Assembly (NCBI RefSeq): GCF_030164425.1
Contig: NZ_JASNJD010000010.1
Location: forward strand, 1 to 64,000
Source: Pseudodonghicola flavimaris
GTDB lineage: Bacteria > Pseudomonadota > Alphaproteobacteria > Rhodobacterales > Rhodobacteraceae
Direction: 5' to 3'
Length of the DNA stretch: 64,000 nt
Shown piece by piece: positions 1 through 64,000 of the stretch. Positions within the stretch are counted from its first letter, which is position 1. Every line of letters starts with the position of its first letter. A program made the translations under genes and the position numbers. The notes under the pieces were generated by a model, which did no database searches, had not been told where the DNA came from, and saw only the letters and a program-made list of their open reading frames with translations.

Positions 1-235
1 TCGTCGGTCTTCGAACAACCTCAGACTACGAAGAAGCGCGATGGCCGCCAGCCCGGCCGCGCGCTGCGCTACGCCAAGGGCTTCGCGCGCGGCCTCTTAC
101 ACCACCCCACGGGGCACTACCATCGGAATTGCCAAGGAGTTGATGAAGAGCGTCAAGGCACGACGATTTTCTGATTGGCCACGGCGCGCCACAAAACCGG
201 ATGCAGAGGGAACGGTCCGCCATCCGTTCTTGGAG

Positions 236-820
236 ATGGAGAAATCAAACCTCTGGTACTGCCTTCACTGCGACGCAGAGATCACCGGTCCACAGATCGC
301 TGGAAACCAATGGCACTGCCCCGGCTGCGGCGCTTCACCGATCAACATCTTTCCAGAAGCCTTCTGGCTGGGACGGAACGATGAAAAGCCAGCGCCAGTC
401 CAATCCCGCGCCGAAGAGCAAGAGATTGAACCCATCGTGTCAGTTGTTGATCCGCGGCCTAGGCTTGATCTCAACAAGAACCAGGTGACCCATCTGATCC
501 GATCAGCCCTGTTCGAGGATGCCGCGAGTGCCAGCGAGCGAATGGGAGCGAGTCTGGCCGAGATCTGGGTTGATGACGATCTCGAGGTGATTGTTTCCCT
601 CGAGGATCACTACTGGCCCGAGGACAAAGAGCCGACCGCTGCGATCAAAGTGGCCGCACTGCTTGGGATCGAAATTGAGTTGGAAGTTACTTGGTCGGAT
701 CCGTTGTTCGCATGGCCAGGTTTGGGCACTATGACCCGGAGCACGGCCGAATATACGCGCATGATGCTTGATGCCTACCGCAGTAAAGGCATCGTGGAAG
801 AAAGGGGTGGAAACCGATAG
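236..820 (+). CDS. Hypothetical protein with N-terminal zinc ribbon
   Basis: No family recognised. From the ATG at 236 the protein is 194 aa and opens almost at once with two CxxC knuckles (YCLHC near residue 9 and CPGCG near residue 28), a likely zinc ribbon. An acidic linker follows, then an alpha/beta domain with many acidic and aromatic residues (WVDDDLEV, HYWPEDKEP) and no catalytic motif I can name. The frame stays open upstream to the window edge. The ATG at 143 follows AAGGAG by only 3 nt, so either start is possible, and the 5' end may be part of a longer or frameshifted gene. It lies at the edge of a defence island, but no function is implied by that alone. Confidence 0.5.
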   Translation: MEKSNLWYCLHCDAEITGPQIAGNQWHCPGCGASPINIFPEAFWLGRNDEKPAPVQSRAEEQEIEPIVSVVDPRPRLDLNKNQVTHLIRSALFEDAASASERMGASLAEIWVDDDLEVIVSLEDHYWPEDKEPTAAIKVAALLGIEIELEVTWSDPLFAWPGLGTMTRSTAEYTRMMLDAYRSKGIVEERGGNR

Positions 821-1517
821 CTCCTTAGCCTGCGCGGCTTCGACAACCAACTCGCCGGGCACCGGCAGGCGCGAAACGCCTTCAGTCTGGCGGGTTTCTC
901 CGCTGGGTCTGAGGGGAGACCCGTTCCTCAGAACTGGATCTCATCATCGCGGTCGACCAACTCGGGATGTTCGCTCTCGGCCGAGGCTGTGTGGAAACTC
1001 GATCGAACATTGCCTGCCCCGGAACGATATTCTTGGACAGGCGCACCTGTGTAAGTTTGTTCCAATGCGGGCCGCCACAGGCAGGCCAGCAAGGAAACCA
1101 TTCTTCACGAATTCGGGAAATAAGAGCTTCCATGCAGCCTCGGCCCTCAAGAGACATTCGAGCCAGGAGCAACGGATGACCGGTCTCAGCCCCGCTCAAG
1201 ACATTCGTGTTAAGCGCTGCATGCGACCGAGCGCTGACACCGAGGGCGGGGAATTGCCTTTCGCGGTAGCACCGACCAACGACCGTTTTGGGGTCGTCTT
1301 CTGTCTGTTCGCTTGGCGGTCCCCCGATTGAGATGGCCGTCATTCCCGACATCTGATCACCAGAGCCAGTCGCTTACATCAGTGACCATGGATTTCCGCT
1401 CCCTGGCCAACCTGCCGAGGCGCACTTTCAGACATGCCGCTGGAAATCGGATCGTGTTGCGACCATGATGTCATCAATCTCCGATATGCGAGCGTAGAAA
1501 AGAAGGAATGATCGAAA
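821..1517. other. Gene-poor stretch, no supported gene
   Basis: About 700 bases between the zinc-ribbon gene and the nuclease-HerA operon. Open frames on both strands (768-1331 plus, 882-1352 minus) give low-complexity arginine/serine/proline-rich peptides without recognisable domains and look like chance frames. I see no tRNA, terminator hairpin or insertion-sequence end. The promoter of the downstream operon presumably lies towards the right end, where composition becomes more A/T-rich, but no clear -35/-10 pair stands out. Confidence 0.4.
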
Positions 1518-1583
1518 ATGAGTATTTCTATGGCGAACAAGGGCAGACGTGACGTCCGCGCCGCGGATCTCCACAGGGGGTAA
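1518..1583 (+). CDS. Possible 21-codon leader ORF coupled to the nuclease gene
   Basis: ATG at 1518 opens a 21-codon frame (starts MSISMANKGRR) whose TAA at 1581-1583 overlaps the first ATG of the nuclease gene as TAATG. Such a stop/start overlap is a common arrangement for translational coupling. The peptide is short, basic and of no known family. A second short frame from ATG 1508 ends before it. The evidence is positional only; it may be chance. Confidence 0.2.
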   Translation: MSISMANKGRRDVRAADLHRG

Positions 1584-2797
1584 TGATGACCGATCGGAGC
1601 GCGGTTTCCACGATTACTGGCTATTTCTATCAGTTCGACCGCTCTATACTCAGCATCCTCGCGCTAACCGGAGATAATGACTCTGTGGCGATCGAATGCA
1701 TCGAGGACATTGACGTCCAAACGGCCACGGAAACAACCGCCGTCCAGTGTAAATATTATGAGAAATCCGAGTACAACCATTCTGTTATCAAGCCCGCGAT
1801 CCTTTTCATGCTCGAACACTACAAATCGGGCCTCACCGCCGGTCGGCCAGAGATCCAGTATCAGCTTAGCGGGCATTTTGCGTCTGGGCAGAACAAGCTC
1901 GCGCTCCCTTTCGATATCGGATTCCTCAAGTCGAATTTTCTCACCACTACATCGAAGGGGAAAACGATCAGAAAGCATGAAGAGCTGGGTGTCAGTGACG
2001 CCGAGCTTGAAGGCTTCTTGAAACTTCTATCCATCGACGTGAACGCGGCGAAATTCGACGATCAGTTTCGGAGTATCATCGAGAGTCTGGCAGAAGAATT
2101 TGAGTGCTCGCCGTTCGTGGCTGAGTTCTTTTATTATAACAGCGCCCTGCGAGTTATCAAAGAACTGGCCACCGAATCGGAGGAGGCTCGGCGGGTCATA
2201 ACAAGAAAAGCCTTTGTAAAGCGAATAGACACATCATCGTATCTCTTTGATGAGTGGTTTATCGCTAAGCTCGGTATGGATAAATACTATCTTGAGTTGC
2301 GCAAAGAGTTCTTCGCAAGTGGCGTCAACGTCTCCCCTGTGGAACGGCTTTTCATCATCCATCTGGCTGGTAGAAGCTATAGCCGAAGCACGGTTAAAAT
2401 GCTTCTGAAGACCATATCCCGGAAATATTCCAAGCTGTCCAAGCGCGACGCGAAGCCCTTCTCGCCTTACGTTCTGCTCGTCGGTATCGGCGAAAGCGAA
2501 CTTGTCGGTCTAAAACAGGAGCTACACAACGAAGACGTTCGCTTCGTCGATGGCTACGATTTCAAGGGGGCCCAGTTCGACGCCGGGTCTATCTCCCGCC
2601 GCGCGTCCGTTGCCGGCCCGGCACTGAGGCTATTCTGCAATCTAACAGAGGCGCGGCAGACCTTTCTGTCATTCCGTCGCTCACGCGAGATATACGAATT
2701 CTATAGCAGTGAGCCGGTTGAAGACTTTGGTGATGTCGCCATCAACCATACCCGGTTCCAGGTTCCAAAATACGAAGATATCAATAAGATAATTTAG
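1583..2797 (+). CDS. DUF4297/Cap4-like PD-(D/E)xK nuclease, effector of a HerA defence pair
   Basis: 404 aa. The N-terminal ~110 residues carry the marks of a Cap4/DUF4297-type DNA endonuclease: GYFYQ at residues 13-17, an acidic run ECIEDID around 38-44, and QCKY at 55-58, matching the E/D...(E/Q)xK catalytic core. The remaining ~290 residues are helical and not recognised, perhaps the oligomerisation or HerA-docking part. AGGGGG lies 2 nt before the first ATG and 5 nt before the second (1586), so Met2 may be the true start. The HerA gene follows after 8 nt, with its Shine-Dalgarno sequence overlapping this stop codon, so the two are co-translated. DUF4297-HerA pairs are known antiphage modules in which HerA assembles with and activates the nuclease; assignment here rests on motifs and context. 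Composition is visibly more A/T-rich than the catabolic genes, consistent with transfer. Confidence 0.65.
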   Translation: MMTDRSAVSTITGYFYQFDRSILSILALTGDNDSVAIECIEDIDVQTATETTAVQCKYYEKSEYNHSVIKPAILFMLEHYKSGLTAGRPEIQYQLSGHFASGQNKLALPFDIGFLKSNFLTTTSKGKTIRKHEELGVSDAELEGFLKLLSIDVNAAKFDDQFRSIIESLAEEFECSPFVAEFFYYNSALRVIKELATESEEARRVITRKAFVKRIDTSSYLFDEWFIAKLGMDKYYLELRKEFFASGVNVSPVERLFIIHLAGRSYSRSTVKMLLKTISRKYSKLSKRDAKPFSPYVLLVGIGESELVGLKQELHNEDVRFVDGYDFKGAQFDAGSISRRASVAGPALRLFCNLTEARQTFLSFRRSREIYEFYSSEPVEDFGDVAINHTRFQVPKYEDINKII

Positions 2798-2805
2798 GAG
2801 ATGAC

Positions 2806-4473
2806 ATGAGTGATGTAAAAGCGGAAGTAGTCGCGGTCTTTCCAAACAAGGTCAAGATTGTTGTCGATGACCTCGAGAATTTCAGAATCGCTGAAGAGTC
2901 TCTCCGCGTCGGATCTTACTTGAAGATCGCCGACAATGAGAACGCGGTTCTGGTCGCTATCATTGAGAATTTCCAGATTCAGGCGCGCGATGACGGCAGC
3001 CAAGACTACGTGATCGAGGCCTTCCCGCTCGGCGTTCTGCGCGATCAGAAGTTTGAGCGCGGGGGCGACGCCCTCGCCATCCCACCAAAGACAGTCCAAC
3101 CGGCGACGATCGACGATATCCGACTGATTTATGGAAGTTCGCTAGCCGTGAAGGATCGCTTCTGCTTTTCGAACCTCGCGACGAACAATGAGGTCGAGGT
3201 TCCTGTCGACGGGAATAAATTCTTCAACAAGCATATCGCAGTGGTCGGTTCTACGGGCTCTGGCAAGTCGCACACCGTCGCGAAGATCATTCAGAAGGCG
3301 GTTGGCGCCAAGGGCGACTATACGCTCAACAACTCTCACGTGATCATATTCGATATCCATTCGGAATATCGTGCGGCTTTTCCGGAGGCGAACTTCATCG
3401 ACAGCACCAGCTTGGTTCTCCCCTACTGGATGCTGAGCGGCGAGGAGTTGGAAGAGTTCTTTCTCGACACCGAGGCGAATGACCACAATCAGCGCAACGT
3501 GTTCAAGGATGCCGTGATCCAAAGCCGTAAGGCTGAGTTTACGGGAAATGACGACGAAAGGAACCGGATCCATCTGGACACCCCGCTCCCGTTCGACATT
3601 CGCTACGTTTTGGATCATGCCAACCATCTCAACACCGAGATGGTCGACACCGGCGAGGTGTATGCTGCTAGTAACAAGGCGAAGGCCGGACAACCGAAAC
3701 TCACGCAGGGTAGCCTTCATGGGCGGCTGACCAACTTTGTGAATCGTCTCGAGAACAAGATTAATGATCGGCGCCTCGACTTCTTCCTTGGCGAGAATTC
3801 TAAATCGATCTCTTTTGAGGAAACGCTCCGATCCATTCTCGGCTATAGCGCTGACAAGCATAACAACGTTACGGTCATCGATCTGAGCGGCGTCCCGTTC
3901 GAGGTCCTGAGCATCACGGTCTCCCTGATTTCGCGGCTGATTTTCGAGCATGGCTATTTCTATAAGCGGCTGCGTTGTGCCGCCAATCCGAAGGAAGAGA
4001 TCAACAACGATGCACCGATCCTCCTTGTTTACGAGGAAGCGCACAAATACGTGCCGACTAGCGAACTTTCAAAGTTCCGAGCGTCGAAAATGTCGATCGA
4101 GCGCATTGCCAAGGAGGGTCGTAAATATGGTGTCACCCTGCTCCTAGCGAGTCAGAGGCCCTCAGAGATTTCGGAGACGATCTTTTCACAATGCAACAAT
4201 TTCATCGCAATGCGCCTGACCAATCCGGTCGACCAAGGCTACGTTCGCAAGTTGCTGCCAGACTCGCTGGGAACGCTTATCGACAAGATGCCCGGGTTTA
4301 AGCAGGGCGAAGCGCTGCTCGTCGGAGAGGCTGTCGCCCTACCGTCTGTAGTCCAAATCGAGAAATGCACGGTGGCTCCAGCATCGACTGATATTCCTTA
4401 CTGGGACCTCTGGCAGCAAGAGTGGAAGGATCTTGCGATCGACAAGATCCGCGACGAGTGGTTGCGCCGCTAG
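2806..4473 (+). CDS. herA: HerA-family hexameric ATPase/DNA translocase
   Basis: 555 aa. It starts with a beta-rich HAS-barrel-like domain (about residues 1-95), then the FtsK/HerA P-loop core: Walker A GSTGSGKS at 148-155 and Walker B ILLVYEEAH near 405-413, where the paired acidic residues are typical of HerA. Downstream is a conserved RKYGVTLLLASQRP segment with the sensor glutamine, usual for the family. AGGAG 5 nt before the ATG at 2806 fixes the start. Bacterial HerA proteins pair with nuclease or Sir2 effectors to form ring-shaped antiphage complexes; the partner here is the DUF4297-like nuclease just upstream. Followed by a 370-base spacer and a convergent operon. Family call is secure; defence role is inferred from pairing. 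Confidence 0.88.
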   Translation: MSDVKAEVVAVFPNKVKIVVDDLENFRIAEESLRVGSYLKIADNENAVLVAIIENFQIQARDDGSQDYVIEAFPLGVLRDQKFERGGDALAIPPKTVQPATIDDIRLIYGSSLAVKDRFCFSNLATNNEVEVPVDGNKFFNKHIAVVGSTGSGKSHTVAKIIQKAVGAKGDYTLNNSHVIIFDIHSEYRAAFPEANFIDSTSLVLPYWMLSGEELEEFFLDTEANDHNQRNVFKDAVIQSRKAEFTGNDDERNRIHLDTPLPFDIRYVLDHANHLNTEMVDTGEVYAASNKAKAGQPKLTQGSLHGRLTNFVNRLENKINDRRLDFFLGENSKSISFEETLRSILGYSADKHNNVTVIDLSGVPFEVLSITVSLISRLIFEHGYFYKRLRCAANPKEEINNDAPILLVYEEAHKYVPTSELSKFRASKMSIERIAKEGRKYGVTLLLASQRPSEISETIFSQCNNFIAMRLTNPVDQGYVRKLLPDSLGTLIDKMPGFKQGEALLVGEAVALPSVVQIEKCTVAPASTDIPYWDLWQQEWKDLAIDKIRDEWLRR

Positions 4474-4845
4474 TCAGGCGATGGGGAGCAGCCGGAAAGT
4501 CATTGTCGACCGTTCTGCGAACTATTTTGCAGCTTGGCCAGTGATGTTGGAACGCGCCTGACATCGGCCTTAGGCGACAGGTCTTAGGAGAAGAGCACCG
4601 GACGCTAGAAGGACTGAGATTGGGCGCAAAGCGGACGTTGCTCATGAGGAGATCAATCGGCGGTTAGGTCCGGGACTGTCGGTCGCTGTGGCAGCGGAGC
4701 CGCCCGAACTGCATATCCGCTTCAGCACCAGAGCCGCCGTTCGTTCAGGTCGCAGCGAACGGCAGCTGTCCGCCCTTTGCGTCAAATCCTTGGGGCAGAT
4801 AGGGCCTTACTAGTGAAGACAGCAGATGTGGGGCGGACGTAGCGT
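4474..4845. other. Convergent spacer between the two defence systems
   Basis: 372 bases between the ends of the HerA gene (plus) and the Shango helicase gene (minus). No gene is supported. An imperfect inverted pair is visible: GCAAAGCGGAC at about 4626-4636 and GTCCGCCCTTTGC at about 4768-4780. It is too far apart for an ordinary terminator and resembles decayed intergenic repeats, but its nature is unknown. Confidence 0.4.
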
Positions 4846-7029
4846 TCAATTTAAGGATCCTTTTCGAACAATAGCTGCGACCACATCCGGAAGCGCCTGC
4901 ACCGACAACCTTGAGGATTCCGCGTCCAGAACTAGAAGCGCGCTAGACAGATATGGATGAAACTTCTCCGACATCAGGTTTCCTGCTCCCGCGAACAAAT
5001 CGACAGGTTCGCCGGATCGAATATCGGCCAGGAGTGCTCGAAGATCAGGTGTTTCATCGCCGACCTCCACCAGCAGAAACCCGTCATGCTGCTCGACTGA
5101 AAATCCCTCACTTCTAAGTGCGAGCGCCAGGGTTGACGTCTTAACCGTCCCCACTCGCGTTGCGATGATCGATGTACGCTCGCTGAGAGCCTGGATATTT
5201 GTGGCTCGAAACCCAAGTTGGTCATAATGTGCACGCGCTTCGTCTAGCATCTTTAGAGAAACCGCGTCCATGTATGCCGGTTGGGTGCCTCCTTCGAGCA
5301 CTGCGAACATTCGATCAATCACCTTGTCATGAATGTCACCAGGATCACCGCCAAAGACAGGAGGCACGCCCGCCTTCGCGGGTTTGACCACGATCACCTT
5401 CTCGCGGTCATGGATTTCCTGAACCACCCACCGCCGCCCAGAGAAAATCAGAAGCATCCCTGGGGCAAGAACATTGTCAATCGGCAGGGTGCCAAGATCC
5501 CTCCCGTCTGCGACCAAGCGGAATTCCTCAGGCGTCTGAAACACTGCGTAGAAGCTGTAGTGTTCGACCAGCTTTTCGCCTGCAGGTCCCAAGAGTAGCA
5601 GTCCGCTTCCGGACTGTTCGATCAAACCGGTTTCGGTATGACCGATCGAACGCAACACATCCGCGAAAACTTCGGTTGTGACCTTGCGGAAGGGGCCCTC
5701 GCGACACAGGATTCTGTAGACCACACTGGCAGAAGCACCTCCGCGTTGTGCAATGACAGACAGTATCTGATGGACGAGCGTCGAAAGATGAAGCGCCTGC
5801 GGTCTTGGCGGTTCGCACCACCCCTCAAGTAACAGGTCTATCATCGCGATCGACCGGATCAAACCAAGGCGAAGACGATCAACGAAGCTGCTTTCTGGCG
5901 TCAACTGAGTCTCGACGGCATACTGCCGCAAGACGGCTGGTTGTCCCTCGCGTCGGCCGGACCGGCCGAGACGTTGTCGCAACGCGGCGACGCTGAATGG
6001 CGCGCCGATTTGGGCCACGCAGGTCACATCACCGATGTCGATTCCAAGCTCGAGCGTCGACGTGCAGACGGCAGTTGTCGGCTTTGCGGCGTCCTTTAAG
6101 CGGCGTTCCACGAAGTCTCGGTGTTCGCGGGAGAGGCTAGCGTGGTGAGGATAGAATTCCTGCGGCAGATGTTCCCTCTCGCAGAGTTCCCGCAGCCGAT
6201 CTGCATAGATCTCGACTCGTTGCCTCGCCCCAGCGAAGACGAGGTTGTCGCTGCCTCGAAGGTGCTTGAACAGATGGGCTGCGATGGCATCCGTTGCGGA
6301 TGGGCTGTTTTCATCCTCATCGCCTGATACGTAGCCGCGAAGCTGGAGCCTCAATTCAGCCTCGCCGCCATCTGCTTCTATGAGCTGGACAGCGTTTGCA
6401 GCGTCAGGGCGAAGATAGGCCTTGGCGAGGTCCATGTCGCCCAGCGTAGCTGACAGACCTATCCGACGGAGTGGGCGCTTTATCGTGAGCTCGAGCCTTG
6501 TGAGCAACGAACGGAGCTGGACACCGCGTTCGCTATCTAGAACCGTGTGCAACTCATCGATAACGACCGCGCGCGTGGCCCCAAACAGGCGGCTAATTTC
6601 CAAACCGCGACGAATGAACAGTGCCTCAAGGGACTCTGGAGTTATCAGCAGGATCCCTTTTGGAGATTTCAGCGCGCGCGTCTTGATCGATTGAGAAACA
6701 TCCCCGTGCCATGGAACAACCGGCAGCTCTGCTTCCTGGCAGATGCCCTCCAGCCGCATGGCCTGGTCCGTGATCAAGGCTTTCAGCGGACCGATATAAA
6801 GCAGGTCGAAGCCGATGCCGCCGAACGGCTCGTCAAGCACCTGTGAAATCAACGGCAGGAACGCCGCCTCGGTCTTTCCGCCCGCCGTGGAAGCCGCAAC
6901 GATCAAATCGGCATCGGTCTCGCAGATCGTCCGGATGGATCGCGCCTGGATGTCGCGAAGCTCGCGCCATCCTTGCTGGCGTATCCATTTCTGCACAGGC
7001 CTCGCCAGCTTGTCGAACGCACTGCTCAT
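4846..7029 (-). CDS. sngC: Shango helicase SngC (SF2, DEAD/DEAH-like)
   Basis: 727 aa superfamily 2 helicase, third gene of a Shango operon. Motif I AASTAGGKTEA is near residues 45-55, motif II reads DELH (158-161), motif III SAT (193-195), and the second RecA domain has the arginine-rich motif VI QRLGRSGRR. The shape resembles Lhr-type SF2 helicases, with an extra C-terminal half that may hold winged-helix and accessory modules. It starts 5 bases after the sngB stop; no strong Shine-Dalgarno sequence is seen, so coupled translation is likely. Shango is a known three-gene antiphage system (TerB-like protein, ATPase, helicase), and gene order and domains here match it. The mechanism is not evident from sequence. 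Confidence 0.85.
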   Translation of the reverse strand: MSSAFDKLARPVQKWIRQQGWRELRDIQARSIRTICETDADLIVAASTAGGKTEAAFLPLISQVLDEPFGGIGFDLLYIGPLKALITDQAMRLEGICQEAELPVVPWHGDVSQSIKTRALKSPKGILLITPESLEALFIRRGLEISRLFGATRAVVIDELHTVLDSERGVQLRSLLTRLELTIKRPLRRIGLSATLGDMDLAKAYLRPDAANAVQLIEADGGEAELRLQLRGYVSGDEDENSPSATDAIAAHLFKHLRGSDNLVFAGARQRVEIYADRLRELCEREHLPQEFYPHHASLSREHRDFVERRLKDAAKPTTAVCTSTLELGIDIGDVTCVAQIGAPFSVAALRQRLGRSGRREGQPAVLRQYAVETQLTPESSFVDRLRLGLIRSIAMIDLLLEGWCEPPRPQALHLSTLVHQILSVIAQRGGASASVVYRILCREGPFRKVTTEVFADVLRSIGHTETGLIEQSGSGLLLLGPAGEKLVEHYSFYAVFQTPEEFRLVADGRDLGTLPIDNVLAPGMLLIFSGRRWVVQEIHDREKVIVVKPAKAGVPPVFGGDPGDIHDKVIDRMFAVLEGGTQPAYMDAVSLKMLDEARAHYDQLGFRATNIQALSERTSIIATRVGTVKTSTLALALRSEGFSVEQHDGFLLVEVGDETPDLRALLADIRSGEPVDLFAGAGNLMSEKFHPYLSSALLVLDAESSRLSVQALPDVVAAIVRKGSLN

Positions 7030-7034
7030 CGGCG

Positions 7035-8342
7035 TCAGAGCTTGAAGCTGATCAGGTCATCATCACCGGGGTCTTGGGCACCAGTCGACTCGTCGACCTC
7101 GGTCATGTCTTCGCCGCGGTCTTCGTATACCTCGATCTTTTCGATTAGGTCGCTCCACTCGACACCGGGGTTTTGCTCGAGCACGGAAAGCAGGTTCACG
7201 AAGGCCGTCACCGTATTGCGCGGGGTGCGGAAGTAAGCTTCACCGATCCGGTCCGAGCAATGCGCCATGAAGGCCTCGAGCGCATCGTCTGGCAGAGCAC
7301 CGGCGTCGTCCTGCATGATCCGCCGGACATTGGCCAGAAGAACGAAGAGGTCCTCAGGGGTCAGGCTGGCCAGCCGGACAACAGGTCCTGAAAGGTCAAC
7401 CAACCCGTCTCGCGCGAAGGTGTTCTCGGCCAAACGCGACTGGAGGGCCTCGTAGCTGTAAAGCCCTCGACGGGTGTTCATCAGGAATTCCGGTGTGCCG
7501 CCCATGAGAAATCCGAGGTTCTCGGCACTGCCCTGCAGCACATCATTCAGGATCCGGAGGATCTGTTCGTAGTTTGCATTGCGAGCCTGCGACGAGGTCA
7601 GCTTGTAGAGGTTCACCATCTCGTCGAGGCCGACGAGCAAGCCTTTGTAACCGGCTTCACACACGAATGCCGACATCAGCTTCAGATGGTCATAGACACT
7701 GGCATCGTCGATGATCGTTCGCACTCCAAGCGCCTTGCGCGCGTCGGTGCGTGTGGCGAATTCACCACGCAGCCATCTCAAGGCAGCGGATTTCAACTCG
7801 TCGTCGCCGGTCTCATGGCCTTCCCAATATCTCCGGATCACCTCTGCGAATTCAAACCCCCCGGTGAGCTCTTCGAAGTGACCAAGGCGTTCACGAATGA
7901 CAGACCCCGTGGGCGCATCGCGTTCCTCAGCATCGCGGTGTGCTTGGCTGACGAAACGCTCCACCACGCTGGCCAAGGCCCCGCCATCTGGCTTTGTCCG
8001 TGTCGACAGGTTTCGGGCCATCTCTGCATAGAGGCCTCGAGCTTGACCACCGGTCGCGTGAATGCGCCGGTCGGGCGCCAGGTCCGCGAACATCACCACC
8101 AGACCCTTTTCAAGCGCGACAAGACGGATCAGATTCATGAAGAACGTCTTTCCCGATCCGTATTCTCCGATGATGAACCGGATCGCCGATCCGCCATCGG
8201 ATATCCGGTCCATGTCCTTGACGAGCTCTTCAATCTCGCGGACGCGGCCGACTTGGATGTGACGCAGGCCGAGCTTGGGCACGACCCCTGCCCGAAGCGC
8301 CTGCACGATTGCATCGCGTTCACGTGGTTTCAACTTCGACAT
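7035..8342 (-). CDS. sngB: Shango ATPase SngB (BrxD/DUF2791-like P-loop protein)
   Basis: 435 aa from the ATG at 8342, chosen because GGAGGG lies 5 nt upstream; a longer frame begins at 8357. Walker A is GEYGSGKT (59-66) and Walker B LLVGLDE (about 235-241). The early segment LGLRHIQVGRVREIEEL is characteristic of the BREX-system ATP-binding (DUF2791/BrxD) family, which typically partners SF2 helicases. The start lies inside the last 23 bases of sngA, so the two are translationally coupled. Presumed to power or regulate the SngC helicase; that is inference from family association. Confidence 0.85.
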   Translation of the reverse strand: MSKLKPRERDAIVQALRAGVVPKLGLRHIQVGRVREIEELVKDMDRISDGGSAIRFIIGEYGSGKTFFMNLIRLVALEKGLVVMFADLAPDRRIHATGGQARGLYAEMARNLSTRTKPDGGALASVVERFVSQAHRDAEERDAPTGSVIRERLGHFEELTGGFEFAEVIRRYWEGHETGDDELKSAALRWLRGEFATRTDARKALGVRTIIDDASVYDHLKLMSAFVCEAGYKGLLVGLDEMVNLYKLTSSQARNANYEQILRILNDVLQGSAENLGFLMGGTPEFLMNTRRGLYSYEALQSRLAENTFARDGLVDLSGPVVRLASLTPEDLFVLLANVRRIMQDDAGALPDDALEAFMAHCSDRIGEAYFRTPRNTVTAFVNLLSVLEQNPGVEWSDLIEKIEVYEDRGEDMTEVDESTGAQDPGDDDLISFKL

Positions 8343-11004
8343 CCCTGCCCTCCGCACTCATCTTTTCTTTTACCGCCTCCGCAATCTCAGGAGACACGTC
8401 ATATCCATCATACTCGTCGAGAAGCGCTTCATCGTAGGTCTCAAAAGCCCATTCATTCACGACTTCCAAAGCCCCGGATACCATCAAACCATGCGAGGCG
8501 CAGATCTTCTCGAACTCGGTCTCAGACCAATGCTCGCGAGTAAGTACTTCGAGGACAAGGGCGCCGTGTTTCGGGTCAAGCCCTGCCACCAGGCATTCGT
8601 AGTCAGGCGTGGAGGCACCGCTTTCTTCCTCTTCGACATCGAAAATCTGACCGAGGACGGACGACACGCGCTCGGTGTCCGAACGGATTGCTGCGATCCG
8701 CGAAGCGTCGAGCTTGGGTCCGCTGGCTTTCACAAGATCGGGTATCGCTTCGCCCGGACGACCCGGTTTCGAGGCACGAACAGTGCGAGGACCATCCGCA
8801 ACTTCGCCAGCATGCAGGTCTGAGTAGGCAAGCGCAGGATCTAGACCCAAAGCCTTGTAGATTTTCTCGATGCTTGCAACTTCGTCGGAGTGAATAATGC
8901 CATCGGCATGTGCTGCACCAACCAACGCTGCCCGCATAGCGGCCTGGCTGTCTTGGCCCACTTCCTTCAGTTTGCGGCGCAAGAGCGTCATGTCCGGTGG
9001 CACGGCCAGGAACCATTCAAGGTTTGCGCGCAGCCTGCGGCCTTCCTGATCGCTTAGGTCCGCGGCGGAGACCTGATCCTCCAGCGCCTTGCGCTCAGGC
9101 TCCGCGATGCGACCATCCGCATGAGCAACGAACGACCCAAGTGCCAATTCAATCAGGGCGCTTCGATAGCTGTCGGAAACTTCCTCCAGTCTTTCGATCG
9201 GTTCGCCCAGGCTGAACAGTACCACAGGCTCCTCCGCCTTGGGCGACCGGAGCGCAAACCGAGGGTCGGGCGCCAGACCGAAACCGAGACGGGCGAGCGC
9301 GTCGGCCGCTCCTGTCATCTGCCGTTTCCCGATCTTCTCGCTCGTTTCTCCCTCCAGACGTCCGATCACCTCCTCAAGCGGCACCAATCCCCCCCGATCG
9401 ACGATAGTGCTTGCCCAAGATTTCAAGCGGTCCATTTCCTCGGATGGGAAGGCATCCCACAGTTCAGAAGGCAGCAATGCATGCGCTTCCACGCTTCCGC
9501 GACCGTCAGGGTTTCGGCCCAGGAAGCGACTGAGCTTGTCGAGATCGTTCATAGCCTCATCGGCCAATTCTTGTGCGATCTCGACCGGCTTACGCAGGCC
9601 AGAAATATCCGGCACCGGCTTTCCTTCAACAGTTGGGTTTGCTGAGCCCTCAAACTCGCTGGAAGCAGCCCTATAGGATACCTTGAGCGTTTTCCGGGGT
9701 TTGGCAACCTTGAGCCCGTCAGGAAACCGCTGGTCAAACCGGATACGGAAAAGAGCGATGAACTCATCCCGGCATCGCGTCGCCGGAGTTCTCAGATATG
9801 TTTCAGGGTGACAAATGAACCAACTCAACAACCATTCGGCAGTCAAGTTTTCGCCCTTGTAAATCCGAGCCCCGATTGCGTACTTCAGTGAAAACGGGAG
9901 TTCCCAGCCCTGCTTCTCAAAAATGGGCTCGATCGCGTCGAAGTCGATTTCGACAAGAGTCGCGATGTCGAGGAACTCCCCCAGGTAGCGCCGGACGGAG
10001 TGACTATCGGGGTACAGCGACTGCAACCTTCGAACTTCCTGGACGATATCCTTAGCGTCATCCTGGGACTGATCGACGAAGAAACGACGCTCCAACCCGT
10101 AAAAATACAGGAACATGTATCCTGCATCAAACCATGCATCTTTTCGACCGCCGGCAAGCCAATCGAGATAGGTCGCCCTGCAGTCCGGCGAGATTTCCGA
10201 GTAGTTCGGCCAATACGGCAGCCCGCTTCCAGCAACGTCCGTGCCCCGCTTTGCCACTGGCAAAGCGGGATCGATATAGCCTCGGCACTTTGAACGATAG
10301 CCGTTGGTGTTCAGCGAAGGAGGGGTTCCGACGTAAACCATCCCGCCGATGTTGCGGCCCGCGACGCTCGTCGTTTCGTCAGATCGGATCCACCCGATTT
10401 TTGGTGATCTCCAAGACAGGGTAGCTGGCGCTGGTTGCTTTCTTTCAGCCGCTGCAGCTAGAGCTGGCGCCGCGGACTTTCCGGCACGGACGATCGCGGC
10501 GTAGTCCTGCTTCCGATGAACGTAGGCCTTGGTGGCCGCCTCTGTCGCTTGCGAAGGCTGCGCTCGTTCGGCCGCGGTCAATGAGTCTGGCATGGAAGAC
10601 CGTCCCGCACGGGCGATTGCGGCGTTGTCCTGCGTAGGTGGGGAGTAGGCTCGAATGGCAGCCGGTGCTTGGGACGCAATGGCTTCGCGAGTTCGTTCGC
10701 GCTCACGCTCGATACGTTTGTCGTAGGCACTTGGTTGGGCTGCCAGCTCAGGTCCGAGTGTTCGGGTTTCGGAACTTCCCACGGCTTGCGCTTTTGCAGC
10801 GACTTTCCGCGATCTCCGCTTTTCTTGCCACCAGACCAAAATGATAGGAGCACCAAATGCAAACAACATTTGGCCACCCACCGGCCACCCCTGGAGGACT
10901 GTGACCACCACGATCATGCAAAAGATGAAGTAGACAAAAAGAAAGAATGTAATTCGGAAAAACTTGAGTAATGAAGACACTATCGCCCCTCCCCCTTCAG
11001 TCAC
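8320..11004 (-). CDS. sngA: Shango TerB-domain protein SngA
   Basis: 894 aa, first gene of the Shango operon. Hydrophobic segments at about residues 13-38 and 44-59 predict one or two membrane spans. A charged helix (RIERERERTRE) and a two-copy 39-residue repeat (116-154 and 157-195) form a linker. It is followed by a TerB-N domain (about 205-440, ending the YRSKCRGYIDP/YLDWLAGG-type region), a central TerB domain (about 635-760; repeated HADG metal-site motifs FVAHADG and AAHADG) and a TerB-C domain (about 800-885). Known TerB-N/TerB-C proteins accompany ATPases and helicases in stress and defence loci. The membrane anchor suggests the complex senses or acts at the inner membrane; this is inference. 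Confidence 0.85.
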   Translation of the reverse strand: MTEGGGAIVSSLLKFFRITFFLFVYFIFCMIVVVTVLQGWPVGGQMLFAFGAPIILVWWQEKRRSRKVAAKAQAVGSSETRTLGPELAAQPSAYDKRIERERERTREAIASQAPAAIRAYSPPTQDNAAIARAGRSSMPDSLTAAERAQPSQATEAATKAYVHRKQDYAAIVRAGKSAAPALAAAAERKQPAPATLSWRSPKIGWIRSDETTSVAGRNIGGMVYVGTPPSLNTNGYRSKCRGYIDPALPVAKRGTDVAGSGLPYWPNYSEISPDCRATYLDWLAGGRKDAWFDAGYMFLYFYGLERRFFVDQSQDDAKDIVQEVRRLQSLYPDSHSVRRYLGEFLDIATLVEIDFDAIEPIFEKQGWELPFSLKYAIGARIYKGENLTAEWLLSWFICHPETYLRTPATRCRDEFIALFRIRFDQRFPDGLKVAKPRKTLKVSYRAASSEFEGSANPTVEGKPVPDISGLRKPVEIAQELADEAMNDLDKLSRFLGRNPDGRGSVEAHALLPSELWDAFPSEEMDRLKSWASTIVDRGGLVPLEEVIGRLEGETSEKIGKRQMTGAADALARLGFGLAPDPRFALRSPKAEEPVVLFSLGEPIERLEEVSDSYRSALIELALGSFVAHADGRIAEPERKALEDQVSAADLSDQEGRRLRANLEWFLAVPPDMTLLRRKLKEVGQDSQAAMRAALVGAAHADGIIHSDEVASIEKIYKALGLDPALAYSDLHAGEVADGPRTVRASKPGRPGEAIPDLVKASGPKLDASRIAAIRSDTERVSSVLGQIFDVEEEESGASTPDYECLVAGLDPKHGALVLEVLTREHWSETEFEKICASHGLMVSGALEVVNEWAFETYDEALLDEYDGYDVSPEIAEAVKEKMSAEGRDVEVETT
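10420..10659 (-). repeat. Two-copy in-frame repeat within sngA
   Basis: Repeat units at 10543-10659 and 10420-10536 encode 39 residues each with a 2-residue spacer. Shared pattern: A-x-x-AY, QD-x-AAI-x-RAG, then AAER-x-QP-x-x-AT. Similarity is also visible at DNA level (cgatygcggcgt-gtcctgc), suggesting a fairly recent duplication of the linker between membrane anchor and TerB-N domain. Confidence 0.7.
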
Positions 11005-11259
11005 ACTATTTTACACGAACATCATTTCAATCATTAAAGCGGAGCCTGAACAGTTTTCCGGCCAGCGTCCACTGCCCAATGAGGTGACAGCGGTCATGCC
11101 CCAAGCACTTGGGGCCTTCAGCGCCCCCCTGATCTGAACTCGCCACCACGGAGATGATCACTGAGGGAGTGGGTGGCATTGGGGATAACGCATTCATCTC
11201 GCGCGTTGACTGGCACCAGCGCCACTGAAGCTGCACATCAACCTCAGACTGCCCTCCCG
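11005..11259. other. Upstream region of the Shango operon
   Basis: About 255 bases between the sngA start and the insertion-sequence remnant. The first ~40 bases beside sngA are A/T-rich (attttacacgaacatcattt) and probably hold its promoter, but I cannot place -35/-10 boxes with confidence. No gene supported. Confidence 0.35.
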
Positions 11260-11620
11260 CCGCAGATGGGAGCCCGATCGCCCTGCATTGCCCTCGGATG
11301 CGGCGATCCAGTTCGTTTGACCACCAAGGTCCTGCTCAAGCTGCCGCCCCGGCAAGCGACTGAGATAGTGGCCAGCCCGTTGAAGATGGCGGACTTAGAC
11401 TGGACGGAGGCGTATCGAGCCAAAGATGCGTTGCCTGAAATCCTTCGAAAACGCTTTGCCGCTAGAAACCCCGGCTGCCAATCCGCCGAGATCAAGATGC
11501 GTGCTGCACTGATGAACCGTTTCTCGGCCCTCGGCACCGCCGTGATCGTCTGCACCGCCTGACAAAGACCGATAAAGGGGCCATCACGCCTCAAGCCATC
11601 GTTCCGCAACAATGCCGCGG
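11260..11620 (+). pseudogene. IS5-family transposase remnant, frameshifted and internally deleted
   Basis: One frame reads DRPALPSDAAIQFV and stops at 11318. The adjoining frame continues from 11317 with LTTKVLLKLPPRQATEIV, then MADLDWT, which is the usual N-terminal block of IS5-type transposases (SDAAIQ...LTxKVLF..PLRQ). It then jumps straight to a C-terminal block ending AEIKMRAALMNRFSALG (stop at 11562), so the DDE catalytic middle is missing. The sequence after the stop (to about 11620) looks like an IS right end, but no intact inverted repeats were identified. Inactive; marks past rearrangement at the edge of the defence island. Confidence 0.65.
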
Positions 11621-12404
11621 CGGCCTTGAAGGTGCAGCAGGCCAAACTTGGACTAGCCCTAACATGTCGTCGCCGCGATCTTCACAAAAGGCATCCGCGA
11701 AAAATTTGGTACTTGGTACACAAGATCACCGCTTACTGTATTGATTATATGAATGTATTCTGGATCAATCCGTCCAATCCATCATCGGCGCGACGGATAG
11801 GCGGGAGGCCGTTGATAGCTCCTGTTGTTTCATCTTTTCAACCACTTAGGCGCACCCTGTCTCCGTCTCGCTTCCGCCCGTTCCGTCCCGGCTGCGCCGA
11901 GTTCGACGCAGGGCGATACACTCTCCCGAATGAGAGGCCCAAGCCCCCAGTCGCAAGGCCCCCATGGGCTCGCTCAGGACACACAAACGACAGGGCCACA
12001 GTGCTCCGCCAGATGTACGCATGATGCGAGAAGGCCCCTCCTATCATGAGACGACGGCCTTTGACAGACGCCCTGCAGCAACCGCCCGGACAAAGACGCC
12101 TAAGAAAGAGCTCCCAGGCGACGGGGGAGTTGAACGCTTCCGGCCCCCGACATGCGCAACCGGCGACGGGCCCATTTCGCCGTTCGCCACCAGAGGACAC
12201 CTCAGGCCTTGCCGATGCACAAAATGATGGTGTTCGCGCCGCCGCTTCACCCCGGAGGAAAACGGGGATGCGCGCAGCGACAGTACCGCGGTCTCCCTTG
12301 GCGCGTCCGACGTCGGGCACGAACGGGTTGCGCCTCAAGGACGCGGCCCCCTTCAAACAGGCCGGGAAGCGGCAATCGCCTTGGCCCGGCGGCGTCCGCA
12401 GTCC
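11621..12404. other. Gene-poor debris with orphan regulatory sequence
   Basis: About 780 bases. Around 11700-11765 the DNA is strikingly A/T-rich and contains CTTG-gtaca-CAAG (11712-11724), a GntR-type-looking palindrome, but no gene follows on either strand. From 11800 to 12400 the sequence is GC-rich; its open frames are arginine/proline-rich and without domain signs. No tRNA or attachment site was recognised. Probably the scarred right border of the island. Confidence 0.4.
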
Positions 12405-12426
12405 GCTGACCGCCGAGGCGGTCAGC
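12405..12426. terminator. Hairpin after the tautomerase gene
   Basis: Perfect 10-bp stem GCTGACCGCC / GGCGGTCAGC with a 2-base loop, just beyond the stop of the minus-strand tautomerase gene. No clear T-run follows, so termination is likely but not certain. Confidence 0.5.
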
Positions 12427-12433
12427 GCCGCAG

Positions 12434-12664
12434 CTACATCTCGTAGCCCGGCGTTTTGTAGAGCGTCTGCGGATCGGCCTCGGCGATGTCCGGCTGGTAG
12501 ACGTCTTCCTTCCAGCGGGCCGGGGCGACCTCCTCGATGGCGACCGATACGGCATCGGCACCATATTCGAAGATCTCCATCACATTGCGGCTGATGGCTT
12601 CGGCCAGGCGTTTCTTCTGGTCCTCGGTCTTCCCGGGCCAGGCCTTGACGATAACATGCGGCAT
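12434..12664 (-). CDS. 4-oxalocrotonate tautomerase family protein
   Basis: 76 aa, the usual length of small tautomerases. Pro2 becomes the N-terminal catalytic proline after Met removal (MPHVIVKAWPG), followed by the typical helix TEDQKKRLAEAISRNV and the beta strand carrying VSVAIEEV. The W-x-x-D-V-Y ending resembles the PptA-like subgroup. It would catalyse keto-enol tautomerisation of an unidentified substrate. Last gene of a minus-strand operon after DUF2255 and an SDR, 67 bases downstream of the latter, suggesting joint action on a small carbonyl compound. Confidence 0.88.
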   Translation of the reverse strand: MPHVIVKAWPGKTEDQKKRLAEAISRNVMEIFEYGADAVSVAIEEVAPARWKEDVYQPDIAEADPQTLYKTPGYEM

Positions 12665-12731
12665 GACTGCTCCTGCGTGTTGCGAAGGGGCGGCGGCGTT
12701 CCCGTCCCCGCCCCAGTCTCATCCCGTCCTC

Positions 12732-13499
12732 TCAGAGGAAGGCGCCGTTGTCGACCTGAATGACCTGGCCGGTCACCGCCTTGCCCATCTCGCTGGCGAG
12801 ATAGAGCGCGGCATAGGCCTGATCGCGCGGCTCGGTCATCGGCACGGTGGTGTTGACGTATTTGTCGGAGAACTCGAGCATCACGTCACCGCCCTCCTGC
12901 TCGCCCGCGGCCCAGGCCCGCGCGGCGTCGGTATCGGTGACCCCCGGTGCGATGGCGTTGCAGCGGATCTTCGTCCCCGACAGCCGGATCGCGATGTTCT
13001 TGGTCATCGTGTTCAGCCCGCCCTTGGTCGAGGTATAGGCCACGCCGCAGATCGGCAGGGTGCCATTGACCGAGGAGACGTTGATGATCCGCCCGTCGTT
13101 GCGCGGCATGAAGTGCTTCACCGCCTCGCGGCAGAAGCGGAAAGGACCGGCGAGGTTCAGTTCGACGATCTTGGCGAAATGGTCGTCGGAGGCTTCCTCG
13201 ATGGCCACCATGTCGCCGGAACCGGCGTTGTTGACCAGGATATCGACCTGGCCATAGGCTGCGATCGCCTCGGCGAACACCCGGGCGGGTGCGGCAGGGT
13301 CCGAGGAGTCGGCGACCAGCCCCATCGCCTTGCCGCCCTTGGCGGTAATGTCGGCCACCACCTCGTCGAGCAGATCCTTGCCCCGCGCGGTCAGGACGAC
13401 ATTCGCGCCCTCTTCGGCGAAGAGCTCGGCAATCGCCAGGCCGATCCCCTTGGTGGCGCCGGTCACGATCGCGGTTTTTCCTTCGAGCATCCTGTGCAT
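12732..13499 (-). CDS. Short-chain dehydrogenase/reductase (classical SDR)
   Basis: 255 aa from ATG 13499, chosen because AAAGGAGG lies about 8 nt upstream. Cofactor motif TGATKGIG near residue 11, NNAG, catalytic Ser in VSSVNGT and the Y-TST-K dyad place it in the classical SDR family; the C-terminus ends in the usual VDNGAFL-type strand. NAD(P)-dependent oxidation/reduction of an alcohol or carbonyl. Between DUF2255 and tautomerase genes in one operon. An intercistronic hairpin upstream (13526-13544) may tune its expression. Confidence 0.9.
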   Translation of the reverse strand: MHRMLEGKTAIVTGATKGIGLAIAELFAEEGANVVLTARGKDLLDEVVADITAKGGKAMGLVADSSDPAAPARVFAEAIAAYGQVDILVNNAGSGDMVAIEEASDDHFAKIVELNLAGPFRFCREAVKHFMPRNDGRIINVSSVNGTLPICGVAYTSTKGGLNTMTKNIAIRLSGTKIRCNAIAPGVTDTDAARAWAAGEQEGGDVMLEFSDKYVNTTVPMTEPRDQAYAALYLASEMGKAVTGQVIQVDNGAFL

Positions 13500-13525
13500 G
13501 ATGCAAATCCTCCTTTGAAGTTGGC

Positions 13526-13544
13526 GGAGAGCCACAGGCTCTCC
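13526..13544. terminator. Intercistronic hairpin between DUF2255 and SDR genes
   Basis: GGAGAGCC-aca-GGCTCTCC, an 8-bp perfect stem with a 3-base loop, no T-run. It sits directly upstream of the SDR Shine-Dalgarno sequence and could attenuate or stabilise the transcript. Confidence 0.4.
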
Positions 13545-13587
13545 CGGTTACCGCTCCGGCGGCCGCGTTCCGGCGCCGGCCCGGCGA

Positions 13588-13956
13588 TCAGCGCGGGGTC
13601 ACCCGCACGGTGGCGGCACGGCTGCGGGCCGAAATCATCGGCGCCAGATAGGCGCTGGTGCCGTATTTCGCCCGATAGGCCGCGTCGATCCTGTCGTTCA
13701 GCGTGTCCTCGACCGGCGCGAAGCCGACCTCATGGCGGCTACCGGCCACCGAAATCCGGCCGGCCTTCTGGCGCATCGCCGCCTGATACCAGCGCGATGC
13801 CGTGCCGCTATAGGCCCGGACATAGAGTGCGCCGCCGACAACCACCGACCAGATCCAGGTCGGCGTGCCATAGGTCACCCCATCTTCGCGGAACGGCGAA
13901 ATCTTCAGATCGTCGGCAGCCGCGATCCGCTCCAGTTGCTCATCCGTCCAAGCCAT
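13588..13956 (-). CDS. DUF2255 family protein
   Basis: 122 aa. Sequence features such as LKISPFREDGVTYGTPTWIW, GALYVRAYSGTASRWYQAA and KAGRISVAG are those of the DUF2255 family, small beta-rich proteins related in fold to split-barrel flavin/F420-type proteins. No biochemical function is established. First gene of the DUF2255 - SDR - tautomerase operon. Confidence 0.85.
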   Translation of the reverse strand: MAWTDEQLERIAAADDLKISPFREDGVTYGTPTWIWSVVVGGALYVRAYSGTASRWYQAAMRQKAGRISVAGSRHEVGFAPVEDTLNDRIDAAYRAKYGTSAYLAPMISARSRAATVRVTPR

Positions 13957-14419
13957 AGCCCACTCCTGTCGGTCTAAAACGCTTCACTTGGGGGCGCGGA
14001 TTACCGGCCGCCCTCCACTCGCGGCATGATATATCCGTTGCGGCGATGGCGATTAGGCCGGCCTTGCAACTGGCACTCATGATCGCGGCTCATAAGACCG
14101 GCGGCGGGAACAGGGCGGAGCCCGGCAGGACATAGCAGGCAAATCCCGCCTGCCCTGGGATCCGGCATCGCAGATATATGACTGCGGCTCATCAGTCTTT
14201 GCGTCATTCCGAGCATAGTCCAAAAACCGCCGCCGGCCTACATCTCGCCGACCGCTGAGCGCCGCCGCCGACCGCGCGCCCCGTGCGACCCGGCCGTCTG
14301 CGCCATCGCGCACCCGGCGAACGCCCGCAAAGATCGATTGCAACACCAAAGACCCGCGCCGGCCAGGACCCCGTTTCCGGCCGTGACCCTCAGCGCGGCA
14401 ACAGATTGGACCGCCCTTC
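13957..14419. promoter_or_regulatory. Divergent intergenic region with a 21-bp direct repeat
   Basis: 463 bases between the divergent DUF2255 operon and the MFS gene. Two similar copies, 14079-14099 (atgatcgcggctcataagacc) and 14178-14198 (atgactgcggctcatcagtct), share the core gCGGCTCATnAG and match at about 16 of 21 positions, 99 bp apart. Possibly binding sites for a regulator. No gene seen in the rest. Confidence 0.35.
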
Positions 14420-15595
14420 ATGCCTACCCCCGCATCGTCTCCGACCCATAGCCCCGCCTCCGCCCTGCCGCTCCTCGCCCTGGGGATCGGCGCCTTCGGC
14501 ATCGGCACCACCGAATTCGCCCCGATGGGGCTGTTGCCGGCCATCGCCTCGGGCACCGGCATCTCGATCCCCGCGGCCGGCCAATTGGTCACGGCCTACG
14601 CGCTCGGCGTCATGCTGAGCGCGCCGGCGATGACCCTGCTGATGGCGCGTTTCGACAGGAAGGCCGCGCTGATGGCGCTGATGGGTCTGCTGGTGCTGGG
14701 CAATCTGATCTCGGCGCTGGCGCCCGGCTACTGGACGCTGCTGACCGGCCGGCTGATCACCAGCCTGTGCCAGGGCGCCTTCTTCGGCATCGGCGCGGTG
14801 GTGGCCACCAGCCTGGTCGCGCCCGAACGGCAGGCCAGTGCCGTCGCCACCATGTTCATGGGACTGAGCATCGCCAATATCGGCGGCGTGCCGGCCTCTG
14901 CCTGGCTGGGGGCGCATGTTGGCTGGCGGATGGCCTTCGGCGCCTCCGTCGTCATCGGCCTGATGGCGATCGTCGCGCTGGCCCTGGCGCTGCCGAAGGA
15001 GGCCCCCGGCCCACGCCCCAATGCCCGGGCCGAACTGCGCGCCCTGATGCATCCGCGCATGGCGATCACGCTGGCGGCAACGGTGATGTTCGCCGGCGGT
15101 TTCTTCGCCGTCTACACCTATGTTGCGCCGCTGCTGCACGAGCTGGCGGGGGCGGACGACAGCTTTGTCATCCTGGTGCTGGTGCTGATCGGGCTGGGGC
15201 TGACCTTCGGCAACTGGTTCGGTGGCCGCCTCGCCGACTGGTCGATCGACAAAGGCGCCCGCCTTGCGATGCTGGCGCTGGCGCTGACCTCGCTGCTGCT
15301 GCCGCTGCTGGCCACCTCCGCTGCCGGCGCCGTGATCGGCTTCCTGCTCTGGGCGGTGGCGGCGTTTTCCTGTGTGCCGGCGCTGCAGATCCGCGCCATG
15401 CAGGCGGCTGCCGGCGCGCCCGGGCTCGGCGCCTCGTTCAACATCGCCGCCTTCAACCTGGGCAATGCCGTCGGCGCCGGCGTCGGTGGCGCCACGCTGG
15501 GCTGGGGATTCGGCTATACCGCCGTCCCGGTGGCCGGGGGGCTGATCGTCCTGCTGGGCCTGGCGACGCTGTGGCGCCGCAGACCCGCGATCTGA
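14420..15595 (+). CDS. MFS transporter, DHA1-type exporter
   Basis: 391 aa, highly hydrophobic throughout, with about twelve predicted membrane helices. The start GIGAFGIGTTEFAPMGLLP and the TM2-3 loop LLMARFDRKAA are typical of the DHA1 drug/arabinose-efflux (AraJ/CmlA-like) subfamily, as is the TM5 region MGLSIANIGGVPASAWLG. It presumably expels a hydrophobic compound by proton antiport. Ends 18 bases from the stop of the convergent AraC gene, which may or may not regulate it. Confidence 0.88.
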   Translation: MPTPASSPTHSPASALPLLALGIGAFGIGTTEFAPMGLLPAIASGTGISIPAAGQLVTAYALGVMLSAPAMTLLMARFDRKAALMALMGLLVLGNLISALAPGYWTLLTGRLITSLCQGAFFGIGAVVATSLVAPERQASAVATMFMGLSIANIGGVPASAWLGAHVGWRMAFGASVVIGLMAIVALALALPKEAPGPRPNARAELRALMHPRMAITLAATVMFAGGFFAVYTYVAPLLHELAGADDSFVILVLVLIGLGLTFGNWFGGRLADWSIDKGARLAMLALALTSLLLPLLATSAAGAVIGFLLWAVAAFSCVPALQIRAMQAAAGAPGLGASFNIAAFNLGNAVGAGVGGATLGWGFGYTAVPVAGGLIVLLGLATLWRRRPAI

Positions 15596-15613
15596 CCCGG
15601 GATCCGGCCGGGT

Positions 15614-16504
15614 CTAATCCGCCTGCAGCTCCGCCGGTCTCTGCTGCCCCGGCCGGCCCTCCCGCGACGGCGGATGCCCGAAGGTCCGGGAATATTCCCG
15701 GCTGAACTGCGAGGCGCTTTCGTAGCCGACAGCGAAGGCGGCCCGGCTCACCTCCGTCCCGGCCAGCAGCAGCCGGCGGGCCTCCTGCAGACGCAGCATC
15801 TTCTGATACTGCAGCGGGCTCATACCGGTGGTGGCGCGGAAGTGGCGGCGAAACGATGCCTCGCTCATCCCGGCGCAGTTGGCCATGTCCTGGATCGGAA
15901 CGCTCTGGTCCAGATTGTCGCGCATCCAGGAGAGTGTCCGCCGCAGCTGGCGTGCCTTCGGATCGGCGGCGACGATCTGATGCAGGACCCCTGCCTGCTC
16001 CCCCTTCAGCAGCCGGTAGAGAATCTCCTTGCGGATCAGCGGCCCCATCACCGGGCCATCCTCCGGCACGCGGCTGAGGGCGAGAAGCCGCAGGCAGGCC
16101 TCGGGCAGGCCCGCCGGGGCCGGGCCGATGGCATAGCCCCCCGACGGCTCCGGCGCGGAGGTCCCGACCTCGGCCAGAAGATCGGCGATCTCCCGATGAT
16201 GAAGCGCCAGGCTGATCGCCATATAGGGCCGCGCCGAGCTGGCGGTGACAATGCGGCTGGTGACCGGCAGCACCACCGAGCCGACGAAACAGGCGCCAGG
16301 CTCGTATCGCACGCTCTGGGCGCCGACCGCCACTTCCTTGACGCCCTGAAGAACCAGGCAGACCGTCGGTTCGGACAGCTCGCCGACCGGGCCGGAGGGC
16401 GCGGCGGCGGAACAGAGCGTCGCGTCCGGCAGCAGCGGCACGCTGCGCCCGGGGCAGGCGATCGCCTGTGCCCGCTCGACCAGCTCAGAAAACGAGTCCT
16501 GCAT
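15614..16504 (-). CDS. AraC family transcriptional regulator
   Basis: 296 aa from ATG 16504, which has GGAG about 8 nt upstream; a longer frame reaches 16585. The N-terminal half is a cupin-like AraC_N ligand domain (CLVLQGVKEVAVG, GSVVLPVTSRI). The C-terminal ~100 residues hold two HTH units: DMANCAGMSEASFRRHFRATTGMSPLQYQ and the second unit RAAFAVGYESASQFSREYSRTFG with the family's FGHPPS ending. Divergent from the Gfo/Idh/MocA gene; three CCGCAA direct repeats just upstream (16515-16555) are candidate sites for it. Confidence 0.9.
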   Translation of the reverse strand: MQDSFSELVERAQAIACPGRSVPLLPDATLCSAAAPSGPVGELSEPTVCLVLQGVKEVAVGAQSVRYEPGACFVGSVVLPVTSRIVTASSARPYMAISLALHHREIADLLAEVGTSAPEPSGGYAIGPAPAGLPEACLRLLALSRVPEDGPVMGPLIRKEILYRLLKGEQAGVLHQIVAADPKARQLRRTLSWMRDNLDQSVPIQDMANCAGMSEASFRRHFRATTGMSPLQYQKMLRLQEARRLLLAGTEVSRAAFAVGYESASQFSREYSRTFGHPPSREGRPGQQRPAELQAD

Positions 16505-16514
16505 GCGACGTTCT

Positions 16515-16555
16515 CCGCAAGGGGCGGCGCTCCGCAAGCTGCGGAACTGCCGCAA
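16515..16555. promoter_or_regulatory. Three CCGCAA direct repeats upstream of the AraC gene
   Basis: CCGCAA at 16515-16520, 16532-16537 and 16550-16555, spaced 17 and 18 bp apart. The middle copy is part of the palindrome TCCGCA-agc-TGCGGA (16531-16545). Direct half-sites at near-helical spacing are usual for AraC proteins; in the divergent region they could serve both directions. Confidence 0.4.
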
Positions 16556-16786
16556 CGCGCCGGTTGATCGGATCGGGCAAATCATCGACCGGAATCCACA
16601 TGGGCGCTCAGGGCTCCCTGACTATATCAGGGCAGAGCGCGTCGCAATCCGGTTCCCGGTCCGCCCGAGGCACGCCCCGGACATGGCCCCAAACAGGCCC
16701 GGGACAGGCCGCGCACCTCCGGCCGCTGCGCGGTCGGCGGCACCGCCAACCAGCCGGCCAGACAGAAGACTACTCAGGAGAACACC

Positions 16787-17875
16787 ATGACAGAGCGCCC
16801 GATCCGCGTCGGTTTCATCGGCCTCAACCCCGACAGCCACTGGGCGGCCACCGCCCACCTGCCCGCCCTGCAATCGCTGGGGGGCGCCTATGAAATCGTC
16901 GGCGTTGCCAACAGCACGCCGGAAAGCGCGGAACGCACCGCCACGGCGCTCGGGCTGAAACATGCCTTTGCCAGCCCCGCAGCTCTCGTCGCCTCGCCCG
17001 AGATCGATCTGGTGGTGGTGACGGTGAAGGTGCCCCATCACTTCGAATTGGTCAGCGCGGCGCTGCTGGCCGGCAAACACGTCTATTGCGAATGGCCGCT
17101 CGGCAACGGTCTGGACGAGGCGCGCCGCCTCGCCGCCCTGGCCGAGGAGACGGGCGTGGTCGCCGTGGTCGGCACCCAGGCCCGCGCGGCGCTGGAGATC
17201 CTGCACCTGAAACAGCTGATCGCCGAGGGCTTCGTCGGCGAAGTGCTGTCGACCAGCCTGATCGGTTCCGGCGGCAACTGGTCGGACAAGACCATCGAGG
17301 AATATTACTACCTCTTCGACGCCAGCAACGGCGCCACCATGCAGTCCATCCCGATGGCGCATACCCTGGCCGCCCTGCAGGAGGTTCTGGGCGCCTTCGG
17401 CCCGCTCGATGCGCGTTTCATCAACCATTTCGAGACGGTCGAGGTGACCGATGCCGGCGAGACGCGCCCCAAGACGGCGCCCGACCAGCTCCTGGTGCAG
17501 GGCACCATGGCCAGCGGCGCGGCGGTGTCGGTCCACTATCGCGGCGGCGTGTCGCGCGGCACCAATCTGCTGTGGGAGATCAACGGCACCGAAGGCGACA
17601 TTCAGGTCACCGCCGATCTGGGCCACGCGCAGATGGTGCAGCTGACCGTCAAGGGCGCGCGCGGCGACGCCAAGGAGATGACCGAGCAGATGCCCGCACC
17701 TGCCCTCTACAACGGCAAGCCGGAGTTTGCCGGCGCCCGCAACGTGGCCGGGATCTATGCCCGTCTCGCCGCCGACATCCGCACCGGCAGCCGCACCGCC
17801 CCGAGCTTTGCCGACGCCGTGGCGCTGCATGACCTGCTGGACCGCATCGAAACCTCGGCCGCCGCAAAGGGCTAA
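16787..17875 (+). CDS. Gfo/Idh/MocA family oxidoreductase
   Basis: 362 aa. N-terminal Rossmann domain begins RVGFIGLNPDSHW, a modified GxGxxG, followed by the family's conserved EWPLGNGLDEAR (in place of the usual EKP) and a C-terminal alpha/beta domain with long substrate-binding sheet. NAD(P)-dependent dehydrogenase of a sugar-like or polyol substrate; the substrate is not evident. AGGAG 7 nt upstream fixes the start. Followed by a hairpin and an NAD(P)-binding protein gene. Confidence 0.88.
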   Translation: MTERPIRVGFIGLNPDSHWAATAHLPALQSLGGAYEIVGVANSTPESAERTATALGLKHAFASPAALVASPEIDLVVVTVKVPHHFELVSAALLAGKHVYCEWPLGNGLDEARRLAALAEETGVVAVVGTQARAALEILHLKQLIAEGFVGEVLSTSLIGSGGNWSDKTIEEYYYLFDASNGATMQSIPMAHTLAALQEVLGAFGPLDARFINHFETVEVTDAGETRPKTAPDQLLVQGTMASGAAVSVHYRGGVSRGTNLLWEINGTEGDIQVTADLGHAQMVQLTVKGARGDAKEMTEQMPAPALYNGKPEFAGARNVAGIYARLAADIRTGSRTAPSFADAVALHDLLDRIETSAAAKG

Positions 17876-17888
17876 GCCGAACAAAGGA

Positions 17889-17910
17889 CCATCCCGGGCG
17901 GCCGGGATGG
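17889..17910. terminator. Hairpin between Gfo/Idh/MocA and NAD(P)-binding genes
   Basis: CCATCCCGG-gcgg-CCGGGATGG, a perfect 9-bp stem with 4-base loop, without a T-run. It may partly separate the two co-directional genes. Confidence 0.45.
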
Positions 17911-17974
17911 CATTGCCGTTGCGCCTCGGGCGCGCCATGCAGGACGGCAGGACACCATCCATGGAGGACCCGGA

Positions 17975-18640
17975 ATGAAAATCCTGATTATCGGTGCCAC
18001 CGGCGGGATCGGCCATCGACTTCTGCCGATGCTCGTCGCGAACGGTCACGAGGTCGTCGGGCTGCATCGCAAGCCGGAGCAGGCAGACGCGATCCGCACG
18101 GCGGGCGCGGTCCCCTGTCCCGGCGACATCATCGACATGAGCGTGGCGGAGATCGCCGCCGCCGCGCAGAGCTGCGATGCCATCGTGTTCTCCGCAGGTG
18201 CGGCGGGCAGCGGCCTCGACCGCACCACCGCCATCGACGGCGACGGGCCGATCAAGACGGTCGCAGCCGCCCGCGCGCTCGGCATTTCGCGCCTCTATCT
18301 GGTGTCGGCCTTTCCCGAATCCGCCCGCCAGAAAGAGCGCAACCCGCGGTTCGAGCATTACATGGCGGAGAAGAAACGCGCCGATGTGGCGGTCGCCTCC
18401 TCTGAGCTGGACTGGGTGATCGTGAGGCCGGGCACCCTGCAGCACGAAGACGGCGACGGCAGGGTCAGCCTCGGGCCGGCGGTCGCTTATGGCAATGTGG
18501 CCCGTGGCAATGTCGCCCGTGTCCTCGCCGGGCTGATCGAGCGCCCGGACATCCGCCGCGAGATCCTGGAGCTGACCGATGGCACGGTTCCTGTCGCTGA
18601 GGCGCTGGAGGCTCTGCGCAAGGCACGGCTGAAGGGTTGA
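17975..18640 (+). CDS. NAD(P)-binding atypical SDR (NmrA/YwnB-like)
   Basis: 221 aa. The N-terminus KILIIGATGGIGHRLLPMLV contains the GATGxxG nucleotide-binding motif of atypical SDRs, followed by VVGLHRKPEQ, FSAGAAG and the middle segment YLVSAFPES; the active-site tyrosine/lysine of classical SDRs is absent, typical for NmrA/YwnB-like proteins that act as reductases or redox sensors. GGAGG 7 nt upstream of the ATG. Downstream of the Gfo/Idh/MocA gene on the same strand. Confidence 0.85.
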   Translation: MKILIIGATGGIGHRLLPMLVANGHEVVGLHRKPEQADAIRTAGAVPCPGDIIDMSVAEIAAAAQSCDAIVFSAGAAGSGLDRTTAIDGDGPIKTVAAARALGISRLYLVSAFPESARQKERNPRFEHYMAEKKRADVAVASSELDWVIVRPGTLQHEDGDGRVSLGPAVAYGNVARGNVARVLAGLIERPDIRREILELTDGTVPVAEALEALRKARLKG

Positions 18641-18682
18641 CGGCACCCTGGGGCCTATGCGCCGTCTCACAGGAACCGATGC

Positions 18683-18709
18683 GCCCCATTCATGAGAGTT
18701 GCTCATGGG
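18683..18709. promoter_or_regulatory. Candidate operator upstream of the aldo/keto reductase gene
   Basis: 27-base element containing a perfect inverted repeat CATGAG-agttg-CTCATG (18691-18707). The same element (gccccattcatga-N6-ctcat) recurs at 21637-21663 upstream of the alcohol dehydrogenase. Spacing is in the range used by LysR-type regulators; the regulator is not identified. Confidence 0.5.
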
Positions 18710-18862
18710 TGATTGTCATTATGCCTCGATTATCCCGAAGGCCCCGCTGCGTTACATAGGCGCCATGGATCCGCACAGCCCGCCCCGCGGCGGCGCGGAT
18801 CGTCCGAGATGACAGAACCGGGGACCCCCGGTTCGACCAACACCAGGAAGAAAGGGATTCAG

Positions 18863-19723
18863 ATGATCCACGAAGAAACATACACCCTGCCGAACGGCGT
18901 CGAGATCCCCAAACTCGGGCTCGGCACCTGGATGATCGAAGACGACGTGGTCGCCGATGCCGTGAAGGCGGCGATCGAGATGGGCTACCGTCACATCGAC
19001 ACCGCCCAGGCCTATGGCAACGAACGCGGTGTCGGCGAAGGCATCCGCGCCTCCGGCATCGCCCGCGACCAGCTGTTCCTGCAAACCAAGCTGGCCGCCG
19101 AGGTCAAGGATTACGAAGGCGCCAAGGCCGCCATCGAAGGCTCGCTGAAGACCCTCGGGCTCGACTACATCGACCTGATGATCATCCACAGCCCGAAACC
19201 CTGGGCGGATTTCGCCGGCGAAGACCGGTTCTTCGAAGGCAACCTCGCAGCATGGAAAGCGCTGGAAGAGGCATATGAAGCCGGCAAGATCCGCGCCATC
19301 GGCGTGTCGAACTTCCAGAAGGAAGACCTCGACAACCTGCTCGAGAACGCAAAGATCAAACCGATGGTCGACCAGATCCTCGCGCATGTGAGCAACACGC
19401 CCTTCGACCTGATCGACTATGCCACCAGCCAGGGCCTGCTGGTCGAAGCCTATTCGCCCATCGCCCACGGCAAGATCCTCGACAACGCCGAAATCGGCGC
19501 GATGGCCGAGAAATACGGTGTGACCGTTCCGCAGCTCTGCATCCGCTACGTGCTGCAGCTCGGGATGGTGGCGCTGCCGAAGACCGGCAACCCGGCCCAC
19601 ATGAAGAGCAATGCGGAGGTCGAATTCGTGATCTCCGACGCCGACATGGAATCGCTGAAGACCATCGATCCGATCAAGGATTATGGCGACGCCAGCGTGT
19701 TCCCGGTCTACGCTAAGAACTGA
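18863..19723 (+). CDS. Aldo/keto reductase (2,5-diketo-D-gluconate reductase-like)
   Basis: 286 aa from ATG 18863, chosen because AAAGGGA lies upstream and the conserved family start (LPNGVEIPKLGLGTW) follows; the frame is open to 18713. Catalytic tetrad visible: Asp and Tyr in IDTAQAYGNE, Lys in LQTKLAAE, His in MIIHSPKPW. NADPH-dependent reduction of aldehydes or ketones in the cytoplasm. Preceded by an operator-like palindrome shared with the alcohol dehydrogenase gene at 21920, suggesting a common aldehyde-responsive control. Confidence 0.92.
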   Translation: MIHEETYTLPNGVEIPKLGLGTWMIEDDVVADAVKAAIEMGYRHIDTAQAYGNERGVGEGIRASGIARDQLFLQTKLAAEVKDYEGAKAAIEGSLKTLGLDYIDLMIIHSPKPWADFAGEDRFFEGNLAAWKALEEAYEAGKIRAIGVSNFQKEDLDNLLENAKIKPMVDQILAHVSNTPFDLIDYATSQGLLVEAYSPIAHGKILDNAEIGAMAEKYGVTVPQLCIRYVLQLGMVALPKTGNPAHMKSNAEVEFVISDADMESLKTIDPIKDYGDASVFPVYAKN

Positions 19724-19747
19724 TCCGGCAACCGTCGGACAGAGTGA

Positions 19748-19780
19748 GACAGGCGCCGCACGGATGACGCGGCGCCTGTC
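19748..19780. terminator. Terminator hairpin after the aldo/keto reductase gene
   Basis: Perfect 12-bp stem GACAGGCGCCGC / GCGGCGCCTGTC with a 9-base loop, 24 bases after the stop codon. The downstream sequence is C-rich rather than T-rich, so it may be a weak or Rho-assisted terminator. Confidence 0.55.
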
Positions 19781-19976
19781 CGCCCCCTTCGGGGCGATTT
19801 GTGACAGGTGCTCGGGCCTTTTGCCTGCCGGCTTTGTGCCAGTCTTGAAAACTCCCGTTCCAGGATTGCCAGGGCCCGCCCCTGAAGGGATTTCAAAGTC
19901 CTCTCAGGGCCGATCCAGTCGCCGTTGCGTCCCCAACGATGTGGCGGCTCCCTTGGACAACTGAGGAGGACACATC

Positions 19977-21521
19977 ATGAAAGCCAATCTCCTGCCCGCT
20001 GCGCTGCTGTTGACCACTGCGCTTGTGGCCACCCCTGCGGTGGCGGCGGATTGCGCCGCGCTGGCCGGTCTGAACCTTTTTGGCGTGGATATCGCCACCG
20101 CCGAAGAGCAGGTGGCCCAGACCCTGCCGCCCGATCCGATGAGCGCCATGACCGGTGGCTCTCCCCACCCGGTGGAGGTCGCGGCGCATTGCCTGGTCGA
20201 GGGCAAGATCGACGATCGCGACGGCGTGAACGGTCGCTATGGCATCCGCTTCCAGATGCGCCTGCCCGACGAGTGGAACGGACGGTTCCTGTTCCAGGGC
20301 GGCGGTGGCAGCGACGGATTCATCGCGCCGGCCACCGGCAGCGTCCCCACGCTCGGCACCACGGCGACCCCGGCGCTGCGCCGCGGCTATGCGGTGGTCA
20401 GCATGGATGGCGGCCATGACGGTCTCGACGCGAGCTTTGCCCACGATCAACAGGCGCGGCTCGACCTCGCCTATGCCGCCATCGGCAAGGTGACGCGGAC
20501 CGCCAAGGCGCTGATCCGTGCGCGCTATGACACATCCCCGGCGCAGTCCTTTTTCATGGGCTGTTCCAACGGCGGCCGCGAGGCAATGATGGCCGCGCAG
20601 CGCTTTCCCACCGAATTCGACGGGATCGTGGCCGGCAACCCCGGCTTTCGCCTGTCGCGCGCGGCCGTGGCCCAGGCCTGGGATGTGGCCCAGCTGATGC
20701 CGGTGGCCCCCGGCGGCGACCTGCCGCAGGCGCTGACGCAGGCCGATCTCGACATCGTCTCGGCCGAAGTGCTGGCACAATGCGATGCGCGGGACGGGCT
20801 GGAAGATGGCATCGTCGCCGCTCCGTGCGCCTTTGACAGCGGCACCCTGGATGGACGGATCGCCGCGGGCAAGCTGGCGGCGCTGCGCGCTGTCATGAAC
20901 GGGCCGACGGGCGCCGACGGCAGGGCGCTCTACAGCGACTGGCCCTGGGACCCGGGGCTTTCCAGCCCAGGCTGGCGGGCGTGGAAACTGGGCACGGCAG
21001 AGGTCCCCTCGCTGGCCCTCTCGCTGGGTCGGCCATCGCTGATGACCTTGTTCATGACCCCACCCCAGGATACCTTTCCCGCGGCGCCCGACTTCGACGC
21101 GCTGGCGCGGAATGTCAGCTCGGTCGGCGGCTATTTCGATGCCGACGAGACCTTTCTGTCCACCTTCGCGCATGACGGCGGCAAGCTGGTGATCTTCCAG
21201 GGCATGGCCGATCCGGTGTTCTCCGCCAATGACATCGCCCGCTGGTACGAGGAAACCGTCGCGAACACCGGCCCGGATGTGGCGCGCCTCTTCATGGTGC
21301 CCGGCATGACCCACTGCGGCGGTGGTCCCGCCTTCGAGGATTTCGATCCGCTCACCGCGCTGGAACATTGGATCGACAGCGGAGAGGCCCCCGACATGAT
21401 GGCCGCCTCGGCGCCCTCGATGCCCGGCCGCGGGATGCCGCTCTGCGCCTACCCCGCACATGCGCAATATACCGGCGGCGACCCCGCCTTGGCCGACAGC
21501 TTCGCCTGCGTCACGCCCTGA
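19977..21521 (+). CDS. Secreted tannase/feruloyl esterase family hydrolase
   Basis: 514 aa with a Sec signal peptide (about residues 1-23, ending TPAVAA). The hallmark CS-D-HC arrangement of the tannase/feruloyl-esterase family is present: GCSNGG with nucleophile Ser at about 198 preceded by Cys, the acid Asp in FQGMADPVFS, and His followed by Cys in MTHCGGGP. It would cleave ester-linked phenolic acids (gallate, ferulate or related) outside the cytoplasm. AGGAGG-type Shine-Dalgarno upstream. Location beside dehydrogenases and within reach of aromatic-catabolism genes fits a supply of phenolic acids, though no direct link is shown. Confidence 0.9.
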   Translation: MKANLLPAALLLTTALVATPAVAADCAALAGLNLFGVDIATAEEQVAQTLPPDPMSAMTGGSPHPVEVAAHCLVEGKIDDRDGVNGRYGIRFQMRLPDEWNGRFLFQGGGGSDGFIAPATGSVPTLGTTATPALRRGYAVVSMDGGHDGLDASFAHDQQARLDLAYAAIGKVTRTAKALIRARYDTSPAQSFFMGCSNGGREAMMAAQRFPTEFDGIVAGNPGFRLSRAAVAQAWDVAQLMPVAPGGDLPQALTQADLDIVSAEVLAQCDARDGLEDGIVAAPCAFDSGTLDGRIAAGKLAALRAVMNGPTGADGRALYSDWPWDPGLSSPGWRAWKLGTAEVPSLALSLGRPSLMTLFMTPPQDTFPAAPDFDALARNVSSVGGYFDADETFLSTFAHDGGKLVIFQGMADPVFSANDIARWYEETVANTGPDVARLFMVPGMTHCGGGPAFEDFDPLTALEHWIDSGEAPDMMAASAPSMPGRGMPLCAYPAHAQYTGGDPALADSFACVTP

Positions 21522-21636
21522 CCCGGTTGCCGGAGGTCGCCCCGCTTGCGGGCGGCCTGACCGGTACGGTTCCCCCTGCCTGCCCAGTCTTTCACCGCCC
21601 CGCCGACGCGGCCGATCCCCCCAGCAGCCGCGCTCC

Positions 21637-21663
21637 GCCCCATTCATGAATGCTCCTCATCGG
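21637..21663. promoter_or_regulatory. Second copy of the shared 27-base operator-like element
   Basis: gccccattcatga, six variable bases, ctcat and a G-rich end, aligned without gaps to the element at 18683-18709. Dyad symmetry is weaker here. It lies 257 bases before the alcohol dehydrogenase start. Confidence 0.5.
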
Positions 21664-21703
21664 CGCAAGTTCAAAACGGGCATAGTCGCTGCCAAAGGCA
21701 GAA

Positions 21704-21719
21704 GTATACATTCGTATAC
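21704..21719. promoter_or_regulatory. GTATAC-N4-GTATAC palindrome
   Basis: Perfect repeat of the self-complementary hexamer GTATAC separated by attc, in an otherwise GC-rich region 200 bases upstream of the alcohol dehydrogenase gene. It resembles operators of HxlR-type (DUF24) redox regulators; that link is inference, and no HxlR gene is in the window. Confidence 0.5.
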
Positions 21720-21919
21720 CGATGGACCCCAGATGCGGCGCAGCTGTTCGCGGACGGGTCTGCCGATACAGGACGACCCAGTATGGCGATCCCCGGTGTC
21801 TCGCGCACCCCATTGCTCCCCGAACGGGAGTCCGGGCCCGAAACCTCCGGACCGGCCAGTGCCGGGCCGTCCTGCCGTGCACCGCAGAAAGCTCGGTCAT
21901 ATCGAAAGGAAGTTACCTC

Positions 21920-23011
21920 ATGAAAGCATCTGTCATCACGCAAGTGGGCAAGCCGTTCACTGTCGTCGACATGGAGATCGCCGACCCCATTGGCGCCGAA
22001 GTCGCCTTCGACGTGAAGGCCTCGGGGCTCTGCCACACCGATCTTCATTTCGCCACCACCGACTTCGGCCACCAGATGCCCGCGCTCTTCGGCCATGAGA
22101 TCGCCGGCGTGGTCACCGCCATCGGCCCCGATGTCACGACCATCGCGGTCGGCGATCACGTCGTCGCCTGTCTGGTGCAGTTCTGCGGCAAATGCGTCAA
22201 ATGCCTGTCCGGCAAGACCTATGAATGCCAGCACCCCGAGGCGGTGATGCGCAAGGAAGACCAGCCGCCGCGCATCACCCTGGACGGCCAGCCGGTCAAC
22301 CAGGTGATGGGGGTCGGTGGCTTCGCCGAAAAGGCGCTGATGCACGAGAACCAGCTGGCGGTGGTGAACAAGGACATCCCCTTCGCGCAGGCCTCGCTGA
22401 TCGGCTGCGCGGTGGTGACAGGTGCCGGCTCCGCCATCCACGCCGCCAAGGTGGCGGTGGGTGACTCGGTGGCCATCATCGGCACCGGCGGTGTCGGCCT
22501 CAACACCATCAGCGGCGCCCGGCTGGCCGGGGCCCGCCGTATCATCGCCATCGACATCGACGACGAAAAGCTGGAAGCGGCAAGGAAATTCGGCGCCACC
22601 GATGTCGTCAACTCGAAGACGGTCGATCCGATCGAGGCGGTCAGGGAGCTGACCGGCGGCGGCGTCGATCACGCCTTCGAGGTGATCGGCATGGCGATGA
22701 CGCAGAAACAGGCCGTCGAGATGTGCGGCATGGGCGGCCAGGCCTATTTCATCGGCCTCGCCAAGCCGGGCACCACCATCGAACTGGACACCTCGCTGCA
22801 GGCCCTGCTCGATCAGAAAGGCGTCCACGGCGTGCTGATGGGGTCGGTGAACCTGAAGGCCGATATTCCGATGTACGCCGATTTCTACGTTCAGGGCCGC
22901 CTGGTGCTGGACGATCTGGTGACCCAGGAAATCGCCCTCTCCGAGATCAACGAAGCCTATGAGGCGCTGACCAAGGGCGGCATCATCCGCTCCGTCATCA
23001 CCTCCTTCTGA
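21920..23011 (+). CDS. Zinc-dependent alcohol dehydrogenase (MDR family)
   Basis: 363 aa from ATG 21920 with AAGGA 9 nt upstream; the open frame extends to 21722 without similarity. Catalytic zinc ligands are seen in GLCHTDLH and the GHE motif; the structural zinc lobe is the four-cysteine run FCGKCVKCLSGKTYEC. Nucleotide-binding motif GTGGVGLN is followed by acidic DIDDEK, favouring NAD+. The pattern resembles class III-like/aryl-alcohol dehydrogenases. Oxidises primary or aromatic alcohols to aldehydes. Transcribed alone, with a terminator hairpin behind it. Confidence 0.92.
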   Translation: MKASVITQVGKPFTVVDMEIADPIGAEVAFDVKASGLCHTDLHFATTDFGHQMPALFGHEIAGVVTAIGPDVTTIAVGDHVVACLVQFCGKCVKCLSGKTYECQHPEAVMRKEDQPPRITLDGQPVNQVMGVGGFAEKALMHENQLAVVNKDIPFAQASLIGCAVVTGAGSAIHAAKVAVGDSVAIIGTGGVGLNTISGARLAGARRIIAIDIDDEKLEAARKFGATDVVNSKTVDPIEAVRELTGGGVDHAFEVIGMAMTQKQAVEMCGMGGQAYFIGLAKPGTTIELDTSLQALLDQKGVHGVLMGSVNLKADIPMYADFYVQGRLVLDDLVTQEIALSEINEAYEALTKGGIIRSVITSF

Positions 23012-23029
23012 TCCCCGCCTGACCAATGC

Positions 23030-23060
23030 GCCGGCACCGACGCAAAATGTCGGCGCCGGC
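23030..23060. terminator. Bidirectional terminator between convergent genes
   Basis: Stem GCCGGC-a-CCGAC / GTCGG-c-GCCGGC with one mismatch and a 7-base loop (gcaaaat), between the alcohol dehydrogenase (plus) and the beta-propeller gene (minus). Confidence 0.6.
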
Positions 23061-23068
23061 GTCCGCCT

Positions 23069-23875
23069 TCAGAGCCGCTCCAGCGGAATGCGGAAGATCG
23101 TCCCGTCGCCCCAGGTCGCGCAGAGCAGCGCCTTCTGATCCGGCGTCACCACCAGCCCCACCGGACGCGACAACCCGTCGGCGATGCGTCGGGAGCTGCC
23201 GGTGCGCAGGATTTCCCGCACCGTCGTTCCGCCGTAATCGACCACGAAAACCCGGCCATCGGCAGTGAGAGCGATCCCCGACCCCGGTGTGGCAAAGGCC
23301 TGTCCGGCCTCGATCCGCCGGCCATCGGGCCGCAGGACCGTGACCCCGCCACCGATGTTCGAGACGACATAGCCGCCATCGGGCGTCTGCACGACGCCGA
23401 CCGGGGTGTTCAGCCCGTCGATCAGCGGTTTCGGCCCATCGTCCTCCACCGTCAGGATTTCGTGACTGCGCCGGTTCGCCACCATCAGCCGCCCGGCGCG
23501 ATCAAAGCTCAGCCCCGCCGGCGTCGCCAGACCGGTGACATGGGTGCGGCGATGGCCGTCGGCCGTGAACCGCCAGATCAGATCGTCGGCATAGGAGGCG
23601 ACGAAGATCGTACCATCGGCGGCGATTGCCAGACCTGAGGGCCCGGGCAGCCCTTCGGCGAACACCTCCCTCCGCCCGTCCGGGGCGAAGCGGCTGATCC
23701 GCCCGGCCCCCCATTCGGCGACGAAAAGATGCCCGGCTGCGTCGAACCCCATGCCAGCCGGCGCGCTGACGCCCTGCCACAGGGGCCCGGGATCGCCGGC
23801 GGCCCGTGCCCGGCCGGCCACCCCCAGCGACACCGCCAGCCCCTGTGCCAGAACGGCGCGACGGCTCAGCCGCAC
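23069..23875 (-). CDS. Exported SMP-30/NHL-type beta-propeller protein
   Basis: 268 aa. The N-terminus LSRRAVLAQGLAV followed by a GRARA cleavage site looks like a Tat signal. The rest consists of repeated blades of about 40 residues with the pattern G-x-D-x-x-G-x-(L/I)-(F/V)-V-(A/S) (DAAGHLFVAEW, AADGTIFVASY, TADGRVFVVDY), typical of SMP-30/gluconolactonase-like and NHL propellers. Possibly a periplasmic lactonase or binding protein. Its start overlaps the end of the carboxymuconolactone decarboxylase-family gene by 10 bases, so the two are coupled. Confidence 0.8.
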   Translation of the reverse strand: MRLSRRAVLAQGLAVSLGVAGRARAAGDPGPLWQGVSAPAGMGFDAAGHLFVAEWGAGRISRFAPDGRREVFAEGLPGPSGLAIAADGTIFVASYADDLIWRFTADGHRRTHVTGLATPAGLSFDRAGRLMVANRRSHEILTVEDDGPKPLIDGLNTPVGVVQTPDGGYVVSNIGGGVTVLRPDGRRIEAGQAFATPGSGIALTADGRVFVVDYGGTTVREILRTGSSRRIADGLSRPVGLVVTPDQKALLCATWGDGTIFRIPLERL

Positions 23876-24288
23876 GTCATACCCTCCTCTGCCGCGGCCC
23901 GGGCCGCGAACACCTCCCCTGCGGCAAACAGCCCGTTCAGCGCCGCGGGAAAGCCGGCGTAGACAGCCATCTGCATCAGGATTTCGGTGATCTCCTCCCG
24001 GCTCAGCCCGACATTCAGCCCGGCCTCGATATGCACCTTCAGCTGCGGCTGCGCCGTTCCCATCGCCGCCAGGGCGGCAATCGTCGCGATCTCCCGGTCG
24101 CGCAGCGCCAGACCTGGGCGGGAATAGATATCGCCGAAGGGGAATTCGAAGAGATAGGTGGCGAAGTCCGGCGCGATCCCGGCCAGCGCATCGATTACGT
24201 TCTGACCGGCCTTGCCGTCGATTTCATCGAGCGCGCGCTTGCCGCGCTCCAGCCGGCTCTCCGGCGTCGTACTGCTGTGTATCGTCAT
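23866..24288 (-). CDS. Carboxymuconolactone decarboxylase family protein
   Basis: 140 aa from ATG 24288 (AAGGA about 10 nt upstream). Features of the gamma-carboxymuconolactone decarboxylase/AhpD-like fold: SRPGLALRDREIATIAALAAMG, VHIEAGLNVGLSREEITEILMQMAVYAGFPAALNG. The CxxC of AhpD peroxidases is absent, pointing to the PcaC-like decarboxylase branch. Its start lies 65 bases inside the end of the MerR gene and its end overlaps the beta-propeller gene, so all three form one tightly overlapped operon. Confidence 0.88.
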   Translation of the reverse strand: MTIHSSTTPESRLERGKRALDEIDGKAGQNVIDALAGIAPDFATYLFEFPFGDIYSRPGLALRDREIATIAALAAMGTAQPQLKVHIEAGLNVGLSREEITEILMQMAVYAGFPAALNGLFAAGEVFAARAAAEEGMTCG

Positions 24289-24652
24289 GGGTTTGCGTCC
24301 TTTTTTCCGTTTCGACATAGCCGTCGATCTTGGTGTCGAGGACGAGAAGACAGGCCTGCAGATCGGCCAGATGATCGCGCACACGGTCGCGGTGCACCTC
24401 CAGCATGCGGCGGCGCTCCGGGCTGGTCCGCGCTCCTCTGGCGCGCAACTCCGCATAGCGCAGCATCTCCCGGATCGGCATGCCGGTGGTTTTCAGCCGG
24501 TCGAGAAAGGCGATCCAGACCAGGATCGTCTCATCGTAATCCCGCCGTCCTCCGGCGTCGCGATCAGCATAGGGCAGAAGCCCGATCCGCTCGTAATACC
24601 GGATGGTATGGGCCGACAGACCGCTGCGTTTCGCAAGTTCGCCGATTTTCAT
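24224..24652 (-). CDS. MerR family transcriptional regulator
   Basis: 142 aa from ATG 24652 (a GTG lies one codon upstream). N-terminal winged HTH KIGELAKRSGLSAHTIRYYERIGLL is the MerR signature; a coiled-coil dimerisation helix follows (PERRRMLEVHRDRVRDHLADLQACL) with few cysteines, so a metal sensor is unlikely and an organic effector is more plausible, as in aldo/keto-reductase-linked MerR proteins. Its own promoter at 24682-24712 has the 19-bp spacer typical of MerR targets, implying autoregulation of the whole operon. Confidence 0.9.
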   Translation of the reverse strand: MKIGELAKRSGLSAHTIRYYERIGLLPYADRDAGGRRDYDETILVWIAFLDRLKTTGMPIREMLRYAELRARGARTSPERRRMLEVHRDRVRDHLADLQACLLVLDTKIDGYVETEKRTQTHDDTQQYDAGEPAGARQARAR

Positions 24653-24681
24653 CACACCCGCTTCTCATCAAGACGCGTCCG

Positions 24682-24712
24682 ACCCTAGGGGTTTGAGCGC
24701 GCTCTAAGTCAA
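24682..24712 (-). promoter_or_regulatory. MerR-type promoter with 19-bp spacer
   Basis: On the minus strand: -35 TTGACT (24707-24712), 19-bp spacer (24688-24706) containing the dyad GAGCGCGCTC, and -10 TAGGGT (24682-24687), 30 bases before the merR ATG. The overlong spacer with a central palindrome is the classical target of MerR activators. The -35 box overlaps the stop codon of the upstream mocR gene. Confidence 0.75.
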
Positions 24713-26154
24713 GACGGAAAATCGCGATGCTTTGACGACCCGCCCGGCCAGCTTCGGGCGAGGATTTCCACAGCGCGGGCGATCTGCGCCTCCTCCAGCG
24801 CGGCATAGCCCAGCCGGAACGCCTGGGGCGCCGGTGCATCGAGGGTGAAACGGGTCCCGGGCAGCAGCGCCAACCCGTCCCGGCCGGCCCGTTCGGCCCA
24901 GGGCTCTGCCGGCGCGCCGCGACTGCAGAGCCAGAGCGCCAGCCCTCCCGCCGGCAGATCGAAGTGCACCCGGTCGCCCAGCCGCCGGGTCAGCGCCTCG
25001 GCCAGCAGATCGCGGCGGGCGCGATAGATCCGGCGGGCCTTGCGGGCATGGCGCCCCAGATCGCCGTCACGGATCAGCTCGGCCAATGCGGCCTCCAGCG
25101 GCGTGTCGCCCTGCCGGTCTATGGCCGCCCGCGCCGCCGCCATGCGCGCCAGCACCGGTTCCGGCGCCAGCGCATAGCCCAGCCGGATACCGGGGGAGAG
25201 GAGTTTCGACAGCGACCCGATGTAGATCAGCGGCAGGTCGGCCGGCGCCCGGGCCGCCAGCGGCAGGACCGGGCGCCCTTCGAAACGGTATTCGTGATCG
25301 TAATCGTCCTCAATCAGCGTCAGCCGGTGCCGCTGCGCCAGCTCCAGCAGCTGCAACCGCCGCGCCGCCCCCATGGTCACCGTCGTCGGATACTGATGAT
25401 GCGGCGTGACATAGACCGCGCGAATGCCCGGATCGCGCGCCAGCGCCGTCTCCAGTGCCTCCACCTGCAACCCGCCGGCATCGACCGGCACCCCACGGAT
25501 CGTGGCGCCGGCGGCGCGGAAGGCCTCCCAGGCGAGCGGATAGCCGGGTGCCTCGACCGCGATGGTCTCGCCCGGGACCAGCACCGCCCGCGCCGCCAGG
25601 AACAACGCCATCTGACTGCCCCGCGCGATCAGCAGCCGCGCCGGATCGGCGACCACACCGCGATCGGAAGCGAGATAGGCGGCCAGCGTCCGCCGCAGCG
25701 CCGGGGTACCGCGCAGGTCGCCGTAATCGGAGCCGGACCGAAAGGCCGGCGCCAGCAGCGCCCGCCGGAAGGCCCGCGCCAGCGCCTTGTCGGGCACCAG
25801 CCTGGGATCGGGGGCACCGTCGGTGAAGGCCAGCGCCGGGGAATGCGGTTCCGGCTCCGGCGCGGCCGGCACCGGCGGCGGCGACACCATGGCCTGCGGC
25901 AGATCCTCGGCGACGAAGGTGCCCCGGGCGGGCTGCGCCCGCAGCCAGCCCTGCGTCAGCAATTCCTGATAGGCGGCATCGACCGTGTTGCGATGCACCC
26001 CGAGCTCGCGCGCCAGCGCCCGGGTGCCCGGCAGCCGCTGTCCCGGCACCAGCCGGCCCCGGGTGATATCGCCGACAATGGCCGCGGCGATGGCAAGAAA
26101 CAGCGGACCGCCGCCGCCCCTGTCGATGTCCAAGGCAAGCGGGTCGCGCGCCAT
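24709..26154 (-). CDS. MocR family regulator (GntR HTH + aminotransferase domain), PdxR-like
   Basis: 481 aa. Residues ~15-80 form a GntR winged HTH (GQRLPGTRALARELGVHRNTVDAAYQEL). The large C-terminal part is a class I aminotransferase fold with the PLP lysine region IGSLSKLLSPGIRLGY and YVTPHHQYPT/DDYDHEYRF motifs, the standard MocR architecture. It is divergent, at 88 bases, from a MOSC gene and pyridoxal kinase gene, so it most likely acts as a PdxR-type sensor of pyridoxal phosphate controlling vitamin B6 salvage. A long AACCGGCC...GGCCGGTT repeat lies between. Confidence 0.88.
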   Translation of the reverse strand: MARDPLALDIDRGGGGPLFLAIAAAIVGDITRGRLVPGQRLPGTRALARELGVHRNTVDAAYQELLTQGWLRAQPARGTFVAEDLPQAMVSPPPVPAAPEPEPHSPALAFTDGAPDPRLVPDKALARAFRRALLAPAFRSGSDYGDLRGTPALRRTLAAYLASDRGVVADPARLLIARGSQMALFLAARAVLVPGETIAVEAPGYPLAWEAFRAAGATIRGVPVDAGGLQVEALETALARDPGIRAVYVTPHHQYPTTVTMGAARRLQLLELAQRHRLTLIEDDYDHEYRFEGRPVLPLAARAPADLPLIYIGSLSKLLSPGIRLGYALAPEPVLARMAAARAAIDRQGDTPLEAALAELIRDGDLGRHARKARRIYRARRDLLAEALTRRLGDRVHFDLPAGGLALWLCSRGAPAEPWAERAGRDGLALLPGTRFTLDAPAPQAFRLGYAALEEAQIARAVEILARSWPGGSSKHRDFPS

Positions 26155-26158
26155 GTCA

Positions 26159-26207
26159 AACCGGCCTATCTGAAATTCAGGAACTGGATCTTTTGCCTGG
26201 GCCGGTT
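26159..26207. promoter_or_regulatory. Divergent control region of mocR and the MOSC-pdxY operon
   Basis: Inverted arms AACCGGCC (26159-26166) and GGCCGGTT (26200-26207) flank an A/T-richer core in the 88-base region between the divergent starts. Probable site for the MocR regulator and both promoters; exact boxes cannot be assigned. Confidence 0.4.
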
Positions 26208-26242
26208 ATTTGCCAGACCGGCGCCAAAGACAAGAGGTTCCG

Positions 26243-26938
26243 ATGACTCATCCCGCCAGCCCCCGCATCATGCTTCTGACCGGCCGCACCGCCCCCCTGC
26301 CCGGCAGCGACACGCTCAGCGGCATCGTCAAGACACCGGTGGACCGGCCGCTGACGCTCGGCCCCGAGGGGGTCGAGAGCGACGAACAGGCCGACCGCCG
26401 GGTACATGGGGGCGTCGAAAAGGCCCTGCATCACTATCCCCGGGATCACTACGCCCTCTGGCGCGCCGAGCTGGGCGAGCTGCCGCCGCTCGCCGGCCCC
26501 GGCGGCTTCGGAGAGAATATCTCGACCACCGGGCTGACCGAAACCACGGTCGCGGTCGGCGATATCTTCCGGCTGGGGGACGCGCTGTTGCAGGTGTCGC
26601 AGGGGCGCCAGCCCTGCTGGAAGCTCAACAAGCGGTTCGGGGTCGCCGACATGGCGCGACGGGTGCAGCTGACCGGGCGCACCGGCTGGTACTATCGGGT
26701 GCTGCAGCCCGGCACCGTGGCCCCCGGCGACCGGATGGAGTTGGTCGACCGGGTGGCACCGGACTGGAGCCTGCACCGGCTGTGGCACGCGCTCTACGTC
26801 GACCGGCTCAATCTGGACGAGCTGGAGGGGATCGTCGCGCTCGACGTGCTGGCCGAGGGCTGGCGCAAATACGCGGTGCGGCGGTTGGAAAGCCGTCGGG
26901 TCGAGGACTGGAGCAAACGTCTGGACGGCACCGCATGA
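26243..26938 (+). CDS. MOSC domain protein (YiiM-like)
   Basis: 231 aa from ATG 26243. The MOSC core has DRRVHGGVEKALHHYPRDHYA, GGFGENISTTGL and the conserved cysteine in QGRQPCWKLNKRF; a C-terminal three-helix 3-alpha domain follows (LWHALYVDRLNLDELEG). MOSC proteins of this type (YiiM) bind molybdenum cofactor and reduce N-hydroxylated compounds. Its stop overlaps the start of the pyridoxal kinase gene as ATGA, forming a two-gene operon. Confidence 0.88.
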   Translation: MTHPASPRIMLLTGRTAPLPGSDTLSGIVKTPVDRPLTLGPEGVESDEQADRRVHGGVEKALHHYPRDHYALWRAELGELPPLAGPGGFGENISTTGLTETTVAVGDIFRLGDALLQVSQGRQPCWKLNKRFGVADMARRVQLTGRTGWYYRVLQPGTVAPGDRMELVDRVAPDWSLHRLWHALYVDRLNLDELEGIVALDVLAEGWRKYAVRRLESRRVEDWSKRLDGTA

Positions 26939-27831
26939 CCCCGCCGCCCTTCGTGATCTAGATCCAGAGCCAGGTGGTCTTCGGCCATGTCGGCAATTCC
27001 GCCGCGCTTTTCCCAATGCAGGCAGCCGGGCTGGAGGTGGCGGCGATCCCCACGGTGGTGTTCTCCAACACCCCCGATTACCCGACATTGCGCGGCCGCG
27101 CCCTGCCGCCCGAATTCTTCTCCGACCTGCTGCAGGGCGCCCGCGAACGCGGCCTGCCGGAGCGGGCGGAATTCATCCTGACCGGCTATATCGGATCGCT
27201 CGACGTGGCGGAGATGGTGGCGGATTTCGTCGCCGAGGCGAAGGCCGCAAACCCACGGCTGCGCTATCTCTGCGATCCGGTGATGGGCGATGACGCGCCC
27301 GGCCTCTATGTCCCCGAGGCGATTGCCGATGTGATGCGCGACCGGCTGCTGCCGATGGCCGATCTGGCGACACCGAACCCGTTTGAGCTGAGCTGGCTGA
27401 CCGGCCACGAGATCGCCACGCTGGCCGATCTTCGCGCCGCCCGGGCAGAGCTGCATATCGCCCCCGGCGCGGATCTGATCGCCACCGGCTGCAGGCTCGC
27501 CGACACCGCCCCGGGCCGGATCGAAACCGTCCTGCTCGGCCCCGAGGGCATCAGCCGTCACCCGACCGACCATCTGCCCATCGCGCTGCCCGGCACCGGG
27601 GACCTCTTTGCCGGGCTGATCGTCGCGGGCCTGGGGCGCGGGCTGGCGCTGACCGATGCGGTGGAGAACGCCCAGGCGCTGACCTCCCGCGCACTCTGCC
27701 ACGCGAAGGCGCTCGGCGCCGGAGAGGTGGTGTTGAGCGATCCCGGCTTCCGCCGCGCGCTCCTGACGCTGGGACCGGGCGCCGGAGAGGATGCCGCCAC
27801 GCCGCGGGCCCGACCCGGCCAAGGCAGGTAA
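26935..27831 (+). pseudogene. pdxY: Pyridoxal kinase gene with early in-frame amber codon
   Basis: The natural ATG at 26935 overlaps the MOSC stop as ATGA, but codon 9 is TAG (26959-26961). The translation before and after it, MTPPPFVI-stop-IQSQVVFGHVGNSAALFP, aligns with the conserved PdxY N-terminus, where this position is normally serine (VLSIQS-type); TCG to TAG would do it. The rest is intact to 27831, with the ribokinase-fold DPVMGDDA and ATP-site GTGDLFAGLIVAG motifs. A GTG at 26974 could restart translation but would lose the first strand and the substrate-contacting serine. So the gene is probably broken recently, unless the stop is read through or is a sequencing error. Confidence 0.8.
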
Positions 27832-27855
27832 GATCAGGTCGGGTCGGGCCACGCG

Positions 27856-28884
27856 TCAGATCATCCGGGTCAGGTCCAGGCCGGCCTGAAACGGGTGCAG
27901 ATCGTCGCTCGGCCGGATTTCGGCCGGGTCGTGGGCGCTGAGATTGGGCGCCCGCCGGTCCTGCGACGGCGACACGCCGAAAAGCTCACGATAGCGCAGC
28001 AGGAAATGCGAATAGGAACCGAAGCCGCAGCGGCTGCTGATCTCGCCGAATTCCAGCGCCGAGCCCTTCACCAGCTTGCGGGCACGGGCCAGCCGGATCT
28101 GGCGGAAGTAATCCGAGGCGGTACAGCCGAAGGCAGCCAGGAACATGCGGTCCAGATGCCGGCGCGACACGCCGACCTGAGCGGCAATGGCGGCGATGCC
28201 GCCGGCGGTGTCGCCGATCCGTTCCTCCATCAGCCGGCAGGCGCCGCGCACTGCCGGCTGGTGGCCAAGGCTGCGCGCCGTCAACAGCCCGTCCTGCGGC
28301 GCCCCCTGAAGCCGCCGCCCGGGATGGCAGATCAGGCTCGCCACCCGGGTCGCCACCACCGCGCCCAGATCGGTTTCGATCACATGCAACATCAGGTCGA
28401 GACAGGCGCTGCCGCCCGAGGCGGTCATCCGCCCCTGCCCGCAGGTGAACAGGCTGCGCAGAAACTCGACCCGGGGAAACAGCTGTTCGAACAGCGGCAG
28501 GTTGTTGAAATGCGCGGTCGCCTTGTGACCGTCCATCACCCCGGCCTGAGCCAGGTGATAGATGCCGCTCTCAAAGGAGCCCAGCGTCTTGCCGAACCGC
28601 GCGAACCGCCGGAGTGCCGCCGCCGTGGCCGCCCCGACATGGTCCTGGTGGCGGAAACTGGCGGTGACGATCAGCACGTCGAACTCCTCCAGCTCCGAGA
28701 TATGTCGCGCCGCCGGGAGGCTCACCCCGGCGCTCGACATCACGCTCGCCTCGTCGTCATGGACGAATTCCCAAGCATAGAACGGCGTCTCGCAGACCGA
28801 ATTGGCCACCCGCAGCGCCTCGATCGCCGAGACGAGCCCCAGCAACTGGAAGGAAGGCTGCAGCAGAAAGGCAAAGGTCTTCAT
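27856..28884 (-). CDS. GlxA-family transcriptional regulator (DJ-1/PfpI + AraC HTH)
   Basis: 342 aa from ATG 28884. The N-terminal ~185 residues are a DJ-1/PfpI-like domain (FAFLLQPSFQLLGLVSAIEALRVAN; GKTLGSFESGIYHLAQAG; TASGGSACLDLMLHVI), the C-terminal ~100 residues an AraC HTH (IAAQVGVSRRHLDRMFLAAFG; SRCGFGSYSHFLLRYRELFGVSPS). Regulators of this type (GbdR, CdhR) control catabolism of betaines, carnitine and amino acids. It is co-directional with the enolase-superfamily and Old-Yellow-Enzyme-type genes and probably controls both divergent arms through the TGGACAT palindrome at 32294-32314. Confidence 0.9.
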   Translation of the reverse strand: MKTFAFLLQPSFQLLGLVSAIEALRVANSVCETPFYAWEFVHDDEASVMSSAGVSLPAARHISELEEFDVLIVTASFRHQDHVGAATAAALRRFARFGKTLGSFESGIYHLAQAGVMDGHKATAHFNNLPLFEQLFPRVEFLRSLFTCGQGRMTASGGSACLDLMLHVIETDLGAVVATRVASLICHPGRRLQGAPQDGLLTARSLGHQPAVRGACRLMEERIGDTAGGIAAIAAQVGVSRRHLDRMFLAAFGCTASDYFRQIRLARARKLVKGSALEFGEISSRCGFGSYSHFLLRYRELFGVSPSQDRRAPNLSAHDPAEIRPSDDLHPFQAGLDLTRMI

Positions 28885-28958
28885 TCGATCTCGGTCTCCC
28901 GCAGCGATCCTCCCCCGCCTGCCGCAGCACTGCAAGGGGGCGGACCGCAAAGACCCGG

Positions 28959-30128
28959 TCAGATCAGGTCCAGCTCGGCCCAGAGCCAGTTTTCTGCAAC
29001 CTCTCGCCGCAGCGAGACGCCGAACCCCGGCCGGTCGTTCACCGGGATGACGCCATTCTTCACCGTGTCCTCGACCGGATCGTCGATCACATCGACATGG
29101 CCGGGGATACGCGCCCAATAGGGAAAATGCTCCTGCCAATAGAAATTCGGCACCGCGGCGCTGAAATGCATGCCCACCGCCGTCGACAATGCCGACGCGC
29201 AGATATGCGGCTGCACCTTCAGCCCGTAGGCCTCGGCCATGGCGGCGATGCGCCGGGCCTCCATCAGCCCGCCGGTGTTGCCGACATCGGGCTGCAGGAT
29301 ATCGGCGGCCCGCGCCTCCAGCACATCGCGAAAGCCGTAGCGGGAATAGAGCCGCTCGCCCACCGCCACCGATTGCGGGATCGCCCGCTTCACCTCCGCC
29401 AGCGCCCTGGTGTCGCCCGGCACGGTGGGCTCCTCGATAAAGCTGATACCGACCTCCTCGAGCGCGTGGCAGAAACGGACGGTATCGTCCGGCGCGATCC
29501 CGGCGGAGAGATCCAGCATCAGCTCGACCTCGGCGCCGACGGCGCGGCGGATCTCCTTCATCCGGTCGAGCGCGCGCCGCAACAGCGACTGATCCGCGAC
29601 CGACCGGCGCGACGGGTGCCGCAGCCGCCCCTCTGCCAAAATCTCGACGAAGGGGTAGAATTTCAGCGCGCCATAGCCCTCTGCCGCCGCCCGTTCCGCC
29701 GCCATCGGCAGATCGGCATCCGAGGTGCAGCCGAAATACCAGCCGTTGCAATAGGCGCGCAGCCGGTCGTTGACCCGGCCGCCCAGAAGCTCATAGGCCG
29801 GCACCCCGAGGGCGCGGGCACGCAGGTCCACCATCGCCTGTTCCACCGCGCTGATCCCGCTCATCACCACCGGGCCGCCGCCCTTGGCCCAGAAGCCGTG
29901 ATCGTAGAACTCGTTCCAGACCCGCTCACTGTCCGAAGGGCTGACGCCGCCGCGCAGATAGCGGTCGAGCACATCCTTGACCATGCCCGCCGCGGCGGTG
30001 GTGCCGGCGCCATAGGCGATCGCCGCCTCGCCCAGCCCGCGGCTGCCGTCCTCGGTTTCCAGTTCCAGCAGAACCGGGCTGATGCCGCCGCTCTCGACCA
30101 GATAGATCCGGGCTTTCACGATTTTCAT
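28959..30128 (-). CDS. Mandelate racemase/muconate lactonizing enzyme family protein (MR subgroup)
   Basis: 389 aa enolase-superfamily enzyme. N-terminal capping domain starts KIVKARIYLVESGG. In the barrel, metal ligands are Asp in ELMLDLSAG, Glu in SFIEEP and Glu in AVGERLYS. The His-Asp dyad of the MR subgroup is visible as PDVGNTGG and VQPHICASALS, and the lysine lies in YGALKFYPF. This suggests a sugar-acid dehydratase or amino-acid/betaine epimerase; the substrate cannot be read from sequence. 11 bases downstream of the OYE-type gene in the same operon. Confidence 0.88.
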   Translation of the reverse strand: MKIVKARIYLVESGGISPVLLELETEDGSRGLGEAAIAYGAGTTAAAGMVKDVLDRYLRGGVSPSDSERVWNEFYDHGFWAKGGGPVVMSGISAVEQAMVDLRARALGVPAYELLGGRVNDRLRAYCNGWYFGCTSDADLPMAAERAAAEGYGALKFYPFVEILAEGRLRHPSRRSVADQSLLRRALDRMKEIRRAVGAEVELMLDLSAGIAPDDTVRFCHALEEVGISFIEEPTVPGDTRALAEVKRAIPQSVAVGERLYSRYGFRDVLEARAADILQPDVGNTGGLMEARRIAAMAEAYGLKVQPHICASALSTAVGMHFSAAVPNFYWQEHFPYWARIPGHVDVIDDPVEDTVKNGVIPVNDRPGFGVSLRREVAENWLWAELDLI

Positions 30129-30139
30129 GTCGGTTCCTC

Positions 30140-32188
30140 TCAGATGGTGCGGCAGAGCCGCGTCGCCTCAAGGATCGCCGCGTGGATATCGCGGGAGGAG
30201 ACGGCATCGCCGATGCGGTAAAGCTGATAGGTCTCCGTCTTGGGCGCGGCGACCGCGCCGCCCTCCGCCATCGCGTAGAGGTCGAAGGCCCCCTTGTTGT
30301 CGGAGCCCTCTGCAAGCTCCCTGTAGAGTTCGTCCATCGGCAGCGTACCGTTTTCGATCACCACGCGGTCGGCCGGCCGCTGGCTCCGCGCGCCGGTAAA
30401 GACGTTCTCCAGCGTCGCCAGCAACCGGTTGTCCCGGCGTTCGATGCCGACCAGCTTGGCATCGGTCAGATGCGTCGCCCCGGCGGCGTAAAAGCCCTTC
30501 ATCATCAGCGGACGCTCGATACCGCTGGTTTCCATTCCGACCATGGAGTCGGGGGTCACGCAGGTCACACGGGCGCCGCGTTCGGCCATGGTGGTGGCCG
30601 CGTTCAGCCCGGTGACAGTGCCGGTCACATCGAAGAACAGCACCTCGCCCTGCATCTCTCCGGGCTGGCCGATCACCTCCCACAGCGAGTCCGCCAGGTC
30701 GGCTCCGGGGATCTCCCGCTCCATCGGATCGGGCAGACCGCCGGTGGCGATGATGACGATCTCCGGCGCGCTCGCCGCGACCGTTTCAGCGTCGGCATAG
30801 CAGTCGTAGGTGATCGTCACCCCCAGACGCTCCAGCTCGCTCAGCCGCCAGTCGACGATGCCGATCAGATCGCGCCGCTTGTACAGCTCGGCCGCCAGCA
30901 GCACCTGGCCACCGGCCTTCGGCGCCGCCTCGAACACGGTGACCTGATGGCCCCGCTCGGCGCAGACCCGCGCCGCCTCCAGCCCGCCGGGACCGGCGCC
31001 GACGATGGTGACCCGGCGCGCCCGGTCGGCCTTGTCGATCAGATGCGGCAGGGTCTTTTCCCGCCCGATCGAGGCATTGTGGATGCAGCTGCCGTGCCAG
31101 GAGCAATAGGTCGCGCCGACACAGGGACGGATCTCGGCCTCGCGGCCCTCGCGCAGCTTCCGCACGATATGCGGATCGGCGATATGGGCGCGGGTCATCC
31201 CCACCATGTCGATCAGCCCCTCGGCAATCGCATAGCGGGCGGTGGCCAGATCGTTGATCCGCGCGGCATGAAACACCGGCAAGCCGACATGCTGCCGGAA
31301 GGCGGCGATGAACTGCAGCTGCGGCGCCAGCCCCAGCGCCATCCCCGGCATATAGCTCGACAGCCCCACCGGTGTGTCGATCCGCCCATAGGTGAGGTTG
31401 AAGAAGTCGACCAGACCGGAGCGTTCGTGGATCCGGCCCATCTCCAGATAGTCGGCATCCGACATGCCGGCATCCTCGCCCTCGCCCACCGCCATGCGGA
31501 TGCTGATCAGAAAATCATCGCCACAGCGGCGGCGCATCTCCTCCAGCACACGCAGGCCGAAGCGGGCGCGGTTCTCGATCGAGCCGCCATAATCATCGGT
31601 GCGGTGGTTCATCAGCGGTGACCAGAACTGGCCGACCAGATGATGGTGAACGTGGATCTCCACCCCGTCCATCCCGGCCTCGCGGCAGCGCCAAGCGGTG
31701 TCCCCGAAGTCGCGCACGATCCGGTCAATGTCGTGCAGTTCGATCTCCTTGGCGAAGGCCCGGTGCGCCGGCTCGCGGAACCGCGACGGCGCCACGATGG
31801 GCAGCCAGTTGTCCGCCCGCCAGTGGCTGCGCCCACCCAGATGGGTCAGCTGCACCATGATCGCGGTGTCATGCCGGTGAATCCGGTCGGCAAAGGCGCG
31901 CAGATGCGGGATCGCCTCGTCGCGGTCCAGCGACAGCGCCCCGAAGACCGAGCCGGAATCCGGCGACACGTTGGAGGAGCCGCCGAACATGATCAGCCCG
32001 ATGCCGCCCTTTGCCTTCTCCTCGTTATAGAGCTGGTAGCGCTCCTGCGGCAGCCCGTCCCGGGCGTGCTGGATCGCATGAGCGGTGGTGAAGACACGAT
32101 TCTTGAGGGTGAGGCCCCGGATCGTCAGCGGCTGCAGCAGCGGATCCCTGGTCGGCGCGGAAGAGCGGGTCGGGTCGGAAGATGTCAT
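30140..32188 (-). CDS. NADH:flavin oxidoreductase, 2,4-dienoyl-CoA-reductase/StcD-like
   Basis: 682 aa from ATG 32188. Residues ~1-370 form an Old-Yellow-Enzyme FMN barrel (LTLKNRVFTTAHA; GMDGVEIHVHHHLVGQFWSP, N-R-T-DDYGGS-x-ENR). A cysteine cluster (CVGATYC, SC-x-HN) suggests a Fe-S site. Then a pyridine-nucleotide-disulphide-type domain with two dinucleotide motifs (VTIVGAGPGGLEAA). This multidomain layout is shared with dimethylamine/trimethylamine dehydrogenases, dienoyl-CoA reductase and proline-betaine demethylases. With a GlxA regulator alongside, N-demethylation of a betaine-like compound is a reasonable but unproven guess. No strong Shine-Dalgarno sequence; GAAAGA lies upstream. Confidence 0.88.
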   Translation of the reverse strand: MTSSDPTRSSAPTRDPLLQPLTIRGLTLKNRVFTTAHAIQHARDGLPQERYQLYNEEKAKGGIGLIMFGGSSNVSPDSGSVFGALSLDRDEAIPHLRAFADRIHRHDTAIMVQLTHLGGRSHWRADNWLPIVAPSRFREPAHRAFAKEIELHDIDRIVRDFGDTAWRCREAGMDGVEIHVHHHLVGQFWSPLMNHRTDDYGGSIENRARFGLRVLEEMRRRCGDDFLISIRMAVGEGEDAGMSDADYLEMGRIHERSGLVDFFNLTYGRIDTPVGLSSYMPGMALGLAPQLQFIAAFRQHVGLPVFHAARINDLATARYAIAEGLIDMVGMTRAHIADPHIVRKLREGREAEIRPCVGATYCSWHGSCIHNASIGREKTLPHLIDKADRARRVTIVGAGPGGLEAARVCAERGHQVTVFEAAPKAGGQVLLAAELYKRRDLIGIVDWRLSELERLGVTITYDCYADAETVAASAPEIVIIATGGLPDPMEREIPGADLADSLWEVIGQPGEMQGEVLFFDVTGTVTGLNAATTMAERGARVTCVTPDSMVGMETSGIERPLMMKGFYAAGATHLTDAKLVGIERRDNRLLATLENVFTGARSQRPADRVVIENGTLPMDELYRELAEGSDNKGAFDLYAMAEGGAVAAPKTETYQLYRIGDAVSSRDIHAAILEATRLCRTI

Positions 32189-32271
32189 CGCGATGTCTTT
32201 CGGTGCTGCCCTGCGGGCAGAGGTTGCCCCCAAACGTTTCGCCAGATTGGCAGAGTCGACTAGTCGCGATC

Positions 32272-32314
32272 TGGACATAATTCATGCCCGATATGGACAT
32301 CACCCGGATGTCCA
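32272..32314. promoter_or_regulatory. TGGACAT palindrome plus extra half-site in a divergent promoter
   Basis: Perfect inverted repeat TGGACAT-cacccgg-ATGTCCA at 32294-32314 and a direct half-site TGGACAT at 32272-32278, 22 bp upstream, in the 249-base region between the OYE-type gene (minus) and the GlpD-like gene (plus). Likely operator of the GlxA-type AraC regulator at 27856. Confidence 0.65.
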
Positions 32315-32437
32315 AAACCGGCAGGCGATCCGTCCAATTTCGGTCTAGGCAAGCTTTCGGCTTTGGCCCGAGACTGACCCGCAGGGCGCAGCCGGTCCCC
32401 TCCGACGCGCAGCCCACGCAACAGAGGACCCCGCCGC

Positions 32438-34000
32438 ATGAGCGACAGCAGGATGCATTCCCTCGACGGCAGCGAATACGATGTCGTCGTGATCGGCGGT
32501 GGCGCCACCGGGGCGTCGGCGACCCAGAACCTGGCCGCCAGGGGGTTCCGGGTACTGCTGGTGGACCAGGGCGATTTCGCCTCCGGCACCTCCAGCCGGT
32601 CGAGCCGGCTGCTTTATTGCGGGCTCGCCTATTTTTCACCCGACTATCCGCTGTGGCGGGCCCTGTTTCATCCGCGCGAGATGCTGCAACGGGTGCGGAT
32701 GGCCCGGCTGGCGATGAAATGCCGGACCGAGCTGGCCACCACCGCGCCGGAGCGGGTCACCGCCTGTGAGTTCGTCTTTCCGGTCAAACGCAACAGCGCC
32801 TATCCGCGCTGGAAAGTGGCGCTCGGCTATCGCGCGCTCAGCCTGTTCGGATCGCCCCGCGCACCGCTGGCCTACCGGCACGAGCCGACGCCCCAGGCCG
32901 CGCGCGGGGGGCTGGTGTCCTTCATGAACCCGGAGGAACTGGCAGGCGTCGCCCGGTTCCGGGAGTATCAGTACAACTGGGCCGAGCGGATCTGCATGGA
33001 CGCGGTGATGGATGCCGAACGGCTCGGGGCGAGAGTGGAAAACTATGTCCGCGTCGCCAGTTTCCGGCGCGACGGCGAAGACTGGGCGCTGACGCTGGAA
33101 CCCGGCGCGCTGCCCGGCCGCCCGCATCAGAGCGGCAATCACCGGGCCGAGGTGCGGACGCGTTTTCTGGTCAATGCCGCCGGCCCCTGGATCGACCGGG
33201 TACTGAAACAGGGGCCCGGCACCGGGGCGCGCCACGTGATCGGCATCAAGGGGGTCAATGTCATGGTCAAGCTGCCCGAGGCCTGCCGCGGCCAGGGGAT
33301 GGAGACCATCAGTTCGCAGGATCAGCCGTTCTACCTGATGCCCTGGGGCGATCATCATTTCTTCGGCCCGACCGAGACCGTCTATGTCGGCCCGCCGGAG
33401 GATGCCCGGGTGGAACCCGGCGAGATCGACTATATCCTCGGCGAGGCGAACCGCGTGTTCCCGGGCTTCGACCTCGGCCGCGCCGATGTGGTCTACGCCT
33501 GGTGCGGGGTGCGGCCGCGCACCGACGATTCCTCCGCCTCCGGCGTCAAATCCTTCACCATCCACGATCTGGCGCGCGAGGGGATGGAGAACGCCATCAC
33601 CGTCACCGGCACCCCGATCATGGTGCACCGTCACGCCGGCCGCCGGATCGCCGCCTGGGTCGCTGCGCGGCTTCGCCCGACCGGAACGCCCGGCACGCTC
33701 GACCCCGGGGCGCGGCACCTGCCCAGCGACGACGGTCCCTCCATCGGAGGCATCAGCGTCACCAGCCTGCGCGCGGCGGCGGCGCAGGAACATGTCCGCA
33801 CCCTCACCGATCTGATGTTTCGCCGCGTCAACCTGGGCTGGCAGGTGGGTATGGGCCTGCCCCATGCCGAGGCGGTGGCCGGCGCCGTCGCCGACCTGCT
33901 GGGCTGGGACGCGACACGGATCGCCCAGGAACTGGCTGCCTACCGCGCCTTCGTGGCCGAGAATTTTCACCCTGCCCCTGCACCGGAGACCGCCGCATGA
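32438..34000 (+). CDS. FAD-dependent oxidoreductase, glycerol-3-phosphate dehydrogenase-like
   Basis: 520 aa. FAD-binding motif DVVVIGGGATGASATQNLAARG, then DFASGTSSRSSRLLYCGLAYF, the GlpD/DAO-type second motif, VNAAGPWIDRVL and a C-terminal domain with CGVRPRTDD. Closest in layout to aerobic glycerol-3-phosphate dehydrogenases, but it faces an amine/betaine-like operon and precedes an ornithine-cyclodeaminase-like gene, so another hydroxy- or amino-substrate is possible. Its stop overlaps the next start as ATGA. Transcribed divergently from the OYE-type gene. Confidence 0.85.
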   Translation: MSDSRMHSLDGSEYDVVVIGGGATGASATQNLAARGFRVLLVDQGDFASGTSSRSSRLLYCGLAYFSPDYPLWRALFHPREMLQRVRMARLAMKCRTELATTAPERVTACEFVFPVKRNSAYPRWKVALGYRALSLFGSPRAPLAYRHEPTPQAARGGLVSFMNPEELAGVARFREYQYNWAERICMDAVMDAERLGARVENYVRVASFRRDGEDWALTLEPGALPGRPHQSGNHRAEVRTRFLVNAAGPWIDRVLKQGPGTGARHVIGIKGVNVMVKLPEACRGQGMETISSQDQPFYLMPWGDHHFFGPTETVYVGPPEDARVEPGEIDYILGEANRVFPGFDLGRADVVYAWCGVRPRTDDSSASGVKSFTIHDLAREGMENAITVTGTPIMVHRHAGRRIAAWVAARLRPTGTPGTLDPGARHLPSDDGPSIGGISVTSLRAAAAQEHVRTLTDLMFRRVNLGWQVGMGLPHAEAVAGAVADLLGWDATRIAQELAAYRAFVAENFHPAPAPETAA

Positions 34001-34947
34001 CCGCCATCCCCTTCCGCGATTTCGACGAGGTTCACGCCCGTGCCCCCTGGGGCCGGCTGATCGACGCGCTGGAAGAGGCGCACCGGCGTGAAAAACCGCA
34101 AAGCGACCAGCTGCGGCTGATGCAGCCGCGCGCGGACGGCCAGCCCGATTTCCTCATCCTCGCCCCGGCCTGGGACCGCGACCGCGCCCTGGGGGTAAAG
34201 CTGGTCACCTCCTTTCCCGAGAACCCCGCGCGCCACGGGCTCACCTCGGTCGGATCGCTGTATATCCTGTTCGATCCAGCCACCGGCAAACCGACCACCC
34301 TGCTCGATGGCGAGGCGATGATCTTCCGCAAGACCGCCGCTGACAGCGCGCTCGGCGCCCGGCTCCTCTCGCAGCCCGATGCCCGGCGGCTGGTAATGAT
34401 GGGCGCCGGGGCGCTGGCCCCCTATGTCATCGACGCGATCCGCCATGTCCGGCCCGGCATCGACGATATCCGGATCTGGAACCGCAGCGGCCACAAGGCC
34501 GAGGCCCTTGCCGAGAGCTGCCGCAGCCGCGGCCTGCCCGCCCAGGCCTGCACCGACCCTGCATCGGCGCAGGCCGAAGCCGATATCGTGATGTCGGCCA
34601 CGATGGCGGAAGAGCCGATCATCCATGGCGATCTCCTGCGCCCCGGCACCCATGTCGGCCTGATCGGCTCCTTCACGCCGCAGATGCGCGAGGGCGACGA
34701 TGCGCTGCTCCGCCGCGCGATGCTCTATGTCGACGATCCTTCGGCGGTGGAGAAATCCGGCGAGTTCACCGGTCCCATCGGCCGCGGGGTGATCACTCCC
34801 ACCGATGTTCTGGGCGATCTCTTCGACCTCTGCCAGGGGCGCTGCGCCCTGCCCGGCCCCGACGACATCAGCCTTTTCAAGAACGGCGGTGCCTCGCATC
34901 TGGACCTGATCACCGCCGGCGTGGTCATGGCCGCCGACCGGTCCTGA
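33997..34947 (+). CDS. Ornithine cyclodeaminase/mu-crystallin family protein
   Basis: 316 aa starting in the ATGA overlap with the upstream flavoprotein gene. Family features: GVKLVTSFPENPARHGL, a substrate-loop LFDPATGKPTTLLDGEAMIFRKTAADSALGA, and a Rossmann half beginning VMMGAGALAPYVIDA (GxGxx-type) with IWNRSGHKAEALAE. Members include ornithine cyclodeaminase, alanine dehydrogenase and imine reductases (ketimine or pyrroline-2-carboxylate). Here an imine/amino-acid reaction coupled to the flavoprotein upstream is plausible. Confidence 0.9.
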   Translation: MTAIPFRDFDEVHARAPWGRLIDALEEAHRREKPQSDQLRLMQPRADGQPDFLILAPAWDRDRALGVKLVTSFPENPARHGLTSVGSLYILFDPATGKPTTLLDGEAMIFRKTAADSALGARLLSQPDARRLVMMGAGALAPYVIDAIRHVRPGIDDIRIWNRSGHKAEALAESCRSRGLPAQACTDPASAQAEADIVMSATMAEEPIIHGDLLRPGTHVGLIGSFTPQMREGDDALLRRAMLYVDDPSAVEKSGEFTGPIGRGVITPTDVLGDLFDLCQGRCALPGPDDISLFKNGGASHLDLITAGVVMAADRS

Positions 34948-34976
34948 CCCTGCCACGGCCCACCGCAGGAGCGGCC

Positions 34977-35236
34977 ATGCATCTGACCGGTTTCAAGATC
35001 CTCACCTTCGACGTCTACGGCACGCTGATCGACTGGGAGGCCGGCATGGCCGAGGGGCTCAGGCCGCTGACCGATCGGCTGCCCGAGGCGGTCCCGCGCG
35101 ACCGGGTGCTGGAAACCCACGCCTTTCACGAAAGCCGGCAGCAGGCGCTGACCCCGGCCAGATGCCAAAGGTGGTTTTCCGCTTCAACTCGATGGCCGAT
35201 TTCGCCGCCGCGCATCAGGCGGAGGTGACGGCATGA
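34977..35236 (+). pseudogene. Haloacid dehalogenase type II gene, internally deleted
   Basis: The start is normal: TGFKILTFDVYGTLIDWEAG contains the HAD motif I with nucleophile Asp. After about 61 residues the reading jumps frame near 35160 into a peptide MPKVVFRFNSMADFAAAHQ ending at TGA 35234-35236, which is the usual C-terminus of type II haloacid dehalogenases (about 225-240 aa). Roughly 150 residues with motifs II-IV are missing, and the two parts are out of frame. Third gene of the flavoprotein - cyclodeaminase operon, now dead. Confidence 0.75.
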
Positions 35237-35307
35237 GGTCAGGAACGACCTGCAACCACCTGATATTATGACATAGCGAGGCGACGCGCCCCCAACCCGA
35301 CCCGGCC

Positions 35308-36066
35308 TCACATCACCCGACGCAACCCCGCCTGCACCTTCAGCAATTTCGGCAGGCAGCTGTCTTTCAGCGTCTCGGCGCTCTCCGCCGTGGCCGCCAT
35401 CCCGGTGTTGAGCGCCGCCACCACCCGGCCGCGCCCGTCGATCAGCGGCACCGCGATCGACCGCAGGCCGATCTCGATCTCCTGGTCGATGATCGCGAAA
35501 CCCTCTGCCCGGGCCTGTTCGATCCGCGCCAGGATCTCCTCTGGATCGGTGACGGAAAACCGCGTGCGCGGGGTCAGGTCGGAGGCCTCGACCAGCGCCC
35601 GCGCCTCGCCCACTGGCAGTGCCGCCAGCAGCACCCGGCCCAGCGAGGTCGAGACCGCCGGCAGGCGCGACCCCGGCATCAGCCCGATCGACATCACCCG
35701 CTTGCGGGCGGCCCGGGCGATATAGACGATCTCGGTCTCGTCCAGCAGCGCCACCGAACAGCTGTGCCCGGTCTGTTCGGACAGCTGTTCCAGCCAGGGC
35801 TGCACGATCTGCGACAGCGGCAGCGAGGCCAGCGCCGCCATCCCCAGCCGCAGGATCCGCGGCGTCAGGGTGAAGAACTTGCCATCGTAATCGGCATAGC
35901 CCTCGCGGTGCAGCGTCAGCAGCACCCGCCGCGCGGTGGCCCGGTCCAGCCCGCTGGCGCTGGCGGCCTCGGTGATGGTCAGCCGCGGCGTCTCCGCCCC
36001 GAAACATTCGATGACGCGAAGCCCCTTGGCGAGCGAGGCGATATGATCTGTCGGCTTGTTCAACAT
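35308..36066 (-). CDS. IclR family regulator of pcaIJF (PcaR/PobR-like)
   Basis: 252 aa from ATG 36066. N-terminal winged HTH (SLAKGLRVIECFGAETPRLTITEAASASGLDRATARRVLLTL) and a C-terminal IclR effector domain (LDETEIVYIARA; IDQEIEIGLRSIAVPLIDGRGRVVAALN). It is divergent from pcaIJF, and an 18-bp palindrome sits 2 bases upstream of its start, which is the usual layout of beta-ketoadipate pathway regulators that respond to beta-ketoadipate or protocatechuate. The name pcaR is likely but not proven. Confidence 0.88.
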   Translation of the reverse strand: MLNKPTDHIASLAKGLRVIECFGAETPRLTITEAASASGLDRATARRVLLTLHREGYADYDGKFFTLTPRILRLGMAALASLPLSQIVQPWLEQLSEQTGHSCSVALLDETEIVYIARAARKRVMSIGLMPGSRLPAVSTSLGRVLLAALPVGEARALVEASDLTPRTRFSVTDPEEILARIEQARAEGFAIIDQEIEIGLRSIAVPLIDGRGRVVAALNTGMAATAESAETLKDSCLPKLLKVQAGLRRVM

Positions 36067-36067
36067 G

Positions 36068-36085
36068 CGCACAACTCTATGTGCG
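36068..36085. promoter_or_regulatory. IclR operator CGCACA-N6-TGTGCG
   Basis: Perfect inverted repeat of 6-bp arms around actcta, 2 bases upstream of the IclR start and 90 bases upstream of the pcaI start. Size and position fit autorepression plus control of pcaIJF. Confidence 0.7.
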
Positions 36086-36174
36086 AGGTGAACAAATCTC
36101 AATATATGAACGAAGGGACTCGCGACCCGCGGCCCGGCAACGCTATCCCTGCGCTGAGATTGCAGGAGGACAGC

Positions 36175-36894
36175 TTGGACAAATCCGTTGCCACCACGGC
36201 CGATGCCGTCGCCGAGGTCCCCGACGGGGCCGTGATCATGATCGGCGGCTTCGGCGGCTCCGGCGCGCCGATCGAGCTGATCCACGCGCTGGTCGACCGC
36301 TTCCGCGCCACCGGCCATCCCACCGGGCTGACCGTGATCAACAACAATGCCGGCAACGGCGGTATCGGCATCGCCGCGATGATCCGCGCCGGCATGGTGA
36401 CGAAGGTGATCTGTTCCTTCCCGCGCACCGCCCAGTCCGAAGCCTTTACCGAGGCCTATCTGGCCGGAGAACTTGCCCTGGAACTGGTGCCGCAGGGTAC
36501 GCTGGCCGAACGGATCCGCGCCGCTGGCGCCGGCATCCCGGCGTTTTTCACCCCGACCGGCTATGGCACCGATCTTGCAGAGGGCAAACCGGTGGAGATG
36601 TTCGAGGGCAAGATGTACGTTCGCGAAAGCTGGCTGAAGGCCGACTACGCGCTGATCAAGGCCGAGGTCGGCGACCGGATGGGCAACCTGACCTATCGCG
36701 GTGCCAGCCGCAACTTCAACCCGATCATGGCGATGGCCGCGACCACGACGATCGCCCAGATCAGCAGGCTGGAGCCGCCCGGCGCCATCCCGCCCGGGGC
36801 GGTCATCACCCCCGGCATCTTCGTCAGCACCCTGGTCGAGGTCACCGACCCGCAGCAGGAGGAAGTCCTGGTCCGCGCGGAGACGGTGTACTGA
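36175..36894 (+). CDS. pcaI: 3-oxoadipate CoA-transferase subunit A
   Basis: 239 aa. The start is the TTG at 36175: AGGAGG at 36164-36169 lies exactly 5 nt upstream and the protein then begins as PcaI does (DKSVATTADAVAEVPDGAVIMIGGFGGSG); the frame is open further upstream without similarity. It contains the CoA-transferase family I alpha signature around IGGFGGSG and FFTPTGYGTDLAEGK. With PcaJ it transfers CoA from succinyl-CoA to 3-oxoadipate, the fifth step of the beta-ketoadipate pathway. TGATG overlap with pcaJ. Confidence 0.92.
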   Translation: MDKSVATTADAVAEVPDGAVIMIGGFGGSGAPIELIHALVDRFRATGHPTGLTVINNNAGNGGIGIAAMIRAGMVTKVICSFPRTAQSEAFTEAYLAGELALELVPQGTLAERIRAAGAGIPAFFTPTGYGTDLAEGKPVEMFEGKMYVRESWLKADYALIKAEVGDRMGNLTYRGASRNFNPIMAMAATTTIAQISRLEPPGAIPPGAVITPGIFVSTLVEVTDPQQEEVLVRAETVY

Positions 36895-37586
36895 TGTCCG
36901 AGACCGATAATCCCCCCCGCAAGCTGTCGAACCGGCAGATCGCCTGGCGCGCGGCCCAGGATCTGGAAGACGGCGCCTATGTGAACCTCGGCATCGGCTT
37001 TCCCGAGCTGATCGCCACCTTCCAGCCCGCCGGCCGCGAGGTGATCTATCACACCGAAAACGGCATCCTCGGCTTCGGCCCCGCCCCCGCCCCGGGGCAG
37101 GAGGACTGGGACCTGATCAACGCCGGCAAGAAGGCGGTCACGCTGAAGCCCGGAGCGGCGATCTTTCATCACGCCGACAGTTTCGCCATGGTCCGCGGCG
37201 GTCATCTCGATCTGGCGGTACTGGGCGCCTATCAGGTGTCGCAGACCGGCGATCTGGCCAACTGGCGGGTCGGCACCAGCGGTGTCCCGGCGGTGGGCGG
37301 CGCCATGGACCTGGTGCATGGCGCCAAGCGCGTGGCGGTGGTGACCGATCACGTCACCCGCGACGGCCAGCCCAAGCTGGTGGCGGAGTGCAGCTTTCCC
37401 CTGACCGGGGTGGGCTGTGTCACCCGTGTCTATACTTCGCTGGCGGTGCTCGATATCGACGGCGGCAAATTCCTCCTGCGCGAGAAGCTTCCGGGCCTGT
37501 CGATGGAAGCGCTGCAGGCGGTCACTGGCGCCCCCCTTCATGTCGAAGGGACGGTTGCCGATCTCAACGTACCTGAGGATATCTGA
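36894..37586 (+). CDS. pcaJ: 3-oxoadipate CoA-transferase subunit B
   Basis: 230 aa beta subunit. It has GAYVNLGIGFPELI and the catalytic glutamate in HTENGILGFGP (the ENG motif forming the glutamyl-CoA intermediate), followed by GGHLDLAVLGAYQVS. Start overlaps the pcaI stop as TGATG, ensuring equal subunit synthesis; its stop abuts the pcaF start directly. Forms the heterotetrameric transferase with PcaI. Confidence 0.93.
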   Translation: MSETDNPPRKLSNRQIAWRAAQDLEDGAYVNLGIGFPELIATFQPAGREVIYHTENGILGFGPAPAPGQEDWDLINAGKKAVTLKPGAAIFHHADSFAMVRGGHLDLAVLGAYQVSQTGDLANWRVGTSGVPAVGGAMDLVHGAKRVAVVTDHVTRDGQPKLVAECSFPLTGVGCVTRVYTSLAVLDIDGGKFLLREKLPGLSMEALQAVTGAPLHVEGTVADLNVPEDI

Positions 37587-38786
<1,200 letters not shown>

Positions 38787-38794
38787 TCCACGCT

Positions 38795-38819
38795 CCCCGG
38801 GCAGACCAGCTGCCCGGGG
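38795..38819. terminator. Terminator between pcaF and the acyl-CoA dehydrogenase gene
   Basis: Perfect 10-bp stem CCCCGGGCAG / CTGCCCGGGG with loop ACCAG, followed by gccttt. It serves pcaF and probably the convergent acyl-CoA dehydrogenase gene. Confidence 0.7.
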
Positions 38820-38847
38820 GCCTTTGCCGCCCGCGCGGGCCCACGCC

Positions 38848-40002
38848 CTAGCCGCGCGCCGCCCGCATCATGCCGCGCGCGATCACCACCTGCTGGATCT
38901 GGCTGGTGCCCTCGTAGATCCGGAACAGCCGCACATCGCGATAGAACCGCTCGATCCCATAGTCGGCGATATATCCGGCACCGCCGTGGATCTGCACCGC
39001 CCGGTCGGCGACCCGCCCGACCATCTCGCTGGCATAGAGCTTGCAGCAGGCCGCATCGGTGGAGACGTCCTGCCCGGCGTCCTTGCGCCGCGCGGTCTCC
39101 TCGATCATGCAGCGCGCCGCAAAGGCTTCGGTCCGGCTGTCGGCCAGCATCGCCTGCACCAGCTGCTTGTCGGCAATCGGCGCCCCGAACTGCCGGCGCT
39201 CCATCGCATAGGTCAGGCTGTCGCGGATCAGCCGCTCCGCCGCGCCGACGCAGATCGCCGAGATATGCAGCCGCCCGCGGTCGAGCACCTTCATCGCAGT
39301 CTTGAACCCCTGGTTGATCCGCGCCGCGCCGCCGATGATCGCGGAGACCGGCACCCGGCAATCCTTAAGCATCACATCGCAGGTATGCGCCCCCTTCTGG
39401 CCCATCTTGCGGTCCCGAGGCCCCAGCGACAGGCCGGGGGTGCCCGCCTCGACCAGAAAGGCGCTGATGCCCGCGGCGTCCCTGCTGCCCGGCTCGGTCC
39501 GCGCGAAGACGGTGAAGAGCCCGGCGCGCGGCGCATTGGTGATGAAGCGTTTGGTGCCGTTGAGGACGAAGTGGTCGCCGTCGCGCCGCGCGCTGGTGCG
39601 CAGCGCCCCCGCATCCGATCCCGCATCGGGTTCGGTCAGCGCGAAAGAGGCGATCATCTCGCCGCTGGCCAGTTTCGGCAGATAGGCCTGCTTCTGCTCC
39701 GGTGTGCCGTCGATGATGATCCCCTGCGATCCGATACCGTTGTTGGTGCCGATCAGCGACCGGAAGGCGGGAGAGGTCCGGCCCAGAACGAAGGCGGCCT
39801 GCACCTCCTCCGACATGCTCAGCCCGAGGCCGCCGAAGGCCTCCGGGATCGACATGCCGAACAGGCCCATTTCGCGGATCTCCTCTACCAGCGCCGGCGG
39901 GATCTGGTCGGTCTCCGACACCTCCTCTTCATGCGGGATCAGTCGCTCGCGCACGAACCGGTCGAGCGCGTCCAGAAACTGGCCGAGAATATCACTGTCC
40001 AT
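38848..40002 (-). CDS. Acyl-CoA dehydrogenase
   Basis: 384 aa, normal family length. Conserved segments: ALTEPDAGSDAGALRTSA (FAD/substrate site), FMSEVQAAFVLGRTS-like N-terminal helices, GGAGYIADYGIERFYRDVR and the catalytic glutamate in RIYEGTSQIQQVVIARG. FAD-dependent alpha,beta-dehydrogenation of an acyl-CoA. Convergent with pcaF; 107 bases upstream on the same strand is the acetoacetate-decarboxylase-like gene, so it could take part in degrading the side chain or CoA thioester of the aromatic substrate. Confidence 0.92.
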   Translation of the reverse strand: MDSDILGQFLDALDRFVRERLIPHEEEVSETDQIPPALVEEIREMGLFGMSIPEAFGGLGLSMSEEVQAAFVLGRTSPAFRSLIGTNNGIGSQGIIIDGTPEQKQAYLPKLASGEMIASFALTEPDAGSDAGALRTSARRDGDHFVLNGTKRFITNAPRAGLFTVFARTEPGSRDAAGISAFLVEAGTPGLSLGPRDRKMGQKGAHTCDVMLKDCRVPVSAIIGGAARINQGFKTAMKVLDRGRLHISAICVGAAERLIRDSLTYAMERRQFGAPIADKQLVQAMLADSRTEAFAARCMIEETARRKDAGQDVSTDAACCKLYASEMVGRVADRAVQIHGGAGYIADYGIERFYRDVRLFRIYEGTSQIQQVVIARGMMRAARG

Positions 40003-40109
40003 GGGTCTTTGTCCTCAAAGGCGGTTTGCGAAACATGTCCGGCCCGGCCGCAGCAGCGCGCCGCCGGCCGGTTGCACCGAAGATCGGAAGGGGCGGCTCG
40101 CCCCGGGGC

Positions 40110-40943
40110 TCAGCCCTGCCCCTTCTGGCGGACCATGCGCTGATCGCGCAGATCTCCCTTGCCGCGCGCCTTCAGGACCGAGGCGCCGCGGATTTCGAGC
40201 ACCGGCAAATCCGCCAGCACGTTGACGATCTGGAACATGGTCGGCATCTGATCGAAGCGCGCGGGGGCGAAAGCGATTTCGGCGGCGCCGGTCTGATAGA
40301 GCTCGACCCTGCTGGCGCGGGCCGGCGTCGGGCTCAGCATCACCCGGGTGCGGGCCTCATGCGGCTCTTCCCGCCCCATCGGCGGCATATAGGCGTAGTG
40401 CAGCACGCCATCCGATGCCACGGGCGCCGGCGGGGTGGCCGGCCGCAGCCCGCTCAGACGCAGGCGGAAGAATTCGAACCCGTCCCAGCTGGCACGGCAG
40501 GTCCGGCTGTCGCCCACCACCAGCGGTTCGGGCAATTCGCAATAGACCTTGTTGAACCCCAGCTCCTCGCGGCCGCTCAGGATCGGTTCGGCGCGGTTCT
40601 CCCACAGGACCGTCAGCAACGCACCGCGCAGGGTCTCCTCCGCGCCGGTGAAGACCACCGGCAGCTTCACCCCCAGCATCGAATAGGACCGCCCGGCCAG
40701 CCAGGCCAGATCGTGGAGGATGGTATGTTCCACCGTCACCACCGGCGCCCCGTTCAGGGCGAAACCCGGCGGCAGCAAGGCCTCGAGCCGTGCCGCATCC
40801 GACAGAAACCGGACGGTCGTCACCGAAAACGGCGCCTCGGAGCCGTCGAAGACCTCGCCCTCCGGCCCCTGACGCGGCCCCACCGTCGGCCCGAACATCA
40901 CCGGCATGCGATAGCGGGCGGCGGGATCGAAGCTGAAAGTCAT
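40110..40943 (-). CDS. Acetoacetate decarboxylase family protein
   Basis: 277 aa. The family's active-site region is visible as SGREELGFNKVYCELPEP, where the lysine is the expected Schiff-base residue and the acidic pair precedes it. Other family marks are LLPPGFALNGAPVVTVEHTI and YSMLGVKLPVVFTG. Members include decarboxylases, aldolase-dehydratases and cyclases. Starts inside an ATGA-type overlap with the extradiol dioxygenase gene, so it likely processes a ring-cleavage-derived keto acid. Confidence 0.88.
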   Translation of the reverse strand: MTFSFDPAARYRMPVMFGPTVGPRQGPEGEVFDGSEAPFSVTTVRFLSDAARLEALLPPGFALNGAPVVTVEHTILHDLAWLAGRSYSMLGVKLPVVFTGAEETLRGALLTVLWENRAEPILSGREELGFNKVYCELPEPLVVGDSRTCRASWDGFEFFRLRLSGLRPATPPAPVASDGVLHYAYMPPMGREEPHEARTRVMLSPTPARASRVELYQTGAAEIAFAPARFDQMPTMFQIVNVLADLPVLEIRGASVLKARGKGDLRDQRMVRQKGQG

Positions 40944-41905
40944 TCCGCCGCTTCCAGCATGCTGGACATCCAGGGACAGTTCGGCGCCCGCACCCCCCGC
41001 CGCGCCAGATCGAGCCGCTGCGCCTCAAGCGCGCGACGCGGGCCCTCCTCCATATAGAGCCGGTCATGCCCCCAAAGGCTGGGGCCATCGTGGGTCTCAT
41101 AGGGCTCCCAGCTGCCGGGATCGATCAGCAGCCCGCCGAACCCGCTTTCGATGAAGAATCCGGAAGGCGAATGGGTGTAAAAGCTCTGCATGTAATCGTT
41201 GGTATGGCGCCCCAGCGTAAAGGCCAGCCGGTCGGCCTCGGTCTGCGCCAGATCGTAGCCATGGCCGACATCGTCAAGCATCTGATATTCCACCATGAAG
41301 TGGTGAAATCCCTGGGTGCCGGTGCCGGCCATCGCGAAGGAATGATGCCGGGCATTGCAGTGGAAGAAGTAGATCGGGAAGGGTTTGCGGATGTAATCCG
41401 ACACTTTGAAGCCCAGCAGATCGACGTAGAAAGGGATCAGCCGATCGACGTCCGCCGCCTTCAGCACCGCATGGCCCATCCCCAGCGCACCGGTCTTGAA
41501 GCCGCTGATACTGCGGCCGGGCTGAAACGCCTCGGTGGTGATTTGCGGGCCGTGGAACACCTCGATCATATTGCCCTCGGGGTCGCGAAAGCGGATCAGA
41601 TGCGCCACGAACCGTTCGTCGGCCAAGGCCTGCGGCGCCAGGGCCACCGCCACGCCGGCATTCTCCAGCCGCGAGGCCAGCGCATCCAGCGCCGCGGCAT
41701 CCGCGACCTCCCAGCCCATGAAGCCGAGCCCCTCGTCCTCGGCCCCGGTGACCACCAGCCGCTGCTTGCGGTCGTCCATCCGGAAGGCCCGTACCTTGTC
41801 CCCCCGGTCGACCTGCTGCATGCCCAGAAGCCCGGTGGCATAGCCCGACCACTCCTCGATCCGGGCCGAATTGATGCCGATATATCCAAGCGCGTTGATT
41901 TCCAT
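40940..41905 (-). CDS. Type I extradiol dioxygenase (VOC, BphC-like)
   Basis: 321 aa from ATG 41905, with GGGAGG 5 nt upstream. Two VOC modules; the second carries the iron ligands His in MGHAVL, His in FHHFMVEY and Glu in FFIESGFGG, and the catalytic His region ARHHSFAMAG. It cleaves catecholic rings next to the hydroxyls. Divergent from the MhpR-like regulator gene with a GTTCA-N5-TGAAC site between, and coupled to the decarboxylase-like gene. Probably the ring-opening enzyme acting after the MhpA-like hydroxylase at 44570. Confidence 0.9.
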   Translation of the reverse strand: MEINALGYIGINSARIEEWSGYATGLLGMQQVDRGDKVRAFRMDDRKQRLVVTGAEDEGLGFMGWEVADAAALDALASRLENAGVAVALAPQALADERFVAHLIRFRDPEGNMIEVFHGPQITTEAFQPGRSISGFKTGALGMGHAVLKAADVDRLIPFYVDLLGFKVSDYIRKPFPIYFFHCNARHHSFAMAGTGTQGFHHFMVEYQMLDDVGHGYDLAQTEADRLAFTLGRHTNDYMQSFYTHSPSGFFIESGFGGLLIDPGSWEPYETHDGPSLWGHDRLYMEEGPRRALEAQRLDLARRGVRAPNCPWMSSMLEAAE

Positions 41906-41985
41906 AACGTCCTCCCGATCTGCGTGATCCGTCGCGCGCACCCTGAAAGCATCGGCGCGGCAGGCCAAATGCGACGACCGGCTTG

Positions 41986-42000
41986 TTCACACCGTGAACG
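41986..42000. promoter_or_regulatory. IclR-type operator, copy 1 (GTTCAcaccgTGAAC)
   Basis: Perfect palindrome with 5-bp arms, 80 bases upstream of the dioxygenase start (minus) and 130 bases upstream of the regulator start (plus). First of five copies of the motif in this cluster. Confidence 0.75.
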
Positions 42001-42130
42001 CCATGCAAAGCTCGGTCGGCCCGCGCGCGGGCCTATGGCAGGCTCCGGCGATACCGGAAACGGCCGCGGGCGGAGGAGCGCCCGGGACCGGCAGGACAGG
42101 CTCTCTCGCGGGGCCGGGAGGGAGTGAGGA

Positions 42131-42904
42131 ATGACTGTCTATAAGGCGGTTCGCGCATTGGAGCGCGGTCTGACGATTCTGGAAGCGGTGAACGAAAAGG
42201 ACGGCATGCGCACCCAGGAGGTCGCCGATTACTGCGGCCTGTCCCGCCCCACCGTGTTCCGGCTTCTGGAAACGCTGGAGGCCCAGGGCTTCGTCCAGCA
42301 ATCGAAATCCGACGGCGCCTGGCATCCGACGCTGCGCTGCAACCTGCTCAGCTGCGGCTATCTCGACAAGGCCTGGGTCGGCCAGCTCGCCATGCCCGAG
42401 ATGGTGCGCCTGGGCTCGCAGATCCTCTGGCCGATCGATCTGGTCACCCTGGCCGAGGATTCGATGCAGGTGCGCCAGTCGACCCACAAGTTCAGCCCGT
42501 TTTCCTTCGACGTCAGCATGATCGGCAAGAAAATCCCCCTGCTTCTGACGGCCGGTGGCCGGGCCTATTTCTCCTACTGCCCCGAGGAGGAACGGGAGGA
42601 AATCCTCGATATCCTGCGCCGCACCGGCCAGCCCGACCACAACCTGGCCCATGATCCGCGGTTTCTGGCCAAGATCATCGCGCTGACCCGCGAGCGCGGC
42701 TATGGCTTTCGCGCCGAGGAGTTCCGGCCCAAGACCGTCTCGATCTCGATGCCGATCATGAAACACGGTCGGCCGGTGGCCTGCCTGACGGTGAGCGCCC
42801 TGAAATCCGCCCTCTCGCTGGAGGAACTGGCCCGCAAGTTCAGCCGCAAGCTGCGCCAGACCTGCGACCGGATCGAGGAGCTGATCGCGAGGTATCCGGA
42901 CTAG
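42131..42904 (+). CDS. MhpR-like IclR family transcriptional regulator
   Basis: 257 aa. Start YKAVRALERGLTILEAVNEKDG and HTH EVADYCGLSRPTVFRLLETL are IclR; the effector domain has WPIDLVTL, RQSTHKFSPFSF and GKKIPLLLTAGGRAYFSYCPEEER, which closely resemble E. coli MhpR, activator of 3-(3-hydroxyphenyl)propionate catabolism. Divergent from the extradiol dioxygenase. Five GTTCA-N5-TGAAC palindromes placed before the cluster's transcription units are its probable binding sites. Confidence 0.9.
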   Translation: MTVYKAVRALERGLTILEAVNEKDGMRTQEVADYCGLSRPTVFRLLETLEAQGFVQQSKSDGAWHPTLRCNLLSCGYLDKAWVGQLAMPEMVRLGSQILWPIDLVTLAEDSMQVRQSTHKFSPFSFDVSMIGKKIPLLLTAGGRAYFSYCPEEEREEILDILRRTGQPDHNLAHDPRFLAKIIALTRERGYGFRAEEFRPKTVSISMPIMKHGRPVACLTVSALKSALSLEELARKFSRKLRQTCDRIEELIARYPD

Positions 42905-42919
42905 CGCCCCGGGCGCCGC

Positions 42920-42934
42920 GTTCACCCCGTGGAC
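42920..42934. promoter_or_regulatory. IclR-type operator, copy 2 (GTTCAccccgTGGAC)
   Basis: One mismatch from the palindrome, 72 bases upstream of the BKACE gene and just behind the regulator gene. Confidence 0.65.
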
Positions 42935-43006
42935 GGTGCCCGGGTTCTGCGCCCGTTCCGCAGGCACCGCATCTAGGGTGGCGGCAGACCTAAACGGACG
43001 GCTGTC

Positions 43007-43882
43007 ATGACCAAGAGAATTCTCACCTGTGCCCTGCTGGGCAACGGAACCACCCGCGCCCTCAATCCGGCGCTGCCGATCACCCCCGCGGAAATCGCCG
43101 CCGATGCCATCGCCGCCTGGCGGGCCGGCGCCGCCATCGCCCATATCCATGTGCGCGACCCCGAAACGGAAAAGCCCGCGATGGAGGTCGCGCTCTATGC
43201 CGAGGTCGTCGACCGCATCCGCGATGTTACCGACGAGCTGATCATCAACCTGACCACCGGCACCGGCAGCCGGTATCAACCCGCCCCCGGCGCCCCCGGA
43301 CAGCCCGGGCCGCGCACCAGCCTGTCGCCCCCCGAACGGCGCGCCGAACATGTGGCGGCGCTGAAACCTGATATCGCCACGCTGGACCTGAACACCATGT
43401 GGTTCGGCGCCGATGCGGTGATCAATTCGCCCGACAACATCCGCACAATGGCCCGGATCATCCGCGACGCCGGCGCCCGGCCGGAGATCGAGCTGTTCGA
43501 TTCCGGCGATATCGCACTGCTGAAGGATCTGGTCGGCTCTGGCGATCTGGCGCCCTCACCGCTCTGTTCGATCGTGATGGGCGTGAAATACGGCTTCGCC
43601 GCCACCCCGCAGACGCTGGGCTACGCCACCGCGCAGCTGCCGCCGGGCGCGATCTGGACCGGCTTCGCCACCGGCCGCATGGCCTATCCGATGATGGCGG
43701 TCTCCGCGATCAGCGGCGGCCATATCCGCATCGGCCTGGAAGACGCCGTCCGGCTCAGCCGCGATACTCTGGCGCCCTCGAATGCGGCGATGGTGGAGAA
43801 AGCCAAACGGCTGATCGCGGATCTGGGCTATGAGCTGGCCAGTGCCGGCGAAGCGCGCCGGATTCTGGGGCTGCGGACATGA
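43007..43882 (+). CDS. BKACE family (3-keto-5-aminohexanoate cleavage) enzyme
   Basis: 291 aa. The beta-keto acid cleavage family marks are present: HIHVRD with the zinc-binding histidines, NLTTGTGSRY, FDSGDIALL and a C-terminal ISGGHIRIGLEDAV with the conserved glutamate. Members exchange acetyl-CoA with beta-keto acids to give acetoacetate and a new CoA thioester. It could act on a beta-keto acid from ring cleavage. Starts 72 bases after operator copy 2 and overlaps the GST gene as ATGA. Confidence 0.9.
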   Translation: MTKRILTCALLGNGTTRALNPALPITPAEIAADAIAAWRAGAAIAHIHVRDPETEKPAMEVALYAEVVDRIRDVTDELIINLTTGTGSRYQPAPGAPGQPGPRTSLSPPERRAEHVAALKPDIATLDLNTMWFGADAVINSPDNIRTMARIIRDAGARPEIELFDSGDIALLKDLVGSGDLAPSPLCSIVMGVKYGFAATPQTLGYATAQLPPGAIWTGFATGRMAYPMMAVSAISGGHIRIGLEDAVRLSRDTLAPSNAAMVEKAKRLIADLGYELASAGEARRILGLRT

Positions 43883-44487
43883 TCGGGCTGACCCTGTTTC
43901 ATGCCCCGAACGCCTGCTCCGAAGGCATCGCCCTGCTTCTGCGCGTCGTCGGGGTCGCCCATGACATCCGGATCGTCGACCTGTCCCGGGGCGCGCAACG
44001 CGCGCCGGACTATCTGGCGGTGTCCCCCAAGGGCAAGGTGCCGGCGCTGCGGCGCCCGGACGGCACCGTACTGACAGAGTTTCCTGCCATCGCCTTCTGG
44101 CTGGCGAAACGCTTTCCCGAGGCGGCGCTGATCGGCGACGGGACCGAGGCCGAGACCCGGGCGCTGGAGCTGACGGAGTTCATCGTCTCCAGCCTGCATA
44201 TGCGCGGCTTCACCCTGATGAAGGTTCCGCAGAAATTCCTGTCCGATCCGGCGGCGCAGGCCGATCTGCGTGCCCATGGCCGGGCCGAGGTGGAACGGGG
44301 CCTGTCCCGGCTGGCCGAGGTTCTCGGGTCCCGGCCGTTCCTGCTGGGCCGGTTCGGCATCGCCGATGCGGCGGCCTTCTACGTGCTGCGATGGGCGGAG
44401 CAGGAGGACCTGCCCCTGGCCACCGGGCTGCGGGCACTCCTGCGGCGGATCGAAGCGCTCGACCGGCCCGCCCCGTTCACCCCATGA
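43879..44487 (+). CDS. Glutathione S-transferase family protein
   Basis: 202 aa. Thioredoxin-like N-terminal domain (LTLFHAPNACSEGIALLLRVVGV; SPKGKVPALRRPDG with the cis-proline) and an all-helical C-terminal domain. The Asn/Ser region near the N-terminus fits beta/zeta-like GSTs that isomerise or detoxify aromatic intermediates. It shares an operon with the BKACE gene; operator copy 3 overlaps its last codons. Confidence 0.87.
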   Translation: MIGLTLFHAPNACSEGIALLLRVVGVAHDIRIVDLSRGAQRAPDYLAVSPKGKVPALRRPDGTVLTEFPAIAFWLAKRFPEAALIGDGTEAETRALELTEFIVSSLHMRGFTLMKVPQKFLSDPAAQADLRAHGRAEVERGLSRLAEVLGSRPFLLGRFGIADAAAFYVLRWAEQEDLPLATGLRALLRRIEALDRPAPFTP

Positions 44488-44489
44488 AC
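44475..44489. promoter_or_regulatory. IclR-type operator, copy 3 (GTTCAccccaTGAAC)
   Basis: Perfect palindromic arms, overlapping the stop codon of the GST gene and lying 80 bases upstream of the hydroxylase start. Confidence 0.72.
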
Positions 44490-44569
44490 GACGGCGCGGA
44501 TTGCCGTGAGTTCGGCGTGGCGCGGATGTTTGTGTCTGCGCGAAACGCCGCTTTTGGGAGGACAAGACC

Positions 44570-46150
44570 TTGGCATCCTATCCGCAGGACATCCCTGTCG
44601 TCATCGTGGGCGCCGGCCCCACCGGGCTGACCACCGCGCTGCTGCTGGCACGCTACGGCGTACGGTCCATCGTGCTGGAGAAAAACGCGGCCCCGATGGA
44701 CATTCCGCGCGCCATCGTGCTCGACGACGAAGGCGCCCGCAGCTTCCAGACCTTCGGCGCCGACGCCCGCTTCCTGACCGAAACCGTGCTGGGCGACGGG
44801 GCCTCCTATATCGACGATGACGGCGGGCTGATCGCCCGCGTCGGGACCGGGCCGGAAATCTACGGCTTCGCCAAGCGTCATTTCATCAACCAGCCGGAGA
44901 TGGAAACCGCGTTGCGCGGGCTGATGGCCGATCAGCCGCTCTGCGATATCCGCTTCGGCTCGGAGGTCACCGACACGATCGAGACCGGCGATGGCATCAC
45001 CGTCCGGCTGACCGGCGCCGATGACAGGCCGCAGGAGATCGCGGCGCAATTCGTTGTCGCCGCCGATGGTGGCCGCAGCCCGATCCGCGAGCGGCTGGGG
45101 CTGCAGATGGACGGATCGACCTACAGCCAGGACTGGATCGTCATCGATACGATGAACGACCCCGATCAGACCAATTACTCGCATTTCTACTGTTCGAACA
45201 AACGGCCGCATGTCTCGGTCCCCGCGCCGAAGGGCGGCCGGCGGTACGAATTCATGCTGCTACCCGGGGAAACCCACGATCATGTTCTGGACGACGGGTT
45301 CGTCGAGGCGCTGGTGGAGCCGTTCCGCCCGCTGGCGCCCGCGGATATCATCCGCAAGACGATCTATACCTTCCACGCCCGTATCGCCAGCAAGTGGCGG
45401 GTCGGGCGGATTCTCCTGGCCGGCGATGCCGCGCATCTGACACCGCCCTTCGCCGGCCAGGGCATGAACGCCGGTCTGCGCGACGCCACCAACCTCGCCT
45501 GGAAGCTCGCCGCCGTGGTGCAGGGCGGCGCCGATGCCGCGATCCTCGACAGCTATGAGGACGAGCGCCGCGATCCGGCCTGGGCGATGATCCAGCTGGC
45601 GGTCATCATGGGCGATATCGTCATGCCGATCGACCCCGCGCAGGTCGCCTTCCGCGCCCAGTTGATGGAGGCGCTGAAGCCGTTCCCCGGCGTGCAGGAC
45701 TACCTGTTGCAGATGAAGTTCAAGCCGCGGCCGCGCTATGCCGACGGCCTGTTTCTGGGGCTCGACGACACCCCCTTCGAAGGCGCCCTCATCGGCGAGA
45801 TGATCCCGCAGCCCGATGTGACCGCCGCGGGCGCGACGGTGAAGCTCGACAGTCTGCTGGGGCCGGGCTTTGCGCTGATCGCGCAGGATGCCGCCGGCGC
45901 CGAAGCACTGGCCGCCTGCGACATCGCCGACTTCGCCGGGCTGCCGCTGGCCAAGGTCTACCTTCCCTACGGCGCGGTGAGCGAGGCGATGGCCGCGGCG
46001 ATGCCGGCGGATGACCGGGTCCGGCTGCTGCGCACCCATCGCGATCAAATCCTGCTGATCCGGCCCGACCGCTACTGTGCCGCCGCCTTCGAGCCGGCCG
46101 GGCTCCGCGCCGGTCTGGCGGCCTACGCCGACCGGCTGCAGACCGGTTGA
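44570..46150 (+). CDS. FAD-dependent aromatic hydroxylase, MhpA-like
   Basis: 526 aa. The start is TTG 44570, with GGGAGG about 8 nt upstream and the FAD motif VVIVGAGPTGLTTALLL following. Also present: PRAIVLDDEGARSFQ, FVVAADGGRSPIRERLG and LLAGDAAHLTPPFAGQGMNAGLRDATNLAWKL (the class A GD motif). Strong resemblance to MhpA, 3-(3-hydroxyphenyl)propionate hydroxylase. It would add a second hydroxyl to a phenolic ring with NAD(P)H and O2, producing the catechol for the extradiol dioxygenase. Own operator copy 80 bases upstream. Confidence 0.9.
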   Translation: MASYPQDIPVVIVGAGPTGLTTALLLARYGVRSIVLEKNAAPMDIPRAIVLDDEGARSFQTFGADARFLTETVLGDGASYIDDDGGLIARVGTGPEIYGFAKRHFINQPEMETALRGLMADQPLCDIRFGSEVTDTIETGDGITVRLTGADDRPQEIAAQFVVAADGGRSPIRERLGLQMDGSTYSQDWIVIDTMNDPDQTNYSHFYCSNKRPHVSVPAPKGGRRYEFMLLPGETHDHVLDDGFVEALVEPFRPLAPADIIRKTIYTFHARIASKWRVGRILLAGDAAHLTPPFAGQGMNAGLRDATNLAWKLAAVVQGGADAAILDSYEDERRDPAWAMIQLAVIMGDIVMPIDPAQVAFRAQLMEALKPFPGVQDYLLQMKFKPRPRYADGLFLGLDDTPFEGALIGEMIPQPDVTAAGATVKLDSLLGPGFALIAQDAAGAEALAACDIADFAGLPLAKVYLPYGAVSEAMAAAMPADDRVRLLRTHRDQILLIRPDRYCAAAFEPAGLRAGLAAYADRLQTG

Positions 46151-46174
46151 ACCGCCACGACGGACCTGCCGCGC

Positions 46175-46189
46175 GTTCACACCGTGAAC
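46175..46189. promoter_or_regulatory. IclR-type operator, copy 4 (GTTCAcaccgTGAAC)
   Basis: Identical in all 15 bases to copy 1; 130 bases upstream of the TRAP small-permease start. Confidence 0.75.
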
Positions 46190-46319
46190 AGAACCCGCGG
46201 CGGATTTGTGACCGCCAGGGCACTTGGGCATCTTCCGCCGCATGCGCGGGGGGCCCATCCATCTGTCCGGCCCACGCATTGGAACGGAGCCGGGCCCTGC
46301 CCGGCAAGGGGGGAGACAT

Positions 46320-46853
46320 ATGCATCACACCATTCACCGAATGACACAGATTCTGGCACGATCTCTGGCGCTGCTGGGCTTCACGGGGCTTCTGATCCTG
46401 TCGATCCTGGTGGTGCTGGATATCATCCTGCGCACGGTGGCCGACTATCCGCTGAAGGGCGTCAACGATATCTCCGCCATGGTGATGGCGGTGGTGATCT
46501 CCGCCTGCATCCCGCAATCTCTGCTGATCAAGCAGAGCATTTCCGTCGATGTTCTGGGCCAGTTTCTGGGCGGCCGGGCGGAGCTGCTGCTCAATGCCGT
46601 CGCCAGCCTCGCCGTGCTGGTCTTCTTCGGACTGCTGGCCTGGCAGTTCGTGCCCTATGCCGCCTCGGTCAGTGCCAGCGGCGAACGCACCTGGGTGCTG
46701 CAATGGCCGGTCGGTCCCTGGTGGTATGTCGCCACCGGCTGTTTCATCGTCTCGGCGCTGACCCAGGCGATGGTGCTGATCGACGACATCATCTCTGTCG
46801 CGCTCGGCCGGCCCTGGGCCGCCGGCAGCACCCCCATCGACGGGAGCCTGTGA
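46320..46853 (+). CDS. TRAP transporter small permease (DctQ)
   Basis: 177 aa from ATG 46320 with GGGGGAG 5 nt upstream. Four hydrophobic segments and the family marks VVLDIILRTV, MVMAVVISACIPQSLLIKQSISVDV. It forms the membrane complex with the large permease, whose gene starts 2 bases after this stop. The TRAP system uses a sodium gradient to import an organic acid, here presumably the aromatic substrate. Confidence 0.92.
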   Translation: MHHTIHRMTQILARSLALLGFTGLLILSILVVLDIILRTVADYPLKGVNDISAMVMAVVISACIPQSLLIKQSISVDVLGQFLGGRAELLLNAVASLAVLVFFGLLAWQFVPYAASVSASGERTWVLQWPVGPWWYVATGCFIVSALTQAMVLIDDIISVALGRPWAAGSTPIDGSL

Positions 46854-46855
46854 TC

Positions 46856-48157
46856 ATGGATCCGCTTACCGTCGCCGGCATCGGCTTCGCGCTGATGTTC
46901 GCGCTGATCGCGCTGCATGTCCCGATCGGCATTGCCATGGGCTTCGTCGGTGTCGGCGGCTTCGCCTTTATCGTCGGCTGGCAACCGGCGCTGTCGCTGC
47001 TGGCCAGCGAACCCGCCGCAACGCTGACCAACCTCAACCTGGCGGTGATCCCGCTCTTCATGCTGATGGGCAACCTGGCGGCGGCGGCCGGGCTGGCCAA
47101 TGACGTCTATAACATCGCGCATGCCTTCATCGGTCACCGCAAGGGCGGGCTCGCCACCGCCACCGTGCTGGGCAGCGGCGGCTTCGGCGCTGTCTGCGGC
47201 TCCGGCGTTGCCACCACCGCCACCTTCGGCCGCGTCGCCCTGCCCGAGATGCTGGAGCGCGGCTATGCCCCCTCCCTGGCCTCGGGCGCGATCGCGGCGG
47301 GTGGCACGCTGGGCATCATCGTGCCGCCGTCGACCATCATGGTGCTCTACGCCATCCTGACCGAACAATTCGTCGTCGACCTGTTCACCGCGGCGCTGAT
47401 TCCGGCGCTGCTGGCGGTGCTGCTCTATGCGCTGGCGGTCCGTGCCACGGTGACCTTCAACCGCAGCGCCGCCGCCGAGATCGCGCCGCTGAGCTGGCGG
47501 GACCGCCTTGCCGCGCTACGCAAAGGCTGGGGCGTGGTGCTGCTGTCGGTGGTTGTGCTGGGCGGCATCTACGCCGGCATCTTCACCGTCAACGAGGCCG
47601 CCGCGGTCGGCGTCGTGGTCTCCTTCGTCTTTCTGCTCGCCCGCAGGGGGCTCGACGTCAAGGAACTGACCGCCATCCTGGTCAGCGCCTCCACCGCGAC
47701 GGCGATGATCTATGTGATGGTCTTCGGCGCCACCATCTTTTCCTACTTCATGACGATCACCGATGCCCCCGCCGTCATCGTCGATGCCATCACCGCGATG
47801 GATCTGCCGCCGCTGGGAGTGATCGTGATGTTCCTGCTGCTCTACATCGTGCTGGGAGCGTTCTTCGACGAGGTGGCGGCGATGATCATCACCATCCCCT
47901 TCGTCATCCCGGTGGTGCAGCATCTGGGCTTCGATCTGGTCTGGTGGGGCATCATCAACGTCATCGTCATCGAAATCGGGATGATCACGCCGCCCATCGG
48001 CATCAACGTCATGGTGCTGAACGCGATGCGCCGGGATATCGCCCTGCCGCAGATCTACAAGGGCATCTTCCCGTTCTTCATCGCCGACATGATCCGGCTG
48101 GCCATCCTGGTCGCCTTCCCCGCGCTGACGCTGTGGCTGCCAAGGCTCCTGCAATAG
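46856..48157 (+). CDS. TRAP transporter large permease (DctM)
   Basis: 433 aa, about twelve hydrophobic segments. DctM marks: ALHVPIGIAMGFVG, LAVIPLFMLMGNLAAAAGLANDVYNIAHAFIGHRKGGLATA, SGVATTATFG, GGTLGIIVPPSTIMVLYAI and a C-terminal PPIGINVMVLN. Forms the transport channel with DctQ. Two bases after the DctQ gene. Confidence 0.94.
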   Translation: MDPLTVAGIGFALMFALIALHVPIGIAMGFVGVGGFAFIVGWQPALSLLASEPAATLTNLNLAVIPLFMLMGNLAAAAGLANDVYNIAHAFIGHRKGGLATATVLGSGGFGAVCGSGVATTATFGRVALPEMLERGYAPSLASGAIAAGGTLGIIVPPSTIMVLYAILTEQFVVDLFTAALIPALLAVLLYALAVRATVTFNRSAAAEIAPLSWRDRLAALRKGWGVVLLSVVVLGGIYAGIFTVNEAAAVGVVVSFVFLLARRGLDVKELTAILVSASTATAMIYVMVFGATIFSYFMTITDAPAVIVDAITAMDLPPLGVIVMFLLLYIVLGAFFDEVAAMIITIPFVIPVVQHLGFDLVWWGIINVIVIEIGMITPPIGINVMVLNAMRRDIALPQIYKGIFPFFIADMIRLAILVAFPALTLWLPRLLQ

Positions 48158-48162
48158 GTGGC

Positions 48163-48177
48163 GTTCATCTGATGAAC
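48163..48177. promoter_or_regulatory. IclR-type operator, copy 5 (GTTCAtctgaTGAAC)
   Basis: Palindromic arms intact with a different spacer, between the large permease and the binding-protein gene, 86 bases upstream of the latter. Gives the binding protein its own regulated promoter, useful for the excess of binding protein needed. Confidence 0.7.
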
Positions 48178-48263
48178 GTTGCCGGCAAATCGCAACACCC
48201 CGCCATCCGGGGGGCCTAGGACTCCCCCACGTTTGGAACACCCGGGAACATTAGGGAGGAAAC

Positions 48264-49253
48264 ATGTTCTACAAAACGCTCGCATCCGCCGTGGTCGCCG
48301 CCTGCATCGCCACCGGTGCCACCGCGGAGACCCTGCGCTTTTCCAGCATCGAACCGCCGGTGGCCTTTCTGACCTCCAAGGTCTTCTCGGCCTGGGGCAA
48401 GGCCGTCGAGGACGCCACCGCAGGCGAGGTCAAGGTCAAGATCTTCGCCGGCGGTACCCTGGGCCGATCGCCGGCACAGCAGCTGAAGCTGGTCGAGGAT
48501 GGCGTCGCCGACGTCGCCTTCATCGTGCCGGGCTACAATCCCGGCGTCTTCCCCGGTGTCATCGTGGGCGAGCTGCCCTTCGTCGTCCCCTCGGCCAAGG
48601 CCGGGTCGTTGGCAATGTGGTCGGTCTACGAACAGGGGCTGCTGGAGGGGGATTTCGACAAGTACAAGATCATCGCGCTCTTCACCAGCTCGCCGCAATA
48701 CGTCGCCTCGAAACCCGAAATCCGCATGCCCTCCGACCTGCAGGGGCGCAACTTCCGCGCCTCCTCCCCCAGCCTGCTGGCGGTGATCGAGGACATGGGC
48801 GCCGTGGCGGTCGGCGGCATCACCGGCCCCACCGTCGCCGAAAGCCTGTCGCGCGGGGTGATCGAAGGCTCCTTCAACGAATGGAACGCGATCAAGAGCT
48901 ACCGGATCGCCGATGCCATCGATCATGTGCTGGAGGTGCCGATGGGCACCAGCCCGCTGATGATCGTCATGAACAAGGCCAGGTTCGAAGGCCTCTCGGA
49001 GGCGGCACAGGCCGGGATCGACGCGGTCTCGGGCGCCACCTTCGCGACCGCCTTCGGCGATGCCTTCGACGCCCAGATCGCCGCCACCCGGGCCGATTAC
49101 GTCGCCCAGGGCCGGATCGCCATCACCGTGCCCGATCGGGCCACGCTCGACGCCTGGAAAGCCGCCTCGCAACCGGTGATCGACGACTGGCTGGCCGCGG
49201 CCCCCGGGCGTCCGGCGCTGCTTGCCGCCTATCGCGCCGCCATCGGCGAGTGA
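48264..49253 (+). CDS. TRAP transporter substrate-binding protein (DctP)
   Basis: 329 aa with a Sec signal peptide (about residues 1-21, ending ATGATA). DctP marks: LRFSSIEPP, KVKIFAGGTLGRSPAQQLKLVEDGVADVAFIVPGYNPGVFP and MRMPSDLQGRNFR-like arginine region that binds carboxylates. Periplasmic receptor of the TRAP transporter; ligand unknown, likely an aromatic carboxylate. Confidence 0.93.
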   Translation: MFYKTLASAVVAACIATGATAETLRFSSIEPPVAFLTSKVFSAWGKAVEDATAGEVKVKIFAGGTLGRSPAQQLKLVEDGVADVAFIVPGYNPGVFPGVIVGELPFVVPSAKAGSLAMWSVYEQGLLEGDFDKYKIIALFTSSPQYVASKPEIRMPSDLQGRNFRASSPSLLAVIEDMGAVAVGGITGPTVAESLSRGVIEGSFNEWNAIKSYRIADAIDHVLEVPMGTSPLMIVMNKARFEGLSEAAQAGIDAVSGATFATAFGDAFDAQIAATRADYVAQGRIAITVPDRATLDAWKAASQPVIDDWLAAAPGRPALLAAYRAAIGE

Positions 49254-49314
49254 GCTCCAACCGCGCCCCGGCGGGGTCGCGGCACATATTTCTGACCTCA
49301 GGAAAGGACATACC

Positions 49315-50160
49315 ATGCGTCTCGTATCGTTCAGACGTTCCGACGGAACCGCCTCTTTCGGCCTCATCGAGGGCGACCGTATCAAGGATTGCGGCGCCGC
49401 GCTCGCCGGCCGCTATGCCGACCTGCGCGCCGTATTGGCCGCAGATGCCCTGCCCGAGCTCGCCGCCGCCAAGGGCCCCGTACTCGCCATGGACGCGGTC
49501 GAGATGCTCTCGCCCGTTCCCAACCCCGACAAGATCCTCTGCATCGGGCTCAACTACCTCAGCCACATCAAGGAAACCGGCCGGGAGAAGCCGAAATACC
49601 CCTCGATCTTCACCCGCTACCCCTCCTCGGTGCTGGGGCATGAGGCCAGGCTGATCCGCCCCAGAGCCAGCGAGAAATTCGACTATGAAGGGGAACTTGC
49701 GGTGATCATCGGCAAGCCGGGCCGCCATATCCCGGAGGCCGAGGCCTGGGATCACATCGCCGGCTACGCCTGTTTCAACGACGGATCGATCCGCGACTAC
49801 CAGGTCCACACCTCGCAGTTCTGGCCGGGCAAGAGCTTCGACGACACCGGTTCCATGGGCCCCTGGATCGTGACACCGGACGAGATCGCGGATATCGGCG
49901 CCGCCCGGCTGGAAACCCGGGTCAACGGGCAGAAGGTACAGGACACGCTGATCAACGACCTGGCCATCACCATCCCCGAGATCATCGCCTATTGCTCGAC
50001 CGTCACCAGACTGCTGCCGGGCGATATCATCGCCACCGGCACGCCCGGCGGTGTCGGCCGGTTCCGAGAGCCGCCGCTCTATCTGAAGGCGGGCGATGTC
50101 TGCGAAGTCGAGATCGCCGGGGTCGGGCTGCTGAGGAATGGCGTCATCGACGAGGCCTGA
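49315..50160 (+). CDS. Fumarylacetoacetate hydrolase family protein
   Basis: 281 aa from ATG 49315, preceded by GGAAAGGA. FAH fold marks: KILCIGLNYLSHIKE, FDYEGELAVIIGK with metal-binding glutamates, WPGKSFDDTGSMGPWIV and GTPGGVGRFREPP. Members hydrolyse or decarboxylate/hydrate diketo acids from ring cleavage. It ends the plus-strand aromatic cluster and probably acts on the ring-fission product downstream of the dioxygenase. Confidence 0.92.
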   Translation: MRLVSFRRSDGTASFGLIEGDRIKDCGAALAGRYADLRAVLAADALPELAAAKGPVLAMDAVEMLSPVPNPDKILCIGLNYLSHIKETGREKPKYPSIFTRYPSSVLGHEARLIRPRASEKFDYEGELAVIIGKPGRHIPEAEAWDHIAGYACFNDGSIRDYQVHTSQFWPGKSFDDTGSMGPWIVTPDEIADIGAARLETRVNGQKVQDTLINDLAITIPEIIAYCSTVTRLLPGDIIATGTPGGVGRFREPPLYLKAGDVCEVEIAGVGLLRNGVIDEA

Positions 50161-50183
50161 CCCGGCCGGAGCCGCGACAGACG

Positions 50184-50210
50184 AAGGGCCCGCCAAACTG
50201 GCGGGCCCTT
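50184..50210. terminator. Strong bidirectional terminator
   Basis: Perfect 11-bp stem AAGGGCCCGCC / GGCGGGCCCTT with loop AAACT, followed by a T-rich end on the plus strand and A-rich start for the minus strand. Separates the FAH gene from the convergent amidohydrolase operon. Confidence 0.85.
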
Positions 50211-50236
50211 TGCCGATGCAAGCCGGCCGGGCCGGA

Positions 50237-51406
50237 TCAGCCCAGCGGCAACCGCTGGCGAACCAGCGTGGTCCAGTAGGAACAGCCCCAGGCGATCACC
50301 TCGTCGTTGAAATCATACATCGGGTGATGCAGCCCGGCAGAAGGACCGTTGCCGACGTTGATCATCGCCCCCGGCACCTCGTTGAGCATGAAGGAGAAAT
50401 CCTCTCCGCCCAGGGTCTGCGGCATGTCCAGATGCACGTTGTCGACGCCCGCCACCGCCTGCGCGGCCTGCGCCGCCAGCCCGGTTTCACGCTCATGGTT
50501 CACCGTCACCGGGTAGTGGCGGGTGTACTCCAGCTTGCCCTCGCCGCCATAGGCCAGCGCGATATGTTCGACCATCGCGCCCAGCCGGCTTTCGACCATG
50601 TCGCGCACCTCTTCGCGCAGGGTGCGCACGGTGCCGGTCAGTTCCACCGCCTGCGGGATCACGTTGAAGGCATTGCCGGCGTGGATGGTGCAGAGCGAGA
50701 CCACCGCGCTGTCGATCGGATCCTTGTTGCGCGAGGTGATGGTCTGCACCGCTTGCAGCAGCGCCCCGGCGACCGGCAGCGGATCGATGGTCTGCTCCGG
50801 CCGCGCGGCGTGACCGCCGCGACCGGTGATGGTGATCTTCACCTCGTCGACCGAGCCCATGATCGGCCCCGGTGCGAGGGTGAAATGGCCCACCGGCAGG
50901 TTCGGCCGGTTATGCATGCCGTAGACCTCGTCGCAGGGCCAACGGGTGAACAGCCCGTCCTCGATCATCGCGCGGGCGCCGGCGCCGCCCTCCTCTGCGG
51001 GCTGAAAGATCACGATCACGGTGCCGTCGAAGGCGCGGCTTTCGGCCAGATGCTTGGCGGCGCCCAGCAGCATGGTGGTGTGGCCGTCGTGACCGCAGGC
51101 ATGCATCTTGCCCTCGGTCTTCGAGGCCCAGGGCTTGCCGCTTTCTTCATGGATCGGCAGCGCGTCCATGTCGGCGCGAAGCCCGATGCTGCGGCCCGAA
51201 GCGGCGCTCTGGCCGCGGATCACGCCGACCACGCCGGTCTTGCCGATGCCTTCGTACACCTCGTCGACGCCGTATTTACGCAGCGCCTCGGCCACGGTCC
51301 GGGCGGTGCGCGGCAGATCGTAGAGCAGTTCCGGGTTCTGGTGCAGATCGCGGCGGAATTCAGTGAGTTCGGCGACCTCCTTGGCCACCCAGTTCTCGAC
51401 AGCCAT
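50237..51406 (-). CDS. M20 family amidohydrolase (hippurate hydrolase-like)
   Basis: 389 aa. Zinc-ligand motifs of the M20D branch: RADMDALPI, HACGHDGHTTMLLGAA, FQPAEEGGAGA and a C-terminal GGEDFSFM. The dimerisation domain includes GGHAARPEQTIDP. Hydrolyses N-acyl (possibly N-carbamoyl) amino acids. Last gene of the eight-gene operon, 3 bases after the ATC-hydrolase-family gene, so both likely act on one imported N-substituted amino acid. Confidence 0.92.
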   Translation of the reverse strand: MAVENWVAKEVAELTEFRRDLHQNPELLYDLPRTARTVAEALRKYGVDEVYEGIGKTGVVGVIRGQSAASGRSIGLRADMDALPIHEESGKPWASKTEGKMHACGHDGHTTMLLGAAKHLAESRAFDGTVIVIFQPAEEGGAGARAMIEDGLFTRWPCDEVYGMHNRPNLPVGHFTLAPGPIMGSVDEVKITITGRGGHAARPEQTIDPLPVAGALLQAVQTITSRNKDPIDSAVVSLCTIHAGNAFNVIPQAVELTGTVRTLREEVRDMVESRLGAMVEHIALAYGGEGKLEYTRHYPVTVNHERETGLAAQAAQAVAGVDNVHLDMPQTLGGEDFSFMLNEVPGAMINVGNGPSAGLHHPMYDFNDEVIAWGCSYWTTLVRQRLPLG

Positions 51407-51409
51407 GGA

Positions 51410-51907
51410 TCAGGCTTCCTTCTTCTTCATGCGGTAACGGAAATCGCAATGTGACGCACCTTTCATGATGGTCTGGGTGCGGGTCATCTCGATCTCCGGG
51501 TTGTAGCCGATGCAGAAATCGCCATCGCGGTTGCACGACAGCAGGTGGCCGATATCGCCGATCCCCATGTCGCGGTACATCTCGGCATAGCGGCAGCGGG
51601 TGACGTTGAAGTCCATCTTCTCCTCGGAGGCTTCCAGCGTCTCGATCCTGAGCGCGTCCTCGCGGGTCCAGGCTGGCTGGATGGCGGCGAAATCGGTCAG
51701 GTCCGGGGCATGCCCCAGCGCCTCGGCCAGCATCTGGCCCTGTTCGATGGCGGATTTCGAGCAGGCGGCACCGATCACCGCCTCCGCCTCCTCGCGGCCC
51801 GAGCGTTCGGTGATCACGTCGAGTACATGTTTGAGGATCATCGCCTCGATCTTGCGGCGCAGCAGGATCGGGATGTCGTTGAGATCCATACCTTCGGTTT
51901 CGGCCAT
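51410..51907 (-). CDS. L-2-amino-thiazoline-4-carboxylate hydrolase family protein
   Basis: 165 aa. GGAG 8 nt upstream supports the ATG at 51907. Helical N-terminal half (LLRRKIEAMILKHVLDVI) and a C-terminal part with conserved NVTRCRYAEMYRDMG, LLSCNRDGDFCIGYNPEIEMTRTQTIMKGASHCDFRYR, the cysteine-rich signature of the ATC hydrolase family. The founding enzyme opens 2-aminothiazoline-4-carboxylate to N-carbamoyl-cysteine, but the family is broad. Followed immediately by an M20 amidohydrolase that could complete such a route. Confidence 0.8.
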   Translation of the reverse strand: MAETEGMDLNDIPILLRRKIEAMILKHVLDVITERSGREEAEAVIGAACSKSAIEQGQMLAEALGHAPDLTDFAAIQPAWTREDALRIETLEASEEKMDFNVTRCRYAEMYRDMGIGDIGHLLSCNRDGDFCIGYNPEIEMTRTQTIMKGASHCDFRYRMKKKEA

Positions 51908-51921
51908 GGGGAGGTCTCCGG

Positions 51922-53226
51922 TCAGAGGGACAGTTCTTTGTGATCCTGGCGTTTCAGCCAGGCGAGATAGGTGGGCGCCACCCGGCGCACCAGCGCGTGC
52001 AGCGGGAAGGGATGCGGATCGGATACCGGCAAGGCGAGCTCCTCCTCGGGAACCCCGGTCACCGCCCGGGCCAGTTCACGCCCCAGAGAGGTGCCGAGCG
52101 CCACACCGCGCCCGTTGCAGCCGATCCAGGCCCAGCCGTTTTCACCCAGCCGGTGTACCCGCGGGAAGCGGTCCCAGTTCATGCCGATGAAGCCCGACCA
52201 GACATGGGTCATGGTCGGCACTCCCAGGTCGGGAAACGCCTCGGCCAGATTGCGGGCGGCCTTCTGGCGCACCCGGTTGGCGACATTGAAATTGCCCATC
52301 ACCGCGCCGCCGGTGATCAGCCGGTTGCGGGCGTCGTAGCGGAAGAAGCGCAGATCGCCGCGGGTATCCGACACCGCCTGCCGACCCGGCAGAATCTTGG
52401 TGCGCAGGTTGTCGCTGACGGGTTCGGTCGACATCTGCCAGCTCAGCACCGGCACCACGGAATGGGCGATCCGGGGGGCGAGCCGCGACGCGAGTTCCCC
52501 GGTATAGGCGTTGGTGGCCAGGATCAGGGCGCGAGCCTTCAGCGTCCCCTCCGCCGTGCGGATCACCCATTGCGCGCCCTCCCGGGCGAAGCCGACGACC
52601 GGCGATTGCTCATGGATCACTGCGCCCAGCCCCTCGGCGGCGCGGGCCATCTCGCGGGCCAGCGCCAGCGGGTTCACATGGCCGCCGGTGGGGTTGTACA
52701 TGCCGCCGTACCAGAAATCGGTACCGAGGATTTCGGCGGTCTCCCTGGCGTCCTTCAGGACCGCCGGAAAGCCGAACCGCTGCCAGGCATCGACCCGCTT
52801 TTGCGACAGTTTCACCCGACCCGGGCTGTGCGCCGGCTGGAACCAGCCCGCCTGCTCGGCCTCGGCCTGCATGCCGAATTCGCGCACCAGATCGAACAGA
52901 ACGGTGCCGGAATGGCCGATCAGCTTGACCATCCGCTCACCGGCCCCGCCGTAGCGGCTGACCCAGACGTCGGGCTCGGCGCTGGTCAGGATCGGGATTA
53001 CCTGGCCGTTGTTGCGCCCCGAGGCGCCCCAGCCGGCGGCCTTGCCCTCCAGTACCGTCACCGCATGGCCGCGTTTCGCCGCCTCGATCGCCGCGGACAG
53101 GCCGGTGAAACCGGCACCGATCACCGCCACATCGGTTTCTTCGGTGCCCTTGAGCGGCGCGGTGACCGTGCGCTCCGGCGCCGTGGCGGCCCAGATGGAT
53201 TTGGGGAAGTCGACAGACCCGGTCAT
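51922..53226 (-). CDS. FAD-dependent amino-acid/amine oxidoreductase (DAO family, OrdL/PuuB-like)
   Basis: 434 aa. FAD motif VAVIGAGFTGLSAAIEAAKRG and the DAO-type continuation WGASGRNNGQVIPIL; C-terminal signature VWSGFIGMNWDRFPRVHRLGENGWAWIGCNGRGVALGTSLG. Resembles gamma-glutamylputrescine oxidase-like enzymes that oxidise secondary amines or amino acids. It overlaps the aminotransferase gene as ATGA and lies 14 bases before the ATC-hydrolase-family gene. Confidence 0.9.
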   Translation of the reverse strand: MTGSVDFPKSIWAATAPERTVTAPLKGTEETDVAVIGAGFTGLSAAIEAAKRGHAVTVLEGKAAGWGASGRNNGQVIPILTSAEPDVWVSRYGGAGERMVKLIGHSGTVLFDLVREFGMQAEAEQAGWFQPAHSPGRVKLSQKRVDAWQRFGFPAVLKDARETAEILGTDFWYGGMYNPTGGHVNPLALAREMARAAEGLGAVIHEQSPVVGFAREGAQWVIRTAEGTLKARALILATNAYTGELASRLAPRIAHSVVPVLSWQMSTEPVSDNLRTKILPGRQAVSDTRGDLRFFRYDARNRLITGGAVMGNFNVANRVRQKAARNLAEAFPDLGVPTMTHVWSGFIGMNWDRFPRVHRLGENGWAWIGCNGRGVALGTSLGRELARAVTGVPEEELALPVSDPHPFPLHALVRRVAPTYLAWLKRQDHKELSL

Positions 53227-54854
53227 CCCGCGGCTCCTTCTTCTGTCGCAACCGCGGCCTCATGCGGCAGCCAGAACCAGCGCAGCGCCTCTTCCTCGTC
53301 GGGCAGCGCCTGCGGCTCCGGACAGGGCAGACGGCGGGCGGCGGCGATCAGCGCCTGCGCCTCGGCCAGGCAGCTGTCGAAAGCGGGCGGCACCGCCCCG
53401 TCCGGTTGGCCTTCGGACCAGAGCGCCGACAGGCAGTCGGGCGGCGCGTCCTCGACCGGCGGGCGCGCCCGCCAGACGCCTTGGTCCAGATCCAGCGCGT
53501 AATGCGGCAACAGCTCCAGCCCGTGGTCGGCGACAAAGCGGATGGCGGCGGCGATGCGGTCGACATCCTCCTCATCGAAGAACCAGTTCACCCCCAGCCG
53601 GGCCCAGCCGGGCCGGAAGGCAGTATGACCCTCATGCACCGCCGCCTCGTGCCGGCTGCTGGTGCTGCTGTCGATCTGCAAGAGCGCATGGCCGTAGGGG
53701 CCGGCGCAGGAACAGCCGCCGCGCGCCTGGATGCCGAAAAGGTCGTTCAGCAGGGCCACGACGTAATTGTGATGCAGATAGCGATCCTTCACCCGGATGT
53801 TGAAGGAGAAGATACCCAGACGCGGGACGTTGCGCGGCCCCAGAAGCTCCACCCCCGGGATCGCGCGCAGCGCCTCTTCCATCCGCCGGGTCAGCGTGGT
53901 TTCGCGCGCCTCGACCCGGGCATCGTCCATGTCCCGCTTGAGCTGCATCACCATACCGGCGCGGATATTGTCGACGATGGCGGGGGTGCCGCCCTCTTCG
54001 CGGTGCTCGGGGTCACAGACATAGGCGTGGCCCTCCGCCGTGACATAGGACACCGTGCCGCCGCCCACCAGCGTCGGCCGGGCACCGGCGAAGAGGCCGC
54101 GATCGGCCACCAGCACGCCGGAGGCTCCCGGCCCGCCGGGGTATTTATGCGGCGACATCACCGCGGCATCGATCCGGTCGCCGGCGCCCGGCGCGGTCTC
54201 GGCCAGGCGGATCGGCACATAGGGGGCGGCGGCGGCGAAATCGGCGATGCAGAGCCCGCCATGCGCATGCATCAGGCGCGCGATGGCACGCAGATCGGTC
54301 AGCACGCCGGTGACGTTGGACGCGGCGGAAAAAGCGCCGATCTTCAGCGCCGCCCCCTGGTGCCGGTCCAGCGCGCCTTCCAGCGTCTCCAGGCAGATCG
54401 AGCCGCCCTCGTTCAGCGGCACCCGCACCACCGTGGCGCCGCTCTCGCGCCAGGGAAGATCGTTGGAGTGATGCTCATAGGGGCCGACGAAAACCACCGC
54501 GCCCTGCCCCAGGCCCATCATCGCCAGCGCCCGCACCAGCTTGTCCACCGCGCCGGTGGCCCCGGCGCCGGTGAAGATTACCGCGTGATCGTCATCCGCG
54601 CCGACCGCCGTACGCACCGCCTCGCGCGCCATCTCCCGCAGCTGGGTGGTGCGCCGGCCGCAAAACGAGGTCTCGGTATGGGTGTTGCCGTAATAGGGCA
54701 GCACATGGGTGCGGATCGCATCCTCGATGAACGACAGCGACCGCCCGGACGCGACATAATCCGCATAGATCAGCGCCCGCGGCCCGAAGGGACCGGGAAT
54801 AGCGCTGCCCTCGCCGATCAGAGCGCGGCGGATATCTTTGAATTCCAGTGACAT
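53223..54854 (-). CDS. Aminotransferase class V-fold PLP enzyme (cysteine-desulfurase-like), extended C-terminus
   Basis: 543 aa, clearly longer than the ~400 aa usual for the family. Core marks: YADYVASGRSLSFIEDAI, YYGNTHTETS, FTGAGATGAVDKLV, YEHHSNDLPWRE, SNVTGVLTD and the PLP lysine in MSPHKYPGGPGASG. A GGCSCAGPYG segment holds two cysteines near the position of the desulfurase loop, but sulfur mobilisation is not proven. The C-terminal ~100 residues are acidic and not recognised. Between ABC importer and flavoprotein genes; may release sulfur or an amino group from the imported compound. Confidence 0.85.
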   Translation of the reverse strand: MSLEFKDIRRALIGEGSAIPGPFGPRALIYADYVASGRSLSFIEDAIRTHVLPYYGNTHTETSFCGRRTTQLREMAREAVRTAVGADDDHAVIFTGAGATGAVDKLVRALAMMGLGQGAVVFVGPYEHHSNDLPWRESGATVVRVPLNEGGSICLETLEGALDRHQGAALKIGAFSAASNVTGVLTDLRAIARLMHAHGGLCIADFAAAAPYVPIRLAETAPGAGDRIDAAVMSPHKYPGGPGASGVLVADRGLFAGARPTLVGGGTVSYVTAEGHAYVCDPEHREEGGTPAIVDNIRAGMVMQLKRDMDDARVEARETTLTRRMEEALRAIPGVELLGPRNVPRLGIFSFNIRVKDRYLHHNYVVALLNDLFGIQARGGCSCAGPYGHALLQIDSSTSSRHEAAVHEGHTAFRPGWARLGVNWFFDEEDVDRIAAAIRFVADHGLELLPHYALDLDQGVWRARPPVEDAPPDCLSALWSEGQPDGAVPPAFDSCLAEAQALIAAARRLPCPEPQALPDEEEALRWFWLPHEAAVATEEGAAG

Positions 54855-54864
54855 TTACAAAACC

Positions 54865-56508
54865 TCAGGCGGCATCCGGGCGAAACGACGGGGGCGTCCA
54901 GTCGCGGCCGGGGATGGAAGACAACAAGTTCCGGGTATAGGGGTGCTGCGGGCTGGCGAAGATCTCGGCCGTCAGCCCGTGTTCGACGATCTCGCCCTTC
55001 TGCATGACGATGATCCGGTCGCAGAGCTGGGCCGCCACCCGCAGGTCGTGGGTGACGAAGAGCAACGACAGGTTCAGCCGGTCGCGCAGATCGGCAAGCA
55101 GCTTCAGCACCTGCGCCTGCACCGAGACGTCGAGCGCCGAGACCGGTTCATCAGCGACGATTACCTTCGGCTCCAGCGCCAGCGCCCGGGCGATGCCGAT
55201 CCGCTGCCGCTGCCCGCCCGAGAACTCATGCGGGAACCGGTTGGCGGCGGCCGGCGACAGTTCGACCAGCTCCAGCAGGCGGCGGGCGTCGGCGCGGGCC
55301 TTGTCGGGATCGACGCCATGGACGATCGGGCCCTGGGCGATCAGATCGACCACCCGCTTGCGCGGGTTGAGCGAGGCCATCGGGTCCTGGAACACCATCT
55401 GGATATGCTTGCGCATGGCCCGCAGCTCCGCCGGCGAACAGGCCAGCAGGTCCTTGCCGTCCATCTCCACCTTGCCGGCGTCGCATTCCAGCAGCCGGGT
55501 GACGATACGCGACACCGTGGTCTTGCCCGAGCCGGATTCCCCCACCACGCCCAGGGTTTCGCCCTGATGCAGCTGAAAAGTCAGATCCTTGACGGCGGTG
55601 ACCGCCTTGCGCTTGCCCGACAGCAGCCCGCCGCGGGCGGCGAAGGTCTTCTTCAGCCCGGTGCCCTTCAGCACCACCGGCGCCTTGGTCACCGGCTTGA
55701 CCGGCGGCGGCGTCAGCGCCGGCACCGCACCGATCAGCGCACGGGTATAGGCATGCTGCGGGTTGTTCAGCACCTCTTTCGCCGGCCCCTGTTCGACCAT
55801 TTCACCCCGGCACAGGACCGCAACCTTGTCGGCGATCTCTGCCACCACGCCGAAGTCGTGGGTGATGAAGAGGACGCCGGCGCCCTCCTGTTCCTGCAGC
55901 TCGCGGATCAGCTTGAGGATCTGCAGCTGCGTGGTCACGTCGAGCGCGGTGGTCGGCTCGTCGGCGATGATCAGCTTCGGCGACAGCGACAGCGCCTGGG
56001 CGATCATCACCCGCTGCCGCTGACCGCCCGAGATCTGGTGCGGATAGGCGTTATAGGCCGAGGCGGGATCGGGGATGTGCACCCGTGTCAGCATCTCGAT
56101 GGCGCGCGCCTTGCGCTCGGCCTTGTTCATCTTCGTGTGCAGCCGCAGCACCTCGTCCAGCTGCCAGCCCACGGTCTTCTGCGGGTTGAGCGCGGTCATC
56201 GGCTCCTGGAAGATCATGGCGATATCCTCGCCCCGGATGCCACGCATCTCGGTCTCGGTCTTGGCCAGCAGTTCGTCGCCCATGAAGCGGATCGCACCGC
56301 CGGCGACATGCACGTGGGGTTCCGGCAACAGCCGCATGATGGCGCCCGCGCACAGCGACTTGCCAGACCCGGATTCGCCGACCAAGCAGACGATCTCGCC
56401 CGGGTTGATGGTCAGGTCGAGCCCTTCGAGCGCAAAGGGCCGGTCGGCGCCCTTGGGCAGGGCGATCTTGAGGTCGCGGATTTGCAGGATGGGAGGCGTA
56501 TCTGTCAT
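54865..56508 (-). CDS. Dipeptide-type ABC transporter, fused double ATPase (DppDF-like)
   Basis: 547 aa from ATG 56508, which overlaps the permease stop as ATGA; the longer frame is unsupported. Two complete nucleotide-binding domains in tandem: Walker A GESGSGKS and GESGSGKT, signatures SGGQRQR in both, Walker [13 protein letters not shown] and [12 protein letters not shown]. Each ends in an oligopeptide/dipeptide-type tail. A fused DppD-DppF, as in GsiA. Powers import of a peptide-like or opine-like compound. Confidence 0.95.
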
Positions 56509-57383
56509 TGTTTCTTCTGCCTCGGGTTCAGCGCGTCGTTCAGCCCTTCGCCGAGGAGCGAGAAGGACAGCACGGTCAGGACGATGGCGATGCCGGGAAT
56601 GACGGCGCAATAGGGGGCGGAGCGCAGCACAGCGCGGCCCTGGCCGATCATGTTGCCCCAGCTGGCGTAGTTGGGATCCCCCAGCGCCAGGAAGGCCAGC
56701 GCGCTTTCCAGCAGGATCGAAAGCGCCATGATCACCGAGGCATAGACCACGATGGGCGGCAGCGCGTTGGGCAGGATTTCCTTGAAGATGATCGCGGTGT
56801 TCGACACCCCGAGGTTGCGCGCCGCATCGACGAATTCACGCCCCCTCAGCGACATGAACTCGGCCCGGACCATGCGCGCCGGCGCGGTCCAACTGACGAT
56901 ACCGATGGCCAGCGTGATCCATTCGATCTTCGATCCCAGGATTGCCACCAGCGTCAGCAGCAGCACGAAGTTCGGGATGGTCTGGAACGCCTCGGTCACC
57001 CGCATCAGCACGTCATCGACCCAGCCGCCGAAATAGCCGGCAAGCGCGCCGATGACGACGCCGATGGCGATGGCGACCAGGGTCGCAACCACCCCGATCA
57101 GAAGCGAGATGCGGGCACCGTAGAACACGCCCGACAGCACGTCGCGGCCCAGCTGATCGGTGCCCAGGGGTGTCGACCAGTCGGTGAAGGGCGGCGTCAG
57201 CGGCACGCCGGCACGGCGCAGCGGATCGTCGGGATCGACGATGCCCGCGGTCAGCGCCATCAGCACCACCAGAACGAAGATCGCCAGTCCCAGGAGGGCG
57301 GCCCGGTTGCGCCGGTAACGGCGCCAGAACACCACCAGGCGGGGCGGTTCGGCGGGGGAAAGATCGGTGTCGAGCGAGGTCAT
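56505..57383 (-). CDS. Dipeptide-type ABC transporter permease (DppC-like)
   Basis: 292 aa with six membrane spans. N-terminal cytoplasmic helix FWRRYRRNRAALLGLAIF, then TPLGTDQLGRDVLSGVFYGARISLL, the DppC/OppC signature, and the EAA loop RGREFVDAARNLGVSNTAIIFKEILPN. Overlaps both neighbours by 4 bases (ATGA). Confidence 0.94.
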   Translation of the reverse strand: MTSLDTDLSPAEPPRLVVFWRRYRRNRAALLGLAIFVLVVLMALTAGIVDPDDPLRRAGVPLTPPFTDWSTPLGTDQLGRDVLSGVFYGARISLLIGVVATLVAIAIGVVIGALAGYFGGWVDDVLMRVTEAFQTIPNFVLLLTLVAILGSKIEWITLAIGIVSWTAPARMVRAEFMSLRGREFVDAARNLGVSNTAIIFKEILPNALPPIVVYASVIMALSILLESALAFLALGDPNYASWGNMIGQGRAVLRSAPYCAVIPGIAIVLTVLSFSLLGEGLNDALNPRQKKQ

Positions 57384-58369
57384 GCGAGTTCGATCCGGCT
57401 GTCGAGACGTGCATAGAGCAGGTCAGTGAGGAAGTTGACGACGACGACGATCAGGGCACAGAGGAAGATGATGCCCATCAGTGTGTTCATGTCGCGCTGC
57501 ACGACGGCCTGATAGGCGAGCTGCCCCAGCCCCGGCAGGGTGAAGATGGTCTCGACCACGACGGAGCCGCCGAGCACGGTGGAAAACTGCAGCCCCAGCA
57601 GCGTCACCACCGGCAAGAGCGCGTTGCGCATGATGTGGTGGATCATCAGCCGCATCTCCCCTGCCCCCTTGGCGCGCGCGGTGCGGACATAGTCGAGATC
57701 GGCCACCTCCAGAACGGAGGCCCGCATCAACCGCAGGTAGAAGGAGAGATAGATCAGCGACAGCGCCGCCGTCGGCATGATCAGGTGCTTGGCGACGTCG
57801 ATGACATGATCCCAGCCGGTATAGAAACCGGCGATGGTCTTGATGCCGCCAACCGGCAGCCAGCCCAGCTTGACCGAAAACAGCAGCATCATCATCAGCG
57901 ACAGGAAGAAGGACGGCGTGGCGTAGAACACCAGCCCCAGTACCGAAATCAGGTTGTCGGTGGCGGAATAGGCCCGCCGTGCGGCGATGGCGCCCAGTGC
58001 GGTGCCAACGGTGAAGGCAATCGACAGCGAGGTCGCCATCAGCAGAAGCGTGGTGCCGAGCCGGTCCATCAGAACGGTGGAAACCGGTTGCTCGTAAACG
58101 AAGGACCAGCCGAAATCGAAGGTGGCGAGCTTGGTCATATAGCGCCAGAGCTGCACCCAGACGGGCTGGTCCAGCCCGTATTCGGCGCGCAGCCGGGCGA
58201 TGAAGTCGGCATCGGCGCCGCCCATGTCGCCGACCAGCGCATCGACGGTATCGCCCGGCGCCAGCTTCAGCAGCAGGAAGGTGCCGATCATGATCAGGAT
58301 GACCACCGGTACCGCCTGCAGCAGGCGGCGCAGCGCGTAGATCAGAATCGGGGGAAAGGGAAATCTCAT
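57380..58369 (-). CDS. Dipeptide-type ABC transporter permease (DppB-like)
   Basis: 329 aa from ATG 58369, chosen for GAAGGA 7 nt upstream. Begins FPFPPILIYALRRLLQAVPVVILI and has the family's LAPGDTVDAL, SVYEQPVSTVLMDRLGTTLLL and the EAA loop VRTARAKGAGEMRLMIHHIMRN. Six membrane spans. Pairs with the DppC-like permease. 57 bases after the binding-protein gene. Confidence 0.94.
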   Translation of the reverse strand: MRFPFPPILIYALRRLLQAVPVVILIMIGTFLLLKLAPGDTVDALVGDMGGADADFIARLRAEYGLDQPVWVQLWRYMTKLATFDFGWSFVYEQPVSTVLMDRLGTTLLLMATSLSIAFTVGTALGAIAARRAYSATDNLISVLGLVFYATPSFFLSLMMMLLFSVKLGWLPVGGIKTIAGFYTGWDHVIDVAKHLIMPTAALSLIYLSFYLRLMRASVLEVADLDYVRTARAKGAGEMRLMIHHIMRNALLPVVTLLGLQFSTVLGGSVVVETIFTLPGLGQLAYQAVVQRDMNTLMGIIFLCALIVVVVNFLTDLLYARLDSRIELA

Positions 58370-58426
58370 GTCGCGGTCCTTCGCGGTGCGGGCGGGCACC
58401 CTGCGGCGCCCGCCCGTCGGATCAGG

Positions 58427-60019
58427 TTACTGTTCGATCCAGAGGTCGTACCAGCTCGAAGAGTTCCACCGCGGGGTGTTGTGGTGGTTGTGGAGTTTCT
58501 TCGAGGTGACCGAGATGAAGGGATGCTCGATGGCGAAGATCACCGGCAGTTCTTCCATCGCCTTGGCCTGGATGGTGTGATACATCTCGGCGCGTTTGGC
58601 CGGGTCCAGCTCAGAGGCGGCATCGTCGATCATCTGGTCGATTTCCGCGTCTTTCCAGCCGAACTGGTTGGTCCACGGGGTGCCTTCCGGCTGGCCCGAA
58701 CGCAGCCAGACCATGGTGGAAACCGCCGGGTCCGAGCGGAACTGGTGCCAGCCGTTGGCGGTATCGAAATCGTGGTCGCGATAGACGCCTTTCAGGAAGC
58801 CCGGCGCGTCGTTGGTCAGAATCTCGACATCGATGCCGATTTCTTTCATCGCCTGGGCGTAATACTCAGCCCAGAGCTGGGTGTATTCGCCCCAGGGCGC
58901 CGGACGGTGCCGCAGGTGGAAGCGATAGCCGTCGTCCTTCACCGGATAGCCGGCTTCGTCCAGCATCTTCTTGGCCAGTTCGGGATCATAGGCATAGGTC
59001 GGCACCTGATCGGTGTAGTTGGCGCCGCCCGCGGTCGGGATCGGGCCGCGGCCCGGCTTGGCATAGCCGCGCATGATCGTCTTGATCGCGTAGTCGATGT
59101 CCAGCCCGTGGTACATCGCCTGACGGACCTTCAGATCGGCCAGGATCGGGTTACGGTGGTTGAACTCGACAGTGGAGTGGGCAACGTTGTTCTCATAGCC
59201 CATGGTGCCGACGTCGAACCGGTCGTCCTTCGACAGACGCTCGATATCGGCCATGGAAATCCCGATGAAGCCGGATTCCTGCACCTCACCCGATTCAAGG
59301 GCGGCGGCGGCTGCCGATTTGTCGTTGATGAAGCGCCACACGATCCGGTCCAGATAGGGGTAGCCCTCACGCCAGTAATCGTCGTTCTTCACCGCCATGA
59401 CATATTGGCCGCGCTGATACTCGACGAACTTGAACGGCCCGGTGCCGACCGGGGCGGTGTTGTACTTGTTCTTCAGGATGTCGGTGCCTTCATAGAGATG
59501 CTTGGGCACCGGATGGCCGAGGTCGGGCATGGCCGCGAGGAACAGATCCATCGGCATCGGCTTGGAGTAGTTGAAGACAGCGGTGTGCGGATCGGGACAA
59601 TCGACCGACTCCAGGTTCGCCTGCAGCGCCGAGGAATAGTTCAGCAGCTTCTTCCACAGCTCCATGGCGCTGAAGGCCACGTCGTCGCAGGTGAAGGGTT
59701 TGCCATCGTGCCAGTTCACCCCTTCGCGCAGTTTCAGGGTGATGTGCAGGCCATCGTCCGAGGAGGACCAGTCGGTCGCCAGCACCGGCTCATAGCCCTC
59801 GTAGCTCTTGTCGATCAGCGGCTCCATGATCTTGCCGGTGATGTAATAGACCCCGGTGGAGGCGCGCAGACCGGGGTTCAGGATGCGCTGCTCCCCCTTC
59901 ATCTGCACCACCACGGTGCCGCCTTTCTGCACCTCTTCCGCCTGGGCAACGGCGGACGCGGTGGTAAGCGCCCCCGCTGCAGCCAGGGCAAGGCCCAGAG
60001 ATCTGAAATAGGATGTCAT
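58427..60019 (-). CDS. ABC transporter substrate-binding protein, family 5
   Basis: 530 aa with a Sec signal peptide (about residues 1-27, ending SAVAQAEE). Family 5 marks: the strand VQMKGEQRILNPGL, ATDWSSSDDGLHITLKLREGVNWHDGKPFTCDDVAFS, and NTAPVGTGPFKFVEY. Periplasmic receptor for the dipeptide/opine-type importer. First gene of the eight-gene minus-strand operon. The A/T-rich 206-base region upstream separates it from the divergent SDR - VOC - Lrp operon. Confidence 0.95.
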   Translation of the reverse strand: MTSYFRSLGLALAAAGALTTASAVAQAEEVQKGGTVVVQMKGEQRILNPGLRASTGVYYITGKIMEPLIDKSYEGYEPVLATDWSSSDDGLHITLKLREGVNWHDGKPFTCDDVAFSAMELWKKLLNYSSALQANLESVDCPDPHTAVFNYSKPMPMDLFLAAMPDLGHPVPKHLYEGTDILKNKYNTAPVGTGPFKFVEYQRGQYVMAVKNDDYWREGYPYLDRIVWRFINDKSAAAAALESGEVQESGFIGISMADIERLSKDDRFDVGTMGYENNVAHSTVEFNHRNPILADLKVRQAMYHGLDIDYAIKTIMRGYAKPGRGPIPTAGGANYTDQVPTYAYDPELAKKMLDEAGYPVKDDGYRFHLRHRPAPWGEYTQLWAEYYAQAMKEIGIDVEILTNDAPGFLKGVYRDHDFDTANGWHQFRSDPAVSTMVWLRSGQPEGTPWTNQFGWKDAEIDQMIDDAASELDPAKRAEMYHTIQAKAMEELPVIFAIEHPFISVTSKKLHNHHNTPRWNSSSWYDLWIEQ

Positions 60020-60225
60020 GTTGCTTAGCTCCCAGTCGGTTCGGCCCGTCTCGGGCCCGGTTTCTCGTTACCCGGCCAAACCTGCGCCTCTGAGGCATAT
60101 GCCGTCAATATAAATCTTCAAACAAATTCCCAATTTTGAGACAGAAGTTGGAAAAAATATCTATGGCATGTTCAAACCTTGGGATACATATTAAAACATG
60201 AAGACAAACGCAGGGGAGAGTCCAC
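60020..60225. promoter_or_regulatory. A/T-rich divergent promoter region
   Basis: 206 bases between divergent operons; the stretch 60108-60205 is conspicuously A/T-rich (aatataaatcttcaaaca; ttttgagaca; ggaaaaaatatc) in a GC-rich setting, as is common where Lrp/AsnC proteins bind. An Lrp gene closes the plus-strand operon. No unambiguous -35/-10 pair assigned. Confidence 0.55.
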
Positions 60226-60933
60226 TTGTCCAGAACCGTTTGGATTACCGGTGCAGGATCCGGGATCGGGGCCGCGATGGCGCACGCCTTCGCCGGGGCC
60301 GGCTATGATGTCGCGCTGACCGCGCGGTCGCGCGACAGCCTGGAAGAGGTCGCCGCGTCGCTTGAGGGGGCCCGGGCGCTGATCCTGCCCGGCGATGTCA
60401 CCGACCGCCCCGGCATGGCCGCCGCCGCCGAAGAGGTCGCCGCCTGGGGCGGTGGGTTGCAGGTGCTGTGCAACAACGCCGGGCTCAACATCCCCAAGCG
60501 CAGCTGGGCCGAGCTCGACTGGGACAGCTGGGACCGGGTAATCGACGTCAACATCACCGGCGCGCTGAACGTGATCGCCGCCTGCCTGCCGGTGATGCGG
60601 GCGCAGCAGGACGGCATCATGATCCACACCTCCAGCTGGGCCGGGCGCTATCACTCCGCCGTCGGCGGCGTGGTCTACGGCGCCTCGAAACACGCGCTCT
60701 CCGACATCTCCTCCAGCCTCAACGATCAGGAGGGGGTGAATGGCATCCGCTCCACCGCACTCTGCCCGGCCGAGGTGGCGACGCCGCTGCTGACCCGGCG
60801 GCCCGGCTTCGACCCGGCGCTGATGGCCGCGATGATCCAGCCCGAGGATATGGCCCAGACCGCGCTCTATGTCGCCGGGATGTCCCCCGGCGTCGCTGTT
60901 CATGAAATCGTACTGGCGCCAGTGCGCCGCTGA
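60226..60933 (+). CDS. Short-chain dehydrogenase/reductase
   Basis: 235 aa from the TTG at 60226, which follows AGGGGAG by about 7 nt; the ATG at 60198 is out of frame. Motifs: TGAGSGIG (nucleotide binding), CNNAGLN, Ser in HTSSWAGRY and YGASK catalytic pair. NAD(P)-dependent reductase. First gene of an SDR - VOC - Lrp operon divergent from the ABC operon, so probably in the same pathway. Confidence 0.9.
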   Translation: MSRTVWITGAGSGIGAAMAHAFAGAGYDVALTARSRDSLEEVAASLEGARALILPGDVTDRPGMAAAAEEVAAWGGGLQVLCNNAGLNIPKRSWAELDWDSWDRVIDVNITGALNVIAACLPVMRAQQDGIMIHTSSWAGRYHSAVGGVVYGASKHALSDISSSLNDQEGVNGIRSTALCPAEVATPLLTRRPGFDPALMAAMIQPEDMAQTALYVAGMSPGVAVHEIVLAPVRR

Positions 60934-60961
60934 GCCCTGCTCACCCCCAAGGAGACATCAC

Positions 60962-61822
60962 ATGACACATCCCGTCAAAGGTATCGATCACTGCTTCGCA
61001 CTTGTTAATGATCTCGATGATGCCGCCGAACAATATGCCGCGCTCGGCTTCACGCTGTCGCCGCGCGGCACCCATTCCGAGGCCAAGGGCACGGCCAATT
61101 ACACCATCATGTTCCCGCAGGATTACTTTGAACTGCTGGGCATCCTGAAGCCGACCGAGCTGAACGCCGCGCGCCGCGCCACGCTGGAAACCACCGGCCA
61201 GGGCCTGCTGGCGATCGCCTGCCGGATCGACGATGCCGCCGCCGCCGCGAAGGCGCTGACCGATCTGGGGATCGCCACCGAGGGGCTGAACAGCTTCGCC
61301 CGGCCGGTGCCCCTGCCCGACGGCAGCGAGGGCGAAGCGGCCTTTTCCACCATCTCCTATGTCGCCAGCGAAGTGCCGCGCGGCATCGTCTTCATGTGCC
61401 AGCACAAGACCCGCGAAACCGTCTGGATCCCCGAGCTTCTGACCCACGCCAACACCGCCCGCGGGCTGAGCGCGATCCTGGCGCTCTCCGACACGCCGGA
61501 GCAGGATGCGGCTGGCTTCGCCCGGCTCTGGGCGGCGGGCAGCGTCCACACCGAGGACGGGGTATCGACCGTCACCACCGGCGAGAATTCCGCACCGCTG
61601 AAACTGGTCACCCCCGCGGCGATGGCCGCCGCATACCCCGGCGCCGATCTGGCCGCCACCGCCCAGGGCGCCTTCACCGTGCTGCAGATCAAGGTCGCCG
61701 ACATGGCCGCGGCTGAGGCCTGCCTGACCAAGGCCGGGATCACACCGATCAGCACTGCCGCCGGGCTCGCCGCCGGCCCGGAACACGCCGCCGGCGTCAT
61801 CGTGGAATTCGTTCCCGCATGA
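60962..61822 (+). CDS. VOC superfamily protein (glyoxalase-like domain)
   Basis: 286 aa from ATG 60962 (AAGGAG 7 nt upstream). Start GIDHCFALVNDLDDAAEQYAALGFTLSPRGTHSEAKGTANYTIMFPQDYFELLGI is a VOC module, with HE-type metal ligands and a longer second half, typical of the Glyoxalase_3-like group. Substrate unknown; could be a lyase or isomerase. Overlaps the Lrp gene by 4 bases (ATGA). Confidence 0.85.
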   Translation: MTHPVKGIDHCFALVNDLDDAAEQYAALGFTLSPRGTHSEAKGTANYTIMFPQDYFELLGILKPTELNAARRATLETTGQGLLAIACRIDDAAAAAKALTDLGIATEGLNSFARPVPLPDGSEGEAAFSTISYVASEVPRGIVFMCQHKTRETVWIPELLTHANTARGLSAILALSDTPEQDAAGFARLWAAGSVHTEDGVSTVTTGENSAPLKLVTPAAMAAAYPGADLAATAQGAFTVLQIKVADMAAAEACLTKAGITPISTAAGLAAGPEHAAGVIVEFVPA

Positions 61823-62331
61823 CCGATCCCAAGCCCCGCAAGACCGGCTCGAAACCAGCCGAGAGCATCACCTTCGACGAGATCGACCAGCGCATTCTGG
61901 ATATGTTGCAGCAGGACAGCGACACCCCGGTGCAGGCGATATCGGAGGCGGTGGGCCTGTCGGCCAACCCCTGCTGGCGCCGCATCAAGCGGATGGAAGA
62001 GGCCGGGCTGATCAAGGGCCGCGTCGCCCTGGTGGACCAGACCCGGGCGAATGTACCACTGACCGTCTTCATCGGCGTCAGCACCTCGCGGCACGAGATC
62101 GACTGGCTGAAACGGTTCCGCGCCCTGATCGACGAGATCCCCGAGGTGCTCGAAGCCTACCGGCTGACCGGAACGGTGGATTACATCCTCAAGGTGGCGG
62201 TGCCGGACATGGCCTCTTACGACGCGGTCTACAAGCGGATGATCGAGCGGCTGGAATTCAGTCAGGTCAACTCGATGATCTCGATGGAGGAACTGAAGTT
62301 CACCACCGCGATCCCGACGAAATACCTGTAA
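61819..62331 (+). CDS. Lrp/AsnC family transcriptional regulator
   Basis: 170 aa. After a ~20-residue basic extension comes the HTH DQRILDMLQQDSDTPVQAISEAVGLSANPCWRRIKRMEEAGLIKG, then the RAM/ligand domain (VPLTVFIGVSTSRHE; YRLTGTVDYILKVAVPDMASYD). Starts in an ATGA overlap with the VOC gene. Likely controls the divergent ABC/amidohydrolase operon and its own, sensing an amino acid. Confidence 0.93.
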   Translation: MTDPKPRKTGSKPAESITFDEIDQRILDMLQQDSDTPVQAISEAVGLSANPCWRRIKRMEEAGLIKGRVALVDQTRANVPLTVFIGVSTSRHEIDWLKRFRALIDEIPEVLEAYRLTGTVDYILKVAVPDMASYDAVYKRMIERLEFSQVNSMISMEELKFTTAIPTKYL

Positions 62332-62344
62332 CGTCCGGGATCAT

Positions 62345-62377
62345 GGCCCCGGGCGGCGCGTGCGTCCGCCCGGGGCC
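62345..62377. terminator. Terminator between Lrp and aldo/keto reductase genes
   Basis: Perfect 12-bp stem GGCCCCGGGCGG / CCGCCCGGGGCC with a 9-base loop between two convergent genes. Both may use it; no T-run is seen. Confidence 0.65.
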
Positions 62378-62391
62378 GGAACACGCCCCGA

Positions 62392-63342
62392 TCAGGCGCC
62401 GGCAGAAGTGAGCTGCCCCATCTCCTCGGCGCTCAGGCGCAGCGTCGCGGCGCGGGCGAAGCTCTCGACCTGGGCGACGCTGGTGGCGCTGGCAATCGGC
62501 GCCGTCACCCCGGGCCGGGCCATCACCCAGGCCAGCGCGACCTCTGCCGGCCTGGCACCATGCGTCGCCGCCACCGCCTCCAGCGCGTCCAGAAGCGCCA
62601 TGCCCCTGGGGTTCATGTAACTGTGCAGCCGATGCGCCCGGGCGCGGCCCTCCAGATCGGCCTCGCTGCGGTACTTGCCGCTGAGAAAGCCGGAGGCGAG
62701 GCTGAAATAGGTCACCACGGCGATGTCGTTGTCGATGCAGAAATCGGCCAGCGCGCCTTCGAACCCGGCCCGGTCATAGAGGTTATATTCCGGTTGCAGC
62801 ACCTGATAGGCCGGCAGCCCCTCGCGCTCGGAGACCTCCAGCGCGGCGCCCAGCATCTCCGCATCATAGTTGGAAGCGCCGATCGCCCGAATCTTGCCGG
62901 CCTTCAGCAGCTTGTCATAGGCGCCCAAGGTTTCGGCATGGGTGACGGAGGCATCCGGGGTATGGGAGAAATAAAGATCGATGGTCTCGATCCCCAGCCG
63001 GGCCAGGGAATTGTCGACGGCCTTCAGGATCCAGGCCTCAGACAGGCCCTTCTCCTCCGGCCCCAGCTCGAACCCGACCTTGGTGAACAGCGTGATCCGG
63101 TCGCGCATGCCGGGGCGGGCGGCCAGCCATTTGCCCAGCACGCTTTCCGATTCACCGCCCTTATGGCCGGGGGCCCAGGCGGAATAGACATCCGCGGTAT
63201 CGATCGCGTTGAAACCGTGATCGACGAAGGCGTCGAGAATGCGGAAGCTCTCCGCCTCATCCGCGGTCCAGCCGAAGACGTTGCCGCCAAAGACGATCGG
63301 CGCCGTTTTCAGCCCGGTCTTGCCGAGTTGCCTCATCTCCAT
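62392..63342 (-). CDS. Aldo/keto reductase
   Basis: 316 aa. Catalytic residues: Asp and Tyr in IDTADVYSAWAPGHKGG, Lys in LFTKVGF, His in DLYFSHTPD. Length and layout place it with the YajO/AKR11-like group (voltage-gated K channel beta-subunit type). NADPH-dependent carbonyl reductase. Followed upstream on the same strand by a LysR gene, 181 bases away. Confidence 0.92.
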   Translation of the reverse strand: MEMRQLGKTGLKTAPIVFGGNVFGWTADEAESFRILDAFVDHGFNAIDTADVYSAWAPGHKGGESESVLGKWLAARPGMRDRITLFTKVGFELGPEEKGLSEAWILKAVDNSLARLGIETIDLYFSHTPDASVTHAETLGAYDKLLKAGKIRAIGASNYDAEMLGAALEVSEREGLPAYQVLQPEYNLYDRAGFEGALADFCIDNDIAVVTYFSLASGFLSGKYRSEADLEGRARAHRLHSYMNPRGMALLDALEAVAATHGARPAEVALAWVMARPGVTAPIASATSVAQVESFARAATLRLSAEEMGQLTSAGA

Positions 63343-63523
63343 TTCGATTCTCCTTGCCTTTCAAAGCCTTGTCCCGGCGACCTTTGCATATGTCCCGGAA
63401 CCGTCCGGGCAAGACATGCAGCCCGCGCCGCCGAAGGCAAGCCCGCAGGCCGAAATCCACCCCCGGTGCCCTGCCCCTTGCCCGCCAATGCGGCACCCGC
63501 CCCCGGACCTCCCGGTCGAAGTT

Positions 63524-64000
63524 TCAGTCGATGTTTCCATCCCCGGCGGGTTCGGTCGGGGCGCTGTCGCGTGCCAGCCGCAAGAAAGCCTCCGCCGCCG
63601 GCGACAGATCGTGGCGCGCCCGGATGTATTGCAGGAACCGGCGGCGGCTGGCCGGCCCGTCGAAGGACAGGAACCTGAGCCCGAAGACGCCGGAGAAAAG
63701 GCCGGCATAGGCCGGCGCCACGGTGACGAAATCCTCCGTCCCGATCAGTGCCATGGCGCTCATCAGCCCCAGCACCCGCATGTCCTGCGCCCCCGGCATG
63801 CTGCGGGTGCCCAGAAGCGCGCGATGCAGCACCTCGCTGAAATCGTCCGAGTAATTGATCCAGCGCGACTGTTCGAGATCCTCCAGCGCCGGACGGCACC
63901 CGGAAACGGCCAGCCGCGATCCCGCCGAGACCACCAGCCGCATCGGCACCTCCCAGAGGAATTCCGCCGAGACGCCGTTGATCAGCGGCCGTTCCGGCCC
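63524..64000 (-). CDS. LysR family transcriptional regulator (C-terminal part)
   Basis: Open from the window edge to the stop at 63524; the HTH half lies beyond position 64000. The visible 158 residues form the LysR effector domain: GPERPLINGVSAEFLWEVPMRLVVSAGSRLAV, WINYSDDFSEVL, then LMSAMALIGTEDFVTVAPAYAGLF and the C-terminal SPAAEAFLRLARD. Co-directional with the aldo/keto reductase gene; may control it. Confidence 0.85.
   Translation of the reverse strand, partial: GPERPLINGVSAEFLWEVPMRLVVSAGSRLAVSGCRPALEDLEQSRWINYSDDFSEVLHRALLGTRSMPGAQDMRVLGLMSAMALIGTEDFVTVAPAYAGLFSGVFGLRFLSFDGPASRRRFLQYIRARHDLSPAAEAFLRLARDSAPTEPAGDGNID

Follow-up and report, generated by a model that had tools for sequence, protein, structure and literature searches.

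Which compound do five divergently arranged genes of Pseudodonghicola flavimaris serve to break down, and how are the two arms controlled? We analyzed a stretch of 64,000 nucleotides, hereafter the window. The reading that we prefer, although it falls a little short of an even chance, is that the genes form a two-operon regulon controlled by GlxA that breaks down a proline- or pipecolate-type N-methylated amino acid, perhaps hydroxylated and more likely a tertiary amine than a quaternary betaine.

Organization of the gene cluster

The reverse-strand arm begins with the gene of an OYE/TMADH-type flavoenzyme (P0002; 30140–32188), whose family is annotated as HpbA or N-methylproline demethylase. 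It is followed by the gene of an enolase-superfamily enzyme of the MR subgroup (P0001; 28959–30128) and, as the last gene, by glxA (27856–28884), which encodes a GbdR-type AraC regulator of 342 aa with a putative DJ-1/PfpI-like sensor domain. The forward-strand arm holds the gene of a GlpD-like FAD oxidoreductase of the DAO family (P0003; 32438–34000), a predicted amine or imino-acid dehydrogenase, and that of an OCD/mu-crystallin protein (P0004; 33997–34947), a predicted reductase of cyclic ketimines (pyrroline- or piperideine-2-carboxylate). A previous sequence-only reading had placed OYE-type and MR-subgroup enzymes on one arm and GlpD-like and cyclodeaminase-like proteins on the other; the divergent arrangement was borne out, as were the five genes and the families assigned to them. 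The limit of the block had been set too far, at 35236, as the last gene ends at 34947.

The longest frame of the OYE gene starts with an ATG at 32278, inside one of the operator half-sites described below. We took the ATG at 32188 as the start, a matter of judgement, because the similarity of relatives begins about 10–17 residues downstream. No transporter gene adjoins the five-gene cluster in the window. A search of titles and abstract openings, mainly in journals readable without subscription, found no publication on this five-gene set; homarine catabolism was followed as a lead, and titles and abstract openings yielded no publication on such a cluster.

Direct repeats between the two arms

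The intergenic region contains the perfect palindrome TGGACAT-N7-ATGTCCA (TGGACATCACCCGGATGTCCA; 32294–32314) and an extra half-site (32272–32278), both as the sequence-only reading had stated, and the palindrome has its sole exact match in the 5.3-Mb genome here. A fourth half-site, CCGTCCA (32330–32336), had been overlooked. Successive half-sites are offset by 22, 14, and 22 bp from start to start, so that the four make up two direct repeats placed head to head, with the palindrome at their junction. The presumed operator of the OYE arm is TGGACAT-N15-TGGACAT (32272–32300, forward strand, no mismatch) and that of the GlpD arm is TGGACGG-N15-TGGACAT (32308–32336, reverse strand, two mismatches). 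In the sense of the gene, the repeat reads ATGTCCA-N15-ATGTCCA with a 22-bp period and occurs once per arm.

Two further clusters hold all five genes, one on a Neorhizobium plasmid (L030) and one in genome G749 (L045). Counterparts of the OYE-arm repeat were located at 11961–11989 in L030 and 13003–13031 in L045, and those of the GlpD-arm repeat at 12050–12078 and 5945–5973, respectively, with one mismatch each. Relative to the gene, the repeat pointed the same way in each of the six arms that make up the three clusters; the distance between the two repeats was 7 bp in the window and 60 bp in Neorhizobium, and in G749 they lie at separate promoters. The four promoter regions gave six period-22 matches. 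Across 59 other loci, 951 kb in total, no match with at most one mismatch and four with two mismatches were detected. With up to two mismatches, the repeat occurred 19 times in the own genome, compared to seven times for a reversed control. The direct repeat of each arm, not the palindrome, is the conserved unit.

It is thus improbable that the palindrome itself is the operator, with one GlxA dimer on TGGACAT-N7-ATGTCCA governing both arms. An exact copy of the palindrome occurs nowhere else in the genome, but the palindrome is not kept in Neorhizobium or G749, where no match has fewer than three mismatches, whereas each direct repeat is retained. In addition, the related regulator CdhR binds direct repeats, according to excerpts of its description (PMC5806209). 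Near-matches to the palindrome are common in the genome, for whatever reason, as 27 places matched with up to two mismatches versus one for the reversed pattern. With up to three mismatches, the window contained four matches compared to 1.5 expected, a number equalled in 6 of 100 shuffles. The palindrome looks like a pair of regulator docking sites set back to back, each serving one half of the gene set.

The regulator GlxA

GlxA scored 72.4 bits against HTH_18, the AraC-type helix-turn-helix, and 22.2 bits (E 1.4e-4) against DJ-1/PfpI, below the cut-off of 26.6. Its best NCBIfam model was GbdR, which covered residues 3–315 at 216.9 bits, below the equivalog cut-off of 480. In all three five-gene clusters, glxA closes the OYE arm; the orthologues at this place share 59% (L030) and 49% (L045) identity. 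Two traits of a GbdR/CdhR-type regulon were found, namely likeness to GbdR over the length of the protein and a direct-repeat sequence with a spacer of about 15 bp before the target operon, the latter in six arms of three clusters. The conserved gene set and the candidate operator suggest that GlxA controls both arms, in agreement with the earlier proposal.

Conservation of the five genes

Identity between the encoded proteins was 58–69% for the Neorhizobium plasmid and 49–58% for G749, which belongs to another family. We searched genomes with P0001, counting the own genome in each search, and obtained matches in 4 of 394 genomes at the family level (cut-off 1e-90), 1 of 390 at the order level (1e-110), 3 of 385 at the class level (1e-110), and 2 of 398 at the phylum level (1e-120). 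The six other genomes found were G004, G152, G358, G749, G869, and G1168. Among the neighbourhoods viewed, those of G004, G152, G749, G869, and G1168, only that of G749 contained the complete set. G1168 combined the MR and OYE genes with a distant GlpD-like gene; within the approximately 20 kb viewed, the remaining genes were absent from G004 (MR 66%), G152 (MR 42%, OCD 48%), and G869 (MR 49%). The MR gene adjoins the OYE gene in the window, L030, L045, L031, and L078, and the OYE, GlpD, and OCD genes are adjacent to one another in Shinella zoogloeoides. The five-gene set is rare and conserved, and the bacterium probably uses it to feed on a cyclic amino acid that is N-methylated.

The transporter in the Neorhizobium cluster is a dipeptide-type rather than a betaine-type one. 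The best match to its binding protein in the own genome shared 34% identity and is followed by two permease-like frames; nothing ties this locus to the pathway, and we claim no orthologue. The dipeptide-type transporter of the window (54.8–60.0 kb) shared 26% identity with the same binding protein.

Predicted functions of the enzymes

P0002 matched Oxidored_FMN (203.1 bits) and Pyr_redox_2 (55.1 bits). It shared 46% identity with a protein annotated as HpbA (L032) and 50% with one annotated as N-methylproline demethylase (L057). Overall, identity to the HpbA rows, HpbA being a name taken from sequence records, was 44–46%, below the 49–50% to L031, L033, L057, and L069. In a tree without the long outgroup, the groups of the window protein and HpbA were on one side of a branch and 12 other rows on the other (support 100/99). 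Whether the two are sisters depends on the root: midpoint rooting puts HpbA outside, and the outgroup of the other tree was very distant (branch length 10). P0002 appears to lie near HpbA. The sequence of the family hints at an unusual iron-sulphur ligation.

P0003 scored 145.5 bits against DAO and 142.8 bits against the GlpD model, whose cut-off is 360. Ala replaces the Arg of the GlpD motif GGLRY, which binds phosphate in glycerol-3-phosphate dehydrogenase. We rejected this function for P0003, given the loss of the Arg and the score below the curated value. In the tree, P0003 was grouped with GlpD-like proteins of hpb-type clusters (L061 and L062; nine rows, 100/99); relatives are likewise present in clusters of the aminoethylphosphonate or Amadori type. 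P0004 scored 164.5 bits against OCD_Mu_crystall, and its best NCBIfam model was pyrroline-2-/piperideine-2-carboxylate reductase (277.5 bits, cut-off 322). Its relatives include cyclic-ketimine reductases, and those with solved structures are 7rbp (family name only), 4bv8, 2i99, and 6t3e.

P0001 matched MR_MLE_C at 201.2 bits. Among the best 60 of 158 solved proteins, the nearest was 2poz, named merely a putative dehydratase, and none on this branch had an assigned function. A K-x-Y motif, D/E/E metal ligands, and an Asp-His dyad, as in the MR subgroup, were present in the alignment, at positions that we take to be its catalytic and metal-binding residues. P0001 shared 24% identity with HpbD over 213 residues (E 8e-4), and it scored 23.5 bits against the hydroxyproline-dehydratase model (cut-off 500) and 215.1 bits against the galactonate dehydratase model (cut-off 311). 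We predict a racemase or dehydratase function for P0001, with the reaction taking place beside a carboxylate.

A working model would be a catabolic regulon of divergent operons, OYE-MR-glxA and GlpD-OCD, induced by its substrate. GlxA, as a regulator of the GbdR/CdhR type, would bind one 22-bp-period direct repeat before each operon and activate transcription when the inducer is present; the position of glxA at the end of one arm would also let the regulator increase its own abundance. A tertiary cyclic amine would lose an N-methyl group, or another N-alkyl substituent, through oxidation by the OYE enzyme. The GlpD-like flavoprotein would oxidize the resulting or the parent amine, and the OCD protein would reduce the cyclic ketimine, yielding an amino acid of the proline or pipecolate type. 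The MR enzyme might set the stereochemistry at C2 or dehydrate a hydroxylated ring acid, and would thereby resemble HpbD in its role while coming from another subgroup.

Substrate of the pathway

The sequence-only reading had pointed to an N-methylated or cyclic amino acid, betaine-like. Its first part is supported by the grouping of P0003, the HpbA-family OYE, and the relatives of P0004; its betaine part fared less well, as the cluster has no Rieske or HpbD gene. On these grounds, we favour an N-methylated substrate of the proline or pipecolate type, and a tertiary amine seems likelier than a quaternary betaine.

The best-surviving alternative, which we nevertheless regard as unlikely, is a quaternary betaine, either proline betaine or hydroxyproline betaine, whose first demethylation is performed by a Rieske enzyme encoded elsewhere. 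No Rieske gene occurs among the genes of the window cluster, and the closest one in the genome, at another locus, shares 63% identity with the Rieske protein of the Paracoccus pantotrophus hpb cluster. The genome also has a second OYE of the HpbA group (L047). However, this Rieske gene lies beside a frame that we take to be dimethylglycine-dehydrogenase-like, and we read the locus as one for glycine betaine. Moreover, HpbD had no match in the genome at E ≤ 1e-10, in a search run without a positive control, and no betaine-type transporter was seen in the three clusters.

Slightly less probable again is an Amadori (N-fructosyl) compound or another N-glycosyl or N-alkyl amino acid, perhaps fructosyl-proline, from which the OYE and GlpD-like enzymes would remove the N-substituent. 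In Agrobacterium F2, OCD, GlpD-like, and OYE relatives lie with SIS, frlC, and frlR beside deoxyfructosyl-amino-acid genes, and relatives accompany SIS and isomerase genes in Microvirga and, by eye, in S. meliloti. The GlpD and OYE proteins of those loci are on branches of their own, though, and no SIS/FrlC-like gene was seen in the three five-gene clusters (for the window and L045, on visual inspection of the reading frames).

A sugar-acid or glycerol-phosphate route through galactonate dehydratase and GlpD would fit the Neorhizobium record, where automatic annotation gives the names dgoD and glpA, but is very improbable given that both model scores are under the curated cut-offs, the GlpD Arg is missing, and the partner proteins resemble amine enzymes. 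Least probable of all is a phosphonate route with P0003 as a PbfD-type N-methyl-aminoethylphosphonate oxidase: relatives of 35–37% identity, candidate PbfD, lie among aminoethylphosphonate genes in L066 (annotated) and in L024 and L025 (by eye), but no phosphonate genes were seen in the window cluster, the Arg of HCGLR[HY] that those relatives retain is Ala in P0003, and they are on a separate branch of the GlpD tree.

Returning to the N-methylated proline- or pipecolate-type substrate, a bolder and rather speculative version is that of a novel pathway degrading a cyclic amino acid that bears an N-methyl and perhaps also a hydroxyl group. In it, an MR enolase would replace HpbD, the HpbA-family demethylase would carry an iron-sulphur cluster with three Cys and one His as ligands, GlxA would act through one direct repeat per operon, and the set, seen once on a plasmid, would have spread between families of one bacterial class. 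The set is compact and testable, and it can help to assign functions to the 2poz-like branch of the MR subgroup and to the GlpD-like branch that recurs beside N-demethylase-like enzymes; the defined candidate operator can be used to find the regulon elsewhere.

Comparison with known systems

The hpb cluster of P. pantotrophus (pPAN2, L061) contains hpbA, a GlpD-like gene (44%), and an OCD gene (39%), together with Rieske, hpbD, and formaldehyde dehydrogenase genes; in Rhizobium AB2/73, genes for ETF, ETF-QO, and formaldehyde detoxification lie beside the GlpD-like gene. The window cluster and that of pPAN2 have in common an HpbA-family OYE, an OCD protein, a member of the enolase superfamily, and GlpD-like FAD enzymes that fall into one group. 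The window cluster differs in having an MR-subgroup enolase, in lacking the Rieske demethylase, HpbD, and a betaine-type transporter, and in having GlxA as its regulator where P. pantotrophus has TetR and LysR genes.

A possible dehydratase paired with an OCD-type ketimine reductase is also reminiscent of the pathways that combine a 3-hydroxyproline dehydratase of the LhpJ or proline-racemase type with pyrroline-2-carboxylate reductase, as outlined in excerpts of two reports (PMC5144071, PMC4113996); LhpJ is of the muconate-lactonizing subclass, unlike P0001. PbfD, which oxidizes N-methyl-AEP according to an excerpt of its description (PMC10590968), belongs like P0003 to the FAD-dependent amine oxidoreductases of the wider PF01266 group, but P0003 lacks a phosphonate gene context and the Arg of the GlpD motif.

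The closest regulatory parallel is with the GbdR, CdhR, ArgR, and SouR regulons of Pseudomonas. In the excerpted CdhR study, the footprint comprises GGTCGC half-sites in direct repeat with a 15-bp spacer, and the sites are said to be very similar to those of GbdR, SouR, and ArgR (PMC5806209). The cluster described here likewise joins a GbdR-like AraC-family regulator to a direct-repeat site with a 15-bp spacer, but the half-site is TGTCCA instead of GGTCGC, the period is 22 instead of 21, and there is one site for each arm of a divergent pair.

Organization and distribution of the five-gene set

In the window, a 249-bp gap forms the shared start of two divergent operons. The leftward arm comprises the genes for an OYE-type flavoenzyme (P0002, 30140-32188), an MR-subgroup enolase (P0001, 28959-30128) and the GbdR-type AraC regulator (glxA, 27856-28884). 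The rightward arm comprises those for a GlpD-like flavoprotein (P0003, 32438-34000) and an OCD protein (P0004, 33997-34947), which overlap by four bases. A flanking pyridoxal-kinase-like gene (26974-27831) and a PcaR-type regulator gene look unrelated to this block. None of the five proteins reached an NCBIfam cut-off among the best 25 model rows for each; thus, automatic names like galactonate dehydratase or glycerol-3-phosphate dehydrogenase are best avoided.

The five-gene set is more than a chance row. A cluster of all five genes also occurs in Neorhizobium sp. NCHU2750, on plasmid pNCHU2750b (identity: GlxA 59%, MR 69%, OYE 65%, GlpD 65%, OCD 58%), and in G749, a genome of the same class and another family (49, 58, 56, 54 and 50%, respectively), where the arms have identical gene contents in a rearranged order. 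The set is rare: at the cut-offs used, and with the own genome counted at each rank, P0001 relatives turned up in 4 of 394 genomes from the family, 1 of 390 from the order, 3 of 385 from the class and 2 of 398 from the phylum. For P0003, relatives were present in 5 of 198 genomes. The OYE gene also adjoins the MR gene in Methylobacterium nodulans and genome G1168. No GlxA relative was found at these two loci, which hold a LysR gene, genes for amino-acid transporters and a GlpD-like gene that is more distant. The right arm of the Neorhizobium cluster begins with a four-gene dipeptide-type transporter, absent from the window and G749 clusters, whose binding protein has 52% relatives at the GlpD-like locus of G183 and at a Bosea MR-relative locus.

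A lone MR orthologue (66%) lies in genome G004 (locus L037, 9731-10891) amid ribosomal- and housekeeping-looking frames. Judged by eye, the window holds a second amine-type block (50237-60019) with a DAO-like frame (51922-53226), a class-V-aminotransferase-like frame (53223-54854), a dipeptide-type transporter (54865-60019) and an amidohydrolase-like frame.

Direct repeats in the promoter regions

The sequence-only reading had proposed a palindrome, TGGACAT-N7-ATGTCCA (32294-32314), between the two arms. It is exact and occurs exactly nowhere else in the own genome, but it did not hold as a conserved unit, as neither of the other two clusters contained a match with fewer than 3 mismatches. Promoter comparison revealed another unit, the gene-sense direct repeat ATGTCCA-N15-ATGTCCA with a 22-bp period, which in each of the three clusters precedes both arms in a constant orientation relative to the gene. 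The OYE-arm copies lie at 32272-32300 in the window (0 mismatches), 11961-11989 in the Neorhizobium locus (1) and 13003-13031 in the G749 locus (1), and the GlpD-arm copies at 32308-32336 (2), 12050-12078 (1) and 5945-5973 (1), respectively.

The repeat was defined from the window and Neorhizobium, and G749 served afterwards as its test. Single-base shuffling (2000 per arm) of the four arms in Neorhizobium and G749 reached the observed repeat score 0, 1, 0 and 0 times. When periods of 12-39 were scanned in four promoter regions, period 22 gave 6 matches with up to 2 mismatches, period 15 gave 3 and four other periods gave 1 each. In 951 kb from 59 other loci, the pattern had 4 matches with 2 mismatches, of which two are a single place present twice, and none with fewer. 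This count excludes the three clusters and stretches of the own genome or G749 (20 loci altogether), including ones fetched for holding the pattern. The own genome contained one further 1-mismatch match; its total at up to 2 mismatches was 19, compared to 7 for the reversed control; the GlpD-arm site of the window is therefore unconvincing alone.

The CdhR study (PMC5806209) reports that CdhR recognizes GGTCGC direct repeats separated by 15 bp, and describes the sites of GbdR, SouR and ArgR as very similar. Since the direct repeats are kept in the three clusters and the palindrome is not, and CdhR sites are direct repeats, the palindrome is most likely a by-product of two repeats facing each other 7 bp apart. 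At 9-11 bases past the inner half-site, the six arms carry CTA (four), CTT (one) or GTA (one), a possible -10 element. The outer half-site of the OYE arm also forms, with changes, a small dyad like ATGTCCA-N3-TGGGCAT in all three clusters; this dyad is weak in the GlpD arm.

Relationships of the encoded enzymes

Records name the P0002 family HpbA (loci L032 and L061) or N-methylproline demethylase (L057). A 26-row OYE tree, calculated without an outgroup and evaluated by bootstrap and SH-aLRT, divided into three well-supported groups. The window group has 9 rows and the HpbA group 5 (the annotated HpbA of L032 and L061, together with L062, L070 and L047, the second copy in the own genome); the 12 others include L057. 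The first two groups were separated from the 12 others at 100/99. Their relation as sisters hinges on the root: a distant outgroup (L041, branch length 10, an unsure placement) put them in one clade (99%), whereas with midpoint rooting the HpbA group fell outside. P0002 shares 49-50% identity with L031, L033, L057 and L069, higher than the 44-46% with the HpbA group.

In the alignment of the window protein and homologues from 24 loci, the second Cys of the TMADH/DCR cluster motif (P0002 residues 356-371) is replaced by Ala in all 26 in-group rows. All 26 also have the His of C-[IL]-H-N, a position occupied by Val or Gln in the outgroup and in the solved relatives shown. These residues suggest an OYE family possibly carrying a Cys3His iron-sulphur cluster. 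Of 162 solved relatives, the 60 shown seem to lie outside the P0002 family because none exceeded 205 bits.

The own genome's second OYE (contig C33, L047 8688-10778; 47%) groups with annotated HpbA proteins, and no Rieske-like frame was seen beside it. In nine of ten loci (L005-L014, from Roseovarius, Planktomarina, Haliea and others), the gene of an OYE relative (57-63%) and an OCD gene (36-41%) point away from each other, the exception being L013; by eye, MoxR-like and VWA-like frames then follow in L005 and L013.

In a midpoint-rooted tree of 24 GlpD-like rows, P0003 belonged to a group of nine (100/99) with L030 (Neorhizobium), L022, L045 (G749), L061, L062, L070, L023 and L064. L061, the hpb cluster of Paracoccus pantotrophus pPAN2, holds hpbA, betaine transporter, P5CR-like, GlpD-like, Rieske, hpbD, formaldehyde dehydrogenase, OCD and proline-racemase-family genes within about 16 kb. 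Betaine transporter, OYE, Rieske-type, ETF, ETF-QO and formaldehyde genes are present at the Rhizobium AB2/73 locus L062, and an OYE gene at the unannotated L070. The L023 gene adjoins frames resembling, by eye, a carnitine-dehydrogenase set, and that of L064 has a different context. Other branches occur in aminoethylphosphonate-type clusters or with SIS and FrlC-like genes.

Among ten plasmid places with a GlpD-like gene, taken from the 30 listed of 47 match records, five had an OYE relative within 12 kb and five an OCD relative; one place (H11) is also in the OYE list, and L030, L031, L033, L034, L044, L056 and L059, plasmid loci with both genes, were left uncounted, having been picked for appearing in more than one match list. 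The Arg of the GlpD motif HGGLRY, a phosphate-binding residue of the E. coli enzyme, is Ala in the four window-group rows and Gly in the five joining rows; it is kept in 9 of the 24 rows, including L024, L025 and L066.

Solved relatives of P0004 include the ketimine reductases 4bv8 and 6t3e; the best, 7rbp, provides a family name only. P0001 has the MR-subgroup residues. Its identification as the 2-epimerase HpbD was rejected (24% over 213 residues, E 8e-4).

Predicted pathway

The best-supported reading is a GlxA-controlled pathway for a tertiary cyclic amine. The OYE enzyme would catalyze its N-dealkylation, the GlpD-like enzyme would perform the subsequent oxidation, the MR enzyme would act at C2 and a ketimine reductase would provide a tidying-up step. 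As no Rieske gene was seen in the three clusters and HpbD had no match in the own genome (a search without a positive control), an N-methyl amino acid is more likely than a quaternary betaine as the starting compound. Contig C7 does carry a Rieske gene, which shares 63% identity with its L061 counterpart and lies beside reductase-like and dimethylglycine-dehydrogenase-like frames; we read this locus as a glycine-betaine route, but the Rieske gene may still serve the P0002-P0003 pathway. An Amadori compound as substrate retains some weight because proline-type Amadori compounds would require similar chemistry.

Comparison with known systems

The single parts are of known kinds. A survey of a partial library, judged by titles and abstract openings, turned up no set that combines them with an MR-subgroup enzyme and a GlxA regulator. 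We file the set as a variant of betaine/N-methyl amino acid catabolic clusters, outside hpb, because two defining hpb features that were tested, the Rieske demethylase and HpbD, were not found in the three clusters and the own genome, respectively. With the hpb cluster L061 it nevertheless has OYE-relative, OCD and GlpD-like genes in common, the last from the same group. Its promoter sites and those of CdhR, as described in PMC5806209, are both direct repeats with a 15-bp spacer, differing in the half-site, which is GGTCGC for CdhR and ATGTCCA here.
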